Below, in pieces: positions 1-64,000 of a DNA stretch of 64,000 nt; within the stretch, counting starts at the first letter, position 1; the number at the start of each line of letters is the position of its first letter. A model generated the notes under the pieces. It searched no databases. It had not been told where the DNA came from and was given only the letters and a program-made list of their open reading frames with translations. The translations under genes and the position numbers were made by a program. Source of the DNA: Solirubrobacterales bacterium (GTDB lineage: Bacteria > Actinomycetota > Thermoleophilia > Solirubrobacterales > Solirubrobacteraceae); assembly GCA_947474595.1 (NCBI GenBank), contig CANJIV010000004.1, positions 62,001-126,000 of the forward strand, in the 5' to 3' direction.

Positions 1-164
1 TCTCGGTCGTGAAGTTTGAAACGACAATTAAGGGCGTCAAGACGGGCACCTGCCCGACTGGTGGCTGGAAGTCCTCCGCTACGACCACATTCCGTGACAG
101 TCTCGGCAATCCCGGTACCGTCAAGTACACGGCCAACAGCGCAGCAACTCGCTGCACCAAGTAG
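1..164 (+). CDS. C-terminal fragment of a secreted protein, 5' end outside window
   Basis: The frame starting at base 3 is open from the window edge to a TAG at 162-164 and gives the last 53 residues of a protein. The fragment has two cysteines and a short segment (TGTCPTGGW) that resembles the C-terminal region of the next gene (GNCPTAGRPF), so the two are probably tandem paralogues of a secreted beta-rich family. A strong terminator follows directly. Function unknown. Confidence 0.7.
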   Translation, partial: SVVKFETTIKGVKTGTCPTGGWKSSATTTFRDSLGNPGTVKYTANSAATRCTK

Positions 165-187
165 GCAGTAGTAGAAGCAAAGTTTGT

Positions 188-218
188 AAAGCGGGGTGGC
201 TCTTGGCCACCCCGCTTT
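188..218 (+). terminator. Rho-independent terminator
   Basis: A perfect 13-bp stem (AAAGCGGGGTGGC pairing with GCCACCCCGCTTT) closes a 5-base loop and is followed by a T-rich run (CTGCTTTC). It lies 24 bp after the stop of the left-edge gene and 22 bp before the next start, so it ends the first transcript. Confidence 0.92.
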
Positions 219-239
219 CTGCTTTCATCACTCAAACCG

Positions 240-938
240 ATGGCGCCCAGCATCCGTATCCCATTCGCCGCCCTAGCACTCTTTTTTGCACTCATCGCAG
301 CGGCGGCGCCCGCAAGCGCGGCGCCTAAGTTCAGCGTTCGCCTCAGCGATAACTCCCTAGCACTTTCGCTGGTCACTAACGCGCCGGCCACGGGGGGTCT
401 GGCGAATGTCTCGCGGATTGCGATCACACTTGCCCCTGGCATCCGGCTCGGCTCGGTTGGAAAAACCTGTGCGCGCGCGACCGTGGAGCGCGCGCCACTG
501 AAGTGTCCAGCCGCATCCAAGATCGGCCTCGGAAAGGCAAGGTGGGCAGCCTACAACCGGTACGTGCCAAAGATCGCCCAACGCATCGACCCGACTTCAC
601 TGATCACGGCTTTCAACGGTATCGATGGGGAAGTGCTCCTCGCCCTCCCAGTCACCAGACCACTCCCTGAGACGATCTTGCTGTCGGGCCGAGTAGAGCG
701 CACCGGCAATATCAGCCGCCTAGTTATCACGGTCCCGATGACCTTGATCGCTGGATATGACTTCACGCCGGCCTACTTAGAGCTGCAGCTTGGCGGCCCC
801 GGCGCTGCCGGGTATGTCAGCCGCAGCGGCAACTGCCCAACGGCGGGCCGGCCGTTCACCGTTGAGCTTCGCTACCGCGCCAATGCCGAAGGCGCCTGGC
901 CGCGACCGCAGCAGGCTGTGGCGAAAGCAGCCTGCTAA
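240..938 (+). CDS. Secreted hypothetical protein
   Basis: This 232-residue protein begins with a clear signal peptide: a hydrophobic stretch over residues 8-24 followed by an Ala-rich cleavage region (APASA-AP, about residue 27). The rest is soluble, contains several cysteines and alternating polar/hydrophobic beta-type sequence, and its C-terminal part resembles the protein truncated at the left edge. It is probably exported and either free or loosely wall-associated. I recognise no catalytic motif, so function stays open. The upstream gene is separated from it by a terminator, so it is likely transcribed on its own. Confidence 0.8.
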   Translation: MAPSIRIPFAALALFFALIAAAAPASAAPKFSVRLSDNSLALSLVTNAPATGGLANVSRIAITLAPGIRLGSVGKTCARATVERAPLKCPAASKIGLGKARWAAYNRYVPKIAQRIDPTSLITAFNGIDGEVLLALPVTRPLPETILLSGRVERTGNISRLVITVPMTLIAGYDFTPAYLELQLGGPGAAGYVSRSGNCPTAGRPFTVELRYRANAEGAWPRPQQAVAKAAC

Positions 939-989
939 ATAGCCCGAGCCAGCAGCAGCGAGGTCACGGCTGTTGTGTAGATTCAAGCG

Positions 990-2414
990 ATGACTCGAGC
1001 TAGCCGAATTACGCTGCTCGTCGTCGTCGCCGCAGTAGCGGCGCTTTTCTTCGGACCGGAGGCGATCGCCCACGGTATAGCCGGTCGCACTGATCTACCA
1101 ATACCGCGCTGGCTCTTCGGCTGGGCCGCCGCGTTGGTCTTGGTAGTTTCGTTTGTCGCCTTGGCGATGCTCTGGCCCAAGCCGCGCCTTGAAGCCGCCC
1201 GCCGACGACGCCTAGTGCGGATTCCAGCAGCGGTTGACCCGATCTGCGCAGTGATCGGAGTCGCTCTCTTCACCGTCGTTGTCTACGCAGGATTAGCCGG
1301 AACACAGAGCGCGGTGGCTAACATCGCGCCGCGCTTCATCTACATCTTCTTCTGGGTAGGGCTCGTGGTCGCCAGCGTAGCTTTCGGAGACCTATTCCGA
1401 CTTTTTAACCCTTGGCGCGCGATCGCTAGGGCCGTCGCCTGGGGGATAAGACGCATCTCCCCTGACGGCCTGCCAAGGCCGATCGCCTACCCGGAACGCT
1501 TGGGCCGCTGGCCTGCGGTCGTGGGACTCTTTGCCTTCGCTTGGATCGAACTGGTCTTGCCAAGTCAAGATCGCACAATGCCATCCACGCTGTCGACTTT
1601 AGCGCTCGTATATGCGGCGGTGCAGTTCATTGGCATGAGCGTTTATGGGATAGAGCGCTGGACCCAGCGCGGCGATGGTTTTTCAGTCTACTTCGGCCTG
1701 TTCGCTGCACTCTCAATCTTCGAACGGCGCGAATCGACGCTCTACCTGCGACCGCCACTAGTTGGAGCAACGAGCCTCAAACGGCTCCCGGGGACCGCAG
1801 CACTGCTCTCGGTGATGATTGGAGCGACCGCATTTGATGGCGCATCAGAGGGCGAGTTGTGGCGTAGCGTAGGCCCGAAGCTGCAGGAGTTTTTTGTCGC
1901 TCGTGGGGCCGGATTAGAGGTCGGCCTAGAGCTTGCGTACACAGTCGGACTCTTGCTGATGATCTTGCTTATTGCAGGCATCTACCGCATCGGTGTCTAC
2001 GGAATCCACACAATCAGCCGCGACCGCTCAATGTCTGACCTCTCGGCACTCTTTGTGCACACGCTAATTCCGATCGCCGCCGCCTACGTCATAGCCCACT
2101 ACTTCTCACTCCTAGTCTTCGAGAGCCAAGCGGCCTCCTTCTTGATCTCTGATCCCTTAGGAGACGGGTCAAACTACTTTGGCACCGCAGATAGCACGAT
2201 TGACTACTCCATCCTTTCCCCAAGCGCGATCTGGTGCACCCAGGTCGCCATCTTGGTCACAGGACACATCAGCGGACTGATTCTTGCTCACGACCGCGCC
2301 CTAAAGGTCTTTGCCGACCCGAAGCTTGCAATCCGTTCGCAATACTGGATGTTGGTAGTAATGGTCGGCTTCACCTCACTTGGCCTCTGGCTACTTTCGG
2401 CGTCTAACCAATGA
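990..2414 (+). CDS. Multi-pass membrane protein of unknown function
   Basis: The 474-residue protein has an N-terminal signal-like helix, then a short motif AHGIAGRTDLPIPRWLF that I associate with actinobacterial membrane proteins sometimes labelled fenitrothion hydrolase. Hydrophobic segments follow near residues 36-56, 80-100, 110-130, 170-190 and throughout the C-terminal half, for roughly ten transmembrane helices. The family label is from memory and the enzymatic name should not be taken as function. The stop overlaps the start of the next small membrane gene by 4 bp (ATGA), so the two are translationally coupled and may form a complex. Confidence 0.75.
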   Translation: MTRASRITLLVVVAAVAALFFGPEAIAHGIAGRTDLPIPRWLFGWAAALVLVVSFVALAMLWPKPRLEAARRRRLVRIPAAVDPICAVIGVALFTVVVYAGLAGTQSAVANIAPRFIYIFFWVGLVVASVAFGDLFRLFNPWRAIARAVAWGIRRISPDGLPRPIAYPERLGRWPAVVGLFAFAWIELVLPSQDRTMPSTLSTLALVYAAVQFIGMSVYGIERWTQRGDGFSVYFGLFAALSIFERRESTLYLRPPLVGATSLKRLPGTAALLSVMIGATAFDGASEGELWRSVGPKLQEFFVARGAGLEVGLELAYTVGLLLMILLIAGIYRIGVYGIHTISRDRSMSDLSALFVHTLIPIAAAYVIAHYFSLLVFESQAASFLISDPLGDGSNYFGTADSTIDYSILSPSAIWCTQVAILVTGHISGLILAHDRALKVFADPKLAIRSQYWMLVVMVGFTSLGLWLLSASNQ

Positions 2415-2611
2415 CCTTTATCTTCGCCCACACCGGTCACTGGATCACATCGTTGATCTATGCTGCCCCCGTTGTGCTGTTAGTCGCACTGCTGGTCGCA
2501 GACCACATGCGCAACCGCCGGCGCGATAAGGCAAAGGTGGGCAGCGCCGCCGACCCCGTCGAGGCTCAAGCCGAGCCAGCTAAAGCCCAAAAACCTCACA
2601 ACCCCGCTTGA
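2411..2611 (+). CDS. Small single-pass membrane protein
   Basis: This 66-residue product has one hydrophobic helix (about residues 11-30, rich in Leu/Val/Ala) followed by a basic cytoplasmic-type stretch (HMRNRRRDKAK) and an acidic Ala/Pro tail. It begins at an ATG that overlaps the preceding stop (ATGA). Its 3' end runs 32 bp into the 3' end of the convergent cysteine desulfurase gene. Translational coupling to the multi-pass membrane protein suggests a small accessory subunit. No family recognised. Confidence 0.65.
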   Translation: MTFIFAHTGHWITSLIYAAPVVLLVALLVADHMRNRRRDKAKVGSAADPVEAQAEPAKAQKPHNPA

Positions 2612-3818
2612 GGGTATCGACGAGAGCATCTACGTCTGCGGGCATCGAGTAGGGGCCAAAACTTGCCCGCGCCGTCGCTGGCACGCCTAGGCGACGCATC
2701 AGCGGCATCGCGCAGTGGTGCCCGGCGCGGATACAAACGTTGTCGCGGTTGGCAAGTTCGGCGATGTCGTGGGGGTGAATCCCTTCAATCTCAAAGGAGA
2801 TAACCCCACCGCGGAGATCGGCGCCCGGGGGACCGATCAACCGTAGGCCGTCAACCTCAGTTAGTCGCCCGAGCGCGTAGCCGGTCAAATCGAGCTCGTG
2901 GGCGCGAACGCGGTCCATCCCTATCTCCGCCAAGTAGTCGATCGCTGCGCCAAGGCCGACCGCCTCGGCGATCATCGAAGTGCCGGCCTCAAACTTCCAC
3001 GGCAACTCATTCCAAGTCGAATGCTCCCAATCAACGGTGCTGATCATGTCCCCGCCAGCGAGGAACGGCCGCATCGACTCTAGGATCTCCCGGCGACCAT
3101 GCAGGACTCCAATACCGGTCGGCCCTAACGCCTTGTGTCCTGTCCAGACGTAGAAGTCTGCCCCGATAGCGGCTACGTCAACGGCAAGCGCGGGAACGCC
3201 CTGCGAGCCGTCCACGAGCGACACAGCTCCAGCTGCGCGTACTCTGGCGGCGATCTCGGCGACAGGATTGATCGTCCCCAACACATTCGAGATGTGTGTG
3301 AACGCGGCGAGCTTTACGCGCCCGGTGCTTAACTCGGCGTCGAGTTGGTCGAGGCTAAGTAGGCCGTCGTCACCAACCTCGAGATAGCGCAACTGCGCAC
3401 CGACCTCCTCGGCGAGTATCTGCCACGCCACGATGTTGGAGTGATGCTCCATCTGGGTTAGGAGCACGGTGTCGCCAGGGCCGACGTTGCCGCGGCCCCA
3501 GGCGTAAGCGACGAGATTGATTGCCTCGGTCGCGTTGCGAGTAAATATCGTCGTCGCCGTCTCGGCACCCATGAATGCGGCGATGCGCTCGCGGGCACCC
3601 TCAAATAGCTCGGTCGCCTCTTGGGCCAGCGTGTATACACCGCGGTGGATGTTGGCGTTGTGGCAGCGGTAGTAGTTGTCAATCGCAGCGATCACTACTT
3701 CAGGCTTCTGGGAAGTCGACGCTGAATCGAGGTAGACGATCGGGCGACCGCCGATCTCACGGGCGAGAATCGGAAAGTCCGCGCGGATGTCGAGTTCGCC
3801 GCTCAAGCCAGCTTCCAT
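2580..3818 (-). CDS. SufS/CsdA-type cysteine desulfurase
   Basis: The 412-residue protein is a class V aminotransferase-fold PLP enzyme that removes sulfur from cysteine as an enzyme persulfide. The PLP lysine sits in TGHKALGPTGIG and the persulfide cysteine in the SufS-type motif RAGHHCAMP near residue 365. Length matches SufS (about 400-415). It is divergent from the rhodanese-ThiF gene that starts 108 bp away, so it is the likely sulfur donor for the thiocarboxylate pathway next door, although Fe-S assembly cannot be excluded because no other suf gene is present in the window. Confidence 0.9.
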   Translation of the reverse strand: MEAGLSGELDIRADFPILAREIGGRPIVYLDSASTSQKPEVVIAAIDNYYRCHNANIHRGVYTLAQEATELFEGARERIAAFMGAETATTIFTRNATEAINLVAYAWGRGNVGPGDTVLLTQMEHHSNIVAWQILAEEVGAQLRYLEVGDDGLLSLDQLDAELSTGRVKLAAFTHISNVLGTINPVAEIAARVRAAGAVSLVDGSQGVPALAVDVAAIGADFYVWTGHKALGPTGIGVLHGRREILESMRPFLAGGDMISTVDWEHSTWNELPWKFEAGTSMIAEAVGLGAAIDYLAEIGMDRVRAHELDLTGYALGRLTEVDGLRLIGPPGADLRGGVISFEIEGIHPHDIAELANRDNVCIRAGHHCAMPLMRRLGVPATARASFGPYSMPADVDALVDTLKRGCEVFGL

Positions 3819-3879
3819 GCCAATATCCTACTCATCTGATCGGGTATGAGCACACCTGCCCGCGCGGCAAGCCTCACCC

Positions 3880-3889
3880 GCTACACTTT
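3880..3889 (+). promoter_or_regulatory. Putative -10 region of the rhodanese-ThiF operon
   Basis: The decamer GCTACACTTT occurs here and again at 5434-5443 before cysM. TACACT reads as a -10 hexamer. No convincing -35 is visible at this copy. The predicted start of transcription would leave a leader of about 30 bases that contains an AGGAG ribosome site before the ATG at 3927. Confidence 0.45.
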
Positions 3890-3926
3890 CTAAACAAGAA
3901 AGCCGACCAAGATTCAGGAGTATTGA

Positions 3927-5120
3927 ATGAGCCCTACGGGTGCAGAGGTGATCAGCAGGATCAAGGCCCAGATCGAAGAGACCGATCCAGGCGACGTCAA
4001 TGCAGCCCTCTCGGCCGGTGACCGCAGCGCGCCGATCCTCATCGACGTGCGTGAGACCGAGGAGTTTGAGGCAGGACACCTTCCCGGCGCTCTCCACGTC
4101 CCGCGTAGCTACCTTGAGTCGCGCATCGAAGGCACAGTCCCCGACCGCTCGGCTCGGATCGTTCTTTACTGCGCATCGGGGATCCGCTCAGCGTTAGCCG
4201 CCCACACGCTCTCAGAGTTGTTGGGGTATGAGGATGTCGCGTCGATGACCGGCGGGATCACTTTGTGGAAAGACCGTGGCTATGAGGTCGACGTCCCACG
4301 CGCCATGACCCGCGAACAGCGCGATCGCTACTCCCGCCACCTCCTGCTCCCAGAGGTTGGCTCGGTCGGCCAGCAGAAGCTACTCGACGCCAAAGTTCTA
4401 CTGCTCGGCGCCGGCGGCCTCGGCTCCCCCGCCGCCCTCTACCTCGCAGCCGCAGGCGTCGGCACGCTGGGAATCGTTGACAACGACGTCGTCGATCTCT
4501 CAAACCTCCAGCGCCAAGTCATTCACACCACCAGCCGCGTCGGCCTGCCCAAGGTTGACTCAGCCGAAGAGACGATCCACGCGCTTAACTCCGACGTGAA
4601 CGTCGTCAAATACGACACGCGCATCGACGCCACCAACATCATGGAGATCATCCCGGGCTATGACGTCATCGTCGACGGGCTAGACAACTTCCCCACGCGC
4701 TACCTACTCAACGACGCCTCCGTGCGCCTGCAGATTCCCGTTGTCTCGGCCTCAATCCTAGGCTTTGACGGCCAGATATCGGTCTTTTCGCCATATGTCG
4801 GCCCCTGCTACCGCTGCCTCTACTCAGAGCCGCCGCCAGCCGATCTCGCGCCCTCCTGCGGAGCTAATGGCGTACTCGGCGTGCTCCCAGGCACGATGGG
4901 GCTGCTCCAAGCGACGGAGGTCATTAAGTTAATTCTTGGCGAGGGCGAGCCGCTGATTGGTCGGTTACTGCTCTATGAAGCGCTAAGCACAACCTTCACT
5001 GAACTCAAGATCCGTCGCGACCCAGAGTGCCCAATATGCTCGCGACCGCCCGACGCCATTACCGACGCAGAGATGGGCGTCTTCCCCGACTACGAAGCGT
5101 TCTGCGCCGCGGCCGGTTAG
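3927..5120 (+). CDS. Rhodanese-ThiF/MoeB fusion, sulfur carrier adenylyl/sulfurtransferase
   Basis: This 397-residue protein carries an N-terminal rhodanese domain (about 15-122, active-site Cys82 in LYCASGIRS) and a C-terminal E1-like ThiF/MoeB domain (about 128-390) with the ATP loop GAGGLGSP at 161-168, a conserved SCGANGVLG cysteine segment and a CxxC pair set (CYRC, CPIC) for structural zinc. It should adenylate the C-terminal glycine of the adjacent ubiquitin-like carrier and hand it sulfur. MoeZ and MOCS3 have the same two domains in the opposite order, so the arrangement is notable. The start is fixed by AGGAG eight bases upstream. First gene of a sulfur operon. Confidence 0.9.
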   Translation: MSPTGAEVISRIKAQIEETDPGDVNAALSAGDRSAPILIDVRETEEFEAGHLPGALHVPRSYLESRIEGTVPDRSARIVLYCASGIRSALAAHTLSELLGYEDVASMTGGITLWKDRGYEVDVPRAMTREQRDRYSRHLLLPEVGSVGQQKLLDAKVLLLGAGGLGSPAALYLAAAGVGTLGIVDNDVVDLSNLQRQVIHTTSRVGLPKVDSAEETIHALNSDVNVVKYDTRIDATNIMEIIPGYDVIVDGLDNFPTRYLLNDASVRLQIPVVSASILGFDGQISVFSPYVGPCYRCLYSEPPPADLAPSCGANGVLGVLPGTMGLLQATEVIKLILGEGEPLIGRLLLYEALSTTFTELKIRRDPECPICSRPPDAITDAEMGVFPDYEAFCAAAG

Positions 5121-5132
5121 TCTCCAACCCTT

Positions 5133-5411
5133 ATGGCGACCATCCGCATCCCCCCCGTGCTGCGCTCTTCGACTGACGGCGAACGAGAAGTTGAGGCTGA
5201 CGGGTCCCACGTAGGCGAGGTTCTACGTTCCTTAGTAGCGGCCCACCCACAGACAGAGACGCAGCTCTTCGACGGCGACGGCGAACTCAACCGCTACGTC
5301 AACGTCTACCTAAACGACGAAGACGTCCGCGTGCTCGAAGGCCTTGACACCCCAGTGGGCGAGAGCGACAGCATTGTTATTTTGCCGGCTATGGCCGGCG
5401 GCTGTCAGTAG
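5133..5411 (+). CDS. CysO/MoaD-family sulfur carrier with GGCQ tail
   Basis: This 92-residue beta-grasp protein lies 12 bp after the ThiF fusion. Carriers of this family end in Gly-Gly, which becomes a thiocarboxylate. Here the diglycine is residues 89-90 and is followed by Cys91-Gln92, so the protein should be inactive until two residues are clipped. A JAMM protease of the Mec type is encoded 1.3 kb downstream and is the obvious processing enzyme. The neighbours (ThiF, CysM, Mec) point to cysteine synthesis by the CysO route rather than molybdopterin or thiamine. Confidence 0.88.
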   Translation: MATIRIPPVLRSSTDGEREVEADGSHVGEVLRSLVAAHPQTETQLFDGDGELNRYVNVYLNDEDVRVLEGLDTPVGESDSIVILPAMAGGCQ

Positions 5412-5441
5412 TTGAGTACCCAACTCCAACCGCGCTACACT
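5412..5441 (+). promoter_or_regulatory. Promoter of cysM with very short leader
   Basis: TTGAGT (5412-5417) and TACACT (5436-5441) are 18 bp apart and fit a vegetative promoter. The predicted start of transcription is only a few bases before the ATG at 5452 and no ribosome site is visible, so cysM may be translated from a nearly leaderless message in addition to read-through from upstream. Confidence 0.55.
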
Positions 5442-5451
5442 TTTTATAGTT

Positions 5452-6423
5452 ATGCCAGAGTCATATCTTGATAACAAGCCCTGTGGTGGCCGCTACGGCG
5501 ACATCGTGGCAGCGATCGGCAATACGCCGCTCGTAGAGTTAAAACGCCTGTCACCGAAGCCCGGCGTGCGTATCTGGGCCAAACTTGAGTCCCAAAACCC
5601 CACCGGTTCGGTTAAGGACCGTGTCGCGCGCGCGATGATTGAGGACGCTGAGGAGAAGGGCCTTATCCGGCCTGGCCAGATGATCCTCGAACCGACCTCG
5701 GGCAATACGGGCATCTCACTCGCGATGATCTGCCACCGCAAGGGATATCAGCTCAAGGTCGTAATGCCTGACAACGTGACACCCGAGCGTACTCAGCTAC
5801 TGAAGATGTACGGCGCAGAAATTGTTTACAGCGAAGGGTCTAAGGGCTCTAACGGCGCAGTTGAAATGGCTCTTGAGATGGCCGAACGAGACGCGTCTTA
5901 CTACATGCCTTACCAGTACGGCAATCCCGCCAATCCACTCGCCCACTACAACGGCACGGCACTTGAAATCCTCGAGGAGCTCGATGAGGTCAGCGCCTTT
6001 GTTGCAGGATTAGGAACTGGCGGCACGCTGATGGGCAACGGTCGGCGACTCAAGGAGGAGCTTGGCGACGCAGTCAAGATCGTCGCCGCCGAGCCGATGC
6101 AGGGCGAGCCCGTTCAAGGCCTGCGGTCGCTGGAGGATGGCTTTATTCCGCCGATTATCGACATCTCGCTGCTTGATCGCAAGATCTTCGTTACCAACCG
6201 CGATGCGATCATCTGGACGCGGCGCCTGCTTGACGAGGAAGGCATCTTCGCGGGCGTCTCCTCTGGCGCAATCGCATCTATCGCTGTCAGAATCGCCAAT
6301 GAGATGGAGGAGGGAAACATCGTCTTCATCGTCTGCGACGACGGTTGGAAGTACTTCTCCTCTGGTATCTACACACTGCCCGTCGACGAGGTAAAGAATC
6401 TCGACTCGACGATCTGGTGGTAG
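5452..6423 (+). CDS. cysM: Cysteine synthase CysM (CysO-dependent type)
   Basis: A 323-residue fold-type II PLP enzyme. The Schiff-base lysine is Lys55 in NPTGSVKDR and the phosphate loop is TSGNTGIS. In the actinobacterial pathway CysM joins O-phosphoserine with thiocarboxylated CysO to make a CysO-cysteine adduct from which Mec releases cysteine. The C-terminal part (VCDDGWKYFSSGIY) resembles mycobacterial CysM. The location between the carrier and the JAMM protease supports this over sulfide-dependent O-acetylserine sulfhydrylase activity. The ATG at 5452 lies just after a good promoter. Confidence 0.9.
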   Translation: MPESYLDNKPCGGRYGDIVAAIGNTPLVELKRLSPKPGVRIWAKLESQNPTGSVKDRVARAMIEDAEEKGLIRPGQMILEPTSGNTGISLAMICHRKGYQLKVVMPDNVTPERTQLLKMYGAEIVYSEGSKGSNGAVEMALEMAERDASYYMPYQYGNPANPLAHYNGTALEILEELDEVSAFVAGLGTGGTLMGNGRRLKEELGDAVKIVAAEPMQGEPVQGLRSLEDGFIPPIIDISLLDRKIFVTNRDAIIWTRRLLDEEGIFAGVSSGAIASIAVRIANEMEEGNIVFIVCDDGWKYFSSGIYTLPVDEVKNLDSTIWW

Positions 6424-6509
6424 CTAGTCACCGCCACGTCGCCTGCCCACTGCGACCAAGAGGACCGAAGAAGCGCTACCGTTAATGCTCTACGAGGGAG
6501 TCAAGCCTG

Positions 6510-6695
6510 ATGCCAAATATTGGACCGATGGAATTAGTGATCGTGCTCGTGATAGCACTCTTGGTGCTGGGGCCAAAGAAGCTGCCAGAGGTTGGGCGTT
6601 CGATCGGCAAGGGAATGCGTGAGTTCAAGGATTCGATTAGCGGCGTCTCAGACGATGACGACGATCCGTCGCTCAAATCAGAACACAAGTCCTGA
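6510..6695 (+). CDS. tatA: Twin-arginine translocase subunit TatA
   Basis: This 61-residue protein has the canonical TatA plan: a short N-terminal transmembrane helix (about 7-20), the FGPKKLPE-like hinge (here LGPKKLPEVG), an amphipathic helix (GRSIGKGMREFKD) and an acidic, charged tail. It forms the pore of the Tat export system. It stands between cysM and the JAMM gene with intergenic gaps of 86 and 42 bp, so it may only be inserted in the sulfur locus. No tatC is visible in the window. Confidence 0.92.
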   Translation: MPNIGPMELVIVLVIALLVLGPKKLPEVGRSIGKGMREFKDSISGVSDDDDDPSLKSEHKS

Positions 6696-6737
6696 GATAG
6701 GCATCAGGATGCGCGCTAGCGCCCTGCTAGCCTCGCC

Positions 6738-7139
6738 ATGAGTATGCGAATAGGACGAGATCTTTACGACGACATCGTCGCCCATGCGCGCGAAGAAGCC
6801 CCCGACGAATGCTGCGGAATGATCGCCACGCGTGATGGCGTCGCAGTCGCCGTGCACCGCGCCGAGAACGCTGCCCACAGCCCCCTGCGTTATGAGATCA
6901 ACCCCAAGGATCAGTATCGAATCGAGCTAGCCATTGACGATGCCGGGCTTGATCTCGGTGCGATCTACCACTCACACACACGCAGCGACCCCTATCCATC
7001 GCAGACCGATATCAACCTTGCATTCCACCCCGATGCGCTCTACGTGATCGTCGGTGTCGCCACGCAAGAGACCGTGATGCGAGCTTTCAAAATCGTTCAA
7101 CGCAAAGTCTCAGAGGTCACACTCGAGATCTACGAGTGA
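6738..7139 (+). CDS. mec: Mec-type JAMM metalloprotease
   Basis: A 133-residue JAB1/MPN zinc peptidase with the full motif: Glu24, His78 and His80 in YHSHTRSDPYPSQTD, and Asp91. Mec enzymes cleave the CysO-cysteine adduct to free cysteine. In this locus it probably also trims the Cys-Gln tail of the carrier, as QbsD does for QbsE (GGCF) in the thioquinolobactin cluster of Pseudomonas. The following gene starts with a GTG that overlaps its stop (GTGA), so they are co-translated. Confidence 0.9.
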   Translation: MSMRIGRDLYDDIVAHAREEAPDECCGMIATRDGVAVAVHRAENAAHSPLRYEINPKDQYRIELAIDDAGLDLGAIYHSHTRSDPYPSQTDINLAFHPDALYVIVGVATQETVMRAFKIVQRKVSEVTLEIYE

Positions 7140-7516
7140 CGGCTCCTCAAACGCCCAAGATCAAGGCTCAGTACGCCAGCGGCGACCTAGTGCGCGTTGC
7201 CGGTGGCCGTAACCAGGCAGAAGCGGAGTTCATTCAAGGCTTGTTGCTCGAAGAGGGTGTGCCGAGCCTGCTGCGCCGTACGCGAGGCTTCGATGTGCCC
7301 GACTTCCTCGCCGCCGGGCCACGCGACGTGCTCGTTCCAGCCTCTGGCGCGCAAGCGGCGCGCGACGTGCTGCTTGAGTCCGCAATCGAGCCATCTCCCC
7401 TAGGCGGAGATGATGCCGGAACGCCACCTTTGACTCTGCTGCTGGCAATCCTGGCCGGCACCGGAGCGCTGGCACTGATCATCTGGGTCGCAACCCAACT
7501 CGGTGCTACTGGCTAG
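7136..7516 (+). CDS. DUF2007-like protein with C-terminal membrane anchor
   Basis: The 126-residue product has an N-terminal alpha/beta segment (about 14-80: RNQAEAEFIQGLLLEEGVPS and a following LVP strand) that resembles the DUF2007 putative signal-transducing domain, then one transmembrane helix (about 98-118). It begins at a GTG overlapping the mec stop. It probably binds something at the inner face of the membrane, but no function is established. Its 3' end overlaps the end of the convergent gene by 11 bp. Confidence 0.65.
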   Translation: MTAPQTPKIKAQYASGDLVRVAGGRNQAEAEFIQGLLLEEGVPSLLRRTRGFDVPDFLAAGPRDVLVPASGAQAARDVLLESAIEPSPLGGDDAGTPPLTLLLAILAGTGALALIIWVATQLGATG

Positions 7517-8264
7517 CGAGTCGGGAGAGGTGAGCTCGCCAGACGCCTTCGGTATCCCCAAGACTGCGGCCACTAAAGGCCTTACTCAAGGCTGCATCGG
7601 AGCCTCCAGCGGCCAGCGGGAGAGTCGCCAGACTAATCGCTGCACGCTTGCCCTGTTCGCTCACCAGCAGATCAAAGACACTACCCCCAAGTAACGGGGC
7701 GTCACGCATTGCAGGCGGAAATCTAGGCGCGGAGCCATCTCGCAACCGCCGAGCTATCGCTGGGCGCACATGGTCAATCTGTCCGGAGAAGTACTGCGCA
7801 GCTCCGTGCGCCAGCCACCCCCACCGCAGCTGCTGGCGAAAGCTCGCCGGGGTAAAAGGCGGCGGCAGATCGGGATTGTTAGCGCCAATTGTGAGATGGG
7901 CGTATAGCGCCGCAGGTGCCAGCTTTAGCATCTCTTTTGACCCTTGAACGCTCGAGGCACGTCGGCGTAATGCCGCGGGCGAGAGGACGTGCAATTCGCT
8001 GCGTGTAAACCAGCCCACAAGGTAGCGCCGACCGGATGGGGCGGTCGCCCGGCGAGCCAGTGGTAAGTAAGGCTGCGCGAGAGACAGAGCGAACATCGAT
8101 GCGTGAATGACAACCGTAATGTCTCCCTCAACCGGGCGCGCAAAAACTCCCTCTAAGCGGGTGCGTGCGGAGTCAAGCACGCCGAGAACCTCGACCGCGC
8201 CCTCCTGGTCATTGGACTCGTGGCGCGCCTTGAACCCATTTGACACTGTCTCAACCCAAGCCAT
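7506..8264 (-). CDS. Hypothetical protein resembling a degenerate gluzincin peptidase
   Basis: A 252-residue soluble protein. The segment WLAHGAAQYFSGQ lies where a peptidase of the MA clan would have HExxH, but the glutamate and second histidine are absent, so if the similarity is real the protein is not a working peptidase. No signal peptide. It is convergent with the DUF2007-like gene (11-bp overlap) and follows the DUF1802 gene on the same strand, 77 bp apart, so the two may share a transcript. Confidence 0.6.
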   Translation of the reverse strand: MAWVETVSNGFKARHESNDQEGAVEVLGVLDSARTRLEGVFARPVEGDITVVIHASMFALSLAQPYLPLARRATAPSGRRYLVGWFTRSELHVLSPAALRRRASSVQGSKEMLKLAPAALYAHLTIGANNPDLPPPFTPASFRQQLRWGWLAHGAAQYFSGQIDHVRPAIARRLRDGSAPRFPPAMRDAPLLGGSVFDLLVSEQGKRAAISLATLPLAAGGSDAALSKAFSGRSLGDTEGVWRAHLSRLASQ

Positions 8265-8341
8265 CGTCTCAGTCTGACGCCTTAAGACGTGCGGTGGCTA
8301 ACTCGCCATCGCCAAGTGACCCCAAGGCGAGGCAAATGTGG

Positions 8342-8971
8342 TTAAACGAGAGCTGGAATGCGTCCGCTAATGATCGCCGAGATCTCCTCGGCGGCGCGGT
8401 CGAACTCGTCGTCAGAGAGGACGGGAGTCCCCTCGAACGGAAGGTCGCGTTGAAGCTCTAGCCATGAACGAGATCCGCCGTATTCGTCACGGACTTTGAC
8501 GGTTACCGGCCGCGGGATGCGGTAGGTACGCAGCAAGAGCACGTGGAGCGGATGACGCCGCTTCCAAGCTAGGCGCTTCTCGGCGTAGTCAGGGGTCCAT
8601 ACGTAGTAAGGCGATAGCGCGTCGACCGTGCGCATGTCGGTCACCGTAAAGGAGTGTGCGACCTCAGCCCAAGCGCGGATTCGGACTCGATCAGGCTGGA
8701 AAATTCCGCCGTCGACAGCCCAATCTTGGACCACCGGCTCACCCTCTGCCCAGACGCCCTCTTCCAATGCGCGGCGCAACTCCGGGCGGTGGGACTGGCG
8801 GATCAGATCGATACGCTGGTGATCGAAGGTCGGGTAGAGAAAGAAGCGATCGTGCTCAAGCTCGAAGTGCTTATCGGGCTCGCCGCTGCCGCCCTTTCTC
8901 AGGGTTAGAAGCTGCTCGCCTTCGGCTAGGGCGCGTACAGTGACGGCCCACTCTTTAAATGCAATTGGCAT
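8342..8971 (-). CDS. DUF1802 family protein
   Basis: The 209-residue product starts MPIAFKEWAVTVRALAEGEQ and contains LLTLRKGG and ELEHDRFFLYPTFDHQ, which are the hallmarks of DUF1802 proteins. Length is usual for the family. Function is not known. It is the first gene of a two-gene leftward unit whose promoter should lie in the AT-rich 8972-9104 stretch. Confidence 0.75.
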   Translation of the reverse strand: MPIAFKEWAVTVRALAEGEQLLTLRKGGSGEPDKHFELEHDRFFLYPTFDHQRIDLIRQSHRPELRRALEEGVWAEGEPVVQDWAVDGGIFQPDRVRIRAWAEVAHSFTVTDMRTVDALSPYYVWTPDYAEKRLAWKRRHPLHVLLLRTYRIPRPVTVKVRDEYGGSRSWLELQRDLPFEGTPVLSDDEFDRAAEEISAIISGRIPALV

Positions 8972-9092
8972 GGGATTCCAGAGGGTGGATTACGAGAACA
9001 GGGCCGCACGCAATATTTACTTCTACGGTGCCCGGGCCTTTATTGTACGACATATATTTCAAAACGCATAATGTCCCTGCAAAACTGGCTAT

Positions 9093-9112
9093 TTTATGCG
9101 CAATTTATGCGC
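9093..9112. repeat. Tandem TTTATGCGC direct repeat
   Basis: Two copies of TTTATGCGC (9093-9101 and 9104-9112) are 11 bp apart, one helical turn, in an unusually AT-rich patch at the 3' end of mftF and upstream of the leftward DUF1802 gene. It could be a regulator site for that gene. The short length leaves chance as a real alternative. Confidence 0.35.
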
Positions 9113-10544
9113 TCTTATAGGGGTCTCGAGATGTACGTCTAGGGAGAAGTGGCGCCAGCGTCCGCTTACGCACGCAGCCGATCCAAACGCCAATGCCGTA
9201 AGCGGTGTCGTCAACCAGAGATGCTGCTGTCCAGCGGATCAGATCCACGGGCGGGCGCGTCATCAGCCACTGCGACACCGGTGATAGCAAGAGAAGTGCT
9301 GCCGCAGGCCGGCGTAGGCGACCGTGCCCCAGCGCGCAGATCAGTGCTGGGCCAGCAAGCATCGTGGACGAGCGTCCCAGCAGTGCCGCGGTCCGCGCCG
9401 TACTTCTAGTTGACCAAAACAGTGCAGTCGATGGCCCAACCCCCGTCGCACGAAGGCGATGGAATAAACGCAGCGCGTAGAGTCCGCTTAAGGTAAGCGC
9501 TAGGCGTCTCTTGCCTGCAATGGCAGCCAAAGCGGTGACTGTTGGCCACGGCGCTAGGACCACAGGAGCCAGGCGTCCCGGGTGACGATCGGAGAGCGGC
9601 GCGGAAGAAGTTCCGTAGCGGAGACGGCGCTCCAAGAGGTCGCGCCAACTAGCCGGCTCGTTGTGGCCAACTGTTACCTTCGGCTCGTAGCGCACTCGCC
9701 AACCCGCATCGCTCAGGCGCCAGATGGCGTCAACGTCTTCGCCGTAACGCAGCCCCTCGTCGAACCCCCCTGCCAGCGCACTAAGGCGAACGAGTAGCGC
9801 AGCGGTTGGTACGTAGGCAACGGGCCGGCCCGGCCCGACTTCTGCCTCCACGCTTCCCATATCCAGCGGCGAGCGTGCTTGGGCATAGCGTTCGCGCAGC
9901 GACTGCTTATTGGCGCTCGATCTACACGCACTTATCCGTGGCGCGACCGCTGCCACAAGCGGGTCGGCGAAGTGTGGCATTAGGCGTTGAATCCAACTCG
10001 CACCCGGCACGCAGTCGCTGTCGATGAATGCCACGAACTCGGTTTCAACAGTTGCCAGACCACTGTTGCGGGCCGCGGCGGGACCGCCGTTGACCGACCG
10101 CCTAAGCAACTGGGCACGGTGGCGATCACAGACCGCTGAGACCGCATCTGGATCGGCAGAGCCATCGTCAACGACGACCACCGGGTGGTCCTGCCCGAGT
10201 ACAGCCAAAAGGCCCTCGAGAAGATCTGCGCGGTCGCGAACCGCGACGATAATCGTGATGTCAATTGGTCCCCGAGTCGCTGGTGGTCGTGGGTGGGCTA
10301 TTCCAGCATCCACGAGGCGGCGGGCGAGCCCACGCATAGCAGGCGTGGCAATCGGTGGTTGTGTATCTGGTGTCGCGTTAAGTAGAGCGTTGAGCGAATC
10401 GCGTCCGGCCCTACTTAAGGTGATGACCCGGCCCGTAGTTCCACTGGCCAGCACCCGGCCATCACAGTGACGGCGTACCTTGGCATCAAGGACAAGTCCA
10501 AACCCTTGTGGCAGAGGCTCGCTGCTCACACCAACGGCACCCAA
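9105..10544 (-). CDS. mftF: Mycofactocin glycosyltransferase MftF
   Basis: This 479-residue protein has the MftF N-terminal region (LPQGFGLVLDAKVRRHCDG, a short PqqD-like recognition part), a family 2 glycosyltransferase domain (about 92-330; VVVDDGSADP, metal motif FIDSDC) and a hydrophobic C-terminal part. It adds the oligoglucose chain to premycofactocin. Last gene of the mftA-F run; its start overlaps the end of mftE by 19 bp. Length matches the family. Confidence 0.93.
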   Translation of the reverse strand: MGAVGVSSEPLPQGFGLVLDAKVRRHCDGRVLASGTTGRVITLSRAGRDSLNALLNATPDTQPPIATPAMRGLARRLVDAGIAHPRPPATRGPIDITIIVAVRDRADLLEGLLAVLGQDHPVVVVDDGSADPDAVSAVCDRHRAQLLRRSVNGGPAAARNSGLATVETEFVAFIDSDCVPGASWIQRLMPHFADPLVAAVAPRISACRSSANKQSLRERYAQARSPLDMGSVEAEVGPGRPVAYVPTAALLVRLSALAGGFDEGLRYGEDVDAIWRLSDAGWRVRYEPKVTVGHNEPASWRDLLERRLRYGTSSAPLSDRHPGRLAPVVLAPWPTVTALAAIAGKRRLALTLSGLYALRLFHRLRATGVGPSTALFWSTRSTARTAALLGRSSTMLAGPALICALGHGRLRRPAAALLLLSPVSQWLMTRPPVDLIRWTAASLVDDTAYGIGVWIGCVRKRTLAPLLPRRTSRDPYKSA

Positions 10545-11212
10545 GTGGCAAGGAGTTCGTCTAGTTCGAGCCCGGCAATCTCGAGCAGATCGCGCCCTTC
10601 TTCAGCAGTGGCGCCGACCGGGTCGCCGAGAACCCCGTTCTCACTGACGGCGCGCACGCCGCCTGCCCGCAGCTGTGGCAAGAGTTCCGCGATAGGTGTT
10701 ATCGCGCCTCTTTGGGCCTTCTCCATCCGGACATGCGTTGGCGCGATCGCCAGCATTATCGAAGTCTCGACGCGACCCGCGTGAGCGTCTCCATGCCAGC
10801 GAGGAGCCCAGGCGCGAACATCGCGACCCTCACTCCTAAGAGTCGCCACTGCCCGGCTTAACGGCTCCGCATTGCCTCCATGCGCGCAAACAAGGAGCAC
10901 GCGTTCGAAGCTGGCCGCTGCCGACCGACACAGCTCCACGAGCACGAGCTCGATTGCCTCTTGTCCTATTGAGAGCGTGCCGGCGAAGGCAGCGTGCTCG
11001 CCGCTGGCCCCGTAGCTCATTGCGGGCCCAACGACTACCTGCTCACAACGGGCCGCCAGTGCCTCAACTAATGCGTTAGCGATGTCGGTATCAGTCGAAA
11101 GCGGCAGGTGGGGACCGTGCTGCTCGGTTGCCCCTAGAGCAATCGTCAGGACCTTATCTTCTGCGACTAGCAGTGCCACCTCGGGCCACGCTCGGTCGCC
11201 TAGCGCGTTCAA
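10526..11212 (-). CDS. mftE: Mycofactocin peptidase MftE (creatininase family)
   Basis: A 228-residue metal peptidase of the creatininase fold. Metal-binding residues are in GATEQHGPHLPLSTDTD (Glu, His, Asp) and AHGGNAEP, with a further acidic site in HAGRVETS. It releases the C-terminal modified Val-Tyr dipeptide (AHDP) from the MftC-processed precursor. Its start overlaps the mftD stop by 4 bp. Length and position agree with mycobacterial mftE. Confidence 0.93.
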   Translation of the reverse strand: MNALGDRAWPEVALLVAEDKVLTIALGATEQHGPHLPLSTDTDIANALVEALAARCEQVVVGPAMSYGASGEHAAFAGTLSIGQEAIELVLVELCRSAAASFERVLLVCAHGGNAEPLSRAVATLRSEGRDVRAWAPRWHGDAHAGRVETSIMLAIAPTHVRMEKAQRGAITPIAELLPQLRAGGVRAVSENGVLGDPVGATAEEGRDLLEIAGLELDELLATWVPLV

Positions 11213-12399
11213 CTATCGACTCCATCCCTCTTGGCACCCAGCTCTCGCGCAAACCCTGGCGCAATCACAAGGTCATCGGGGCTGAGCTCGTCAATGCTGG
11301 AGTGACCAAGCACTAGCAGTGCCGAATCGATTCCACTGCGCAGGATGTCAAGTACGTTCTCGACGCCCGCCTGCCCTTCGGCGGCTAGGCCCCAGAGATA
11401 AGCGCGGCCGATCATGACTGCTCGCGCGCCGAGTGCGAGTGCCTTGACAACATCGCTACCGCGGCGAATTCCACCGTCAAACACGATCTCAACCTCGCTC
11501 CCAACTGCCGCAGCGATCGCTGGCAAGGCCCTGATCGAGGCCGGTGTCCCGTCGAGGTTGTTGCCGCCATGGTTAGAGACTGAAATCGCTGAGACTCCAA
11601 CATCCTGCGCCCGCCGGGCGTCATCTACGCGCATGACACCTTTAAGCATGAACGGCCCATCCCACTGCTCGCGCAGCCAGGCTAGGTCTTCCCAAGATGG
11701 TGGTGGCGTCATCATCCACTGGCCGTAGGCGCCAAAGAACGTAGGGCCAGCCTCGCCCTTGGGGCCCATGTTTGGAGCCCTCAAGTCAGGCAAGCTCCCA
11801 CTAGCTACGAAACCGGCCAGCCAACGCGGGTGGCGAATGCCTTCGGGAGCAAAGCGCAGCATCGTTTTCCAGTCGAGTTGCTCGGGAATCGTCGGACTGC
11901 CCCAGTCACGGCTGTGGGAGAACGACCAGTCCAAGGTAACGATCAGCCCTGCTGCTCCGGCGCTACGCGCACGCTCGATGCGCGCAAGGATCTCATCCCG
12001 CGTACCACACCAGTAGAGCTGGAAAAACGTCTTTGGATTAGCACCAACAACCTCCTCAACGGACTTGCTAGCAAAAGAACTAAGGCCCATCGCCGTACCC
12101 CGGGCCAAGGCGGCCCGCGCCACAGCCAGCTCGCCGTCGGGATGCACAGCCTGTACGCCAGTCGGGGAGATAAACACGGGCAGCGAAAGCTCCTGGCCCA
12201 TCGCCGTCGTCGTGAGATTGCGCTCGCCGGAGTGGCCTGCGACGTGCGGTGCGAAGCCAAGCTCGTCAAAGGCGGCGAGGTTGTCGCGGTAGGTAAAGCC
12301 CTTCTCGCAGCCGGCTAGAAGCGCCCCATACACCGACGCCGGGAGGCGCTTCTCGGCGCGGCGCTGAGCCTCGGCAACCGACTCAAACCATGTACCCAT
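11209..12399 (-). CDS. mftD: Mycofactocin oxidase MftD (FMN lactate-dehydrogenase family)
   Basis: The 396-residue protein belongs to the FMN-dependent alpha-hydroxy-acid dehydrogenase family. The catalytic His is in ISVSNHGGNNLDG and the FMN-phosphate region in FDGGIRRGSDVVKAL. MftD oxidatively deaminates AHDP to premycofactocin, the redox-active centre. It shares one base with the mftC stop and overlaps mftE by 4 bp, so the cluster is tightly coupled. Confidence 0.94.
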   Translation of the reverse strand: MGTWFESVAEAQRRAEKRLPASVYGALLAGCEKGFTYRDNLAAFDELGFAPHVAGHSGERNLTTTAMGQELSLPVFISPTGVQAVHPDGELAVARAALARGTAMGLSSFASKSVEEVVGANPKTFFQLYWCGTRDEILARIERARSAGAAGLIVTLDWSFSHSRDWGSPTIPEQLDWKTMLRFAPEGIRHPRWLAGFVASGSLPDLRAPNMGPKGEAGPTFFGAYGQWMMTPPPSWEDLAWLREQWDGPFMLKGVMRVDDARRAQDVGVSAISVSNHGGNNLDGTPASIRALPAIAAAVGSEVEIVFDGGIRRGSDVVKALALGARAVMIGRAYLWGLAAEGQAGVENVLDILRSGIDSALLVLGHSSIDELSPDDLVIAPGFARELGAKRDGVDS

Positions 12400-13634
12400 T
12401 ACTCCTGCTGCTCTTGTGCGAACCCAGCTAGCGGACTCTCGTCGCAGGCACGATCAGGACGCGACTGGATTACCGGGAGCGTAATCAAACTGGGGCGGCG
12501 CTCTAGCTTACGGCGGGGCTGATTCTTGGAGTGATCGGGTGAGGACTTTGGCGGCGCTTGGTCGCCGCGAGCAGCCAGCAACAACTCGCCATGGCCAAGA
12601 ACACACTCAGGATCTGGTCCATCGAGTGGAAGGCCTGTGAAGAACTTCGCAGCCATGCAGCCGCCCCGACACGAGTCGAAGTGCTGACAGCTGTTGCAGG
12701 CACCGCCGGTCTGGGGTGAGCGTAGTTCGCGGAAGAGCTCAGAGTCGCGCCAGACAGTTTTAAACCCACCGGGCGAGCGCACGTTGCCAGCGTGGAAGGA
12801 CTCATGGATAGCAAACGGACACGCATATACGTCACCCACAGGGTCGATTAGACATACCACGCGCCCAGCTCCGCATAGGTTTAGGCCGGGCAGGGATTCG
12901 CCAAACGCCGCGAGGTGGAAGAAGGAGTCGCCCGTCAACACATCCTCTCCGTGGGCCATTAGCCAGTCATAGAGTTGCTTTTGCTGCTCAGGCAAGGGGT
13001 GGAGCTCATCCCATACATCGGCACCTCGACCAGATGGACGGAGCCGGGTCAGTCGCAGTTGAGCGCCGTAGCGGTCGGCAATTGCCTTGAAGTCATCAAG
13101 CTGGGCGATATTTTGGCGCGTGCAGACCACCGAGAGCTTAAAACCAGAGAATCCGGCATCCCGCAGATGGCCCATGGCAGCAATTGCTGTGTCATATGAA
13201 CCCGGGCCGCGCACGTGATCGTTGACCTGCGCCGTGGCGCCATCGAGTGAGATCTGAACATCGACGTAGTCGCTAGCCGCAATCCGTCTTGCGACCTCGC
13301 AATCGATGCGACTTCCGTTGGTCGAAAACTTGACACCCACCTTGTGGGCGGTGGCGTAGTCAACTAATTCCCAGAAGTCCTTGCGCACTGTTGGTTCGCC
13401 GCCGCCGATGTTTACGTAGAAGACCTGCATCCGCTCGAGCTCGTCGATGACTGCCTTGCACTCTTGAGTTGACAGCTCATTTGGATCGCGCCTACCCGAG
13501 CTTGAGAGGCAGTGAACGCAAGCCAGATTACAAGCGTAAGTCAGTTCCCAGGTTAGGCAGATCGGAGCATCTAACCCCTCTTGAAAGCGGTCCACGAGCT
13601 TGCCAACCGGCCGCGGAGCATCTACTACGCTCAT
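12399..13634 (-). CDS. mftC: Mycofactocin radical SAM maturase MftC
   Basis: A 411-residue radical SAM/SPASM protein. The SAM cluster motif is Cys35-x3-Cys39-x2-Cys42 (CNLACVHC). The SPASM region around 265-345 has further cysteines (CGAGRVVC, CPF, CNSCQHFDSCRGGC) for two auxiliary clusters. MftC decarboxylates the C-terminal tyrosine of MftA and crosslinks it to the preceding valine. The last 60 residues are a Pro/Arg/Ser-rich tail beyond the core fold, longer than I would expect. Its start overlaps the mftB stop by 4 bp. Confidence 0.95.
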   Translation of the reverse strand: MSVVDAPRPVGKLVDRFQEGLDAPICLTWELTYACNLACVHCLSSSGRRDPNELSTQECKAVIDELERMQVFYVNIGGGEPTVRKDFWELVDYATAHKVGVKFSTNGSRIDCEVARRIAASDYVDVQISLDGATAQVNDHVRGPGSYDTAIAAMGHLRDAGFSGFKLSVVCTRQNIAQLDDFKAIADRYGAQLRLTRLRPSGRGADVWDELHPLPEQQKQLYDWLMAHGEDVLTGDSFFHLAAFGESLPGLNLCGAGRVVCLIDPVGDVYACPFAIHESFHAGNVRSPGGFKTVWRDSELFRELRSPQTGGACNSCQHFDSCRGGCMAAKFFTGLPLDGPDPECVLGHGELLLAARGDQAPPKSSPDHSKNQPRRKLERRPSLITLPVIQSRPDRACDESPLAGFAQEQQE

Positions 13635-13948
13635 GACGCCTCCCTCTCAATGATCATTTCGGATGTCGCCAACGTGGCGAGTGCTTGTATATAAGTAGAG
13701 ATCTGTTCATCCCCGACCCCAGCTGCCTCACACGCAGCGCGCGCGGTCCCATGATCGGCCAGTGACTCGACTAAATCGCGCAGAGCGGGGCTCTTCAAAA
13801 ACGAAAGTCGGCGCGTTCCGAAGTGATAGGCGAGGGCGCCAAAGGACTCCGGGCGTAGCGCTACCTGTGGATGTAGCTGCCAAGCACGGTCAAGGTCAAA
13901 GTCGGCTTTGGTACCAGCGCTCGGTCGCGCTGTGGTGGCGAGGGGCAT
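13631..13948 (-). CDS. mftB: Mycofactocin precursor-binding chaperone MftB
   Basis: A PqqD-like RRE protein that presents MftA to MftC. The conserved core WQLHPQVALRPESFGALAYH and FGTRRLSFLKSP are typical MftB. I place the start at the ATG at 13948 (105 residues), 10 bp after the mftA stop, rather than at the in-frame ATG at 13984, which lies inside the mftA core codons and would add a non-family extension. The stop overlaps mftC by 4 bp. Confidence 0.92.
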   Translation of the reverse strand: MPLATTARPSAGTKADFDLDRAWQLHPQVALRPESFGALAYHFGTRRLSFLKSPALRDLVESLADHGTARAACEAAGVGDEQISTYIQALATLATSEMIIEREAS

Positions 13949-13958
13949 CTTGGGGCGC

Positions 13959-14120
13959 CTAGTAGACGCCGCACATGCCGTCAATGGAGACGTCCTCGAC
14001 TAGCAGATCGGCCTCCACTAGCGCCGAGCCTTCCAGCGGTGGGTTAGCGTTGGTGGACGTAGCTGCGCAGTCAGGCAAAACCTCAGTGGCCGCAGACGTC
14101 TGGGCAGTTTGCTCAAGCAT
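13959..14120 (-). CDS. mftA: Mycofactocin precursor peptide MftA
   Basis: This 53-residue peptide gene is easy to miss by length. Its last residues are SIDGMCGVY, matching the invariant IDGMCGVY end of MftA, in which Val-Tyr becomes the mycofactocin core. The N-terminal part (MLEQTAQTSAATE) is a low-complexity leader. The ATG at 14120 is preceded by the strong ribosome site GAGGAGAGG. It heads the leftward mftABCDEF operon and is divergent from mftR 80 bp away. Confidence 0.96.
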   Translation of the reverse strand: MLEQTAQTSAATEVLPDCAATSTNANPPLEGSALVEADLLVEDVSIDGMCGVY

Positions 14121-14200
14121 AAGAACCTCTCCTCATAAACGTTGATGTGCGAGAGTGAATCATTACAGCACCGAGTGCCAAATGGAAGCCCCGTCTGACT

Positions 14201-14827
14201 ATGAGTTCTGATCACCTCCCCCGCGAACCCCTTGCGCTCGGCCGTCCGCGCGGCACTACCCATGCCGAGGTCGAGCGTGTCGCGCTCAGACTGTTCGCAC
14301 GCAACGGCTTCGAAGAGACCACGATGGCCGACATCGCCGAAGCGCTGGGCGTCGGGCGGCGATCCCTGTTTCGCTACTTCCCATCTAAGAACGACATTGT
14401 TTGGGGAGACTTCGACTACGTGCTTGACCGCTTGGAAGGGCTACTCGAAGCTACGCCACCCGATGTTGAGATCATGCGGGGGCTAACAGACGCGATCGTA
14501 GAGTCCAACCGCTATGGACTCGACCAGCTGCCCGAGCTGCGAATCCGGATGATGTTGATCACTTCGGTGCCCGCATTACAGGCCCACTCAATGCTGCGCT
14601 ACGAGGCTTGGTGCCAGGTGGTCGCGAAGTTCGTCGCCCGCCGCCGCGGCGAAGAACCAACAGACCTAATCCCCCAGACAATCGGGCGCGCGATGCTAGG
14701 CACTTCGATGGCCGCCTTCGTGCACTGGGTCGGTAATCCCGATGAGGACCTCGGCACAAACCTTGAGGCGGCCTTTGGCGTCTTTGGCGACAGCACTGAC
14801 TTAAACCGACTTGGCCCTGCTAGCTAG
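14201..14827 (+). CDS. mftR: TetR-family regulator MftR
   Basis: A 208-residue TetR regulator with the helix-turn-helix at about residues 38-60 (TMADIAEALGVGRRSLFRYF), divergent from mftA. In mycobacteria MftR binds the mft promoter and is released by long-chain acyl-CoAs. The long C-terminal ligand domain fits this. The 80-bp gap between mftA and mftR should hold both promoters and its operator. Its stop overlaps the end of the convergent dehydrogenase by 4 bp. Confidence 0.88.
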   Translation: MSSDHLPREPLALGRPRGTTHAEVERVALRLFARNGFEETTMADIAEALGVGRRSLFRYFPSKNDIVWGDFDYVLDRLEGLLEATPPDVEIMRGLTDAIVESNRYGLDQLPELRIRMMLITSVPALQAHSMLRYEAWCQVVAKFVARRRGEEPTDLIPQTIGRAMLGTSMAAFVHWVGNPDEDLGTNLEAAFGVFGDSTDLNRLGPAS

Positions 14828-15717
14828 AGCCGTCTCGCTAATTGCTTTTCTAGCGCCTCGATCACAGCGATGAAGTCAGCGTCACCGAACCCCAATCCCG
14901 CTGCTGCATCCAAGAGCGACCGAGTGTTCCCGGCTGCGGGGAACTCGATCTGAGCCTCGGCGGCGACATCTAGTGCGAGGTCGACGTCTTTGAGCATATG
15001 GTGGAGCTTGAAGAAGGTTGTGTAGTCGTGGTCGATCATCGGCTTGGCTTTGAGCGTGGCTATCACCGAGCCACCCGATCCAGCGCAGATCACCTCGGCT
15101 AGAGCGTCAATGTTTAGATCAGCAGCACGCCCCACCAGCAGGGCTTGGGCCAATACGACGGCGTTGGTCGCAGCCACGGCGTTGCTGAGTACCTTCATGG
15201 CCTGTCCGTATCCAAGCGGCCCGCAGTGAAACAGTCGCGTGCCCATTACTTCCAAGAGCGGCCTTGCTCGCTTCAGGTCCTTATCGCTGCCTCCGACCAT
15301 GATCGTCAACGTGCCGTCTTGGGCCTTTGGCGACGAACCCGTGACGGGGGCATCAAGAAACGCGATCTCATGGCCACTTAGCTCTGCTCCGATCTTGCGT
15401 GTCGCATCAGGGCCGATCGTCGACATGTCAATACAGAGCATGCCGGGGCGCGCGCCGTGGACTGCGCCGTTAGCTCCAAGCAAAACATCGTGAACCTGAC
15501 TGCCGTCTACTACTACTGTGATCAGCACGTCGCTGGCGGCTGCGACCTCGGCCGGATCGCGGGCAACGGTGGCGCCATGTTCTTGGGCCCAAGCTTTCGC
15601 CGTAGCTGTGGTGCGATTCCAAACAGTCACCTCATATCCTCCCCGGCAGAGGTTGGCCGCCATCCGCGAGCCCATGATCCCTAGCCCAATAAACCCAACG
15701 CGCTCAGCCACGATCAA
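14824..15717 (-). CDS. 3-hydroxyisobutyrate dehydrogenase-family beta-hydroxyacid dehydrogenase
   Basis: A 297-residue NAD(P) enzyme of the beta-hydroxyacid dehydrogenase family. The Rossmann motif is GFIGLGIMGSRMAANL at the N terminus, the substrate motif DAPVTGSSPKAQDGTLT lies near 120-137, and the catalytic lysine is in GYGQAMKVLSNA (about 173). Substrates in the family include 3-hydroxyisobutyrate, tartronate semialdehyde and small 3-hydroxy acids; which one is not clear. It stands alone between mftR (convergent, 4-bp overlap) and the transporter promoter region. Confidence 0.85.
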   Translation of the reverse strand: MIVAERVGFIGLGIMGSRMAANLCRGGYEVTVWNRTTATAKAWAQEHGATVARDPAEVAAASDVLITVVVDGSQVHDVLLGANGAVHGARPGMLCIDMSTIGPDATRKIGAELSGHEIAFLDAPVTGSSPKAQDGTLTIMVGGSDKDLKRARPLLEVMGTRLFHCGPLGYGQAMKVLSNAVAATNAVVLAQALLVGRAADLNIDALAEVICAGSGGSVIATLKAKPMIDHDYTTFFKLHHMLKDVDLALDVAAEAQIEFPAAGNTRSLLDAAAGLGFGDADFIAVIEALEKQLARRL

Positions 15718-16179
15718 ACTGGCGGCCGGTGGCCCCCGTCTCTCTGGCTCTTAATTGGCAGCCGCGCACTGCGATCGAGCCTACCGATCCCCTTAGACGT
15801 CAGCTTGGCGCCAGCGGCCTAACGGGAATTTAAGCTCGGACATCTCGACCAGTTAATCGACACGTCAGACGTTTAGCGCTCCTGTCAGTTGCTAATGCCT
15901 GGGGCAAGATGAGCCGTGTGGGAGCCCGAGAGCCCTCCGTCAATTTGCGCTCTATGCAGGTAAATCCTCATAACTTGAGGTCTGGCACGGCGGTCGCCAT
16001 GCGGCCGCAAAAAAGTTGACTTGACTTCATACCTGCCGTGCGCAGATAATCGGCCGTCAGGTGTCAGCGCCGGTGAAACACGGCGAATTAAAGTGAAGTA
16101 AGGACTCGGTCGAAGCGACCGCGTTCGCTGTTCATAAAACAGTTCGCAGTTATCCAATCAACACCGAGGAGGAGTCTCA
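15718..16179. other. Intergenic region with transporter promoter
   Basis: No gene is visible in this 462-bp stretch. The left part should contain the promoter of the leftward dehydrogenase; I see no clear boxes there. The right part contains the composite promoter/operator at 16021-16060 and, directly before the transporter start, a strong ribosome site (GAGGAGG) with a GTG start at 16180. The leader between predicted transcription start and GTG is about 120 bases. Confidence 0.6.
16021..16060 (+). promoter_or_regulatory. Composite promoter/operator, copy 1 (ABC transporter operon)
   Basis: TTGACT (16021-16026), an 18-bp spacer, the -10 GATAAT (16045-16050), then CGGC and CGTCAG (16055-16060). 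The GATAAT-N4-CGTCAG arrangement is shared with six other intergenic sites between 34.3 and 58.2 kb. The site sits 119 bp before the transporter start. The palindromic half CTGA is not preserved here (CGGC), so a repressor would rely on the CGTCAG half. Confidence 0.65.
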
Positions 16180-17523
16180 GTGTCTTTTAAATCTCAAGGG
16201 TCGAGCCAACGTGGCCCGCGCTCATCAATCCGAGCGACCGCGCTTTGTTCGTTAGCGGTTCTGTCTACGGCAATTGTGCTGTCGGCATGCGGATCAAGCA
16301 GCAGTACGTCTAGCACCAGCAGCAGCACCCCGGCCAAGGTAGACACTTCTGCCGCGTCAACTACGGCAACTGATGCCAAGTCGACACTGCTGCCTGTCCC
16401 AGCACTATCGGCCTCGGCGCTGGATGCCGCAATTGTTGAAGCGTTCGGAGGCCCGATTCCGGCAACCGATCTTGACCCCGTCACAACTAACGCCCTTAAT
16501 GTCGCTGGCACCCCAGCTACACCAGAGCAGATTGCGCTGGTCAATAAGTGCGTGAAGGAAGCAACCTGTGAGACCGGCCATGGCGAGATCAAGGTCGGCA
16601 TCCTAGATCCAAGCGGTTCGATCAACCCGTGGCACGCACAAGCTCGTGGCGCGCAGACGCTGCAGGCAATCAAGTACCCACAAGTGAAATCAGTCACTTA
16701 CGTCGACGGTCAAGCTGATCTAGCGAAGACAATCGCGGCGTACCGTGGCCTTATCAGCCAGAAGGTAGACATCATCACCGGCGTCTTTGACCAAGGCGAT
16801 GCCCTCCTTCCGACTACCAAGTTGGCTGCTGCGGCCGGCATCATCGTGGTGCCGTACTCAAATGTCATGCCGAAGGCAACTGGCACAGGCGACATCGCAG
16901 TCGATGTAGCCGCGGACCTCTGCGGGTACGGAACTACCCTCGGTACGCTCGCTGCTAAGGGGCACACATCCGGAAAGGTCGCGCTTTATTCGGGACCTCC
17001 CGGTAACCCGTTCGGTGGAACATGGGGACCATGCGCAGAGAAGGCGATCAAGGCAGCTGGCCTAACGTCATCGATGGGCAGCACAGCCTGGACCCCACAA
17101 GGAGAAGCTCAAGCAGCCGCTGCACTAGCTGCCAACCCGGGTGACACAGTCGCGGCCGTATACGACTACCTGCCCGATGGTTTCTTCCAGAAGGCCATCG
17201 CACTCGGCAAGGAGCCGCTGCATCAGGTAGGCGGCAGCGCCGCGTACTCGACGGTGGCACTTTACAAGCAGCTCAAGGCCAAGTACCCGGACTGGGTGTT
17301 CGACGTATCTGAGAGCCAGCTGTTCTTCCCATCGATCGCCATGACAGCGGCGCTCGAGAAGAAGCTTGGCGGAGATGTACCTCTGCACATCATCCCGCCA
17401 CAGACGGTGTTGACGATGGAGAACTACATTCCGTACTACGACTCACATCCTGGACTACCGCCAGCTGCGCAGTTCAGCACGATGTTGCCGTCCGAAATCC
17501 TACAGACCATTCTGGGCAAGTAA
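16180..17523 (+). CDS. Sugar-type ABC transporter substrate-binding lipoprotein
   Basis: A 447-residue exported lipoprotein. The signal peptide ends in the lipobox VLSAC, lipidated at Cys37, followed by a Ser/Thr linker (about 38-65). The mature part has the periplasmic-binding fold of the RbsB type (KVGILDPSGSINPWHAQ, then GVFDQGD and IIVVPYSN segments). It delivers the ligand to the fused ATPase-permease and second permease downstream. RbsB-type importers are not limited to sugars, and the catabolic context suggests a bulky organic ligand. GTG start with GAGGAGG upstream. First gene of an operon reaching 25093. Confidence 0.88.
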   Translation: MSFKSQGSSQRGPRSSIRATALCSLAVLSTAIVLSACGSSSSTSSTSSSTPAKVDTSAASTTATDAKSTLLPVPALSASALDAAIVEAFGGPIPATDLDPVTTNALNVAGTPATPEQIALVNKCVKEATCETGHGEIKVGILDPSGSINPWHAQARGAQTLQAIKYPQVKSVTYVDGQADLAKTIAAYRGLISQKVDIITGVFDQGDALLPTTKLAAAAGIIVVPYSNVMPKATGTGDIAVDVAADLCGYGTTLGTLAAKGHTSGKVALYSGPPGNPFGGTWGPCAEKAIKAAGLTSSMGSTAWTPQGEAQAAAALAANPGDTVAAVYDYLPDGFFQKAIALGKEPLHQVGGSAAYSTVALYKQLKAKYPDWVFDVSESQLFFPSIAMTAALEKKLGGDVPLHIIPPQTVLTMENYIPYYDSHPGLPPAAQFSTMLPSEILQTILGK

Positions 17524-17558
17524 CCAGAGCGGACTAGGACAAAAAAGTAAGTAGGCAG

Positions 17559-20195
17559 ATGAGCGCAAGCGACGAAGTTGCACTGGACCTCGAGGGCGTC
17601 AGCAAGACGTTCCTCGGGGTCCGGGCGCTCACTGACGCCGGCATTGTCTGCCGCCGCGGCGAGGTCCATGCCCTAGTCGGCGAGAATGGGGCTGGCAAGT
17701 CAACGCTAATTAAAGTTGCCAGCGGAGCCCTCCTGCCCGACAGTGGCACGGTGCACATCGGCGGGGTGCGGCTTGAGCATGCCTCACCTGTAACGGCCCG
17801 GCGTCTCGGGCTTCTCACTGCGTATCAGGACACTTCGCTCGTAACTTCGATGACTGTTGCCGAGAACATGGTGCTCTCCGAGTACGGTGTTCGCCGTATG
17901 GGCATCCGGCTGCGGCGTGAGTCAGCGGCGAAGATCTTGGCTCCTTTCGACCTCCCCTTCGGACCAGGCGAGCTGGTCTCATCGCTTAGCCCCGCCTCAC
18001 GCCAGCTACTCGAGGTGGCTAGGGCCATGGCCCACCACCCAAAGGTCTTGCTGCTCGACGAGCCCACCGCGGCCCTCGATGCTGAAAATATCCAGAGGTT
18101 GGAAGCGCTCATCGCTTCATCGCTCGACGAAGGTGCCGCGATCTTGTACATCAGCCATAGGCTTGATGAGGTCCAGCGGATAGCCGCTCGTCTAACCGTC
18201 ATACGAGACGGAAAGATTCAAGGCACCTACGGGCGAGGTGAATGGTCAACCGACGACAGCACGGCTGTCGACGACATCGTCGCGCTAATGGTCGGCGCAC
18301 GAACCGATCTCGCATTCCCAGCCAAGCCCGGCATACCAGACGATGCGCCCGAAGTCTTGCGTGCCACCGAATTCCGTGGTCCGCGTTTTGGCCCAGTGAA
18401 TTTACACGTTAAAGCTGGTGAAATTGTCGGGATAGCTGGCGCCGACGGCAACGGCCAGCGCCAACTGGTTCGCTCCCTCGTGGGCCTACTGCACGGCGCC
18501 GGCGAAGTAGAAGTCGCAGGAAAAATTGCTGACATCCACTCGCCTGCGGCAGCAATCGCCAACGGAATCACATTTGTCAGCGGCGATCGAGTCGCTGAGT
18601 CTGCATTCCGTGACCTAAGTGTTATGGAGAACAGCACCATTTCATTAGGCCAAGAGCTCGGTCCAGTAGGCCTTGTGATGCGCACGCGCCAACGGCGACT
18701 GTTCCGAGATGCGGCGACTAGCCTTTCTACTGTCTTTGCCTCGCCCGACCAGCCAATGGCTCAACTTTCAGGCGGCAATCAGCAGAAAGCGGTGCTCTCG
18801 CGAGCGATCTTGCGCCCAACGCCCCTCCTTGTAGTAGACGAGCCAACACAGGGCGTAGACGCACGCGCCCGACTCGAGATATATAGAGCGCTACGCCGCC
18901 AAGCCGATGATGGCGCGGCGATAATTGTGAACTCCTCAGAGTCCTCGGAGCTCGAAGGTCTTTGTGACCGGGTCTATGTGTTTTCTCGCGGAACGGTCGT
19001 CAAGGAACTGACCGGAGATGGTGTCCACGAGTCCGCGATCGTAGACGCCTTTGTAAACGTCAAACGAGAGCCGACAAGCAGTGAAATCGCCGCGGAGCAA
19101 GAGACATCTTTCGCTGCCAGTCACCCAATACGGCGAATGGCTCGCTCTCCCTGGACGCCGATGCTATTCGTAGTTCTGCTGACCCTGCTACTCGCCGTAT
19201 ATACAGCTACGCGCTCGGATGTCTTTTTTGGCTCATCCAATCTCAGTAGCCTCTTCGTCTTGATGCTGCCGCTAGCCGCGGTTGCCTTCGGGCAGCAGTT
19301 TGCGCTGCTGACGGCCGGATTCGACATCTCCGTGGGATCTGCAATGAGCTTGGTCGTGGTGGTTGCATCGTTCTGGGTCACCAGCGATGGCTTCGGAAGC
19401 GTGCTAATTGGCATCATTGGCTGCCTGTTTGTAGGCGTGACGATCGGCCTGCTCAACGGCTTCATCGTGAGAGTCATCGGGATCAATGCGATCGTGGCTA
19501 CGATTGCGACGTTTGGCATGATCCACGGTGTAGCGATTCTTCTGCGTCCAGCTCCAGACGGAGCCGTAAGTTTCGGACTAACAGAGACCCTTAACACTCA
19601 GATTGGCTTCATGCCGATCGCGCTTATTGTCATCGTTGGATTTGCAATAGCAGCCGAGATATGGATGCGAGCTACGACATCCGGCCTGCGTTGGCGTGCA
19701 GCCGGCCTCGACGAAGAGGCCAGTCGCCGCACCGGGCTACCTGTGCAGCGGATCAAGATCTCTGCATACGTGATGTGCTCTCTGTTGGCCGCAGTCGCTG
19801 GCCTCCTGCTCGCAGTTCAAGTCGGAGTTGGCGACAACAATGTGGGTGCAGGCTTCGCTCTGCCGTCGTTTACCGCTTGCTTCCTCGGAGGCGCAGCGCT
19901 CACAGGTGGCCGTGGCTCTTTCATCGGCGTAATGATTGGCGCTCTCTTCCTCAGCCTCTTGACCAACGCGGTGCCACTGGTTGACCTACCGGTAGCGACT
20001 ATCCAAGTAGCCACAGGTGTTCTCACGATCGTTGCCGTTATCGCATATGCCTACAGCGGCAAGGGAAACCTTGATGGGCGGCGTAAGCGACCTCGTCCAG
20101 GCGGGCCACAGGCTGGCACGGCAGAACCAAGAGAATCACTAGAGGCGCGAATCAAAAGCCAACAATCACCGGCCGACATTGGCCAAGGGGCCTAA
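17559..20195 (+). CDS. Fused double-ABC ATPase and RbsC-type permease
   Basis: An 878-residue fusion. Residues 8-250 form ABC module 1 (Walker A GENGAGKST, Walker B LLLDEPTAALD). Residues 262-500 form module 2 with a degenerate Walker A (GADGNGQRQL) but good signature LSGGNQQK and VVDEPTQGVD, as is normal in RbsA proteins. Residues 530-850 form an RbsC-like permease with about eight membrane helices (FDISVGSAMSL motif). Usually ATPase and permease are separate polypeptides. Translation of the following permease is close-coupled. Confidence 0.9.
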   Translation: MSASDEVALDLEGVSKTFLGVRALTDAGIVCRRGEVHALVGENGAGKSTLIKVASGALLPDSGTVHIGGVRLEHASPVTARRLGLLTAYQDTSLVTSMTVAENMVLSEYGVRRMGIRLRRESAAKILAPFDLPFGPGELVSSLSPASRQLLEVARAMAHHPKVLLLDEPTAALDAENIQRLEALIASSLDEGAAILYISHRLDEVQRIAARLTVIRDGKIQGTYGRGEWSTDDSTAVDDIVALMVGARTDLAFPAKPGIPDDAPEVLRATEFRGPRFGPVNLHVKAGEIVGIAGADGNGQRQLVRSLVGLLHGAGEVEVAGKIADIHSPAAAIANGITFVSGDRVAESAFRDLSVMENSTISLGQELGPVGLVMRTRQRRLFRDAATSLSTVFASPDQPMAQLSGGNQQKAVLSRAILRPTPLLVVDEPTQGVDARARLEIYRALRRQADDGAAIIVNSSESSELEGLCDRVYVFSRGTVVKELTGDGVHESAIVDAFVNVKREPTSSEIAAEQETSFAASHPIRRMARSPWTPMLFVVLLTLLLAVYTATRSDVFFGSSNLSSLFVLMLPLAAVAFGQQFALLTAGFDISVGSAMSLVVVVASFWVTSDGFGSVLIGIIGCLFVGVTIGLLNGFIVRVIGINAIVATIATFGMIHGVAILLRPAPDGAVSFGLTETLNTQIGFMPIALIVIVGFAIAAEIWMRATTSGLRWRAAGLDEEASRRTGLPVQRIKISAYVMCSLLAAVAGLLLAVQVGVGDNNVGAGFALPSFTACFLGGAALTGGRGSFIGVMIGALFLSLLTNAVPLVDLPVATIQVATGVLTIVAVIAYAYSGKGNLDGRRKRPRPGGPQAGTAEPRESLEARIKSQQSPADIGQGA

Positions 20196-20199
20196 GTTC

Positions 20200-21300
20200 A
20201 TGTCAACGCTACCCCTACAAGATCCGTCGTCACTCCCTATTCCCGACGGACAGCCATCCACCAAGCGCCAGGCCGCCTTTTTACGCGATGCCGTATACCG
20301 CTTCCCGGCGCGCTATCGAGTCGTCTGGCTTGCGCTCGTATTCATCATAATTCTCTGCCTAGTAGCAGCGCCCGCGGCGTTCCATACCGATTCAATCCGG
20401 TTCATCCTTGCAATAGCCGGCGTGCTAGCGATCGCTTCAACCGGCCAGCTGTTGGTCGTCATGCTCGGTGGCATCGACCTATCGGTTCCCGCGATCATGA
20501 CCTTTGCGGGTGCGATCGTCGTCCACCAGTCAGAAAGTCAGAACGGCAAGCTAGTCGAGGCTATCGTCGTAGCCATTGTGATCGCTTTAGTTATCGGCCT
20601 TGTTAACGGACTCTTGGTCGCAGTCGTCAAACTAAATGCGCTGATCGTGACGCTTGCGATGGCCGGCGTTGTATTCGGGGTCAGCCTGCTGTGGGTTGGG
20701 TCAAACTACTCCTCGACTGGCACCGTCCCCGAGACTCTGGGCGATTTTGCTAACAGCAACCTTGGGCCAATCAGCATTATTGCTTTCATCGGCATCGGCG
20801 TAATCGTGATCATCGCCCTGCTACTGCGCTCGACTAGGACCGGCCGTTCTTATGTTGCCTCTGGCACGAATCCCGCCGCCGCGCGCGTGATCGGCATCCG
20901 TGTCATCGCATACGAGGTCGGCGGGTATGTAGCCGCAGCAGGGCTATACGCGATCGCCGGAATTTTGCTCGCTGGACTCCTGCGCAATCCCAACGAAACT
21001 CTGGGGGCCCCCTACCAACTGCAAACGATCATCGCGGTGGCCCTTGCTGGCGCAGCCCTTGGCGGCGGTCCCGCGAGCGTTGTGGGCACTTGGGTCGCAT
21101 GTCTCTTCCTTGGCTTCGTAACTCAGTTCCTCACGCTGAAGGGCTACTCCGGTGGCGTTAGTGAACTCGTCAATGGAGCACTACTGCTAATCGCTGTGAT
21201 GCTAGTGACGGTTGGATCTCGAGTTCGCTCTGCAGTCCGCTTTCTGCATCGACGCACTAATGCGGCGAGCCGCGAAGCACCCTCCGCATCATCGCCGTAG
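20200..21300 (+). CDS. RbsC-type ABC transporter permease
   Basis: A membrane permease of about 366 residues with about eight to nine helices and the family motif GGIDLSVPAIMTFAG. It is the second transmembrane partner beside the permease part of the fused protein, so the transporter probably has a heteromeric membrane core. I start at the ATG at 20200, which has AAGGGG nine bases upstream and lies 4 bp after the preceding stop. A TTG at 20179 in the same frame would overlap the upstream gene and is less likely. Confidence 0.88.
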   Translation: MSTLPLQDPSSLPIPDGQPSTKRQAAFLRDAVYRFPARYRVVWLALVFIIILCLVAAPAAFHTDSIRFILAIAGVLAIASTGQLLVVMLGGIDLSVPAIMTFAGAIVVHQSESQNGKLVEAIVVAIVIALVIGLVNGLLVAVVKLNALIVTLAMAGVVFGVSLLWVGSNYSSTGTVPETLGDFANSNLGPISIIAFIGIGVIVIIALLLRSTRTGRSYVASGTNPAAARVIGIRVIAYEVGGYVAAAGLYAIAGILLAGLLRNPNETLGAPYQLQTIIAVALAGAALGGGPASVVGTWVACLFLGFVTQFLTLKGYSGGVSELVNGALLLIAVMLVTVGSRVRSAVRFLHRRTNAASREAPSASSP

Positions 21301-21338
21301 CAAACACCTCGTAATGCCATCGATATGAAGGGGTCTAA

Positions 21339-22094
21339 ATGAGCGACTTAGAAGGCAAAGTAGCGCTAATTACCGGCGCAGGACGTGGTCAGGGCGAAGC
21401 AGAAGCACGGCTATTCGCCTCCCGCGGTGCGCGCGTCCTACTGACGGATATTCTCGACGATGAAGGTCAAGCTGTCGCTGATTCGATAGGCGATGCGGCG
21501 CACTTCCTACATCACGATATATCTGATCCTGCGCATTGGCTGGATGCCGTTAGGACTGCGAAATCTCTGTTTGGCGGCCTTGACGTGCTCGTCAACAATG
21601 CCGGCATCTACTGGGTCGCATCTATTCAAGATGAAACAGCAGAAGGGTTTGAGCGCATCCTTAAAGTCAATCTCGTCGGAGCGTTTCTTGGCATCCAGGC
21701 AGCCACGGGAGAGCTAAAGGCTCGGGGTGGTGGATCGATCATCAACATCTCCTCAACGGCGGGGGCTATTGGCTATCCAGGCCACGCTGCCTATGGTGCA
21801 TCTAAGTGGGGTCTGCGAGGACTCACAAGGGTTGCCGCGCTTGAACTTAGCGACGACCGTATCCGCGTTAACTGCGTCTTGCCAGGGGCGGTAGATACGG
21901 CGATGGCTGCGGTGAACGGGATTGAAGCAGGCGAAGGTAAGTTGCCATCTGTCCCCTTGCGTCGCGTCGGTGGTGCAGAAGAGATCGCTGAAGTCGTCGC
22001 GTTCCTCGCATCAGACGGTGCTAGTTACGTGACCGGATCTGAATACATCGTGGACGGGGGAGCGACGGCCGGCCTTACGCTCCCCGTTAACTAA
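21339..22094 (+). CDS. SDR oxidoreductase (hydroxysteroid dehydrogenase-like)
   Basis: A 251-residue classical short-chain dehydrogenase: cofactor motif TGAGRGQG (11-18), NNAG, catalytic Ser in ISSTAG, Tyr and Lys in YGASK, with an acidic Asp after beta-2 (LLTD) that favours NAD. The overall sequence recalls 3-alpha/20-beta-hydroxysteroid dehydrogenases, but SDR substrate prediction is weak. Part of the transporter-led operon, 38 bp after the permease; AAGGGG ribosome site. Confidence 0.85.
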   Translation: MSDLEGKVALITGAGRGQGEAEARLFASRGARVLLTDILDDEGQAVADSIGDAAHFLHHDISDPAHWLDAVRTAKSLFGGLDVLVNNAGIYWVASIQDETAEGFERILKVNLVGAFLGIQAATGELKARGGGSIINISSTAGAIGYPGHAAYGASKWGLRGLTRVAALELSDDRIRVNCVLPGAVDTAMAAVNGIEAGEGKLPSVPLRRVGGAEEIAEVVAFLASDGASYVTGSEYIVDGGATAGLTLPVN

Positions 22095-22103
22095 GGAGCC
22101 GCC

Positions 22104-23060
22104 ATGCCTTTAGACGAAGACGCAAGACAACTCATAGCTGGCTTGGAAGCTGCATTCCCGGCCATAGGAGTAGACGTTACCGATGCGGCACAAGCGCGCC
22201 GCATCTTGTCTGAACAGCCCGCTTTGGAGATTGCACCCGTACCAGTTGGGCGCATCGAAGAGCGGATGATCTCAGGCCAGCACGAGGACGTGCCTGCACG
22301 GATCTACTGGCCCGACGGCCGCGATGGACCAGAGGGAGCTCCACTGCCGCTGATCGCATTTTTCCACGGTGGCGGCTTTGCGCTCTGCGACCTAGATACT
22401 CACGATGCAGTCTGCCGCAACCTCACCAACATGGTTGACGCAATCGTCGTATCGGTTGACTATCGACTTGCTCCTGAAGCCCCTTTCCCTGGTGGAGTCG
22501 AAGACTGCTTTGCCGCGACCGAATGGACCCACAAACATGCATCAGAGCTCGGTGGCGATCCCGCGCGTATTGCCGTAGTAGGAGACAGTTCAGGCGGCAA
22601 CTACGCTGCAGTAGTAGCGATGATGGCTCGCGACCGCAGTGGGCCACCGATCGCCTTTCAGTATCTGATTTACCCAGTCACGGATTACAGCTTTGACTCG
22701 GCATCGTACGTCGAAAATGGGCAAGGCTACTTCACCACTACGACACACCTGCGCTGGTATTGGGAGCAATATATCGGTACCGACGAGGTCGCTGGGAGCG
22801 ATCCGTATGCATCGCCGCTTCGCGCCGACGACCTCAGCGGCCTCCCGCCAGCCCGCATAATCACGGCCGAGTTTGACCCCCTGCGCGATGAGGGCGAGGC
22901 CTACGCCGCGCGCCTCTCTGAAGCTGGCGTCAACACAACGGTACGGCGATTTGACGGCATGTTCCACGGCTTCTTCACCTTCTCGGCCTTTTTCCCGCCC
23001 GGGCAGCAGGCCAATGAAGAAGAGTTTGCCGTGCTAAAGCAACACTTATCCGCGCCTTAG
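22104..23060 (+). CDS. HSL-family alpha/beta hydrolase (carboxylesterase)
   Basis: A 318-residue esterase of the hormone-sensitive-lipase family. The oxyanion motif is FFHGGGF, the nucleophile Ser is in GDSSGGN, the acid lies in EFDPLRDEG and the catalytic His in FHGFFTF. It should cleave esters or lactones, for instance those made by a Baeyer-Villiger step by one of the nearby flavoenzymes (inference). It is 9 bp after the SDR, with AAGGAG upstream, in the same operon. Confidence 0.87.
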   Translation: MPLDEDARQLIAGLEAAFPAIGVDVTDAAQARRILSEQPALEIAPVPVGRIEERMISGQHEDVPARIYWPDGRDGPEGAPLPLIAFFHGGGFALCDLDTHDAVCRNLTNMVDAIVVSVDYRLAPEAPFPGGVEDCFAATEWTHKHASELGGDPARIAVVGDSSGGNYAAVVAMMARDRSGPPIAFQYLIYPVTDYSFDSASYVENGQGYFTTTTHLRWYWEQYIGTDEVAGSDPYASPLRADDLSGLPPARIITAEFDPLRDEGEAYAARLSEAGVNTTVRRFDGMFHGFFTFSAFFPPGQQANEEEFAVLKQHLSAP

Positions 23061-23111
23061 CGCTCAGACCTCTTATCCACTTGCGTCACACCACACCACC
23101 GAGGAGCGAAC

Positions 23112-24293
23112 ATGAAGTTTTCAGTAATTTTTGAAGCCCAGATGGACGACATCAGTCGCGAGAATGAGCAACAAGTTATCCATGACTGCGTTGAGCAGGC
23201 TGTCTACGCAGAGAAGATGGGCTTCGACAGAATATGGGCGGTGGAGCACCACGCACTTAAGTACTACGCCCATATGAGTGCCTCTGAAATCTTTTTGTCT
23301 TTCGTCGCTGCTCGCACAGAGTCGATCCGAATCGGCCACGGCGTGATCTGCCTCCCATTCAACTTCAATCACCCGGTCCGGGTAGCCGAGCGTACGGCGA
23401 TGCTCGACATCCTTTCCAAGGGTCGCCTTGACGTTGGGGCCGGGCGGGGGGCAACTGTTCAAGAGATGGCCCTGTATGGAGTCGACGTCGACCGCACCTA
23501 CCAAGAGATGGAAGAGTCGCTTCGGATCATTAGCAATATTTGGACACATGACCCATTTCGATGGGAAAGTGACCTAATTGACATCATTCCTCCAGAGGGT
23601 GGCGAGTTTACGGTTGTCCCGCGACCCGTACAGAAACCTCACCCTCCCCTCTTCATGGCATGCACCCACAAGGCTACCCTCACGATGGCGGCCGACTGGG
23701 GAGTAGGAGCGCTGGTTCTTGGCTTCGGCGGGCCTTCAGAGATGGAGAAGTTGCATACTTTTTACCGTGAGGCGATCGCCGCACGCAGCGAAGAGACCCT
23801 CGTCTCACCTGGTGTTTCGAATGACTTCTTTGGAGCGCTCTGTCCCACGATCACGCTCGACGACAGAGACCTAGCAATTAAGCTTGGTATCCGCGCCCAG
23901 CGTTTCTTCGCCCAAGCCATCGCTCACTGGTACGGTGGCGGTGCCCTTCCAGACGCCATCATCCGTGATGACGCAGACGAAGTGGCCGACATCAAAGAAG
24001 CCGAGGAATACTTCATCGCTCGGTTGCACGAGATGGAAATCCCTGTCGACGAAGCAGTTTCTGGCGGCTATAACCCCAACCAAGCGTACGGAAATGCCGA
24101 CGACGCGATCGCTCACGTGGAACTTCTAAAAGCGGTTGGCGTTGATGAAGTCATGTGCCTGATACAGATGGGCACAATCCCTCAGGAGTTGGCAATGGAG
24201 ACGATGCGCCAATGGGGAGAAAAGGTGATTCCTCACTTCCGCGCACAGGATGAGATGGAAGTTAGTGTTAGCGGCGCAGGCGTCAACAAGTAG
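23112..24293 (+). CDS. LLM-class flavin monooxygenase (bacterial luciferase-like)
   Basis: A 393-residue TIM-barrel flavoenzyme of the luciferase-like monooxygenase class; FDRIWAVEHHALKYYAHMS and GRLDVGAGRGATVQEM are typical. These proteins use FMNH2 or F420H2 for oxygenation or reduction. The length and the WAVEHH motif fit the FMNH2-dependent monooxygenase branch more than the smaller F420 branch. No flavin reductase is encoded nearby. GAGGAG ribosome site; same operon as the esterase and SDRs. Confidence 0.83.
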   Translation: MKFSVIFEAQMDDISRENEQQVIHDCVEQAVYAEKMGFDRIWAVEHHALKYYAHMSASEIFLSFVAARTESIRIGHGVICLPFNFNHPVRVAERTAMLDILSKGRLDVGAGRGATVQEMALYGVDVDRTYQEMEESLRIISNIWTHDPFRWESDLIDIIPPEGGEFTVVPRPVQKPHPPLFMACTHKATLTMAADWGVGALVLGFGGPSEMEKLHTFYREAIAARSEETLVSPGVSNDFFGALCPTITLDDRDLAIKLGIRAQRFFAQAIAHWYGGGALPDAIIRDDADEVADIKEAEEYFIARLHEMEIPVDEAVSGGYNPNQAYGNADDAIAHVELLKAVGVDEVMCLIQMGTIPQELAMETMRQWGEKVIPHFRAQDEMEVSVSGAGVNK

Positions 24294-24304
24294 AGGGGAC
24301 TGAC

Positions 24305-25093
24305 ATGGCAATCCATCTCGATCTAACGGGTAAAACGGCGATTTGTACAGGAGCCACGTCAGGTATCGGCAGGGCCGTGGCTATCGAGCTAGCCAAAGCT
24401 GGCGCCAGCGTGATCGCGGTCGGGCGCGACGAAAAGCGTCTCGCGGAAGTGGCGAGTGAGATCGCAGCGGGTGGTGGCAAGGTCTTCCCAACGCAGATCG
24501 ACTTGATCGACAGTGGCGCACCAAGCGCAATTGTTGCAGCCGCGTTAGAGCACACCGGCAGCGTCGACATCTTGGCGAGCTGCGCAGGGATCTATGAGTC
24601 TGCCGCAGTTGGTCAGGAGGGAACAGACACAATTGGCGTACTAGACAGACAGTGGGAACTCAATACCCGAGCACCGTTCCGGCTAGCAGAGGCAGTCGTA
24701 CCTCACCTCAAAGCGGGTAGCTCGGTGGTCTTCATCAGCTCCACCATGGCTCGCTTTGGTATCGGTTGGGGCGCTGGCTACTCCATGAGCAAGGCGGCGT
24801 TAGAGGCCTTGATGCGCGTTATGGCAGTTGAGCTCGGGCCAAGCGGCATTCGAGTGAATGCCATCTCGCCTGGCTGGATCATCACGCCCATGAATGAGCA
24901 GGCGCGCGCGGATCCAGCAATCGAACGGTTCGCTATTGCGGCCACGCCTCTCAGCAGGCTGGGTACTCCTGAAGAGATCGCATCGGTTGTTGTTTTCTTG
25001 GCATCCGAAGCCGCGACCTATATTCATGGCACAGTCATTTGCGCCGAGGGCGGATACCCCGCTCTACCAATGGGGATGCTCCAGGACGCCTAG
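24305..25093 (+). CDS. SDR oxidoreductase
   Basis: A 262-residue classical SDR. Cofactor motif TGATSGIG (17-24), SCAG in place of NNAG, catalytic Ser in FISSTM, Tyr/Lys in YSMSK. The Arg in VGRDEKR after beta-2 suggests NADP(H). It is the last gene of the run that starts at 16180 and is followed by a hairpin-rich convergent region. GAGGGG lies six bases before the ATG. Confidence 0.84.
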   Translation: MAIHLDLTGKTAICTGATSGIGRAVAIELAKAGASVIAVGRDEKRLAEVASEIAAGGGKVFPTQIDLIDSGAPSAIVAAALEHTGSVDILASCAGIYESAAVGQEGTDTIGVLDRQWELNTRAPFRLAEAVVPHLKAGSSVVFISSTMARFGIGWGAGYSMSKAALEALMRVMAVELGPSGIRVNAISPGWIITPMNEQARADPAIERFAIAATPLSRLGTPEEIASVVVFLASEAATYIHGTVICAEGGYPALPMGMLQDA

Positions 25094-25124
25094 CCCAGGG
25101 CGTATTGGACAAGCTAGGGCGACA

Positions 25125-25180
25125 CTCTCAGCACTGGTCTCCCCGCCGTAGGGGCGAGACCAGCGCCGTCCCTTTGAGAG
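25125..25180. terminator. Nested hairpins between convergent operons
   Basis: CTGGTCTC (25134-25141) pairs with GAGACCAG (25156-25163), with CCC/GGGG extending inward. Outside it CTCTCA (25125-25130) pairs with TGAGAG (25175-25180). The structure fills the 87-bp gap between two convergent genes and is likely a bidirectional terminator, although it lacks a T run. Confidence 0.6.
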
Positions 25181-26782
25181 CTAGGCGGTTCCCACGGTTT
25201 CCTTAGCCGCGGCCTTCCCGGCCAGGTAGCCGAAGGTGAGCGCCGGGCCGATTGTCGCGCCACCAGCCCAATATGCTTTACCGGACGGAGATGCCACACA
25301 GTTTCCTGCACCATAAAGACCGGGAATCGGCTTGCCAGCAGAGTCCAAGACTCGTCCCGTCGGATCGGTGATTGGTCCACCTTTTGAGTCCAACATTCCT
25401 GGTGCGATGATCGTCGCGTAGTAAGGACCGTTATCGGCGAACGGGTGCATAGTCGGCGACTCGGGATTGCGCACCTCGCCGTGAAACGAGTTGAAGAACG
25501 TCTCGATTGGCATCTCGCCGCGGCTAAAATCTTCATCTTTGCCTGCACGAGCTTGCTTGTTATATCGAGCGATCGTTTCGGGCAGCCTCACACCAAAGTC
25601 TTCGTCTAGGTAAAACCCTCCCGTATGCGGAGCCAGCGTGGCCAATCTTTCGCCTAATGCTGCCGTTAGCTCTGTGAGCGTTTCGCCACGAATTATGTGT
25701 GCGTTGTCCCCACCATCTGGAGCGATCGGATTACCCGGGAGATCACTCTCGTACGCATCTTGACACGGCTGGTCCCAAACCATAAAGAGCAGCAGGTTGC
25801 GATATTCGGCCCGCTGAGCGTCCCACTCCCAGTGAACCAAAGTCTGCTCGTTATATTGGAGCTTCTCATTGGCGGCGCGAATACCGAGTCGGTTGACCTC
25901 GATCATGCTGTCGCCTGTCGCCTGGAACGTCATCTCTAGGTCTGAATCGTTGCGCAGCGCTCGCTCGAGTACGGCTGGCGACATCCATGGGTAAGCAGTG
26001 GCACGGGAGGGAATTCCTAACGCAGTTGCGATGCGCAGAAAATCGCCAGTGCTTCCTGGCGCGGCGCATGACCCAAAGATCGGACCAGCCAGCAGCTCTC
26101 GCCGAAGTTCGCGATCTTGGCCGAACCCGCCGGAAGCGAATATCACTGCGCTGCGCGCTGTAAATACCGAGACTTCGCCCTCGTGGCGCACCGAAAGGCC
26201 GACCGCCCGACCTCGCTCGTCAAGCAACAGCTGCTCCACCGCATGATCGACCAGCGTCACCACACCAGATTGCAGCGCGGCAGCCGAGAGCTGGGCAACC
26301 ATGTCGATGCCGTTACCCATCTCGCCATCGGGAGTCACAGGGATAAAGACTCGTCCTGACGGCGCCTGATTCTCTGGAAGCTGGGCAAAGTAGTCTGGGA
26401 AGTCCTTGGCATGCATACTTTTGAGTGCTCCGGCCGCAGCCAAAGCTTCGGCCACGTCGGCTGCATGGTCATAAAATGCCGATATCAGCGCGTGCTCCCA
26501 CTCTTGAAGTCCGAGGTGGGGATCGGATGGGTCGTATGCCTCTGGCCTACTTAGTCTGGCCATATAACGCAAAGCATCCTCGCGGGGATCGGCAATCCCC
26601 AGCGCTCGCATCTCAGCATTGTTGGGGATCCAGTACCACCCGCCTGATTTCCTGGTGGTGCCGCCAACGATCGGGCATTTCTCGACAACTAGTACCTCTG
26701 CGCCCTCGCCTGCTGCCGCTATCGCTGCTGCGTAGCCGGCAGCTCCAGAACCAACAACGATTACGTCCGCACTTCTGTCCAT
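25181..26782 (-). CDS. KstD-like FAD-dependent dehydrogenase
   Basis: A 533-residue flavoprotein of the fumarate reductase/3-ketosteroid delta-1-dehydrogenase family. FAD loop VVGSGAAGYAAA at the N terminus, EKCPIVGGTTRKSGG, and the family C-terminal motif AGGATIGPALTFGYLAG. The segment NGPYYATIIAPG carries the tyrosine pair expected near the flavin. It probably desaturates a ketone ring or an alpha,beta position; the exact substrate is unknown. AGGAGGA precedes the ATG. It is transcribed alone, divergent from the 27185 SDR across 402 bp. Confidence 0.82.
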   Translation of the reverse strand: MDRSADVIVVGSGAAGYAAAIAAAGEGAEVLVVEKCPIVGGTTRKSGGWYWIPNNAEMRALGIADPREDALRYMARLSRPEAYDPSDPHLGLQEWEHALISAFYDHAADVAEALAAAGALKSMHAKDFPDYFAQLPENQAPSGRVFIPVTPDGEMGNGIDMVAQLSAAALQSGVVTLVDHAVEQLLLDERGRAVGLSVRHEGEVSVFTARSAVIFASGGFGQDRELRRELLAGPIFGSCAAPGSTGDFLRIATALGIPSRATAYPWMSPAVLERALRNDSDLEMTFQATGDSMIEVNRLGIRAANEKLQYNEQTLVHWEWDAQRAEYRNLLLFMVWDQPCQDAYESDLPGNPIAPDGGDNAHIIRGETLTELTAALGERLATLAPHTGGFYLDEDFGVRLPETIARYNKQARAGKDEDFSRGEMPIETFFNSFHGEVRNPESPTMHPFADNGPYYATIIAPGMLDSKGGPITDPTGRVLDSAGKPIPGLYGAGNCVASPSGKAYWAGGATIGPALTFGYLAGKAAAKETVGTA

Positions 26783-27184
26783 CTCTTCATCCTCCTAAGG
26801 GCGTGTTTCTTATGTTCATACTCACACATCACCAAGGCGATGTCCACCTGTGACAGAAGACCACGTAAACCCGGCTAAACGCTCTAAACCGCTTCTTCTA
26901 TGTTCCCCCTCGTGCTTACCTAAACGCTGACTCCACTCGCTAATTGGTTCATCCAACCGAGCTTGTTTTACACCCAGTCCCACTCCACCTGGGCTCATCA
27001 CCATCACCCGGCGGTCGCATCTAGGTCATAGGCGCTGAATCCCTGATGACTTGCCAAACTTTGTCACCCATAGACTAGGCATCGCAGTGGATAGGTATTA
27101 GGGTACGCAAAGCCTGATTACCGCGGTAACTTTTAGCAAATCAGAGCTATCAGCTTTTCGTGACCACAAAACTGGAGTAGATAG
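26783..27184. other. Divergent intergenic region
   Basis: No gene is supported in this 402-bp region. It separates the KstD-like gene and the mycofactocin-type SDR operon. The only clear element is the palindrome TTACCGCGGTAA at 27118-27129. The GATAAN-N4-CGTCAG element found elsewhere in the island is absent here. Confidence 0.6.
27118..27129. promoter_or_regulatory. Palindrome TTACCGCGGTAA, candidate operator
   Basis: A perfect 12-bp inverted repeat 55 bp before the SDR start at 27185. Its position suits a repressor site overlapping the promoter. I do not see a second copy in the window, so the binding protein cannot be named. Confidence 0.4.
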
Positions 27185-28018
27185 ATGGGTCAACTAGATG
27201 GCCAAGTAGCATTCATTACCGGAGCGGCTGGCGGCTTGGGTCGAGCACACGCATTGCGGCTTGCCGAAGAAGGCGCGGACATCATCGGGCTCGACATCGG
27301 TCTTCAGCTCGAGGATGTCCCATACGAAATGCCTCAGGTTGACCGCCTTCACGAGACTATTGCGATGGTTGAAGGACTTGGACGCCGAGGACTCTCTGTC
27401 GTGGCAGACATCCGCAATACAGCGTCCATCGAGGCCGCCGTTAAGCGTGGGGTTGAAGCTTTCGGCCGACTCGATGTAGTCGTCGCCAACGCTGGTATCT
27501 GGTCGTTGGGTGGTGACCTATGGGAAATCCCTGAAGACCGATTCATCGAAATGATCGACATCAACTTGACCTCTCAGTGGCGCACAGTCAAAGCTGCCGT
27601 CCCCGCCATGCTTGAACTAGGTAACGGTGGATCGATCATCTTCATCGCATCTACCAACGGCATCCGGGCAGTCCCAGGCAATGGGCACTACACAGCTGCC
27701 AAGCACGGAGTAATCGGCCTGATGAAAACGCTCGCCCAAGAGCTAGGGGAACGCGGTATTCGGGTGAACGCCGTCTGCCCCACCGGGGTGAACACCAAAA
27801 TGCTGATCAACGACGAGATGTTCAAGCTCTTTCGCCCCGACCTCGAAAGCCCAGAGTTCTCAGATGCGGAGGCTGGCCTGCGTGGCCTAAACCTAATTCC
27901 CGTTTCCACTGTCGAGCCCGTAGATGTTAGTAACGCAGTGCTCTGGTTGGCCTCTGACCAAAGTCGCATGCTGACTGGTTCAGTAATTCCAGTAGACGCT
28001 GGAAACCTCGCAAAGTAA
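27185..28018 (+). CDS. Mycofactocin-coupled SDR (carveol dehydrogenase-like)
   Basis: A 277-residue SDR with cofactor motif TGAAGGLGRAHA and catalytic YTAAK. After beta-2 it has the long insertion that marks the mycofactocin-associated SDR subfamily: DIGLQLEDVPYEMP followed by LHETIAMVEGLGRR. Those enzymes hold NAD(H) without exchange and pass electrons to mycofactocin, oxidising alcohols such as carveol. The complete mft cluster 13 kb away supports the link. Heads a rightward run of SDR, LLM and SnoaL-like genes. GGAG ribosome site. Confidence 0.87.
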   Translation: MGQLDGQVAFITGAAGGLGRAHALRLAEEGADIIGLDIGLQLEDVPYEMPQVDRLHETIAMVEGLGRRGLSVVADIRNTASIEAAVKRGVEAFGRLDVVVANAGIWSLGGDLWEIPEDRFIEMIDINLTSQWRTVKAAVPAMLELGNGGSIIFIASTNGIRAVPGNGHYTAAKHGVIGLMKTLAQELGERGIRVNAVCPTGVNTKMLINDEMFKLFRPDLESPEFSDAEAGLRGLNLIPVSTVEPVDVSNAVLWLASDQSRMLTGSVIPVDAGNLAK

Positions 28019-28050
28019 TGCTTGCTGCTTCCCCTATTAATTGGAGTTAG

Positions 28051-28806
28051 ATGAGTACTAAGAATAAAATGAAAACGGTCCTAGTGACCGGTGGTGGAGC
28101 GGGCATGGGCCAATCGATGGTCAGGCGCTTTCACGAAGAGGGCTATCAAGTTGCCGCCTTAGAGGTAGTGCCGACCCGCCTAGCTGAGACTCTCGGAGAG
28201 TTTGGTGACAGCGACCGCATCTTCGGTGTTGTCGGCGATGTCTCTGACCCAGATGACGTCACTCGGGCCGTCAACGACACGCTCGAACGTTTCGGCAGCA
28301 TAGATGTTGTCTGTAATAACGCTGGCATTCTCGGCGAAGGCTTAGCCGGAGAGATGACGCTTGAGACCTGGCATCGCGTGATCGGGGTGAATCTCACGGG
28401 AGTATTTTTGATGTGCCGTGCCGCGATCCCGCACATGGTGGCCCAGGGTAAAGGTGTGTTTGTCAACACCGCCTCATCCTCTGCGTTCGTTGGCGGCGGC
28501 GGCGATATTGCCTACACAGCGTCAAAGCACGGTGTCGTTGGCATTACACGCGCGATCGCGATCGAATACGCCAAGCAGGGAATCAGGGCTAACGCTCTGT
28601 GCCCCGGGGCGACGGCGACACCTATGACTGCTTCTTACCGCGGCCCAAACGGCGGCCCTTACGACGAGTTCATCGCGGCGACACCTGCGGGTCGGTGGGC
28701 ACAGCCAGAAGAGATGGCCGAGCTGGCTCTATTTATGGCTAGCGATGCGGCTGATTTCGTGCACGGCGCTGCGTGGTGCATCGACGGCGGCTGGACAGCG
28801 TTGTGA
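28051..28806 (+). CDS. SDR oxidoreductase
   Basis: A 251-residue classical SDR: cofactor motif TGGGAGMG, CNNAG, catalytic Ser in NTASSSA, Tyr/Lys in YTASKHG, C-terminal CIDGGW. It lacks the mycofactocin-type insertion of its neighbour, so it is probably a freely exchanging NAD(P) enzyme acting on the next alcohol or ketone. It is 32 bp after the preceding gene, with TTGGAG upstream of the ATG. Confidence 0.85.
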   Translation: MSTKNKMKTVLVTGGGAGMGQSMVRRFHEEGYQVAALEVVPTRLAETLGEFGDSDRIFGVVGDVSDPDDVTRAVNDTLERFGSIDVVCNNAGILGEGLAGEMTLETWHRVIGVNLTGVFLMCRAAIPHMVAQGKGVFVNTASSSAFVGGGGDIAYTASKHGVVGITRAIAIEYAKQGIRANALCPGATATPMTASYRGPNGGPYDEFIAATPAGRWAQPEEMAELALFMASDAADFVHGAAWCIDGGWTAL

Positions 28807-28835
28807 GGATGATCAATTTCACAAACCAGTCTCGT

Positions 28836-28871
28836 CCCGCCTGCCGGGATTCAGCAGGCGAGCACGGCGGG
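28836..28871 (+). terminator. GC-rich hairpin after SDR pair
   Basis: CGCCTGC (28838-28844) pairs with GCAGGCG (28854-28860); alternatively CCCGCC (28836-28841) pairs with GGCGGG (28866-28871). There is no T tract, so it could be an attenuating or mRNA-stabilising structure rather than a full terminator. Confidence 0.4.
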
Positions 28872-28949
28872 AGCTAGCAATGCCGGACACCCCTCTCCCT
28901 ACTGGCCCCTGAACACTTAACAACACATAATCTGCACTGAAAGGCACAC

Positions 28950-29954
28950 ATGCGCGTTGGAATCTATATGGACCTCAGAAACCCACCGAAATGGCAGCGA
29001 CCATGGAAGGGCTTTTACGAAACGGCCCTCGAACAGGTTGTCGAGGCAGAGCGACTCGGAATTGCGTCTGCATGGTTTTCAGAACATCACTTCTGGGAGG
29101 ATGGCTATCTCCCCCAGCCAATGACCTTTGCGGCCGCCGCGGCAGCGCGCACAAAGCGCATACGCATTGGCGTTGGAGTAGTACTTGCGCCGTTGCGACC
29201 AGCCGCAGATATCGCCGAGCAGGCTGCGGTCATAGATCTGATCAGCGATGGACGGTTTGAGCTTGGCCTTGGGGCTGGATACGTAATCCCGGAATTTAAG
29301 GGCTACGGCGTGACGCCTGAAGGTCGGTTTGAAGCTATGGAACATCGAGCCGTGGAGATCCGTCGCTTGTGGGAAGAAGGCATCGTTACCCCCGCACCGC
29401 TACAGGAACGGCTACCGATTTGGATTGGAGGTACTGGCCTACGCTCGGCCCGCATCGCTGGTCGCACTGGTGAGGGGCTCCTATGGCCAGGCGGAGACAG
29501 TCTGCCGGCCTATCGCGAGGCGCTCAAGGGCGCGGGCCACGACCCAGATTCGGCAAGGATGGGTGGGCTCGTTCAGATGGTTATTGCAGACGATCCAGAG
29601 GCTGCGTGGCCTAGAATCGCCCCACATCTGACCTATCAGTGGCAAACCTACGGGTACTATGGCGGGCTGGATACGGTTGCGCCAGGAATGGCGCTCTTGC
29701 CAGATCTCAACCCCGACTCCCTGCGATCGGGCGAATCGGTGCTGCTGGCACCAAACTTTGATGTTGTAACCCCCGACGAGGCAATTCGCCGCCTCACCGA
29801 GTGGATGACCGATCTCCCGATTGCTCATGTGCTCATGTGGTCATCGATCGCTGGCATGCCCGACGATCTAGTCATGCGTCATATCGAGTTGCTGAGCACG
29901 AAGGTAACCCCAGCTCTGCGCAACGTTGGGCTTCCAACGATTGATGCTCCTTGA
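28950..29954 (+). CDS. LLM-class flavin oxidoreductase
   Basis: A 334-residue luciferase-like protein: ASAWFSEHHFWEDGY near the N terminus and GRFELGLGAGYVIPEF at about 104 are family signatures. The EHH motif fits the FMNH2-using monooxygenase branch. Substrate unknown; it follows two SDRs and precedes a SnoaL-like gene. The weak upstream match CATAATCTGCACTGA (28926-28940) resembles the island operator only loosely and I do not count it. Confidence 0.83.
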   Translation: MRVGIYMDLRNPPKWQRPWKGFYETALEQVVEAERLGIASAWFSEHHFWEDGYLPQPMTFAAAAAARTKRIRIGVGVVLAPLRPAADIAEQAAVIDLISDGRFELGLGAGYVIPEFKGYGVTPEGRFEAMEHRAVEIRRLWEEGIVTPAPLQERLPIWIGGTGLRSARIAGRTGEGLLWPGGDSLPAYREALKGAGHDPDSARMGGLVQMVIADDPEAAWPRIAPHLTYQWQTYGYYGGLDTVAPGMALLPDLNPDSLRSGESVLLAPNFDVVTPDEAIRRLTEWMTDLPIAHVLMWSSIAGMPDDLVMRHIELLSTKVTPALRNVGLPTIDAP

Positions 29955-30041
29955 GCACGCTGGAGCGGCCTAATAGCTTTTCTGAGTACCGCCGTTATTG
30001 AGATCACCCAACCATCAACAGCAAATATTGGAGTTAATGAG

Positions 30042-30524
30042 ATGCCCGCAGACAACAATTTGGATGCCGCTATTCCGCCAAGCGAATGGATCGCTCTTCA
30101 TGATGTGGTCATGAAGTACGCACAAGCGATCGACACAAAGGATTGGGACCTATTTCGCACTGTATTTGTTGACGATATTCAATTAACCTATGGAGAGCCA
30201 TGGGGGCCCTTCGACGGAATTGATGAAGTCGTATCGTTTGTTGATCCATTTCACGCTCCCCTAGATGGCAGTCGGCACAGCACGACCAACTTTCAAGTCC
30301 TTGCTTACGACGGGAGCACAGCAATAACTCGCTGCAGTGTCGACGCCCTTCTGGTCAAGGCCGATCATCCCGACGGGCCATTCCTACGAGTCATCGGTGT
30401 CTACGTAGATGATTTCGTCCGGCAACCAGACGGGTGGCGTATAAAGAATCGTGAGTTCACAAGACTTTGGGACGAAGGCAACCCCAACGTTGCCTTTTAC
30501 GAATGGTCGCGCCCGGAGCAATAG
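30042..30524 (+). CDS. SnoaL-like (NTF2-fold) protein
   Basis: A 160-residue single-domain protein of the SnoaL/NTF2 cone fold: a helix with MKYAQAIDTKDWDLFRTVF, then strands ending in GWRIKNREF. Members act as cyclases, isomerases or ring hydroxylase-associated subunits; a steroid delta-isomerase role is possible but not shown. TTGGAG lies before the ATG. It ends 3 bp from the end of the convergent acyl-CoA ligase. Confidence 0.75.
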   Translation: MPADNNLDAAIPPSEWIALHDVVMKYAQAIDTKDWDLFRTVFVDDIQLTYGEPWGPFDGIDEVVSFVDPFHAPLDGSRHSTTNFQVLAYDGSTAITRCSVDALLVKADHPDGPFLRVIGVYVDDFVRQPDGWRIKNREFTRLWDEGNPNVAFYEWSRPEQ

Positions 30525-30527
30525 ATT

Positions 30528-32075
30528 CTAAGTTGCGGAGAGCGTCGGCCATTCATCGCGTAAGGCGCGACGAAGTAGCTTGCCCGTCGGGTTTCGAGGC
30601 AACGCTCCTTCGTAAAACCGGACGTACTTAGGCACCTTGTATCCAGCGAGGCTCTCGCGGCAGTGAGCAGTAATGTCTTGCTCGCTGACGGCAGCGCCTT
30701 CGCGGAGAACAACAATAGCCCCCACGGCTTCGCCCCAGGTGCGGTCAGGGACTCCGATAATTGCAGCTTCGTTGACGTGAGGATGGCTCAAAATTACCTG
30801 CTCGATTTCACTTGGGAAGACGTTCTCGCCGCCCGTGACTATCTTGTCGTCTTTGCGGTCGACGAGGAACAGATACCCGTCTTCGTTGCGGTAGGCAAGG
30901 TCGCCCGTATGCATCCAGCCACCGCGGAGAGCCTCCTTGGTAACCGTCGGCTGTTGCCAGTAGCCGCTCATTAAGGCTGGTCCGCGCGCCAACACCTCTC
31001 CGGTCACGCCAGGGCCGACATCGTTGTCGTTCTCGTCGACGATGCGCGAGCTCGAGAGGGAGCTGCTGCGACCAACCGATGCGAGTAACTCTGGCGATCG
31101 GTCTGGATCGTGCTCATGTGGCGAGAGAAAGGAGATACCCATCGACTCCGTACTGCCATAACCGTTAACAAATTTGCACCCAAGCTTGTCTAATGCGTTG
31201 CGTAGGAGCGCTGGAGGCATGGGTGCCGCTCCGTACAGCACGCACTGAAGTGAGCTGTTCCCACGATCTCCCCAACTATCAAGAACCATCTGAATCATCG
31301 ACGGAACTAGCTGACAGTGCGTGGCCTTAGTTCGATCCAGAGTGGCCAAAAATCCAGCGGTGTCGAACTTCCTCATTTGCACGTGTGTGCCACCTAGGTA
31401 GGTGAAGGAGTAGCCGACCTGTGAACCGACGTGAAATAGTGGAGTTGAGGCTAGAAAAACTGCCTCTGGGTACGCCCCAATCTCGTGGCCCATAGCCATC
31501 GTCCCATGATGAACCGAGCGATTTGAGAGCATCACACCTTTTGCTCGCGCAGTCGTTCCACTTGTGTAGCTGATGTGGCAAATGTCCTCCGGTGGATAGC
31601 CGGCTGGCACCGCCATTGCTTCGGCTGAGGCGAGCATCAGCTCATAGGACTGCCCAGAGTCATCAACGCCGCCGAGTCGGAGCACCTGCGTAACAGGCAG
31701 CCGCGTGGCCAGCTCCTCAAAATCCGAGCCTACGATGAGAATTTCCGGCGCGCAGTCCTCGAGAATCAGCGCTAACTCTTTCTCGGCAAGGCGATAGTTG
31801 AGCGGCACCAAGATCATTCCGGCCCGTTGGACACCCACACGAACTTCCAAAAACGCGCGTTCGTTTAGGGCCAGAATCGCAACACGGTCGCCCTTCTTGA
31901 GCCCCCGTTTGTCAAGCGCTCCAGCGAGTCGCGAGGCACGATCAGATAGCTCAGCAAACGTGAGGGCATCTCCATCGACGTCGACAGCGACTTTGTCCGG
32001 ATAACGAAGGCTGGACATCCCAATTAAGTCCGGAACCAAGGACCCCGCAAGGTTGTAATCGACGTGTAAGTTCAT
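30528..32075 (-). CDS. AMP-forming acyl-CoA ligase
   Basis: A 515-residue adenylate-forming enzyme. Motifs: ISYTSGTTARAKG (P-loop), YGSTES (A5), TGDLAYRNEDGYL (A7), and C-terminal NPTGKLLRR with the catalytic lysine. It should activate a carboxylic acid as acyl-AMP and transfer it to CoA. In this island it is one of two candidates for CoA activation of the ring-cleaved acid. Divergent from the cupin gene; no strong ribosome site is seen. Confidence 0.9.
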   Translation of the reverse strand: MNLHVDYNLAGSLVPDLIGMSSLRYPDKVAVDVDGDALTFAELSDRASRLAGALDKRGLKKGDRVAILALNERAFLEVRVGVQRAGMILVPLNYRLAEKELALILEDCAPEILIVGSDFEELATRLPVTQVLRLGGVDDSGQSYELMLASAEAMAVPAGYPPEDICHISYTSGTTARAKGVMLSNRSVHHGTMAMGHEIGAYPEAVFLASTPLFHVGSQVGYSFTYLGGTHVQMRKFDTAGFLATLDRTKATHCQLVPSMIQMVLDSWGDRGNSSLQCVLYGAAPMPPALLRNALDKLGCKFVNGYGSTESMGISFLSPHEHDPDRSPELLASVGRSSSLSSSRIVDENDNDVGPGVTGEVLARGPALMSGYWQQPTVTKEALRGGWMHTGDLAYRNEDGYLFLVDRKDDKIVTGGENVFPSEIEQVILSHPHVNEAAIIGVPDRTWGEAVGAIVVLREGAAVSEQDITAHCRESLAGYKVPKYVRFYEGALPRNPTGKLLRRALRDEWPTLSAT

Positions 32076-32156
32076 TTCTAATATCTTCGCAGGTAGCTCC
32101 GGCTACAGCAGAGCGGTTCGCAAGCACGCTGGAGAAATTGTTTAGGCCAACCGATC

Positions 32157-32173
32157 TGCTGCGTGACGCAGCA
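32157..32173. promoter_or_regulatory. 17-bp palindrome, candidate operator
   Basis: TGCTGCGTGACGCAGCA is a perfect inverted repeat around one central base. It lies in the 158-bp space between the divergent ligase and cupin genes, 61-77 bp before the cupin start, and could bind a dimeric regulator of either gene. It differs from the GATAAN-N4-CGTCAG element. Confidence 0.45.
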
Positions 32174-32233
32174 TTCGCAATCGGTTATGGTCGCGGTTAG
32201 TTAAATCTAGTCACTTTGAGAGGAATGGAAAGA

Positions 32234-32797
32234 GTGCAAAACATCCGCAGAGTCATCACTGGTATTGACGAGAACGGGCGGTCTGTATTTGTCGCCGACG
32301 AGATCCTTGAGGCAAAGGTCCCACCTACCCTTGGTGGCAATCAGATTTTTGACTTATTCGGCAGCGATGCCGTGCCGATTGTTCCTAATGATGGAACGGT
32401 CGAGCAGGGCTTACGGTTCTTCCCGACTCTGCCAGAGGGCTATCGCTTCATCATCTTTACCTACCCCCCCGAGTCGGAGATAACAGTCCCTGAAGATCCG
32501 GCAGCAGCCTGGGCCGAGACCGAGCGCTTAACCCCCGGCATGGGCGATGCCGTATCGGATTCCGGAGGCATGCACTACACCGCGACGATTGACCTCGAGT
32601 ACGTGATCGCAGGCGAGTTCACGCTGACCCTCGACGACGGAGTGAGCAAGGTGCTCAAGGCCGGCGACTCGTTGATCCAGTGTGGAGCCAAGCACGCTTG
32701 GGCCAATAAGAGCGACAGCCCAGCAACCCTACTGCTCGTGTTTGTCGGAGCAAAACAAGACGAAAGTCGATTCGGCACATACGCACTCGACCACTGA
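32234..32797 (+). CDS. Cupin-domain protein
   Basis: A protein of about 187 residues with a C-terminal cupin barrel (DLEYVIAGEFTLTLDDG, AGDSLIQCGAKHAWANKS). The usual metal histidines are only partly kept, so metal binding is uncertain. I start at GTG 32234 with GAGAGGA nine bases upstream; in-frame ATG 32225 and TTG 32216 are possible. N-terminal RRVITGIDENGRSVFVADE is characteristic of a cupin group found beside catabolic operons. Possible roles: small-molecule sensing or isomerisation; unproven. Confidence 0.75.
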   Translation: MQNIRRVITGIDENGRSVFVADEILEAKVPPTLGGNQIFDLFGSDAVPIVPNDGTVEQGLRFFPTLPEGYRFIIFTYPPESEITVPEDPAAAWAETERLTPGMGDAVSDSGGMHYTATIDLEYVIAGEFTLTLDDGVSKVLKAGDSLIQCGAKHAWANKSDSPATLLLVFVGAKQDESRFGTYALDH

Positions 32798-32840
32798 TGC
32801 GGTCGGGCCACTACGCCGAGGAGGGCTCGTTCGACTTAGC

Positions 32841-33557
32841 CTAACCTTTGTTCCCAGGCCTCAAGAATGGGATCTCGGGTACCACGCACTGTGACGACAG
32901 GGTAAGCAGCCAGCCAACAGCACTAGCCACGTCTTCAGCGCTGATCATCTGCTCTGGAGCGGTGTGTCCATGCTGGTCAGAGGTCATCTCGGTTGCAACC
33001 CTTCCGGGACACAGTGCGGTGGACTTAATCCCAGCGTCGCCAAGGTCGAGATTCATCGCACGTGTGAGGCCAACAATCGCCGCCTTTGTCGTTGCATACA
33101 TCGCCATCAGCGGTTCGGGGCGTATCGCTGTGACTGATGCCGTATTGACTACTAGTGCGTTCCCGTGCTTTGCGCCAGCAACCCGAAGCAGTGGCAGCGC
33201 AGCCCGATACCCAAGGATCACCGCCCGAAGATTGACCGCGAGCTGGAGGTCGATATGTTTTACTGAAACTGCATCCAGCTCACCTGGAACCCCCATCCCC
33301 GCGTTGTTCACAAGGACGTCAAGGCGCCCGAATCGCTCCTCGTGCCGCGCAACAACCTTGACGGCGGCCTCCTCATCGGCCATGTTCAAAGCAATATCTT
33401 CAACAATGAAATTCTCTGCGCGAAGGCGATCGGCGGCGAGGCTCAGCCGATCCTGTCGCCGTGAGGTGACTGTTAGCGCGTAGCCGTTACGCCCGAGTTC
33501 ACGCGCGATTGCGAATCCGATCCCAGAAGATGCACCCGTGATAATTGCTGACTTCAT
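32841..33557 (-). CDS. SDR oxidoreductase
   Basis: A 238-residue SDR starting MKSAIITGASSGIG; catalytic Ser in NTASVTA, Tyr/Lys in YATTK. Longer upstream starts (to 33689) read into the crotonase gene and add non-family sequence, so the ATG at 33557 is chosen. It shares a base with the stop of the upstream enoyl-CoA hydratase (TAATG), so the two are translationally coupled and probably catalyse successive beta-oxidation steps (hydration, then alcohol oxidation). Confidence 0.85.
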   Translation of the reverse strand: MKSAIITGASSGIGFAIARELGRNGYALTVTSRRQDRLSLAADRLRAENFIVEDIALNMADEEAAVKVVARHEERFGRLDVLVNNAGMGVPGELDAVSVKHIDLQLAVNLRAVILGYRAALPLLRVAGAKHGNALVVNTASVTAIRPEPLMAMYATTKAAIVGLTRAMNLDLGDAGIKSTALCPGRVATEMTSDQHGHTAPEQMISAEDVASAVGWLLTLSSQCVVPEIPFLRPGNKG

Positions 33558-34327
33558 TATCGACCGGTGAACTCTGGTGGCCGGCGTTGAGCGAAGGCGG
33601 CAAGCCCTTCCCTGAGGTCCACAGAGGCAAGAATCTCGGGTAGGCGTCGATCGGTCTCGGCTTGCGCCCCTGCTGTCGCACCATCGCACTGCAGCCGAAA
33701 GATCTCTCTCACTGCTCTGATCGCCAATGGCCCGTTACTCGCAATTTCCCCAGCTAGTTGCGCAGCAGCATTTGCTAGCTCGTCGTCGGCAACCACATCA
33801 CTTATGAGGCCGATCTTTAACGCCTCGTCGGCGTCAATGATCTCGCCCGTGACGAGTAGCCGCAAAGCGGCCGCCTTTGGCACGAGGTTCATCAGTCGCG
33901 AAGTGCCGCCACCGCCGGGGATGAGACCGATACGTACCTCGGGAAACCCGACCTTGGCGCTCTTGCTGGCAATCCGCACAGTAGCCCCGAGAGCAAGCTC
34001 AAACCCGCCTCCCAAAGCGTGTCCTTGGAGGGCTGCGATTGATGGTGTTGGGAGTCGCTCGAGTACATCAACGGCCTTCAGAAGGGCGCAATTTTGAGCG
34101 ATCGTCTGATCGACGGTTTGCCGGCGCACAGCCTCGAGGTCGCCGCCCGCGCTAAAGGACCGTCCGGCGCCAGTGAGGATCAGGCAGCGAACGTCGCGGT
34201 TTGACGCGAGCTTCTCAAAAGCCAGTGTCAACTCCTTGAGCGTTTCGGTATCCAACGCATTGCGCTGCTCTGGGCGGGTTATCTCGACATGGCCAATCTG
34301 GCCGTCTATCCATGAGCTGACGATCAT
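33557..34327 (-). CDS. Enoyl-CoA hydratase
   Basis: A 256-residue crotonase-fold protein. Oxyanion motif SFSAGGDL, and both catalytic glutamates of true hydratases seem present: GGGFELAL (Glu144-type) and GFPEVRIGLIPGGGG (Glu164-type). It should hydrate an enoyl-CoA. Start ATG is only 20 bp from the start of the divergent CoA-transferase gene; that space is the composite operator, so one bound regulator could control both directions. Confidence 0.88.
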   Translation of the reverse strand: MIVSSWIDGQIGHVEITRPEQRNALDTETLKELTLAFEKLASNRDVRCLILTGAGRSFSAGGDLEAVRRQTVDQTIAQNCALLKAVDVLERLPTPSIAALQGHALGGGFELALGATVRIASKSAKVGFPEVRIGLIPGGGGTSRLMNLVPKAAALRLLVTGEIIDADEALKIGLISDVVADDELANAAAQLAGEIASNGPLAIRAVREIFRLQCDGATAGAQAETDRRLPEILASVDLREGLAAFAQRRPPEFTGR

Positions 34328-34328
34328 T

Positions 34329-34344
34329 GGTAATCTGACGTCAG
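34329..34344 (+). promoter_or_regulatory. Composite promoter/operator, copy 2 (first IpdAB-like pair and enoyl-CoA hydratase)
   Basis: GGTAAT (34329-34334, one mismatch from GATAAT) is followed at once by the perfect palindrome CTGACGTCAG (34335-34344) and, after TAT, by the ATG of the CoA-transferase gene. The whole divergent intergenic space is 20 bp. On the minus strand the hexamer before the palindrome is CATATA. If GGTAAT is the -10, the leader is about 5-7 bases. Confidence 0.6.
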
Positions 34345-34347
34345 TAT

Positions 34348-35262
34348 ATGACGGTCAACAAGATCACTCAACTCGAGCGCCTGCCGGAACTTGTACCGGA
34401 AGGTGCAGTGGTTGCATTTGGCGGCGGCTGGTTCGCTAACCACCCCATGGCTGCCGTGCGCGAACTCGTGCGCTCGCGACGCGATGACGTGCACGCTCTG
34501 GCGCTGCTTGGATCAATTGACGTCGACTTGATGGTCGGAGCGGGGCTTCTTAGCCATCTAACTTTCTCGATGGTCACGCTCGAGGCAATGGGCCTGGCTC
34601 AGAACTTTCGCCGGGCTGTACAGTCGGGCGCACTGCCTATAACCGAGATCCCCGCGCTCTCACTGCAGGTCGCCCTCGAAGCGGGCGCACAAGCTGTCCC
34701 TTTCTTGCCCCTGCGCGGTCCCCTTGGGTCGGACTTGGTAGCGAGTAACCCAGATTTCTTTGGCACGGCAACCACGAGCTTCAGCGATGACGAAGTCATG
34801 ATTGTTCGAGCAATCAGGCCAGACGTCGCAATTGTCCATGCCCTCCGCTGTGATCGCCTTGGCAATGCACAGTTTGATGGAACCTTTTCACAGGACCCAG
34901 AGATCTCGGCCGCGTCGGACACGGTAATTGTGACCTGCGAGGAAATCGTCGACAGCACGATTATTTCTGAGAGCGCCCACCTAACAAAGATTCCGGGATT
35001 CCTCGTCGATCATGTAATTGAGGCTCCATTTGGCGCCCACCCGTGCTCTCATGTACCACGGTATGCCCAGGATGCATGGGAGATCTTGGACTACCAAAAG
35101 GCAGCAATTGCCGGCGGCGAAGTTTTCGACGCATATGTAGACCGCATCCGCGAAGAGTCCGAGAGCGCTTACCGTGAGCGTGTGCTTGGTGGTGGCCGGG
35201 ATAAAGTTCTAGCCGCACTAGCTGAAGTCGGACCAACCCTTGAGGCTTCACAGAATGGCTGA
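34348..35262 (+). CDS. IpdA-like CoA-transferase family protein, alpha subunit (pair 1)
   Basis: A 304-residue class I CoA-transferase-fold protein. FLVDHVIEAPFGAHPCSH and VPFLPLRGPLGSD resemble mycobacterial IpdA (as I recall: MMVDAIVEAPGGAHF, LPFLPIRAGLGS), the cholesterol ring C/D enzyme that hydrolytically opens a cyclic diketone-CoA. It is thus probably a ring-opening hydrolase subunit rather than a transferase. No ribosome site; the ATG follows the operator by 3 bp. Overlaps the beta subunit by 8 bp. A paralogue is at 48335. Confidence 0.82.
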   Translation: MTVNKITQLERLPELVPEGAVVAFGGGWFANHPMAAVRELVRSRRDDVHALALLGSIDVDLMVGAGLLSHLTFSMVTLEAMGLAQNFRRAVQSGALPITEIPALSLQVALEAGAQAVPFLPLRGPLGSDLVASNPDFFGTATTSFSDDEVMIVRAIRPDVAIVHALRCDRLGNAQFDGTFSQDPEISAASDTVIVTCEEIVDSTIISESAHLTKIPGFLVDHVIEAPFGAHPCSHVPRYAQDAWEILDYQKAAIAGGEVFDAYVDRIREESESAYRERVLGGGRDKVLAALAEVGPTLEASQNG

Positions 35263-36121
35263 CCGCTACGAAGTCCACGAGCTGATGGTCTGCCGGATCG
35301 CCATGGAGATGACCGAGGAGGGCGACTACGTCACGATCCTCGGCTCATTCACACCACTTGCTTACTCCGCCTACATGCTCGCAAAACTTACTCATGCCCC
35401 TGACGCATGGTTGGTTGGGTACAACGCGATTGGCATGCCGCCCGTGGAGTTGAGCTTCACTGGCTCCGAAGCTGCCGCGTATCGCGGCTCATTAGCGCGC
35501 AACTCTTTCACTCCTAATGGGCACCTAGTACACCTCGGAACTCACGGGCTCCTTGAGTGCGTGTCATCGGCCCAGATGGATGGCGATGGGTCAATCAATC
35601 TCTCGGTGATCGGCGACTACGACAAGCCTAAGGTACGCCTACCGGGTGGTGCGGGCGCGCCGGAAGTTGTTCAAAACTATCGCAAGGTCGTGGCTTACTT
35701 CTCTAAGCACGACTCACGGACTCTGTGTGAGAAGGTCGACTTCGCGACAGGGCGCCGGACGCCAATCTCCCGCGATCGCCGCGATGCCGCTGACCTAGCA
35801 ACCGGTGGGCCAATTACTATCATCACGCCGCTGGCGGTTCTAACTAAAGATGACGACGATCGCCCATTTAAGATCGAATCGGTACACCCTGGAGTATCCG
35901 TCGACGAAGTCGTAGCCAACACAGGATTTGCACTTGATGTATCTACCGATGTGCCAACGACCGCAAAGCCGAGCGATGAGCAGGTCGCTCTCCTGAGAAA
36001 CAAGATAGACCCTTTCGGGACGGTCCGCTTCGACTTCTTATCGGGCGATGAACGCCTTACGTACCTAGAAGATGTTCTTGCCCAAGAGTGGGCGCGCGCC
36101 GAAGCTCATCTAGCCCTTTAG
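35255..36121 (+). CDS. IpdB-like CoA-transferase family protein, beta subunit (pair 1)
   Basis: A 288-residue partner of the preceding subunit. The part SVHPGVSVDEVVANTGF followed by PSDEQVALLRNKIDP matches the C-terminal half of IpdB (as I recall: SLHPGVTPGDVRDATSF, LHLIRAVIDP). The start at 35255 (MADRYEVHELMVCR) is set by comparison with the second copy (MSDYRIEELMVCR); the in-frame TTG at 35240 is rejected. Longer than mycobacterial IpdB (about 250). Confidence 0.82.
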   Translation: MADRYEVHELMVCRIAMEMTEEGDYVTILGSFTPLAYSAYMLAKLTHAPDAWLVGYNAIGMPPVELSFTGSEAAAYRGSLARNSFTPNGHLVHLGTHGLLECVSSAQMDGDGSINLSVIGDYDKPKVRLPGGAGAPEVVQNYRKVVAYFSKHDSRTLCEKVDFATGRRTPISRDRRDAADLATGGPITIITPLAVLTKDDDDRPFKIESVHPGVSVDEVVANTGFALDVSTDVPTTAKPSDEQVALLRNKIDPFGTVRFDFLSGDERLTYLEDVLAQEWARAEAHLAL

Positions 36122-36143
36122 GCTGTCGCCGCAAGCTCTGTCC

Positions 36144-37025
36144 TCAGGAGATCAACGCGTCAGCAAGCCGGCGCCATTCAGGCATCGGCATCTCGCCCTG
36201 CCGACCAGAGATCACCTGCAGTGTTACGTGATTGGCCCCGGCCTCGCGATGCTCTGCAACACGAGCGACGACCTCATCCTCGCCACCCCAGCAAACAACC
36301 GCATCGACCAGCCGATCGCTACCACCATTTTCCAAGTCTTCTTGGGTAAAGCCGAATCGCAAAAGATTATTGGTGTAGTTGGGAAGCCCAAGGTAGATCT
36401 CCATATGCCCCCGAGCAATCTCACGAGCTCGCTGGGGATCTTGCTCGAGGACGACGGCTTGTTCCGGGGCAAGCATTGCTTTTGGTCCCAATATTTCCCT
36501 AGCAAATCGGGTGTGGGAGGGAGTGACGAAGTACGGGTGCGATCCAAGCGAACGATCCCGCGCTAGCTCAAGCATCCGCGGGCCTAGAGCCGCCAGGATG
36601 CGATTGTCGGAGAGGTCTTCATCGCACGCCTTATCGAGGGCGTCAAGGTACGTAGTCATCGCCGTGAGCGGCTTGGCCATCTGTTCCTTGGCGTCATCAT
36701 CAACAAACTTGATATGGCTAATACCTAGGCCAAGCAAGAAGCGGTCGGAGTAATCAACCAGCAAGCGTTGAAAATCTACTGCTGTGGTCTGAGCATCCTG
36801 TGCCCAGATGCTCAGGATGCCAGTCGCAATGATCGCCTTAGATGTAGCCTCGAGAAGTTCTGCGGAAGCGTCAATCAGTGGCTTGCCCGTGTCGATCCCA
36901 CCAGGGATCCAGATCGCATTGAACCCCAACTCGTCGAGCTCAGCCGCGGCACTAATAACCGCTGAGCGGTCGCGCATAAAACGCAACTCCCCACTCCAAA
37001 TACCGACACCCTCGAGAGCCTTCAT
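36144..37025 (-). CDS. F420-type LLM oxidoreductase
   Basis: A protein of about 293 residues of the luciferase-like class, shorter and of the actinobacterial F420-associated branch: VGIWSGELRF start, LDELGFNAIWIPGG, DRFLLGLGISH. It may transfer hydride to or from F420. The ATG at 37025 overlaps the stop of the SnoaL-like gene (ATGA) and is preferred over 37052. Last gene of a three-gene leftward operon headed by the 461-residue LLM protein. Confidence 0.8.
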   Translation of the reverse strand: MKALEGVGIWSGELRFMRDRSAVISAAAELDELGFNAIWIPGGIDTGKPLIDASAELLEATSKAIIATGILSIWAQDAQTTAVDFQRLLVDYSDRFLLGLGISHIKFVDDDAKEQMAKPLTAMTTYLDALDKACDEDLSDNRILAALGPRMLELARDRSLGSHPYFVTPSHTRFAREILGPKAMLAPEQAVVLEQDPQRAREIARGHMEIYLGLPNYTNNLLRFGFTQEDLENGGSDRLVDAVVCWGGEDEVVARVAEHREAGANHVTLQVISGRQGEMPMPEWRRLADALIS

Positions 37026-37441
37026 GACTGAGGCCTCAGGATCGGCTCCCACGGCAACAGGATGCAGCTACGTCGGGAGGCAAAACGCCATCCGTCGGCA
37101 GTTTTACGGTACGTATCTTCGTAGTAACCGCGCGCCTGATTTTCGTGACCGCCACGACGTGTTATGCCCATGGCGTGATAGTAGACGGTTCCTACTCCGG
37201 TGTCTGCGGTCACATCGATGCGGTGGTTAGACGTAATGTGCATGACATGAGAAAGGGCGCGTTCCTCCTTCTCAAAAAACTCACGAATCTTCTCGACTCC
37301 GTCATAGCGCTCAAGTCCTGCTGGAGCCATGTCGAAGAAAGCGTCAGTTGCAAACAGGGACATCAGTTCATCGATGCGAAAAGTGTCGTTATAGAGAGCG
37401 TAATCATGGGTTAGGCGGACGATGTCCTCTACGTCGGTCAT
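37022..37441 (-). CDS. SnoaL-like (NTF2-fold) protein
   Basis: A 139-residue SnoaL-like domain: IVRLTHDYALYNDTFRIDELMSLF helix pair and GWRFASRRSCILLPW C-terminal strand. Possible isomerase, dehydratase or hydroxylase accessory role. It lies between two LLM genes in one operon, 18 bp after the first and overlapping the second by 4 bp, so it likely acts on the same substrate series. It is a different subtype from the protein at 30042. Confidence 0.75.
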   Translation of the reverse strand: MTDVEDIVRLTHDYALYNDTFRIDELMSLFATDAFFDMAPAGLERYDGVEKIREFFEKEERALSHVMHITSNHRIDVTADTGVGTVYYHAMGITRRGGHENQARGYYEDTYRKTADGWRFASRRSCILLPWEPILRPQS

Positions 37442-37459
37442 CGCCCGCAGCCCGATTAC

Positions 37460-38845
37460 CTAGGCCAGGAGAGAAACTACATCTGGAACCAGCTGAACCG
37501 TGCTATCAGGACGCTCCATCGATCCGCCACAGTTGTTGCGCAGCTCGGGAAGAATCTCCTCGCCGAAGAATTGAATCTGCTCTTCCACCGACTCAGGGCT
37601 AGTTCCACCCGATTCAAACCACATGTTGACCATGAAGTCTCCATCGGGGTAAGCCGTCTCCTTGAGGCCCATGAGCTTCTCAATCACGTGCTCTTTGCTG
37701 CCAACGATCAACATGCCCTGCTCTTCGAGAATCTCTGCCGTTACATCAACATCCATACGCGGCGTCTCGCCGGGCTCTGCGAGGATTGCCGTGAAGCCAA
37801 ATGGCTTATAGAAATCCCATTGGAACAGCTGAGACTCTCTTGCGAGGTCTGCGTTGCAGTGGCTAAGAGATGGATCAACGATGTGTATGACACGGCCGGA
37901 GCTCACGCCACGGTGCTTGTTTGAATCCCAGCCGCTCTTGAACTCGCCACCATTAGGCCACCCAGAGGCAGCAGTCTGCTCCATGTAAATATCAATCTTT
38001 GGCTTCAGTGCACGGTCACTCTCAAAGATGAAGTTGCCGTTCAAGCCCTGCGACGCAGCCCAACGAATAGTCCGCTCACTGTTGAGTGGCTCCCAGAGAG
38101 GCGGATGAGGCTTCTGGAAGGGCTGTGGCAGCACCGAAAGCTGCTTCAGCGTGGTCCCCGAAGCGCTGATGGGAGGTCCCATCATCGAATACTGGTCAGC
38201 GGGGGCGATGTTGAAGACATCATTTACATCGGGACCCGCGCCGCCTTCTTCAAAGAAAGCAATGCTTTGAGCGTGATTCCACTTTACATAGCTCGGAGGC
38301 AAATTAAAGAATTCCCCTTGATGGGAGAAGCTCTCCTCGGTCCATGCCTTAATGAGAATCTCATACGCCTCTAGATGGAAAGAGCGGTTGCGTTCTTGGT
38401 CTTGAACTGTCGACCCATATGTCTTGCCAAATGTCTCGGCTTCACGAGACTGATATCCGCGCCCAAGTCCGACCTCAACTCGTCCGCCGCTGAGATTGTC
38501 GAGGATCGCGATCTGCTCTGCCAGCCGAAGTGGGTGGTGAAACGAAACGATATTTGCGAGCTGGCCAATTCGGATGCGATTGGTTAATGCCGCAATTGCA
38601 GTGCCAACCTGAATCGGGTTTGAGCTGAGCTCGGCTCCTTCGGTTCCAAAGTGATGCTCGGTAAGCCAGTAGTAATCAAACCCAACCCGCTCCGCCAAGA
38701 CAGCCCGCCTAACCTGGGCCGCTGAGACGCGTTGTGCGGCAGCATGCACATCAGCGAGTGTCCCGTCGACGACGCGTTGACCTGATGGAGTCTTGTGAAA
38801 CGGAAGGTCGACTGACCCACCATCGAAAATGCCTACTTCGATCAT
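37460..38845 (-). CDS. Large LLM-class flavin monooxygenase
   Basis: A 461-residue luciferase-like protein, long for the class: DYYWLTEHHFGTEGAELSSN, GGRVEVGLGRGYQSREAE, and a long central insertion. The N terminus MIEVGIFDGGS is in place for strand 1 of the barrel. It probably uses FMNH2 to oxygenate a carbonyl or ring carbon. GGAGGG is about ten bases before the ATG. It heads the leftward operon controlled by composite promoter copy 3. Confidence 0.83.
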   Translation of the reverse strand: MIEVGIFDGGSVDLPFHKTPSGQRVVDGTLADVHAAAQRVSAAQVRRAVLAERVGFDYYWLTEHHFGTEGAELSSNPIQVGTAIAALTNRIRIGQLANIVSFHHPLRLAEQIAILDNLSGGRVEVGLGRGYQSREAETFGKTYGSTVQDQERNRSFHLEAYEILIKAWTEESFSHQGEFFNLPPSYVKWNHAQSIAFFEEGGAGPDVNDVFNIAPADQYSMMGPPISASGTTLKQLSVLPQPFQKPHPPLWEPLNSERTIRWAASQGLNGNFIFESDRALKPKIDIYMEQTAASGWPNGGEFKSGWDSNKHRGVSSGRVIHIVDPSLSHCNADLARESQLFQWDFYKPFGFTAILAEPGETPRMDVDVTAEILEEQGMLIVGSKEHVIEKLMGLKETAYPDGDFMVNMWFESGGTSPESVEEQIQFFGEEILPELRNNCGGSMERPDSTVQLVPDVVSLLA

Positions 38846-38886
38846 ACCCTGACACCCTCCCCCTAATGGTTGGAACCGATTGTTAC

Positions 38887-38925
38887 CTGACGAATGATTA
38901 TCTAGCTAGCTGGGCGCGGTGTCAA
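38887..38925 (-). promoter_or_regulatory. Composite promoter/operator, copy 3 (LLM-SnoaL-LLM operon)
   Basis: Reading leftward: TTGACA (complement of 38920-38925), a 17-bp spacer, GATAAT (38902-38897), then CATT and CGTCAG (38892-38887), 41 bp before the LLM start. Here the -35 and spacing are consensus, which anchors the GATAAN hexamers of the other copies as -10 boxes. Confidence 0.72.
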
Positions 38926-39028
38926 GTCGTATCTTGGTGATCGGCGACCGCCGTGGTCCTACCCAGCTCAGAGGCCGCGAGACCAAGTAGCCTCACGCTT
39001 GAATACCTAGGAAGGAGCCGTACCGTCC

Positions 39029-40192
39029 ATGTTCGATCCCTTAGCCGATACAGCGGCATCCCCGGAGCAGCGTCAGGTGCGCGCGACCTTGCGCGCATTC
39101 TTTGAGCGCGAGGCCCCAATCGCAAGGATCGCCGAACTTGACTCAACCGAGACCTATCCGGCGGAGATACTCACTGGGATGGCTGAACTTGGCCTATGGG
39201 GGATAGCCGTAGACGAGGCCTACGGCGGATCTCCTGTAGATGCTCGGACCCGCTGCATCGTTATCGAAGAGATCCAGCGCGCAGGAGCATGCTTGGGCTA
39301 CGCGTTCATACCTACAGCCCTCTTTTGCGCGGAGGCAATCGGCCGATTCGGCACTGATAACCAACGCCAGCAACACTTGCCTGCACTTGCCGCTGGCAAT
39401 TTACGGATGGCGATGGCATTAAGTGAGCCCGACTGCGGATCAGATCTTATGGGCCTGGCGACCCGTGGAATACCCGAGGGCGATGGCCTCATAATCCGCG
39501 GCCAGAAGACCTTCACCACCGGCGCCGACGCCGCCGACCAGATACTTACTTTGGTGCGAACCACAGAAGGTGCGACTCCCCGCCACGCACTGACCTTTGT
39601 GCTCATACCCAGATCGCATCCCGGAGTTGATGTCAAGCCATTAAAGAAGCTCGCTGGGCAGGCAACGCACACGTGCGAGGTCTTCTTCGACGACGTGTTG
39701 GTGGGGCCGGAGGCTATCGTCGGCGAGATTAACAACGGCGCCGCAATCGTCATGGATCTGCTCGATGCCGACCGGGTGTATACGGCAGCCCAGAGCCTCG
39801 GAATCGCTCAAGGTGCCTTTGATATCGCACGCGCCTACGCGCTACAACGGAGTCAGTTCGGAACTCAGATCATCAACCACCAAGCCGTCGGGCACATGCT
39901 GGCCGATATGGCGATCCAGATAGCTGGCGCTCGTGCGCTCACTGAGGCAGCGGCTGATCGACTCGATCGCGGGCTCCCATGCCGATCTGAGTCTGCCGTT
40001 GCGAAGATAGTCGCATCAGAGGCTGGCACGCAATGCGCCCTACATGGCATGCAAATACTCGGTGGATACTCCTACATGGTTGAGTATGGAATGGAGCGCT
40101 ACTACCGAGAGGCCAAAGTGCAGGAGATCTTTGGCGGGACAAATCAAATCCTGCGCAACGTCCTAGTGCGCGACCTTGGAGGCGGGCGCTAG
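39029..40192 (+). CDS. Acyl-CoA dehydrogenase
   Basis: A 387-residue flavoprotein with ALSEPDCGSDLMGLA and TTGADAADQILTLVRT FAD contacts. At the C-terminal motif EIFGGTNQILRNVL the residue before GT is Gly, not the Glu of medium-chain dehydrogenases, as in long-chain or isovaleryl types that keep the base on another helix. It should oxidise a CoA ester to the enoyl-CoA. GGAAGGAG precedes the ATG by ten bases. Its stop overlaps the convergent LLM gene by 4 bp. Confidence 0.88.
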   Translation: MFDPLADTAASPEQRQVRATLRAFFEREAPIARIAELDSTETYPAEILTGMAELGLWGIAVDEAYGGSPVDARTRCIVIEEIQRAGACLGYAFIPTALFCAEAIGRFGTDNQRQQHLPALAAGNLRMAMALSEPDCGSDLMGLATRGIPEGDGLIIRGQKTFTTGADAADQILTLVRTTEGATPRHALTFVLIPRSHPGVDVKPLKKLAGQATHTCEVFFDDVLVGPEAIVGEINNGAAIVMDLLDADRVYTAAQSLGIAQGAFDIARAYALQRSQFGTQIINHQAVGHMLADMAIQIAGARALTEAAADRLDRGLPCRSESAVAKIVASEAGTQCALHGMQILGGYSYMVEYGMERYYREAKVQEIFGGTNQILRNVLVRDLGGGR

Positions 40193-41076
40193 ATGCCCCG
40201 CGAGGGCTCGATAACTTCTGCTGCGTAGCGCTCTAGCGCCGCTCGCCTCTCGTCGCTCGTCAGCCCTCCATACCGCTGAACATAGAGTCCAAAGGGATCT
40301 GCGTGTACAGAAGTTACGCCCATCTCCGCCATGCTTGCGATCTTGTCAGGCGTACGAATTCCGGCAGCCGAGGCCACATAGTCAAACGGCCTGCTGATGC
40401 CGTTCTCAGCTCGGATCGCTCCAATCGTCTCAAGATGCCTTGCCGTTTCGTGACGACTACTAAGCGGAGGAAGGATCCCATCGGCTAATAGGGCCGCACG
40501 GCGGATGGCTGGCTTGGCGTCTCCACCGACGTAGATTGGAATCGGCAGAGGCGGCGGCGGGCGCATCGTAACCTCGGGGAAGGAGATGAAGCGACCGTTA
40601 TGGCTGACGCTCTCCCCCGTCCACAGACTGCGTAGTACCTCGATCGCCTCATCGCTACGTGGCCCCCGTTCGTCGAAGTTGAAACCAAGGATCTCGAACT
40701 CCTCGCGAAGCCAGCCAGCCCCAACTCCTAGGATGAAGCGCCCCGGATGCAGTGCGGCAACTGTCGATGCCGCCTTTGCTACGAGCAGAGGATCGCGCAT
40801 CGGTAGGACAAAAATCCCCGTAAGCACAGTCAGGTTCGTCGTGCTGGCTAGTAGCGTCGCCGCCGCTACCATCGGGTCTAGCCACTCGCAAGACACATCC
40901 CAAGGAGCCCGGCCAGTATCTGGGTCCGGTTCGTAGGGGTAGCTCGTCTTCGAATTGTGTGGATGCACGACATGGTCAGGGATTGTGATCCCATGAAAGC
41001 CGAGGCTCTCTGCCTCACGTGCTACGGCAACGATCTGGTCGGCTGGAATATAGGTTCCATACAGATAAAACTTCAT
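40189..41076 (-). CDS. F420-type LLM oxidoreductase
   Basis: A 295-residue luciferase-like protein of the actinobacterial F420-dependent branch: GFHGITIPDHVVHP, LHPGRFILGVGAGW, PIPIYVGGDAKPAIRRAA. These motifs are common to probable F420-dependent oxidoreductases. It overlaps the acyl-CoA ligase stop by 4 bp and follows it in the same leftward unit. GGAGGA is six bases before the ATG. Confidence 0.84.
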   Translation of the reverse strand: MKFYLYGTYIPADQIVAVAREAESLGFHGITIPDHVVHPHNSKTSYPYEPDPDTGRAPWDVSCEWLDPMVAAATLLASTTNLTVLTGIFVLPMRDPLLVAKAASTVAALHPGRFILGVGAGWLREEFEILGFNFDERGPRSDEAIEVLRSLWTGESVSHNGRFISFPEVTMRPPPPLPIPIYVGGDAKPAIRRAALLADGILPPLSSRHETARHLETIGAIRAENGISRPFDYVASAAGIRTPDKIASMAEMGVTSVHADPFGLYVQRYGGLTSDERRAALERYAAEVIEPSRGI

Positions 41077-42500
41077 AGTGCATCCTCCTCGGCGAGAGCC
41101 TGCAGTTTCTGCAATGAAACCTTGCCCGAGCTGTCGACTGGTAGATCGGCGATGAAGATCACCGTCCGTGGCACCTTATAGATCGGCTGCTGATCTTTGA
41201 GCCAAGCTAGTAAGTCATCCCGACTAACCGCGGGTTGATTTCTAGGGACAACGAACGCGACCAACCGATTCGTCCACGTTGGATCTGGTACTGCGACGAC
41301 AGCCGCCTGCGCAACCCCTTCATGGGCGCGCAGCGCAGCGGCCACTTCGTCTGTCGATACGCGATTGCCTCCAACCTTGAGGATGCTTGACGCCCTACCT
41401 GTGATGTAAAGGTAGCCTTCCTCGTCGAGCCGTCCTAGGTCGCCGGTGCGATACCAATCACCAACCGGCTCCTGCCCTAAATAGCCAATAAAAAGATCTG
41501 GACCCGTAACTAAGACTTCCCCTTCGTCGCCGATGGCCACTTCCTCTTCGCTTTCGATCTCGGCGATCCGTACCTGCCGAAATGGAATCGTGCGGCCAAC
41601 CGTTCCGGGCCTAGCTGCAATCTCTTCAAATGTCGCTTCCGTGGGACGAGGGAGTTCAGTCATGCCATATGCGCAGTAGACACGACCCTCAAAGCGTTCG
41701 AGCAAGACCTCGGCAGTCTGCTCATCAAGTTTTTCTCCACCAGTCATCAACGCCCGTAAGCCTCGCCAGCCGGGGCCGTCGAGTCCGCCATGCTCCCGAG
41801 CCAGCCGCAGCATTGTTGGCACGAGATAGACGCTGGATATGTCGCGTTCAGAAAGAAAGTCGTCGACGCAATCGCGGGTAAACGGAGCGAAGACGACAGT
41901 TGCTCGCGCAAGCAGAGAGCCCATCACTAGAGAGTGAAATGGCGCCCCCGCGTAGGGTACGCAGAGCCAGTGTCGATCGCCTGGGCCGATAGGGAAACTT
42001 GCGAGGCGCAGGCACATAGCTGCGTGAAGGTCGGCGTGACGGGAGCGCAGGACAAGTTTCGGCATCCCAGTTGAACCAGATGTCAACAAGATAGAGCCTA
42101 CGCTTTGCGGCGAGACCTCCGTCAGCGCACTAGGGTCACCACCGATTAGATCCTGGTAGGAGATGCTCTCTACGCCTTCAACGGCTCGACCGATAATGGT
42201 CGTGACATTCGCTTGGCGCGTAACCTCGCGCAAGATTGGTTCTGGCTGCTTCGGATCGATTAGCATCGCCGCGCGACCGGCTGCCACCGCACCCAGAACC
42301 GCGACCGTATGGGCGATCGGGTCGGCCTCACTGACAGCAACGACGCCAGCACTTTCGCCTAGGACGCCAGCGGCGCAAAGCATGGCTTCGGCCAACTCTT
42401 TGATAGTTAGTCGATCTTCACCGTGCTCAAGCGCCACCCAGTCCGCCTGGGACGGGGCTGCTAGATATGAGATTAGTTCTGCCCAGTCCTGCGGAGCCAC
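41073..42500 (-). CDS. AMP-forming acyl-CoA ligase
   Basis: A 475-residue adenylate-forming enzyme, shorter than the ligase at 30528. ILLTSGSTGMPK (P-loop), YGMTE, YRTGDLGRLDEEGYLY and DSSGKVSLQKL with the catalytic lysine are present. GTG start. It lies divergent from the isomerase-mutase operon, 48 bp away, with the composite operator in between, and likely supplies an acyl-CoA to that operon. Confidence 0.88.
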   Translation of the reverse strand: MAPQDWAELISYLAAPSQADWVALEHGEDRLTIKELAEAMLCAAGVLGESAGVVAVSEADPIAHTVAVLGAVAAGRAAMLIDPKQPEPILREVTRQANVTTIIGRAVEGVESISYQDLIGGDPSALTEVSPQSVGSILLTSGSTGMPKLVLRSRHADLHAAMCLRLASFPIGPGDRHWLCVPYAGAPFHSLVMGSLLARATVVFAPFTRDCVDDFLSERDISSVYLVPTMLRLAREHGGLDGPGWRGLRALMTGGEKLDEQTAEVLLERFEGRVYCAYGMTELPRPTEATFEEIAARPGTVGRTIPFRQVRIAEIESEEEVAIGDEGEVLVTGPDLFIGYLGQEPVGDWYRTGDLGRLDEEGYLYITGRASSILKVGGNRVSTDEVAAALRAHEGVAQAAVVAVPDPTWTNRLVAFVVPRNQPAVSRDDLLAWLKDQQPIYKVPRTVIFIADLPVDSSGKVSLQKLQALAEEDAL

Positions 42501-42529
42501 GTCCTCGTCACCTCCAAACCGGAATACAA

Positions 42530-42545
42530 GATAAGCTGCCGTCAG
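42530..42545 (+). promoter_or_regulatory. Composite promoter/operator, copy 4 (isomerase-mutase operon)
   Basis: GATAAG (42530-42535) then CTGC-CGTCAG (42536-42545), then ATT and the ATG at 42549. Over 19 bases it is identical to the copy at 47 kb except for one base. The ATG follows the operator by 3 bp, so the mRNA is nearly leaderless. Confidence 0.68.
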
Positions 42546-42548
42546 ATT

Positions 42549-43355
42549 ATGTCTTCTGAACCGACTTCGCCACTAGTCCCGCCAGAAGTGATCCTCGTCG
42601 ATCACCATGATGGCGTAGCCGTGATAACTCTCAATCGTCCCGATGCGCTCAACGCATTTAACCGATCCCTATTTGTGGCAGTACGCGAGGCGCTTAACTC
42701 TGCCGCCGCTGATCCGGACGTTCGATGCGTAGTCCTAACCGGCACGGGCCGGGCATTTACTGCAGGGTCAGACATATCTGACGACCCCGACTCAAAGCCA
42801 GACCCATCGGAGCAAGATCCGTATGACGCTTTCATCGAATGTGTTGAAGAGTTTCCTAAGCCATTAGTTGCAGCAGTCAATGGCCTGGCTATCGGGATTG
42901 GAACTACGATGCTTGGCCACTGCGAGCTGGTATTGGCAGGAGCGTCAGCACGATTCCGCATGCCATTTACCTCATTGGGCCTAGTCCCCGAGGCTGGCAG
43001 CACATCAACAATTCCCGCCCTGATGGGCCGCCAGCAAGCCGTGTACGCCTTGCTGACCTCGAGCTGGATCTCTGCGGAACAAGCCGCGGCCACCGGTCTC
43101 GTCTGGCGCCTGACATCCGACGAGGACCTCCTGACCGTGACGTTAGAAGCCTGCGCTGAGATAGCAGCACAGCCGCTTGAATCTCTCCTAAGCACAAAGC
43201 GACTCCTGCTCGAAGAACGCTTGCCGGCGGCCCGTGCTGCGCGAAATCGCGAAGAGCCTGAATTCCGTCGACTAACTAAGCGCCCTGCACACATCGAGGC
43301 ACTCGCCGCCTTCCGCGATCGCAGGCCGCCAGACTTTCGGAACCTTGCCGAGTGA
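42549..43355 (+). CDS. Enoyl-CoA isomerase-like crotonase
   Basis: A 268-residue crotonase-fold enzyme. At the two hydratase glutamate positions it has Thr (GIGTTMLG) and Phe (MPFTSLGL), so hydration is unlikely. MPFTSLGLVPEAGST matches the pattern of delta3-delta2 enoyl-CoA isomerases, with the possible catalytic Glu in PEAG. It would shift a double bond before further oxidation. First of four overlapping genes: its stop overlaps the mutase GTG start by 4 bp. Confidence 0.82.
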   Translation: MSSEPTSPLVPPEVILVDHHDGVAVITLNRPDALNAFNRSLFVAVREALNSAAADPDVRCVVLTGTGRAFTAGSDISDDPDSKPDPSEQDPYDAFIECVEEFPKPLVAAVNGLAIGIGTTMLGHCELVLAGASARFRMPFTSLGLVPEAGSTSTIPALMGRQQAVYALLTSSWISAEQAAATGLVWRLTSDEDLLTVTLEACAEIAAQPLESLLSTKRLLLEERLPAARAARNREEPEFRRLTKRPAHIEALAAFRDRRPPDFRNLAE

Positions 43356-44962
43356 AACAGGCGCGAGACAGTGCTCCAGCTGAGCGCGCCCTCTTCTACA
43401 CGCCGGAGTCAGTCGCAATTGACTACGAGAGGGACCTAGGAGACCCGGGCAGCTACCCCCATACTCGCGGCACGCGGCCACCAAACACGAGGCGCGAAAC
43501 AGAGGGCCACGATTTTCTTGTGCGCGAACTCTCCGGCGAGGGACCGCCGTCTCGCTCGAACGAACAGTTCCACTACCTGCTCGAACACGGGGCTACTGGG
43601 CTTGATGTTATTGGTGACACCCCAACCCAATGTTTCATGGATCCCGATCATCCCTACGCGCAGCACGCGGTGGGCAACCAAGGCGTATCGATTTGCCGTG
43701 GTTCTGATTTCGTTGCGCTCTATGAAGGGATCCCGCTTGACCGGGTCAGCTGTGACCACTCGCTGCCAGGCGGCTTCGCAGCAGCCGGTCTCTTCCTAGC
43801 AGCAGAGACCCACGGCCACCTCCCTGAGCTACTAAGGGGGTCCGCGATCCTGCCGCCACTTTTCGCCGAAGACACCGGCTACTCGTCGAATTTGCCTATT
43901 GAGCTTCACATGCGCCTAGCCACCGACTCAATTGAGTTTTGCTCGGAGCGGATGCCTAAGTTTCATGCGTTTGTCGAAGACACCTACTACATCTCTGACG
44001 GTAGCGTGGGCATCGTCGATGAGATGGCGCTCGGGTTCGTGGAACTCCGTGAGGTTGTGCGCCGCCTAGTTGCTCGCGGACTTGACGTAGATCTCTTCGC
44101 GCCACGCATTGCACTGCTAGTCAACTGCAGGATGGACTTCTTCGCAGAGATCGCAAAGATTCGGGCATCACGGCGAATCTACGCCAGAATGATGCGCGAC
44201 GAATTCGGAGCCAAAGACCCCCGCTCTCTAGCGATCAACGTGGCCGCCCATACGTCCGGGGCGACAATGACATCCCGCCAGATCGGCAACAACATCGCGC
44301 GAGGGGCGATCCAATCGGTCGCTTTGTATCTGGCCGGCGTTCGAGCAATGGAAATTTCCGCCTTTGATGAAGCGATTCGTACACCCTCGCGCGAAGCCCA
44401 CATCGTCGGGCTAGGGACCCAACACGTAGTCCAACTGGAGTCCGGCATAGCGGATGTTTCTGATCCGCTCGGAGGATCTTGGTATGTCGAGTCGCTAACC
44501 GATGAAATTGAAACCAAGATCACTGACCGCATCGCTGAGATCGAGGCGTTGGGCGACGTTGTTGAGCTCGCTGAGAACGGCTACTTTAGGGCCATCTTCA
44601 CAGAAGCTATGGTCGACCGTTCGCGCGAAGTGGTTGACGGCACGAGGCCAGTAGTTGGTGTCAACATCAACGAGATTCCGCCGGAACGCGACACACTCCT
44701 ACGCGACCTACTCGAGAACCGTATTGCGCCGTGCTATGACCGCATTGAAGAGATTGCGGCGTGGAGAGCCAGTCGTGACATGGGGCCAGTAGTTACCGCC
44801 CTAGATAACCTCGAAAGGCTCTGTCGTGATGGATCGAACATCATGCCGGGAATCGTCGAGGCGATGAGAAGCGAAGCCTCGATGGGCGAATCTATTGGCG
44901 TGCTGCGGGAATGCTACGGCCGCCCATATGACCCAATGGGGTGCGTGGAGCGGCCGCGATGA
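43352..44962 (+). CDS. Divergent B12-dependent acyl-CoA mutase, large subunit
   Basis: A 536-residue TIM-barrel subunit of the methylmalonyl-CoA mutase family, of the split type like IcmA or HcmA. By a by-eye, from-memory alignment with Propionibacterium MutB: Arg87 is kept (Arg58), but Tyr89 is Leu60, Arg207 is Gly176, His244 is Tyr213, Ser114 is Asp85 and Arg82 is His53. Loss of Arg207 argues against methylmalonyl-CoA. Known relatives use isobutyryl-, 2-hydroxyisobutyryl- or pivalyl-CoA; this active site matches none I recall. GTG start. Confidence 0.88.
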   Translation: MKQARDSAPAERALFYTPESVAIDYERDLGDPGSYPHTRGTRPPNTRRETEGHDFLVRELSGEGPPSRSNEQFHYLLEHGATGLDVIGDTPTQCFMDPDHPYAQHAVGNQGVSICRGSDFVALYEGIPLDRVSCDHSLPGGFAAAGLFLAAETHGHLPELLRGSAILPPLFAEDTGYSSNLPIELHMRLATDSIEFCSERMPKFHAFVEDTYYISDGSVGIVDEMALGFVELREVVRRLVARGLDVDLFAPRIALLVNCRMDFFAEIAKIRASRRIYARMMRDEFGAKDPRSLAINVAAHTSGATMTSRQIGNNIARGAIQSVALYLAGVRAMEISAFDEAIRTPSREAHIVGLGTQHVVQLESGIADVSDPLGGSWYVESLTDEIETKITDRIAEIEALGDVVELAENGYFRAIFTEAMVDRSREVVDGTRPVVGVNINEIPPERDTLLRDLLENRIAPCYDRIEEIAAWRASRDMGPVVTALDNLERLCRDGSNIMPGIVEAMRSEASMGESIGVLRECYGRPYDPMGCVERPR

Positions 44963-45375
44963 CGCCTACAACTCGGCTGCGAGTGCTCATTACCGTTCTT
45001 GGACTTGATCAACACGAGGCTGGCGCCTTGGCCGTCTCCCGCCTGCTGCGCGACGGCGGCGCAGAGGTAATCTACGCTGGCCGGTTCCAGCTCCCAGAAA
45101 CAATTGCGACGACCGCGATCGATGAAGACGTCGATGTCGTTGGTATCAGTGCGCACTCCTGGGAGGTGTTGCACTACGCCGAAGAGCTGGCACTTAGGCT
45201 CGGGCAGGCAGACCCTCCGATTCCGATTGTTGTCGGCGGTTCAGTAATCACGGCAGCTGACCAAGTTGAAATCCTAAGCAAAGGAATCGACGCAACCGTA
45301 TTACCGACTGCTCCTGAAGAGGAAATCATTGCCACCTTCTACCGCCTAGCCGAGGCCCGCCGCCCTAGGTTATGA
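44959..45375 (+). CDS. B12-binding small subunit of acyl-CoA mutase
   Basis: A 138-residue cobalamin-binding flavodoxin-like domain. The motif Asp17-x-His19-x2-Gly22 (LDQHEAG) provides the lower axial histidine, followed by VGISAHSW and IVVGGSV at the nucleotide tail pocket. It should pair with the preceding large subunit. The ATG at 44959 overlaps the large-subunit stop (ATGA) and is chosen over an in-frame GTG at 44941. Its own stop overlaps the next gene by 4 bp. Confidence 0.92.
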   Translation: MTPTTRLRVLITVLGLDQHEAGALAVSRLLRDGGAEVIYAGRFQLPETIATTAIDEDVDVVGISAHSWEVLHYAEELALRLGQADPPIPIVVGGSVITAADQVEILSKGIDATVLPTAPEEEIIATFYRLAEARRPRL

Positions 45376-45857
45376 ACACCACCTTGGCAACGAAACTGCA
45401 GGGATATTTCGACCATGCAGCTCACGCCGCCCCAAGGATCAGGGACCTGCTCCCGCTATATGCAGAACAGCTAGGCGGCCAGTTCTTATATGGCGGAGAG
45501 AACACCCGCGTTGGCTACAGGGGAGTGGTCCTGAGCTATGCAAACGGGGGAAAGGTTGAACTCCTAGAGCCACTACCTGGGTCGCACTTTCTCGACAGCT
45601 TCTTTGCCAACCATCCCTTCGGCGGGCTCCACCACCTGACCTTTCGGGTATTCGACATCCAAGCCTCAGTCGTGAGTGCGCAAGAGGCAGGATTCGAGAT
45701 TGTCGGCTTGAACTCAGACAACCTCGAATGGCAAGAGGCATTTGTACACCCGCGGTCAGGCCATGGCGTGCTGGTCCAGCTAGTGCAAGCTGCTGCTAAC
45801 TACCCACGCAACGAGCCCGGCGAGACATTGGAGACCGTCCTAGCCGGCGCAAGCTAG
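45372..45857 (+). CDS. Methylmalonyl-CoA epimerase-like VOC protein
   Basis: A 161-residue vicinal-oxygen-chelate protein. FDHAAHAAPRIRDLLPLYAEQ and VELLEPLPG resemble methylmalonyl-CoA epimerases, and GGLHHLTFRVFDI gives a metal-binding His. Coupling to the mutase genes by a 4-bp overlap implies that substrate or product of the mutase has a 2-position stereocentre that must be inverted. The exact acyl group is unknown. Last gene of the operon. Confidence 0.83.
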   Translation: MNTTLATKLQGYFDHAAHAAPRIRDLLPLYAEQLGGQFLYGGENTRVGYRGVVLSYANGGKVELLEPLPGSHFLDSFFANHPFGGLHHLTFRVFDIQASVVSAQEAGFEIVGLNSDNLEWQEAFVHPRSGHGVLVQLVQAAANYPRNEPGETLETVLAGAS

Positions 45858-45872
45858 CTGCGCCATTACTAC

Positions 45873-47018
45873 CTAGAGCCCTAGTCCTCGACCGACGATT
45901 TCCCACATGATCTCTGTCGACCCACCGTAGATACGTTGCACTCGCGCATCGCGCCACTGCCGCGAAATCTCATACTCATTCATATATCCGTAACCGCCGT
46001 GAAGCTGGAGGCATCGGTCGACGACGCGCCACTGTAGCTCGGTCGTCAACGCCTTCAACCCAGCCGCTTCGACTGGATCGAGCTCTTCGGTGACCTCAGC
46101 CTCAATGCAGCGGTCAAGGTAGGCGCGCGCTGACCGCAGCTCCGTAGCCATCAAGGCTAACGCGTGGCGATTGACCTGAAATGTTCCAATTGGCTGGCCA
46201 AAAGCCTTCCGGTCTTTTACGTATTCAAGGGTTATCTCCAACGCAAACTCGGCGCCAGATATCGCAGCAAGGGCCACCGAAAGGCGTTCGCGGCCGAGGT
46301 TGTGCATGAGGTTGCGTAATCCCGCACCCTCTTCCCCGATCAGATTGGCTACGGGGACCCGGACGTCGCTAAAAAATAGCTCGGCCGTATCTTGATTACC
46401 GCGGCCGATCTTCGATAGCTTGCGCCCGCGCTCGAAGCCTTCCATGCCCGCCTCGACCATTAGCAAGCTGAAAGCCGCACTGGCCCTAGCATCGTCGGAC
46501 GTACGTGCGGCGACCACAACAAGGTCGGCCTGTGAGCCTGAGCTGATGAAGGTCTTCGATCCGTTTAGGACGTAGTGATCTCCGTCACGACGGGCCTCCG
46601 TCGCGATCCCCCGTAGATCTGATCCCGTTCCAGGCTCACTCATTGCGATCGCCGCGACAAGCTCCCCCGAAGTAAAGCCGGGCAACCAGCGCGCTTGTTG
46701 CTCAGCGTTGGCTAGTCCCGTGAGGTACGGACAGAGCACATCGTTCTGGAGCATGAAGTGATCGGGGATTAGTCCAAGTCGACATGTCTCTTCGATCAAG
46801 ACCGCATTGAAGCGATAGTCGGAGATCCCGAGACCGCCAAATTCTTCAGGAGCCTCGAAGCCCACAAAGCCTTGTGCGGCCGCTTTGCGCCAGAATGCCC
46901 TGTCGAGCATTCCGTCGCTCTCCCACTGGTCGTGGTTCTGGGCTGCCTCGCGCTTGAGGAATCCCCGGACGGATTGCCGGAAGTCATCGTGTTCTGCTGT
47001 GAAGATGTTTCGTTTCAT
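45873..47018 (-). CDS. Acyl-CoA dehydrogenase (long-chain-type active site)
   Basis: A 381-residue acyl-CoA dehydrogenase: AIAMSEPGTGSDLRGIAT, TFISSGSQADLVVV, QLHGGYGYMNEYEISR and RIYGGSTEIMWEI. Gly replaces the medium-chain-type Glu before the GS/GT pair, as in long-chain and isovaleryl enzymes. It should introduce a double bond into a CoA ester of the pathway. Composite operator copy 5 sits 6 bp before its ATG. Convergent with the mutase operon at a 15-bp gap. Confidence 0.9.
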   Translation of the reverse strand: MKRNIFTAEHDDFRQSVRGFLKREAAQNHDQWESDGMLDRAFWRKAAAQGFVGFEAPEEFGGLGISDYRFNAVLIEETCRLGLIPDHFMLQNDVLCPYLTGLANAEQQARWLPGFTSGELVAAIAMSEPGTGSDLRGIATEARRDGDHYVLNGSKTFISSGSQADLVVVAARTSDDARASAAFSLLMVEAGMEGFERGRKLSKIGRGNQDTAELFFSDVRVPVANLIGEEGAGLRNLMHNLGRERLSVALAAISGAEFALEITLEYVKDRKAFGQPIGTFQVNRHALALMATELRSARAYLDRCIEAEVTEELDPVEAAGLKALTTELQWRVVDRCLQLHGGYGYMNEYEISRQWRDARVQRIYGGSTEIMWEIVGRGLGL

Positions 47019-47024
47019 TACAAT

Positions 47025-47040
47025 CTGACGTCAGCTTATC
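47025..47040 (-). promoter_or_regulatory. Composite promoter/operator, copy 5 (acyl-CoA dehydrogenase; divergent TetR)
   Basis: Leftward: GATAAG (47040-47035) directly followed by the perfect palindrome CTGACGTCAG (47034-47025), ATT, GTA and ATG. It is also directly in front of the rightward TetR genes, which would let the regulator control itself. Confidence 0.7.
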
Positions 47041-47103
47041 GAGTCCACGACAAACATCCAACCAGCCACGACGCGCTCGACGCTCCTACAGGCAGGGCGG
47101 AGC

Positions 47104-47595
47104 ATGTTCGACGAGCGCGGCTACTCAGGCGCACGCTTGACAGATATATCAGCACGAGCCGGTTTGACTACGGGTGCGTTCTACCGCCACTTCTCAAGCA
47201 AGAGCGACTTCTTCGCCGCGCTATTCACCGAATACGGCCAAGATTTGATCTGCGCACTCGATGCTGCATCCTCGTTAAGTATGCAGATCGAGGGATGGCT
47301 ACTCGCGGCCCGTCAGCACCGTGGCGTAGTGCGCGCGACACAAGAGGTCGCTCGGATCGGTACCGGCGAAGACAAGCTGCGCAGCCAACTGCGCGCCCAA
47401 TGCGCACTGCTGCTTTCTAAGCACATGGAAGAACTTGTAGATCCGAGCATGGTCTCCATGTCATCAGAACTAGTGGCCGACGTAGTGGCGCAATACGCGT
47501 TGATTGAGTCCGCAGGATGGGTTCCGATGCGCGAAGCGCAGGCAGTCGCCACTGAACTTGATTGCCTGATCCGACGCGGACTCTACGGACCATGA
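47104..47595 (+). CDS. TetR-family regulator, 5' end uncertain
   Basis: The first usual start (47104) gives 163 residues, beginning MFDERGYSGARLTDISARAG, with the TetR recognition helix LTTGAFYRHFSSKSDF. The same frame is open upstream to 47029 and reads TTRSTLLQAGRSMFDERG, the expected first helix of a TetR domain, but no ATG, GTG or TTG lies there. The gene is thus either started at an unusual codon, affected by a sequence error, or truncated. Its stop overlaps the second TetR gene by 4 bp. Candidate binder of the composite operators. Confidence 0.75.
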   Translation: MFDERGYSGARLTDISARAGLTTGAFYRHFSSKSDFFAALFTEYGQDLICALDAASSLSMQIEGWLLAARQHRGVVRATQEVARIGTGEDKLRSQLRAQCALLLSKHMEELVDPSMVSMSSELVADVVAQYALIESAGWVPMREAQAVATELDCLIRRGLYGP

Positions 47596-48236
47596 CGCCG
47601 ATTGCATCTCAAGCGCGCTGGAGCCCAGCCGCTGGCCGGTCTCTCGCGTCCTCTAGTCGTGGTCGTCGGACGCGCGACAAGGTCCTTGAGTCGGCGATTG
47701 TCGTCTTTGGTGAGCGTGGGTTTAAGGCGTCAACGGTTCTCGACATTGCTAACCATGCAGGGACTGCATCCGGCACGGTCTACCAATACTTCGAAGACAA
47801 GAACGATCTCTTTCGTTGTCTGCTGCAGGACCTCACCGACCGGCTTTATCAAGAGACCCGCATGCCAGTGGACACCAATGGCCGGCTTGTAGCTCGAGAA
47901 AGTGTTCTCGCGTATCTACGTCTGTACCGCGATCACGCATCGATCTTCCGTGCATGGTGGGAACTTCTCGAGCCCAGGACTGAATTCACAGAGAGCTGGC
48001 TCGCTTTGCACAATCGATCCGTCGGGCAGATGGTTGCGGTGATCAACGATGGCAAGAAGTGGGGAGCGATTCGACAGAGCCTGAATCCTGAGATCACCGC
48101 CGAGCTGATCGTCGCGGCCTTCGAACGCCCGGTCTACGTGAAAGATGTCCTTGGCTGGAGCAATGAGATCACCGACGAGGAGCTTGCAGGGCTGATTAGC
48201 CAGCTCCTAGAGGAAGGCTTTGCCGCTCCCATCTAG
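47592..48236 (+). CDS. TetR-family regulator
   Basis: A 214-residue TetR regulator. Helix-turn-helix: KVLESAIVVFGERGF, STVLDIANHAGTASGTVYQY. C-terminal ligand domain of usual length. The ATG at 47592 overlaps the preceding TetR stop (ATGA), so the two are made together and could form heterodimers or regulate different target sets. The upstream in-frame TTG at 47562 is less likely. Next gene is IpdAB-like pair 2. Confidence 0.88.
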   Translation: MTPIASQARWSPAAGRSLASSSRGRRTRDKVLESAIVVFGERGFKASTVLDIANHAGTASGTVYQYFEDKNDLFRCLLQDLTDRLYQETRMPVDTNGRLVARESVLAYLRLYRDHASIFRAWWELLEPRTEFTESWLALHNRSVGQMVAVINDGKKWGAIRQSLNPEITAELIVAAFERPVYVKDVLGWSNEITDEELAGLISQLLEEGFAAPI

Positions 48237-48298
48237 GGGCCAATCTTTAGGCACTTCAACCAGCCAAATAAAAAAAACCCCGCTTACTGGAGTGACCT

Positions 48299-48314
48299 GA
48301 TAATCTCGCGTCAG
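48299..48314 (+). promoter_or_regulatory. Composite promoter/operator, copy 6 (second IpdAB-like pair)
   Basis: GATAAT (48299-48304) then CTCG-CGTCAG (48305-48314), 20 bp before the GTG at 48335. The left palindrome half is degenerate (CTCG for CTGA) while CGTCAG is exact. The same arrangement precedes the paralogous pair 1 at 34329. Confidence 0.65.
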
Positions 48315-48334
48315 GTCATGATTAGGCACACACC

Positions 48335-49234
48335 GTGAACAAGGTAATTGCTCTCGAAGAGCTCTCATCATTTGTCGCCCCCGGGGACTCCTTGGGCATC
48401 GGTGGCGCTTGGATGGCGAGCCACCCCATGGCGGCAGTACGGCAGCTGATGCGCGATGGTATCGGCGACCTTCATGTAATCGGATCGCTCAGCTCAATCG
48501 ACGTCGATCAGCTGATAGGCGCGGGACTTGTGCGCGAGTTGACCTTCTCCATGGTGTCTCTAGAGGCCTACGGACTTGCCCCGCATTTCCGCAAAGCAGT
48601 TCAAGACGGCACGCTGATAATTAATGAAATCAGTGGAGTGGCAATTAATGTGGGCCTCGACGCAGGTGCTCGTAATTTGCCTTACCTACCTATGCGCGAC
48701 ATCGGTGCCTCTCAGCTGCCAGAGGTAACACCAGATGCTTTTGCCGAAATTACCTGTCCTTTTACGGGTGAGCGCTTGCTAGCCATTAGGGCGATCGTGC
48801 CCGATGTAGCAATCATCCACGTACTTCGGGCTGACGCCGCGGGTAATTGCCAGGTAGAAGGGCCAATGGCTTGTGATCCCGAACTGGCTAGGGCCGCTGG
48901 TCGCGTTGTCGTAACGTGCGAGGAGATTGTCGAGACCGAGGTAATCGCGAGGAATCCAGCCACTACTCACATTCCTGGATTTCTTGTTGACGCGGTCATT
49001 GAAGCGCCTTTTGGAGCCCACCCAACTACCCATATCCCGCGTTACGGATTTGATGCCTGGGCGGTTATGGAGTACGCGGATGCCTGCGCCGATGGGCTCG
49101 CCGATACGCATATCGCCCAGCTGGCATCCGAATCTGAAGCCGCCTACCGAGAGCGCGTCCTGAGCGCCGACAAGCGGGCGGTCCTAACAACCATCGCCCG
49201 CAACCCAAAGACTCTAGAAACGCAGGGCACATGA
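48335..49234 (+). CDS. IpdA-like CoA-transferase family protein, alpha subunit (pair 2)
   Basis: A 299-residue paralogue of the protein at 34348: SHPMAAVRQLMRDG, LPYLPMRDIGASQ and FLVDAVIEAPFGAHPTTH match position by position. Like pair 1 it is closer to IpdA than to acetate or glutaconate CoA-transferases as I recall them. GTG start; no ribosome site, and the leader is short. The stop overlaps the beta subunit by 4 bp (ATGA). Two different pairs in one regulon suggest two ring-opening steps or two ring substrates. Confidence 0.82.
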   Translation: MNKVIALEELSSFVAPGDSLGIGGAWMASHPMAAVRQLMRDGIGDLHVIGSLSSIDVDQLIGAGLVRELTFSMVSLEAYGLAPHFRKAVQDGTLIINEISGVAINVGLDAGARNLPYLPMRDIGASQLPEVTPDAFAEITCPFTGERLLAIRAIVPDVAIIHVLRADAAGNCQVEGPMACDPELARAAGRVVVTCEEIVETEVIARNPATTHIPGFLVDAVIEAPFGAHPTTHIPRYGFDAWAVMEYADACADGLADTHIAQLASESEAAYRERVLSADKRAVLTTIARNPKTLETQGT

Positions 49235-50097
49235 GCGACTATCGGATCGAAGAGTTGATGGTCTGCCGGATCGCCTCCGAGGTAGACGACTCCGGGGTAA
49301 CCGTTCTCGGCTCCTTCACTCCGCTCGCCTATGCGGCCTACATGCTGGCCAAACTAACCCACGCACAAGATGCCTACTTGGTTGGCTTTAACGCCATCGG
49401 CATGCCAGCCGTCGAACTCAACCTTACTGGCGTAGAGGCAGCTATTTACAGCGGCGCTCTCGCTTACTGGAGCTTCGGCCCAACCACACAAACTGTTCAC
49501 TTGGGCAAGCGTGGACTTGTTGAATGCGTATCGCCCGCCCAGATTGACGGGTCTGGAGCGTTCAACCTAGCCTGTATCGGTGACTACAACAATCCCAAAG
49601 TGCGCATGCCAGGCGGTGCCGGATCGCCCGAAGTTATGCAGCATTACGAGCGAATTCTCGTTTACTTCGGCCGCCACGACAAACGCACACTTGTTGACAA
49701 GGTCGATTTTCGTACCGGGCAGCGCTACCCCCTCGAAGCTAGTGCTCGACTGGAGCGTGGCTTACTGGCCGGCGCAATCCGAGTCATCACACCGCTGGCC
49801 GTGCTAGTTAAGGATGATGATGCTAAGCCGTTTCGTATCGAGACCCTCAATCCTGGCGTCGACGTAACTGAGGTCATTGAGAACACAGGATTTGAGCTTG
49901 AGGTACCGACCAACATAGGTACCACCGCCGAACCAACTCCCGAGCAAATCAAACTTCTGCGAGATCGCATCGATCCCTACGCCACGATCAAGTTCGACTT
50001 TCTCGATGCCCAATCTCGCAAAGATATGTTGCGCGATCTCCTTCAGGGCGAATGGGATCGTGCGCTCGCCACCTCGCGTGAGAATGTTGGCGCGTGA
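49231..50097 (+). CDS. IpdB-like CoA-transferase family protein, beta subunit (pair 2)
   Basis: A 288-residue paralogue of the protein at 35255, with the shared starts ELMVCRIA and VLGSFTPLAYAAYMLAKLTHA and the IpdB-type end TLNPGVDVTEVIENTGFEL, QIKLLRDRIDPYA. A 19-base identical DNA stretch around the ELMVCRIA codons shows a relatively recent shared origin. Pairs with the preceding alpha subunit. An operator-like inverted repeat follows before the KstD-like gene. Confidence 0.82.
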   Translation: MSDYRIEELMVCRIASEVDDSGVTVLGSFTPLAYAAYMLAKLTHAQDAYLVGFNAIGMPAVELNLTGVEAAIYSGALAYWSFGPTTQTVHLGKRGLVECVSPAQIDGSGAFNLACIGDYNNPKVRMPGGAGSPEVMQHYERILVYFGRHDKRTLVDKVDFRTGQRYPLEASARLERGLLAGAIRVITPLAVLVKDDDAKPFRIETLNPGVDVTEVIENTGFELEVPTNIGTTAEPTPEQIKLLRDRIDPYATIKFDFLDAQSRKDMLRDLLQGEWDRALATSRENVGA

Positions 50098-50140
50098 ACG
50101 AGCACCGCGATCGCACAAATTGCAAGTAACCACTGCCATC

Positions 50141-50179
50141 GAACCAGACTGATCCTGAGTTCAGCGAACCAGTCTGATA
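50141..50179. promoter_or_regulatory. Nested inverted repeats before KstD-like gene (weak operator match)
   Basis: CAGACTG (50146-50152) and CAGTCTG (50172-50178) are inverted copies around CTGAGTTCAG (50155-50164), which differs from the island palindrome CTGACGTCAG only in the two central bases. No GATAAN hexamer abuts it. It lies 23-61 bp before the ATG at 50202, a suitable place for a repressor. Confidence 0.4.
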
Positions 50180-50201
50180 CCGCTAGGAAAGAGGGATAAG
50201 C

Positions 50202-51884
50202 ATGATTACCGTCAAGCCAGAACGATGGGATCGAGTTGTCGATGTAGTTGTGATGGGCAGCGGAGCTGCCGGCCTTAGCGCCGCCACCACAGCACACGAT
50301 GCCGGCGCCGATGTCCTTGTCCTTGAAAAGGCTTCCATGATCGGCGGCACAGCAGGCGTATCTGGTGGCATCATTTGGGCGCCCCTGAACCGCCATGCAG
50401 CGGCAGCTGGCATCCAAGACTCGCGCGAAGAAGCCCTGCTATATGTACGCCGCCTGACCCTCGGTCGCGAGCCCGACCCCGCGCTCGTGGAGGTATTTAT
50501 CGATAACGCCCATAAGGCGCTCGATTACTTAGAGGACAACACGCCTCTGGACCTAATGCTGTCGCTTGCCTTCACCGACTACTACGCAGATTTTCCTGGT
50601 GCCAAGAAGGAAGGTGGTCGCTCCCTTGAGCCTAAGCCTTTCAACGCCCGCGCAGAACTTGGCGAATGGGCCCCTAAGCTCAGAAAGAGTCCGCACCTAG
50701 CTCCCCTCACCATGGAGGAAGGCGCCCAGGTATTGCATGGCGGAGAACTGCCAGCTGACTTGGTAGAGCAGCGGGAGGCCGAAGATATCCGCGTGCTCGG
50801 ACCAGGCCTCGTTAGTGCACTCTTCAAGGGATTGCTCGACCGCAACGTCCCTGTCGAGACGGAGTCTCCCGTCGATGAGCTCGTAGTCGTCGATGGAGTA
50901 GTCATCGGAGTCCGCACTCGGGGCGAATCGCCCGAACTTATTGGCGCTAGGCGTGGTGTTGTACTTGCCTGCGGCGGCTTTGAGTGGAACGCAGCGATGG
51001 TCCGCTCGTTCATCGGCGAGCCTATTGTCCCGATGAGTCCGCCCCATAACGAGGGCGATGGTCATCGCATGGCCATGGAGGCTGGCGCTGAACTAGGCAA
51101 CATGACCTCCTATTGGGGGCAGCCTGCCATCTACGACCCAACTGTCGAATTCGAAGGCCGTCCGATGATCCAGATGGGTGGATCACGAGCATTTCCCGGA
51201 ATGATTATTGTTAACCACCATGGGAAACGCTTCGTTAATGAAGCGTCTAGCTACCAAGATTTCCCCAAGGTAGTCGACGCATTTGATCCGATTACCGCTG
51301 AGTATCCCAATGAAAAACACTGGCTCATCTTCGATGCCAGCGTGAAGAGCGCCGCAACAATTATTCCGTCGCTTCCTGGTAGCGCTCCCGCCCCCGACTG
51401 GATCAAGCGCGCGGACTCGATTCACGCTCTCGCTGATCAAGTCGGGATCGATCCGAAAGGACTAGAAGAGACTGTCAGGCTCTGGAATCAGGCCGTGGCC
51501 GACGGCGACGACCAAGACTTCCATCGCGGCACTCTTTGGTTCGAAGCATTCATGACTGGGGGGCCTGACAAGGGCACATGCCTAGCCCCAATCGTAACGG
51601 GACCCTTCTATGCCGTTCCTATGGTCCACGGTGCGCTCGGCACCAACGGCGGCTCGCGCATCGACGCCGACGGCAGAGTGTTGAGCATGCGTGGAGGAGT
51701 CATCGATGGCCTTTACGCAGCCGGCAACGCGTCGGCCAACGTGATGGGCTCGTCGTACCCAGGAGGCGGCGCTACCTTAGGGCCAGCGCTGACCTTCGGA
51801 TACCTCGCTGGGCGGCACGTGGGGGGCCGCAACTCACGCGACATCGGAGACGAGGCGGTCCTGAGTAATTCGTCCAGTGCATAG
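50202..51884 (+). CDS. KstD-like FAD-dependent dehydrogenase
   Basis: A 560-residue flavoprotein of the 3-ketosteroid delta-1-dehydrogenase/fumarate reductase family: FAD loop VVMGSGAAGLSAA, EKASMIGGTAGVSGG, Tyr in GPFYAVPM, and SSYPGGGATLGPALTFGYLAG-like C-terminal motif, which is more KstD-like than the 25181 paralogue. It probably desaturates a cyclic ketone, a step that in steroid catabolism leads to an aromatic ring for the extradiol enzyme encoded next. GAGGGA ribosome site. Confidence 0.85.
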   Translation: MITVKPERWDRVVDVVVMGSGAAGLSAATTAHDAGADVLVLEKASMIGGTAGVSGGIIWAPLNRHAAAAGIQDSREEALLYVRRLTLGREPDPALVEVFIDNAHKALDYLEDNTPLDLMLSLAFTDYYADFPGAKKEGGRSLEPKPFNARAELGEWAPKLRKSPHLAPLTMEEGAQVLHGGELPADLVEQREAEDIRVLGPGLVSALFKGLLDRNVPVETESPVDELVVVDGVVIGVRTRGESPELIGARRGVVLACGGFEWNAAMVRSFIGEPIVPMSPPHNEGDGHRMAMEAGAELGNMTSYWGQPAIYDPTVEFEGRPMIQMGGSRAFPGMIIVNHHGKRFVNEASSYQDFPKVVDAFDPITAEYPNEKHWLIFDASVKSAATIIPSLPGSAPAPDWIKRADSIHALADQVGIDPKGLEETVRLWNQAVADGDDQDFHRGTLWFEAFMTGGPDKGTCLAPIVTGPFYAVPMVHGALGTNGGSRIDADGRVLSMRGGVIDGLYAAGNASANVMGSSYPGGGATLGPALTFGYLAGRHVGGRNSRDIGDEAVLSNSSSA

Positions 51885-52132
51885 GCGCGTGATTGCACGC
51901 TGGCCTCAGGCGAGATCGGCTCGTCACAGTCCACGACAATTGTGTCGGCCTCTTGATCCCAATCAACCACTAACCAATATGGTCGCTAGCGGCGTACGCC
52001 TAGAACTGCACACTTCCAGAGAGTTATGGAGATCCACCTTGGCCCGTATTCCAGTGGCACCAACTCAAGCAGCCAGAGTATTTCCCAACGGTCGCGCTTG
52101 CGCGTGCCAATTGAGAGCTAGGTGAGGCATCA
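51885..52132. other. Intergenic region, possible gene relic
   Basis: No convincing gene in 248 bp. On the minus strand, from about 51970, the translation starts MVDWDQEADTIVVD, which recalls the N terminus of KstD-type flavoproteins but then loses the family. It may be the remains of an old paralogue or chance. Confidence 0.3.
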
Positions 52133-53080
52133 GTGATCTTACGACTTGCCCATGTCGAGATTACCGTCGACGATCTCGCCCAAGCTCGAGCTTTTTACAT
52201 AGATATCCTCGGCTTCGTCGAGCACTGCGGCGACGACTCTACGTGCTATCTGAGGGCCGCGGATGAGTTCGATGCGTGGTCTCTTAAGATAACTTCTGGC
52301 GCTGGGGGCGGCCTCGTTCACTCCGGTTTCCGGGTCTCTGATCCAGCCGACCTAGACAGTCTCCAAGCGATTCATGACTCCCTAGGCCTTGCTACCAAAC
52401 GTATTCCCAGCGGCGTCGAGCCCGGCCAAGGAGAAGCGTTACGGGTGCTCACCGCAGAGGGCCACCGAGTGGAATTTTTTCACGATTTCGATGAGATTGA
52501 CCTTTATCCCGGAGGGCGGCTCCGTCTTCCACCTAGAGGCGGCAGTGGCATCCGTGGCGTACCCCCCAGTCGCATTGACCACGTCAGCATGCGAGTTCCA
52601 GATGTACCGGCGGCCCTCATCTACTGGACAGAGCAGCTTGAATTTAGCGCTGCTGAAATATGGCTAGAGGATGACAATGTGACGCCGAAGGTGGCATGGG
52701 TCCGACGGGCACCGTTTTCTCACGATGTCGCATTAGGAAAACATCCCGAAGCCGTCTTTCATCATTTTGCATATGCAGTCAACGATGGGACTGCGCTGCT
52801 GAGAGCAGCCGATCTGCTCGGTGACGCCGGGCTGCAAGGGTCAATCGAGTGGGGGCCCAGTCGCCACGGAGCCACCAATGCATTGGCGATGTACGTTCAC
52901 GACCCTGCCGGCAACCGACTTGAGCTCTACACCGGTGACTATCAGCGCGACCTCGACCGTCCAACACTGCGCTGGCGTGCAGTTGACTACGAAAGCCAAG
53001 GGCATTCGTGGTGGGGCAACGGCCCACCCGAGACTTTCGGCCAGACCCAACCGCTAGTAGGAGACTGGCTGGTCAAGTGA
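52133..53080 (+). CDS. Type I extradiol ring-cleavage dioxygenase
   Basis: A 315-residue two-domain VOC dioxygenase similar to HsaC and BphC. The iron ligands are visible: His150 (IDHVSM), His210 or 211 (VFHHFAYAV) and Glu264 (NRLELYTGD), with His245 and Tyr267 as active-site partners. It opens a catechol-type ring next to the diol (meta cleavage). GTG start with GAGG upstream. Its stop overlaps the hydrolase start by 4 bp, so product transfer to the hydrolase is implied. Confidence 0.92.
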   Translation: MILRLAHVEITVDDLAQARAFYIDILGFVEHCGDDSTCYLRAADEFDAWSLKITSGAGGGLVHSGFRVSDPADLDSLQAIHDSLGLATKRIPSGVEPGQGEALRVLTAEGHRVEFFHDFDEIDLYPGGRLRLPPRGGSGIRGVPPSRIDHVSMRVPDVPAALIYWTEQLEFSAAEIWLEDDNVTPKVAWVRRAPFSHDVALGKHPEAVFHHFAYAVNDGTALLRAADLLGDAGLQGSIEWGPSRHGATNALAMYVHDPAGNRLELYTGDYQRDLDRPTLRWRAVDYESQGHSWWGNGPPETFGQTQPLVGDWLVK

Positions 53081-53949
53081 GTCGGTCAGCGCCTTCTATC
53101 TGGCCGGAGCTAGTCGATCTGTCCTTCTCCCAGCGGTTTGTGGATGCGGGTGGCGTGCGAACGCGGGTTGTCGAGGCTGGAGATGGCCCACCTCTGATCC
53201 TGCTGCACGGCACCGGAGGTCACTTAGAGGCCTACCTTCGTAATTTGCGGTACTTGAGTCAGTACTTTCGTGTCATCGCCTACGACATGATCGGCCATGG
53301 CTTCAGCGATAAGCCCGACCGTCCTTACACGATCGATTCCTACTGCGACCATCTGTCTGACTTAATGGACGCCCTAGAAATTGATCGAGCCCACCTGTCG
53401 GGCGAGTCACTCGGCGGCTGGGTTGCCGCCTGGTTTGCCAAGGAGCAGAGCGCGCGCGTGGACCGGCTCGTACTGACAACGCCTGGCAACGTACTCAGCA
53501 AGCCACAGACGATGTTGCGTATCAAAGAAAGCACAATGAAAGCTGTCAGCGAGGCTTCGCCGGAGACCGTCCGGAGTCGCCTTGAGTGGCTGTTTGCGCC
53601 CGCCACCAAGCACATGGTTTCTGACGAATTAGTCTCGATACGCCTAGCTATATATACGCTCCCGGGAGCCGAGCAGGCGATGCGCAACGTCTTGGTACTG
53701 CAAGACCCCGAGACTCGCACTAAATATGCTTGGGATTCAGAGTGGACTAGCCGTATCACTGCTCCAACGCTGATCATCTGGACCTCTGACGATCCGACTG
53801 GGGACTATGAAGAGGGCCAACTTCTACAGAAGTGGATCCCCGGCTCGCTGCTCACCAACATCGAAGAGGCAGGCCACTGGCCTCAGTGGGAACGCCCCGA
53901 GGAGTTCCACCGTCTACATGTAGAGTTCTTGGCGACCGCAAAGTGCTAA
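53077..53949 (+). CDS. Meta-cleavage product C-C hydrolase (HsaD/BphD-like)
   Basis: A 290-residue alpha/beta hydrolase. Nucleophile Ser111 in SGESLGG, acid in WTSDDPTGDY, His in EAGHWPQWE, oxyanion segment LLHGTGGHLEAY. It cleaves the dienol ring-fission product into a 2-hydroxydienoate and an acid. The start is the GTG at 53077 that overlaps the dioxygenase stop (GTGA); longer starts inside that gene are rejected. The next gene overlaps its end by 7 bp. Confidence 0.9.
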   Translation: MSRSAPSIWPELVDLSFSQRFVDAGGVRTRVVEAGDGPPLILLHGTGGHLEAYLRNLRYLSQYFRVIAYDMIGHGFSDKPDRPYTIDSYCDHLSDLMDALEIDRAHLSGESLGGWVAAWFAKEQSARVDRLVLTTPGNVLSKPQTMLRIKESTMKAVSEASPETVRSRLEWLFAPATKHMVSDELVSIRLAIYTLPGAEQAMRNVLVLQDPETRTKYAWDSEWTSRITAPTLIIWTSDDPTGDYEEGQLLQKWIPGSLLTNIEEAGHWPQWERPEEFHRLHVEFLATAKC

Positions 53950-54566
53950 CCCTGTTTGACAATCCCGACTCATCAAACGCGCTGAAAGTGCGGTTTCTTT
54001 TGGCTGAGCTTGGGCTTGAATACAAGCGGGAAACTATTCCATTGGCTTACCCGCGTCCTGATGCATACATGGCAATCAATCCGCTCGGTGGCATCCCCAC
54101 TCTTGAAGATGACGGCTACGTCCTCGCCGAATCACAGACGATTCTTCGTTACTTGGCGACCCGCGAGGGAAGTGAAGACCTTTACCCGACAGACCCCCAA
54201 GAACGTGGCCGCATCGATGAGTTTCTCGACCGGTTCGCCACCCGCCTACGACCTCCGTTCTTTCGCCGTGAGGCTGTAATGCTTGGGTGGTCTCTTGAGC
54301 GCGGTTTTTCCCCCGATGATTGCGACCCGGAGAAGGCGCCAGCGATCGAGCTAGAGATCGCGGCCAACACAGCGTTATTAGACAAACTCGTAGGTGAGGG
54401 CGGCTGTGTTCTCGGCCGCTTCACGATCGCAGACTGCGCGCTGGCTCCGGTTCTCCACCGTGCCCAACTCACTGGCTACGCTCTTGATAAATATCCAAGA
54501 TTGCAAGCTCTCACAGACCAGATTCTGTCGCGACCAGCATGGGCCGCCGCCGAGCCAGGGTGCTAG
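53943..54566 (+). CDS. Glutathione S-transferase-like protein (BphK-like context)
   Basis: A 207-residue GST-fold protein: thioredoxin-like part with [17 protein letters not shown] and [20 protein letters not shown] (the cis-Pro and Glu-Ser G-site), then an all-helical part with TIADCALAP. In proteobacterial biphenyl operons BphK GST sits in the same place. Most actinomycetes lack glutathione, so its thiol partner is unclear. GTG start at 53943, overlapping the hydrolase by 7 bp; convergent 4-bp overlap with the aldolase gene. Confidence 0.85.
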
Positions 54567-55573
54567 CTCTGATCGACTAGCGAAAGCGCGACGTCGATGA
54601 TCATGTCTTCTTGGCCGCCAACATAGCCTCGACGACCAACCTCGAGCAGGATCTCATGGGCTGAGACACCGTAGCGCTCGGCTGCACGCTCAGCATGGAT
54701 CAGGAAGCTCGAATACGCACCAGCGTAGCCAAGGATGATCGAGCTGCGATCCATCGTTGGAATGCGCGTTATAAAGGGCGCTACGACCTCTTCGGCCGCG
54801 GCCAAGATTTGGAGCAGGTCGATGCCAGTTTGGATACCCAGGCGATCGAATACAGCCGCTAGAACTTCCGTCGGCGAATTGCCTGCCCCGGCACCCAACG
54901 CTCGCGTAGAACCATCAATCTGACGGGCCCCAGCTCGGTAGGCGAGCACTGAATTAGCGACGCCCATCGCGAGGTTATTGTGACCGTGGTATCCAACCTC
55001 AGCGCTACCGCCAACCTCAGCCACGAGTGCCTCTACACGCTCTATCGCATCGTCGAGGATTAGTGCCCCGGCCGAGTCGACAACATAGGGACACTGGCAG
55101 CCAGCGTCCACCATGATGCGGGCCTGCTTAGCAAGCACCTCAGGTGAAGCCATGTGGCTGAGCATGAGGAAGCCGACCGTCTCAAGGCCCATCTCGCGGG
55201 CTGCGCCAAAGTGTTCAATTGAAACGTCCGCCTCGGTGCAGTGGGTAGCGACCCGAACTATCTGGGCCCCGGCCGCCTCTGCCCGCTTCATGTCCTCAAC
55301 GGTACCTACTCCCGGGACAAGTAAGACAGCTATGCGGGCCTGTCGCGCCTCATCCGCCGCAGCGGCAATCAACGTAAGTTCATCTGTGGCGGAAAAGCCA
55401 TAATTAAAAGTCGACCCACCAATTCCATCGCCATGGGCAACTTCGATAACTGGCACCCCTGCATCATCGAGCGCTCGCACAGTGTCGCGCACCTGCCGCT
55501 CGGTGAATTGGTGCGACATAGCGTGACTTCCATCGCGCAAAGTAGTGTCAGTGATTCGGACGTCTGGTGTCAT
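54563..55573 (-). CDS. 4-hydroxy-2-oxovalerate aldolase
   Basis: A 336-residue class II pyruvate aldolase of the HsaF/MhpE/DmpG type: [16 protein letters not shown] at the N terminus, and [14 protein letters not shown] with the metal histidines near 200. It splits 4-hydroxy-2-oxo acids to pyruvate and an aldehyde, channelled to the dehydrogenase encoded next to it. The two genes overlap by 4 bp. Last gene of the leftward meta-cleavage operon. Confidence 0.95.
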
Positions 55574-56478
55574 TTTTCCCCCTGCAGTCTCGCCGCGGCG
55601 AACCGCTCAGCTACAGCGCAAGCGGCTGCCGTCATGATGTCAAGATTGCCAGCGTGGCGGGGGAGAAAATCTCCTGCCCCTTCAACGCTGAGAAGCACGG
55701 TTACGCGGCCACGACCACCCCAATCTGGCCGCGGATCGTCGAATTGAGGCTCCGCCACCATGCGGTAGCCAGGAACGTACTGCGCCACCCTTTCTACTTG
55801 GTCGTAGATCGATGCGGAGATCGCAGCATGATCTGCGTCTGGTTCGATAGCGGCCATTACGGTGTTACGCATCGTGATTGGTGGGTCAGCTGGATTAATC
55901 ACGATAATTGCCCGTCCTCGCACTGCTCCACCGACCTCTTCAACTCCCCGTGCGGTCGTCTGTGTGAACTCATCTATGTTCGCGCGAGTTCCAGGACCAG
56001 CTGAATCAGAGGATACCGACGCGACAATCTCCCCATATGACACGGGCGTGACGCGGCTAATCGCCGCGACAATTGGAATGGTCGCCTGCCCACCACACGA
56101 GATCAAGCTAACGTTTGGCGTGTCGAGGTGATCGTCGATATTGACCACCGGCACAACCGGGGGGCCTAGTGCGGCTGGCGTGAGATCGATCGCTTGGATA
56201 CCAGCCTCCCGATATCGCGGAGCGTTGGCGTGGTGCGCATACGCTGATGTAGCTTCAAAAACGATCTGCGGCAGCTCTGCTTGAGATAACAGCCAGTCCA
56301 CCCCATCCGAGCTTGTCTCAATACCCAACTCGCGTGCCCTCATGAGCCCGGTCGAGGCTGGATCCACACCTACCATCCAACGTAGATCCAGATCTTTACT
56401 GCGCATAAGCTTAAGTGCCAGATCTGTGCCGATATTGCCGGATCCGACGATTGCGACAGGAATAGTTGTCTCAGGCAT
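55570..56478 (-). CDS. Acetaldehyde dehydrogenase (acylating)
   Basis: A 302-residue CoA-acylating aldehyde dehydrogenase of the HsaG/MhpF/DmpF type: [20 protein letters not shown] fold and the catalytic Cys in [11 protein letters not shown]. It converts acetaldehyde or propionaldehyde to the acyl-CoA and forms a channelling complex with the aldolase. ATG start 12 bp after the preceding crotonase stop, and a 4-bp overlap with the aldolase gene. Confidence 0.95.
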
Positions 56479-56490
56479 TATTTTCCTTAC

Positions 56491-57285
56491 CTAACTACCG
56501 TTGAACTCTGGCTCACGCTTCTCTTGGAAAGCAGCAAGCGCCTCCTCAAAATCTCGTGTGCGAGTTGACAGTATCTGTGTTCTGTTCTCTAATTCAATGG
56601 CTGCTCGCAGCGACGGTGCGTCAACATTTGTGGCGAGAACCTGCTTTGTCATACGGACTGCAAATGGAGAGTTGCGGGCTATCTCAGCTGCCAGATCTAT
56701 CGCGGCCTCAACGAGCCCATCGGCAGGCACTACCCGGTTAACCAGACCGCGTCGCTCGCCTTCCTCGGCGCCGATGAAACGTCCGGTCATCATCAGCTCG
56801 GAGGCCAAGCCAAGCCCGACCACACGAGGCAGCCAGTACGAAGACCCTAGATCGCAGCCGGAGAACCCAATACGCACGTTAGCCATATTAAAACGTGCTT
56901 CCGGGGCCGCGAGCCTCATATCTGAGGCCAGAGAGAAGACCAGGCCTGCGCCCGACGCAGCGCCGTTGACTGCGGCGATGATCGGTTGTGGAACCTCCGC
57001 CAAGTGGGCACACATCCGTCCAAAGTTTTCCTGTAAATCATAGGCGTGAACCGTGTTTGTTTGGTCGAGAGAGTTGGGGTCCTTGATGTCAAGGCCAGCA
57101 CAGAATGCCCTGCCAGCGCCAGTGAGTACAACCGCGCGCACCTCGTTGTGCTTACCGAGCCACCGGAAGCACTCTTCGAGCTCTTCAACCATCTGCCAGT
57201 TGACTGCATTGAGGCGCTCAGGCCGATCGAGTGTGAGTATTTTCACGCCTGGACCAGCATCCTCGAAACGGATCGTCGTGGACAC
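56491..57285 (-). CDS. Crotonase-family protein without hydratase glutamates
   Basis: A 264-residue crotonase-fold enzyme. SGAGLVFSLASD and NMANVRIGFSGCDLGSSY lack both hydratase glutamates; the second segment resembles mycobacterial EchA proteins of steroid side-chain loci as I recall them. Isomerase, hydrolase or lyase action on a CoA ester is likely. I place the start at GTG 57285 with TTGGAG ten bases upstream; TTG at 57300 is the alternative. Middle gene of the meta-cleavage operon. Confidence 0.8.
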   Translation of the reverse strand: MSTTIRFEDAGPGVKILTLDRPERLNAVNWQMVEELEECFRWLGKHNEVRAVVLTGAGRAFCAGLDIKDPNSLDQTNTVHAYDLQENFGRMCAHLAEVPQPIIAAVNGAASGAGLVFSLASDMRLAAPEARFNMANVRIGFSGCDLGSSYWLPRVVGLGLASELMMTGRFIGAEEGERRGLVNRVVPADGLVEAAIDLAAEIARNSPFAVRMTKQVLATNVDAPSLRAAIELENRTQILSTRTRDFEEALAAFQEKREPEFNGS

Positions 57286-57302
57286 GCTTGTTAACTCCAA
57301 TT

Positions 57303-58109
57303 CTAAGTTGTGATTTGGACTGTCAGGGAACCGGCATTTGGGCTTGCAACGACGAACAGATCTCCCGCTGCGGCTGGCACAGCCTTGCCAAACGAGCCCG
57401 ATAGAACAATGTCTCCAGCTTTAATTTCAATCCCTAGGCCGCTGAGCTTGTTCGCCAGCCATGCAACTGCGGTTAGTGGCGATCCAAGTACTGCGGCACC
57501 AGTCTCTGCCACGGATGTTTGACCGTTCAGCGTTAAAGAAAAACTTCGCGCGGCGAGATCGGAGTGCAGAAGCATTTCGGACCACTCTCCACAAACGATT
57601 GCGCCATACGATGCATTGTCGGCAACTGTATCTACCAGCTTGATTCTCCAACCCTGAATTCGGCTGTCGACTATCTCTATTGATAGCGCTGCAGCATCAG
57701 CGGCCGCTAAGACGTCAGCCTCGGTGATGTTGGGGCCTTGAAGACCTCGTCCCATTAGGAACGCGACCTCTCCTTCGACTCGAGGCTGAATGAACAACCC
57801 TGCCGAAACATCTGCGCCGCCACTAGACCCGTCAATGTGCCTTGAGCCCCAGAGATCTCCGTAGTCTGGTTCGCCAACGCCCATCTGCTGCTGCATCCCG
57901 GGGCTGGTGAGGCCTATCTTTCGGCCGATCGTCACCTCCCCCTCCGCAGCACGAAGATCTGCCCAAGCCTGCTGCACGGCATATGCCTGTTCAACATTCT
58001 CAATGGCGGAGCTCTCACTAAAGGGCTCGATCGCAATACGCGTATTCCATGCAGCATGAAGCTGTGCCGCAAGGGGAGCCGGGTCGAAGCCTGACGGGTT
58101 AGACATCAC
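57303..58109 (-). CDS. 2-oxopent-4-enoate hydratase (HsaE/MhpD-like)
   Basis: A 268-residue fumarylacetoacetase-family hydratase: GRKIGLTSPGMQQQMGVGEP, QPRVEGEVAFLMG with metal-binding Glu residues, and DIVLSGSFGKAVPAAAGD. It adds water to the 2-hydroxydienoate from the C-C hydrolase, giving the aldolase substrate. First gene of the leftward hydratase-crotonase-dehydrogenase-aldolase operon, controlled by composite operator copy 7 located 61 bp upstream. Confidence 0.93.
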   Translation of the reverse strand: MMSNPSGFDPAPLAAQLHAAWNTRIAIEPFSESSAIENVEQAYAVQQAWADLRAAEGEVTIGRKIGLTSPGMQQQMGVGEPDYGDLWGSRHIDGSSGGADVSAGLFIQPRVEGEVAFLMGRGLQGPNITEADVLAAADAAALSIEIVDSRIQGWRIKLVDTVADNASYGAIVCGEWSEMLLHSDLAARSFSLTLNGQTSVAETGAAVLGSPLTAVAWLANKLSGLGIEIKAGDIVLSGSFGKAVPAAAGDLFVVASPNAGSLTVQITT

Positions 58110-58170
58110 ACTCCAACTTGAATAATGGCCAGTTGGCCAGTCGAATTATGACTTGTGCCTATGCGGAACA

Positions 58171-58186
58171 CTGACGTCAGGTTATC
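58171..58186 (-). promoter_or_regulatory. Composite promoter/operator, copy 7 (meta-cleavage operon)
   Basis: Leftward: GATAAC (58186-58181) then the perfect palindrome CTGACGTCAG (58180-58171), 61 bp before the hydratase start. It is also 82 bp before the rightward VOC gene, which it may control too. No good -35 is visible. Confidence 0.65.
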
Positions 58187-58268
58187 GTAGTTAGCGGGGA
58201 GCGTTGTATTTAGACCTCAACCCGCAGTGTCCACTAAAAACTCGTAATAACGAGAGAGGAAAACTGAG

Positions 58269-58724
58269 ATGCACGCTAAGGCTATGGGTATACATCACAC
58301 TGGAATCACAGTGAGGGACATCAAGGCATCACTAGAGTGGTACAAGACCATGTTCGGGTTCGAGCCATCGGTCCACGTGGGCGCTGAAGAGCCGCTACCA
58401 GCTGCCATCGGGGAAGCTTTGGGGGTGCCCGGCGCGCGAGTGGAATATGCATTCATGCCGGTCGGCAGCGATGGCGCCCAGATTGAGCTTCTCCAGTATC
58501 ACTATCCCGCTGGAGAGGACTTTTCTCTGAGTAACAATGATGTTGGTGCTGCGCACGTCTGCGTACGCATCGACGACTGTCTGGCGCAGTACGAACATAT
58601 GAAAGCCAACGGTGCCCGTTTCCGACACCCTCCGATCGAGCTCGATGGAGATTTCGAGGGGGTCGCCTTCGCTTACGCCATGGATCCCGACGGCATTCAG
58701 ATAGAGATTTGGCAGCAGCCTTAA
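58269..58724 (+). CDS. VOC-family (glyoxalase fold) protein
   Basis: A 151-residue single VOC module: MGIHHTGITVRDIKASLEWY with a metal-type His, IELLQYHYP, AHVCVRIDDC and DPDGIQIEIWQQ with a C-terminal Glu. The metal set suggests a glyoxalase, epimerase or small dioxygenase-like role. It is the last gene of the catabolic island, divergent from the meta-cleavage operon, with GAGAGGA before the ATG. Confidence 0.8.
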   Translation: MHAKAMGIHHTGITVRDIKASLEWYKTMFGFEPSVHVGAEEPLPAAIGEALGVPGARVEYAFMPVGSDGAQIELLQYHYPAGEDFSLSNNDVGAAHVCVRIDDCLAQYEHMKANGARFRHPPIELDGDFEGVAFAYAMDPDGIQIEIWQQP

Positions 58725-58787
58725 AAAGCTGCGAGCCACGCACCCACCAACCAGCCCCGAGCAGTCGACTTAGATCCGTTATGCGTG

Positions 58788-58805
58788 GGCCGCGATAGCG
58801 CGGCC
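58788..58805. terminator. Hairpin between convergent genes
   Basis: GGCCGCG (58788-58794) and CGCGGCC (58799-58805) form a perfect 7-bp stem with loop ATAG in the 112-bp gap between two convergent genes. There is no T run; a bidirectional terminator is likely. Confidence 0.5.
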
Positions 58806-58836
58806 TCGCGTCGGACTCTTAGTCCCCAGGTTCTCC

Positions 58837-59277
58837 CTACGCAGCGACTGGCACTTCGTGGACGAGGCCGTCCTCGGTCTCGGCAAGATGCTGGTGAGAT
58901 GGACAGTAGCCGTTGTGGGCGAGAGGGATTCGCTGACATGGCGTACCGCGGCGCGTGGTTGCCCGACAGCTTGGTGCCTCTCCGTTTACGTCATAGCCCC
59001 CTGCAGGCGCTTGGGCTGCCCAAGCATCGGCGATAGCCATGTAGTGCTGCACCACAAGCCAGACCCGATATTGAGCACAGACTGGAAAGTAACAACGGAT
59101 GTTGTGGAACAGCGTGCGCGCGGGACGCGCGAAGTAACGGCGATCGGTGGTCAGGCGCTCAACGGCGCTCTCGCAAGCGTGGAGCACGTGCTCCTGGTTG
59201 CTCTCCCCATCGCAAGCATTGCCCGAAATAATTGTCGGCGACAACTCTCGGTAGATGGCGCGGCTTATCTGATACAT
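58837..59277 (-). CDS. Cys-motif hypothetical protein
   Basis: A 146-residue protein with a C-terminal motif CRATTRRGTPCQRIPLAHN continuing to CPSHQH, which I recognise as a short Cys/His segment seen in many actinobacterial small proteins and possibly zinc-binding. The first 90 residues are cysteine-containing and not recognised. The strong ribosome site AAGGAGG seven bases before the ATG supports the gene. It separates the catabolic island from housekeeping genes. Confidence 0.7.
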   Translation of the reverse strand: MYQISRAIYRELSPTIISGNACDGESNQEHVLHACESAVERLTTDRRYFARPARTLFHNIRCYFPVCAQYRVWLVVQHYMAIADAWAAQAPAGGYDVNGEAPSCRATTRRGTPCQRIPLAHNGYCPSHQHLAETEDGLVHEVPVAA

Positions 59278-59422
59278 CTCTATCCTCCTTGGTCGACTGC
59301 GACCCCCACGACGAGTGTGCCCTCTGCTTGTGAAGTCACCGCGAACGTCGTATTAAGCGAGCGTTAAGCTCGAACTCGGGACCGGAGATGCCAGCCAGCG
59401 GCGGCCCCAAGCTTTAATCGGC

Positions 59423-60880
59423 CTACGACCAGCGCTCGAGCACTGGAGCGACGCCATCCCTGATGACCGTGTGGTGGTAGTCCAGCTTCGAATTGGTCTC
59501 GGGAAAATCGGTGCGCCGGTGAGCTCCTCGGCTCTCATTGCGGGCCAGCGCAGATTGGGCGACCAGTCGCGCCAGCGGGTGCGGGTCACTTAGCAAGGGC
59601 TCAAGGCTTAATTGATCGCGGACGAGGCCGGCGCCGCGCCAGAGGGCCGTACGACTCTCCCAGCTTGGAGGACCCACACCACCGTCTACTGGTACTGGGC
59701 GCGCACCACGATGGGCAGACGGCTCTTCCATCGCAGCTACCGCTGCGCGCTTGCCGAAAACGATGCACTCACTAAGAGAGTTAGATGCCAGCCGATTAGC
59801 GCCATGGAGGCCAGTGCAGGCACACTCACCCACTGCGTACAGACCAGGAACAGTCGTGTGTCCGTCTAGGCCGGCCTGCGTTCCGCCCATGAGATAGTGG
59901 GCCGCGGGAGCGACCGGTACTAATTCGCTCTCGGGATCGATGCCGACCGCGCGCAGAGCGGCGACAACATTAGGGAATCTGGCCGAATCGACGTCACGCA
60001 TATCTAAACCGACGCTGGCAGCCCCGCTAGCTTCGAGCTCGAACCCGATTGCCCTGGCCACCTCGTCGCGGGGCGCGAGCTCATCGACGAAACGCTCCCC
60101 AGCGGCGTTGTGCAGAGTCGCCCCTTCGCCACGAATCGCCTCGGTGATCAGAAAGCCATCCGAACGGTCGGGATTAACCAGTGCCGTGGGATGGAACTGC
60201 ATTAGCTCGAGATCAGCAAGAGCCGCTCCCGCACGCATTGCCAGCAGCATCCCGCTTCCAAAGGCGCCTGGCGGATTTGTCGTACGTGACCACATCGCCG
60301 CAGCTCCCCCGGTCGCCAAAATGACCGCACGAGCAGCCACGGCGCGTCCGTCGTCGCAGATTAGGCCCACACACCGACCATCGGTGACCCAGAGCTCGGC
60401 CGCGCGGCGGCGCTCCAGCACCTCTATCGCCGGCTCTAGCGCCACCAGCGACGAAAGATCGCGGCTAACCCTGCGACCGGTTGCGCTCCCTCCCGCGTGC
60501 ACGACGCGGCGCACCGAGTGGCCTCCCTCGAGCCCGAGCGCCAGGCGGCCGAAACGGTCAGCGTCGAAGTTGACGCCAAGCGATACGAGCTCGCGTACCC
60601 GATCTGGAGCGTCTTGGCAGAGTGCTTGGGCCGCTGATTGACGAACCAATCCGCGTCCAGCAGCGACCGTATCGGCGACGTGTTTACCCGGTGAGTCGTC
60701 TATCGCCAGCGCGGCGGCGAGTCCTCCCTGGGCCCAATAACTTGCTGTCGCTGCAAGTGGCGTCGCCGAAATTAGAGCGACCCGCCCGCCGAGCCGAGCA
60801 GCCGTAAGGGCCGTAAAAAGCCCAGCGGCACCAGCGCCAATTACGGCAATGTCGACTTCGCTGTCGAGCGGATGGACCAT
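59423..60880 (-). CDS. nadB: L-aspartate oxidase NadB
   Basis: A 485-residue FAD protein of the succinate dehydrogenase flavoprotein family. FAD loop IAVIGAGAAGLFTAL, SYWAQGGLAAAL, active-site region MQFHPTAL, and GLHGANRLASNSLSE. It oxidises aspartate to iminoaspartate for NAD synthesis. nadA and nadC are not in the window. The start is 23 bp from the divergent HDAC-family start. Confidence 0.93.
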   Translation of the reverse strand: MVHPLDSEVDIAVIGAGAAGLFTALTAARLGGRVALISATPLAATASYWAQGGLAAALAIDDSPGKHVADTVAAGRGLVRQSAAQALCQDAPDRVRELVSLGVNFDADRFGRLALGLEGGHSVRRVVHAGGSATGRRVSRDLSSLVALEPAIEVLERRRAAELWVTDGRCVGLICDDGRAVAARAVILATGGAAAMWSRTTNPPGAFGSGMLLAMRAGAALADLELMQFHPTALVNPDRSDGFLITEAIRGEGATLHNAAGERFVDELAPRDEVARAIGFELEASGAASVGLDMRDVDSARFPNVVAALRAVGIDPESELVPVAPAAHYLMGGTQAGLDGHTTVPGLYAVGECACTGLHGANRLASNSLSECIVFGKRAAVAAMEEPSAHRGARPVPVDGGVGPPSWESRTALWRGAGLVRDQLSLEPLLSDPHPLARLVAQSALARNESRGAHRRTDFPETNSKLDYHHTVIRDGVAPVLERWS

Positions 60881-60903
60881 AGAGATTGGTCTACGGTATC
60901 CGG

Positions 60904-61938
60904 ATGGCCCTCGCTCACTATTACTCGCACCCCTCTTCGCACGACCACGACACTGGTGATCACCCCGAATGCATCGAGCGGTTAGTCGCTATCGAATCCG
61001 AGCTCCAGCGACGTGATTGGCTTGGCTACAAGCGAATCGACGCCCCGCCCGCGACCCGCGAAGCGCTGCTGGCCGTCCATTCGTCAGAGCATGTGGATCG
61101 TATTCACGACATTGGAAAGAGTGGTGGTGCGGTCGATCCAGACACCGTGATGAGCCAGGGATCCCTAGCGGCGGCACTCCACGCCGCGGGCGGTGGTGTC
61201 GCCCTTGTCGACGCCCTCTTGTCGGGTGACGCTCGCGCCGGGTTCGTCGGCGCTCGTCCGCCCGGACACCACGCCGACCGAGACCACGCGATGGGCTTCT
61301 GCCTCTTTAACAACGTCGCCGTAGCAGCACATCACGCCCTCGACGCCCACCTACTAAAGCGTGTCTTGATCTTGGACTGGGACGTTCACCACGGCAACGG
61401 AACCAACGACATCTTCGCGTCGAGCAAAGAGGTCTTATTCATCTCTATCCACCAGTCACCGCTCTATCCAGGCAGCGGGCCTGCAGATGACGTCGGCAGT
61501 GGGGCTGGCGCCGGATACACCGTCAACGTACCTGTTGCAAAGGGATCTGGCGATGAGATCTTCGTCTCGCATGTCGAACATCTCGTCGGCTCGATTGCGC
61601 GCCAGTACCGACCACAGCTGATTCTGGTCTCCGCTGGCTACGACGCCCACCGCGACGACCCCTTGGCGTCGTGCGCAGTGACTGAGGGTGGATATGCGGC
61701 TATGACTACCGCCGTTCGCCGCATCTCCACTGAGATTGAGGCTCCCGTCGGGATGTTCCTTGAGGGTGGGTATGACCTAGACGCACTCACACGCTCGGTG
61801 GTTGCCACGCTGGAGTGCCTAGCGGTCGAGCACGAAGAGTCGATGCAGGCCCTTTCAAAGCTTCATCCCTCGACCGCCAACGCGGCCGCAGCCCTTACGC
61901 CTTGGTGGCCTAGGCTGGCGGAGTTGCCGGTGCCTTGA
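60904..61938 (+). CDS. Histone deacetylase-family (AcuC-like) amidohydrolase
   Basis: A 344-residue arginase/deacetylase-fold zinc enzyme. RPPGHHADRDHAMGFCLFNN holds the His pair, DWDVHHGNGT the zinc Asp and His, and GYDAHRDDPL the second Asp. It removes acetyl groups from lysine side chains or small acetylated amines. I start at the ATG at 60904 (MALAHYY) rather than TTG 60886. Its 3' end overlaps the convergent SPOR gene by 29 bp. Confidence 0.9.
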   Translation: MALAHYYSHPSSHDHDTGDHPECIERLVAIESELQRRDWLGYKRIDAPPATREALLAVHSSEHVDRIHDIGKSGGAVDPDTVMSQGSLAAALHAAGGGVALVDALLSGDARAGFVGARPPGHHADRDHAMGFCLFNNVAVAAHHALDAHLLKRVLILDWDVHHGNGTNDIFASSKEVLFISIHQSPLYPGSGPADDVGSGAGAGYTVNVPVAKGSGDEIFVSHVEHLVGSIARQYRPQLILVSAGYDAHRDDPLASCAVTEGGYAAMTTAVRRISTEIEAPVGMFLEGGYDLDALTRSVVATLECLAVEHEESMQALSKLHPSTANAAAALTPWWPRLAELPVP

Positions 61939-62878
61939 TCTCCTGCACGAAGCCGTCATAACCCTTTGCCGCTAGCTGATCGGCGCTCGCCTGCGCCTGC
62001 GCCTTCGTGTCAAAGCGGCCAGCGTAGGTTTGGTAGAGGCCGCCTGGCCCGTCCTTGTACTCCCTGCCGTTGATCACTCCGGTTGTCGTCACCCCCGCCT
62101 TGAAAAGCTGGGCAGCTAATCGATCTGCCCCGGACTGGTTATTAGTCGTGACAACGATGACCGTGTAGGCCTCGACTCCAGCGGGCCAAGCTTCGGGGCC
62201 AGTTGGCAGCGGGGCTGAGAGTGGTGCGCTTGGCGTCACTTCCTCGACATCTGGCACAGTCGCAACGGCGGTGACCGCTGCCGGAGCCGGGTCGCCGCTG
62301 ATCGCAGAGCTCTCTGATCCGCGGGCGACAAAGACGACTACAGCGACGAGAACGGCGACTAAGGCAAGTGCTCCGCCACCGAAGCCAATCGATACCTGCC
62401 GGCGTCGAGTTTCCACCGTTGGGACAGGATCACTCGCCCGCGCAGGTGAAGTGATCGGCTGGATTAGCTTAGGGTGGTGCCCGTTGGTGGCCGACAGTAC
62501 GTGCCCGTTGGTCTGCGCTGGTGCCACGACTTGGGCGTTAGCGGTGAGAACGTCGGCGCCGCACTCTAGGCACCACTCCTGACTTGGCAGCAATTTGGCC
62601 GCGCAGGTTAAGCAAGCCAGCACAACCGGGAGATCTCCTAGCTGCGCCTCGCAGTCACGCCGCCTACGCTCGGTCGTTAGCAGCAAGTCGAGCTTTGTGA
62701 TGACGAGTTCATCGCGACGTTGGCCAAGGCGGTGAAGATCAAAGACCAGCCCGCCGAGATCTAAGAGCTGCGCGTCGCGCTCACGGCGAACCTGCGCCAA
62801 GCGCTCGCGGGCGCCTTGCTCGTCGTCGGATGAGTCGTGAACTGCCGTAGCGACGCTGTCACTGCGCTGAATCGTCAC
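61910..62878 (-). CDS. Membrane protein with zinc ribbon and SPOR domain
   Basis: A 322-residue protein: a charged coiled-coil N-terminal part (about 20-80), a zinc-ribbon-like CLTCAAKLLPSQEWCLECG (about 88-107), a transmembrane helix (about 166-186), a Pro/Ala-rich linker and a C-terminal SPOR domain (about 240-315). SPOR domains bind denuded glycan strands at the septum, so an envelope or division role is likely, with the N-terminal part in the cytoplasm. It is transcribed alone. Confidence 0.85.
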   Translation of the reverse strand: MTIQRSDSVATAVHDSSDDEQGARERLAQVRRERDAQLLDLGGLVFDLHRLGQRRDELVITKLDLLLTTERRRRDCEAQLGDLPVVLACLTCAAKLLPSQEWCLECGADVLTANAQVVAPAQTNGHVLSATNGHHPKLIQPITSPARASDPVPTVETRRRQVSIGFGGGALALVAVLVAVVVFVARGSESSAISGDPAPAAVTAVATVPDVEEVTPSAPLSAPLPTGPEAWPAGVEAYTVIVVTTNNQSGADRLAAQLFKAGVTTTGVINGREYKDGPGGLYQTYAGRFDTKAQAQASADQLAAKGYDGFVQEIKAPATPPA

Positions 62879-62955
62879 AACCTAAGGGTAGCCCCGGCGC
62901 AGGCGGCAGAGCAGCATTCCCCCTGACACCAATAACAACCTTGGAGGCTGGTTTC

Positions 62956-63174
62956 ATGGGATATCGATTGATGGGTCGCCTGCACGCAACGTTTGTCGGC
63001 GTAGGTCGTCGTCAGGAAGGGCAAGGAACTGTCGAGTACGTCGCATTAATCCTGCTCGTCGCAGTCGTCTTGGCCGGAGTCGTTGCAGCGACTAAAAAGT
63101 CCAGTATCGGCGCCAACGCGATCGGCGAGACGATCATCAAAAAGCTCAAGCTGGCGCTGGACTCAGTTAAGTAA
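62956..63174 (+). CDS. Flp/Tad pilin-like small membrane protein
   Basis: A 72-residue protein with the Flp pilin plan: short basic leader, EGQGTVEYVALILLVAV with a Glu-Tyr pair at the start of the hydrophobic helix, and a charged C-terminal tail. The prepilin peptidase site is probably at the Gly before QGTVEY. The ATG at 62956 has GGAGG eight bases upstream. No Tad assembly genes are in the window, so it is an orphan here. Confidence 0.75.
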   Translation: MGYRLMGRLHATFVGVGRRQEGQGTVEYVALILLVAVVLAGVVAATKKSSIGANAIGETIIKKLKLALDSVK

Positions 63175-63234
63175 TCGTGACCATCGCCACAAACCACGAG
63201 TGATCGAACAGCGTAGCGGCGATAAGCTCGCACG

Positions 63235-64000
63235 GTGGTCGAGAATTCGCAACACCTCAGCAGCGATCCGATTGGAGTCTTTGACTCCGGAGTCGGAGGT
63301 CTCACGGTGCTCCACGAACTACTCGTGGCGTTGCCGCACGAAGACTTCGTCTACTTAGGAGATACGGCCAGATTCCCTTATGGGACGCGGTCGCCAGATG
63401 AACTGCTGGCCTTCTCGCTCGAGATAACTGATCTCTTACTCGCCGAGAAGGCCAAGCTGATCGTTGTCGCCTGTAACTCCGCGACGGCAGCGGCCCTTGA
63501 ACACTTAGAGGCCCATGTGGCCACTGTGGCGCCAGGGGTTGATGTCATCGGCGTAGTGATGCCTGAGTCTCAGCTGGCTGTAGAAGCGACCCACAACGGC
63601 AGGATCGGACTTTTGGCTACGCCGGCAACAGTGGCCAGCGACGCCTACACTCGCGCAGTGAAGGCCTGCGACCCACACGTCAAGCTCTTCAGCGTGCCTT
63701 GCCCGGACCTAGCACCGATAATCCAAGGTGGATTTCCTTTTGACCAGCGCGTCGTAGATACGGTGCGCTCCTACTGCGAGCCGCTGCGAGCGGCGGAGGT
63801 TGACACTGTGATTCTCGGATGCACCCACTATCCACTCGTACGGCCGATGCTCCAGCGCTCCCTGGGCCGCGACACTAAGCTGATCACCTCTGGCGCTGCT
63901 GCTGCTGCCCGAGTAGAACGAGCGCTCACGGTTCGTGGCCTCGAAAATCATCAAACTGACGAGGGTGACTACCGTTTCCTCTGCACAGGCGACGTCGAGT
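63235..64000 (+). CDS. murI: Glutamate racemase MurI, 3' end outside window
   Basis: The open frame from GTG 63235 runs off the right edge (255 residues). IGVFDSGVGGLTVLHEL, LVYLGDTARFPYGTRS-type segment (here FVYLGDTARFPYG), the first catalytic Cys in VVACNSATA and the second in LGCTHYPL are diagnostic. It makes D-glutamate for peptidoglycan. The start is the best available in frame; no clear ribosome site is visible. Confidence 0.92.
   Translation, partial: MVENSQHLSSDPIGVFDSGVGGLTVLHELLVALPHEDFVYLGDTARFPYGTRSPDELLAFSLEITDLLLAEKAKLIVVACNSATAAALEHLEAHVATVAPGVDVIGVVMPESQLAVEATHNGRIGLLATPATVASDAYTRAVKACDPHVKLFSVPCPDLAPIIQGGFPFDQRVVDTVRSYCEPLRAAEVDTVILGCTHYPLVRPMLQRSLGRDTKLITSGAAAAARVERALTVRGLENHQTDEGDYRFLCTGDVE

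Follow-up and report, generated by a model that had tools for sequence, protein, structure and literature searches.

The window, by which we mean the whole stretch of 64,000 nucleotides that was analysed, carries a gene pair (43352-44962 and 44959-45375, forward strand) whose best explanation is a carbon-skeleton mutase that depends on AdoCbl and represents a new subfamily, deeply split from the others. Its sequence fits no MCM, ICM or HCM signature and falls far short of the equivalog models, PCM and ECM references lying outside the comparison. Since nearly all of the usual substrate-binding residues are replaced, this rare, well-conserved branch of B12 mutases probably rearranges a substrate so far without assignment, perhaps a ring-shaped acid under breakdown. 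Each acyl-CoA mutase specificity known so far has given access to a catabolic or industrial route and is set apart from MCM by no more than a few residues. In the clade described here, about 16 gap-free active-site positions are changed together, and the changes are fixed in several phyla; one of them concerns a histidine that is regarded as important for the chemistry of acyl radicals. Provided that it is active, the clade enzyme would show which parts of the MCM mechanism are indispensable, and it could fill a gap in the degradation of acids that are ring-shaped or alpha-blocked.

The open reading frame at 43352-44962 (GTG start, 536 aa) was assigned as a divergent acyl-CoA mutase large (substrate-binding, TIM-barrel) subunit using PF01642 (E-value 2.2e-113; 380 bits, cut-off 22), TIGR00641 (336.9 bits, above the curated cut-off of 303.8), an AF2 model and its position in a clade with 100/100 support. 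The PF01642 match places the protein in the acyl-CoA mutase superfamily by sequence, and the AF2 model (pLDDT 79; first 61 residues unreliable) has the TIM-barrel fold of that superfamily, with Z scores of 37-38 against human MCM and HCM over ~465 aligned residues. Because TIGR00641, a general domain model, was the only curated NCBIfam model passed, public genomes would probably file the clade enzyme as a generic methylmalonyl-CoA mutase. The adjoining gene at 44959-45375 (+) encodes the small B12-binding subunit (TIGR00640, 67.7 bits, cut-off 57.5; PF02310, 5.6e-19) with the motifs GLDQHEAG (DxHxxG) and SAHSWEV. All 27 small subunits carry the partner B12 domain with DxHxxG, and mostly have SCHSWEY where canonical ones have S-LSGxH; here and below, counts of 27 comprise the window sequence and 26 relatives. 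The original prediction of a split-mutase large subunit was thus borne out by the reading frame, the PF01642 match and the adjoining B12 subunit. Because the CoA-phosphate residues (R87, R283, K/R234) and DxHxxG are kept, the pair is predicted with high confidence to be a working AdoCbl mutase acting on a CoA thioester.

Active-site residues carry the numbers of P. shermanii MutB, which were mapped by motif to the MutB sequence of M. tuberculosis. They were compared using a multiple alignment of the large subunit with human MUT, M. tuberculosis MutB, HcmA and relatives, and a profile-profile alignment in which the clade was matched to canonical mutases (E-value 3e-115). The four replacements originally read by eye, Y89L, S114D, R207G and H244Y, were all present in the multiple alignment, and positions 89, 114 and 244 were confirmed gap-free by the profile-profile alignment. 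Near 195-207 the latter contains one insertion and one deletion, and the register at 207 moves by one residue: Arg207 lies opposite Gly176 in the multiple alignment and opposite the invariant Tyr177 in the profile-profile alignment, so that the loss of Arg stands in both while its replacement by Gly depends on the alignment. Across the clade the residue opposite Arg207 is Gly/Ser/Thr/Cys in one register and the invariant Tyr177 in the other, with Arg in neither, and Gln197 lies opposite Ile/Leu or, one residue on, opposite Gln/Leu/His. One outcome that would have refuted the original reading, a profile alignment with the canonical Arg207 and His244 at other positions, did not occur. The active site, already described as unfamiliar, differs far beyond the four positions named at the outset, with about 16 near-fixed, gap-free changes in the clade (Y89L, S114D, A116I, F117G, N236H, I240E, S241D, G242T, H244Y/F, S285A, F287L, H328T/A/S, Q330H, S362A, H364E, and N366S). 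These replacements occur in 25-27 of the 27 sequences, at positions near-invariant in 23 canonical sequences; position 244 is Tyr or Phe in 27/27 clade members versus His in 23/23 canonical sequences, and Gln330 is replaced by His in 27/27. Kept are R87 (23/27), R283 (26/27), K or R at 234 (26/27), Y243 (27/27), and E370 (27/27).

In MCM, Arg207 and Tyr89 bind the substrate carboxylate, and His244, which is important in catalysis, binds the substrate carbonyl; His244 is conserved in the described mutase subfamilies, though neither the Pfam nor the TIGR model demands it. The human residues Tyr110, His265, and Arg228 (offset 21) are described as substrate contacts (PMC11988910). With Arg207 and Tyr89 gone, the acyl group of the substrate should not be a methylmalonyl-type dicarboxylate. 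Since Tyr or Phe stands at 244 throughout the clade, the protein was classed as a homolog of the superfamily and assigned to none of its described subfamilies.

When 84,980 species genomes were scanned, 26 relatives from several phyla were found at 48-66% identity, after which identity drops to 38%. As the same replacements recur in these 26 homologs, they are more than chance, and a single odd gene or sequencing oddity was ruled out. In the phylogenetic tree the 26 full-length members, including the window sequence and omitting one fragment, formed one group (support 100/100) whose stem measures 1.62 changes per site and whose deepest branch is a Chloroflexota sequence (L026). This clade lay outside every other clade of the tree, which lacked verified PCM or ECM reference sequences; grouping within a characterized mutase clade, the other outcome that would have refuted the original reading, thus did not occur. 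It did not group with HcmA, which paired with L031 on the canonical side; the long stem of the clade and the long branch of HcmA meet there, which makes the point of attachment uncertain but leaves the clade intact as a single group. Five pairs of clade genes gave dN/dS values of 0.02-0.09, i.e., strong purifying selection. Using a clade profile the window gene scored 832 bits, among 199 genomes sampled from its class no other exceeded 468, and no other genome among 296 of its phylum reached the clade threshold. The clade gene was found in 1/299 genomes of the Novosphingobium family, 2/400 from the phylum of L006, and 5/15 in the order of L016, a rare and patchy distribution that suggests horizontal transfer. 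Among the plasmid matches listed there were canonical relatives at ~36% identity or less and none at 60%, and the searchable papers, which leave most subscription journals outside, yielded nothing on such a mutase clade.

Membership of the described families was rejected on their signatures. The large subunit has Leu at 89 and Gly or Tyr at 207 where MCM has Tyr89 and Arg207, and scored 271 bits against the cut-off of 876 of the MCM equivalog PRK09426. With MutB and human MUT it shares the fold (Z ~38), the AdoCbl motif, Tyr243, Glu370, and Arg283, whereas Tyr89, His244, Phe117, and Gln330 are replaced and Arg207 is absent. The IcmA type and IcmF have the same fold, likewise no Arg207, and an expected monocarboxylic substrate, but the multiple alignment shows neither their Phe89/Gln207 pair nor His244 in the window enzyme, and the IcmF model gave 142 bits (cut-off 1500). 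The HCM pair Ile90/Asp117 (HcmA numbering) is absent as originally stated, Leu standing at 89 and Ile at the HcmA Asp117 position.

The mutase genes belong to a set of four spanning 42549-45857 (crotonase, mutase large subunit, B12 subunit, VOC protein), and the 4-bp overlaps claimed to join them are real (GTGA 43352-43355, ATGA 44959-44962, ATGA 45372-45375), the second fixing the start of the B12 subunit at ATG 44959. The crotonase-superfamily gene (42549-43355, +; PF00378, 3.4e-45) is isomerase-like: in the alignment both hydratase glutamates are absent and a VPE motif is present, and its best NCBIfam models were under cut-off (PRK06023, 174/282 bits; PaaG, 171/345). The VOC protein (45372-45857, +) is related to methylmalonyl-CoA epimerase, its best PDB match being that enzyme (1jc4, 5e-10); at 64 bits against a cut-off of 115 it falls outside the TIGR03081 equivalog. 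A divergent AMP-forming acyl-CoA ligase gene (41073-42500, -; PF00501, 3.8e-41) and a convergent acyl-CoA dehydrogenase gene (45873-47018, -; PF00441, 8.2e-45) flank the operon and may act in the same pathway.

Large and small subunit genes were adjacent in 30/30 loci examined, and the neighbors in other genomes were beta-oxidation genes. An orthologous FabG/BadH-like SDR lay directly upstream in seven loci (L005, L006, L007, L008, L011, L012, and L015), crotonases were near the mutase in eight, and acyl-CoA ligases and dehydrogenases also recurred. Epimerase-like VOC genes occurred in the window, L020, L022, and L029, directly upstream of the mutase in the latter three, and a MeaB-type chaperone gene, identified by sequence reading, stood beside the mutase in L025, L027, and L030. 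In L008 (Chloroflexota) one strand carries a BadH-like SDR (324 bits, cut-off 431), a crotonase, a cyclohexanecarboxylate-CoA ligase-like gene (552/792), a second ligase, an AliB-like dehydrogenase (410/575), a BadI-like hydrolase (375/468), two SDRs, mutL, and mutS. Thus the ligase, dehydrogenase, SDR, and hydrolase homologs of the cyclohexanecarboxylate (bad/ali) pathway are next to the mutase in what looks like a near-complete ring-opening set, but all bad/ali matches fall under curated cut-offs. This also holds for the MenB/BadI-like crotonase that precedes the mutase in L026 (248/380 and 233/468). To our knowledge the bad/ali pathway has no B12 mutase. Other neighbors differ among genomes and include HyuA/HyuB, a luciferase-like oxidoreductase, and indolepyruvate oxidoreductase, and L077 has no pathway gene. 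In L013, the closest relative, a 1171-aa indolepyruvate:ferredoxin oxidoreductase-family gene (2488-6003) lies directly upstream and HyuA/HyuB follow.

Beside the operon in the window lies a meta-cleavage cluster (50202-58109) with genes for a KstD/4-oxocyclohexanecarboxylate dehydrogenase-like flavoprotein, an HpaD-like extradiol dioxygenase, an HsaD-like hydrolase, a FAA hydrolase-family protein (hydratase-like by position), acetaldehyde dehydrogenase, and a DmpG-type aldolase; the window thus holds KstD/ChcC1-like, HpaD/HsaD-like, and HsaEFG-like genes. Paralogous glutaconate-CoA-transferase/IpdAB-type subunit pairs flank the operon on either side (34348-36121 and 48335-50097), and none of the NCBIfam models matched these four proteins at 1e-10. 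By gene clustering, none of the other clade loci has a member of the CoA-transferase or flavoprotein families; the mutase is therefore not tied to them, and a steroid-specific role was rejected. The earlier proposal of a ring-derived substrate was partly supported, namely by the acyl-CoA catabolic neighbors, the adjoining meta-cleavage set and the one relative in a cyclohexanecarboxylate-type operon.

By sequence, the enzyme retains its fold, the His-on B12 motif, Tyr243, Glu370, and the residues for the CoA phosphate, but has a replaced acyl pocket. The pocket no longer has the Arg/Tyr that bind a carboxylate or the His that binds the carbonyl, and it has gained Asp114, His236, Asp241, His330, Glu364, and Tyr/Phe244. 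Near the corrin it is roomier (Phe117 to Gly, Tyr89 to Leu), and some gains fill space (Ala116 to Ile); a crude side-chain volume balance, a sum of residue volumes and not a docked model, gave ~70-175 cubic angstroms freed. From these losses, gains and extra room we infer, as the best explanation and still tentatively, an AdoCbl mutase for a bulkier, non-dicarboxylic acyl-CoA, most likely of an alicyclic or alpha-blocked acid. The hypothesis of a bulky or alicyclic acyl group draws on the volume balance and on two gene contexts, the alicyclic link being hypothesized from L008 and L026. The more specific proposal of an alicyclic acyl-CoA radical rearrangement, moving the thioester around, off or into the ring without the histidine of the canonical mutases examined, is conceivable and on the doubtful side. 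Homolysis of AdoCbl would yield an adenosyl radical, this would abstract H from the carbon in beta position to the thioester, and the same carbon would then receive the migrating CO-SCoA group. With the thioester moved off the blocked carbon, neighboring enzymes could carry out dehydrogenation, hydration, and ring opening, and the epimerase-like VOC protein may correct the alpha stereocenter.

A plain hydrocarbon substrate does not account for the acid residues inside the barrel, and these new acids and histidines keep two alternatives alive. A hydroxyacyl-CoA mutase resembling HCM, its hydroxyl-binding Asp displaced from the Asp117 site of HcmA to Asp114, two residues down the same strand, with Leu for Ile at 89 and a larger 3-hydroxyacyl-CoA supplied by the neighboring crotonase and SDR, is rather unlikely. 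HcmA/HcmB is the top-scoring solved relative (4r3u, 265 bits), also has split subunits, an aliphatic residue at 89 (Leu89 resembling HCM Ile90) and no Arg207, the inward Asp lies in the same strand, and the gene found most often directly upstream encodes a FabG-like SDR. Identity to HcmA is, however, only ~30%, HCM and its relative L031 keep His244, Gln197, and Gln330, and HcmA also Asp117, where the clade has Tyr/Phe, Ile/Leu (or shifted Gln/Leu/His), His, and Ile, and the tree places HcmA and L031 together on the canonical side. Use of AdoCbl for another radical reaction, such as loss or migration of a hydroxyl with new Asp/Glu/His residues activating the leaving group by analogy with diol dehydratase, would agree with the (near-)invariant Asp114, His236, Glu240, Asp241, His330, and Glu364 and the missing catalytic His244, but sequence and fold are nearest to acyl-CoA mutases and the CoA-phosphate residues are kept, which makes it distinctly improbable.

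A substrate that is not a CoA thioester is very unlikely. The N-terminal CoA-binding stretch (Tyr75, Thr77, Met78, Arg82) and tunnel serines are replaced, with Met78 lost in nearly all members and Ser285, Ser362, and His328 changed, but Arg87, Arg283, and K/R234 remain and the neighbors are CoA-pathway genes; this alternative is weakened further because the basal L026 keeps Met78 and Arg82 and because positions 362 and 364 also vary in L003, a mutase on the canonical side. A decayed or non-catalytic subunit, suggested by the many classical active-site residues lost, is scarcely credible and was ruled out by dN/dS, the new residues being conserved clade-wide and an intact B12 subunit always adjoining.

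The genome assembly of the window (2.1 Mb, 14 contigs) encodes three further mutases, of which in the multiple alignment one has the ICM pair Phe89/Gln207 (L001) and two have Tyr89/Arg207 (L002 and L003). L003 (contig C10:35691-37133) is on the MCM side, where it forms a very long branch; it has Tyr89/Arg207/His244 but also T85M, F92H, Q361R, S362A, and H364Q, and is possibly an ethylmalonyl-CoA mutase. Elsewhere in the window, 60886-61938 encodes a histone-deacetylase-family amidohydrolase (PF00850, 6.6e-91).
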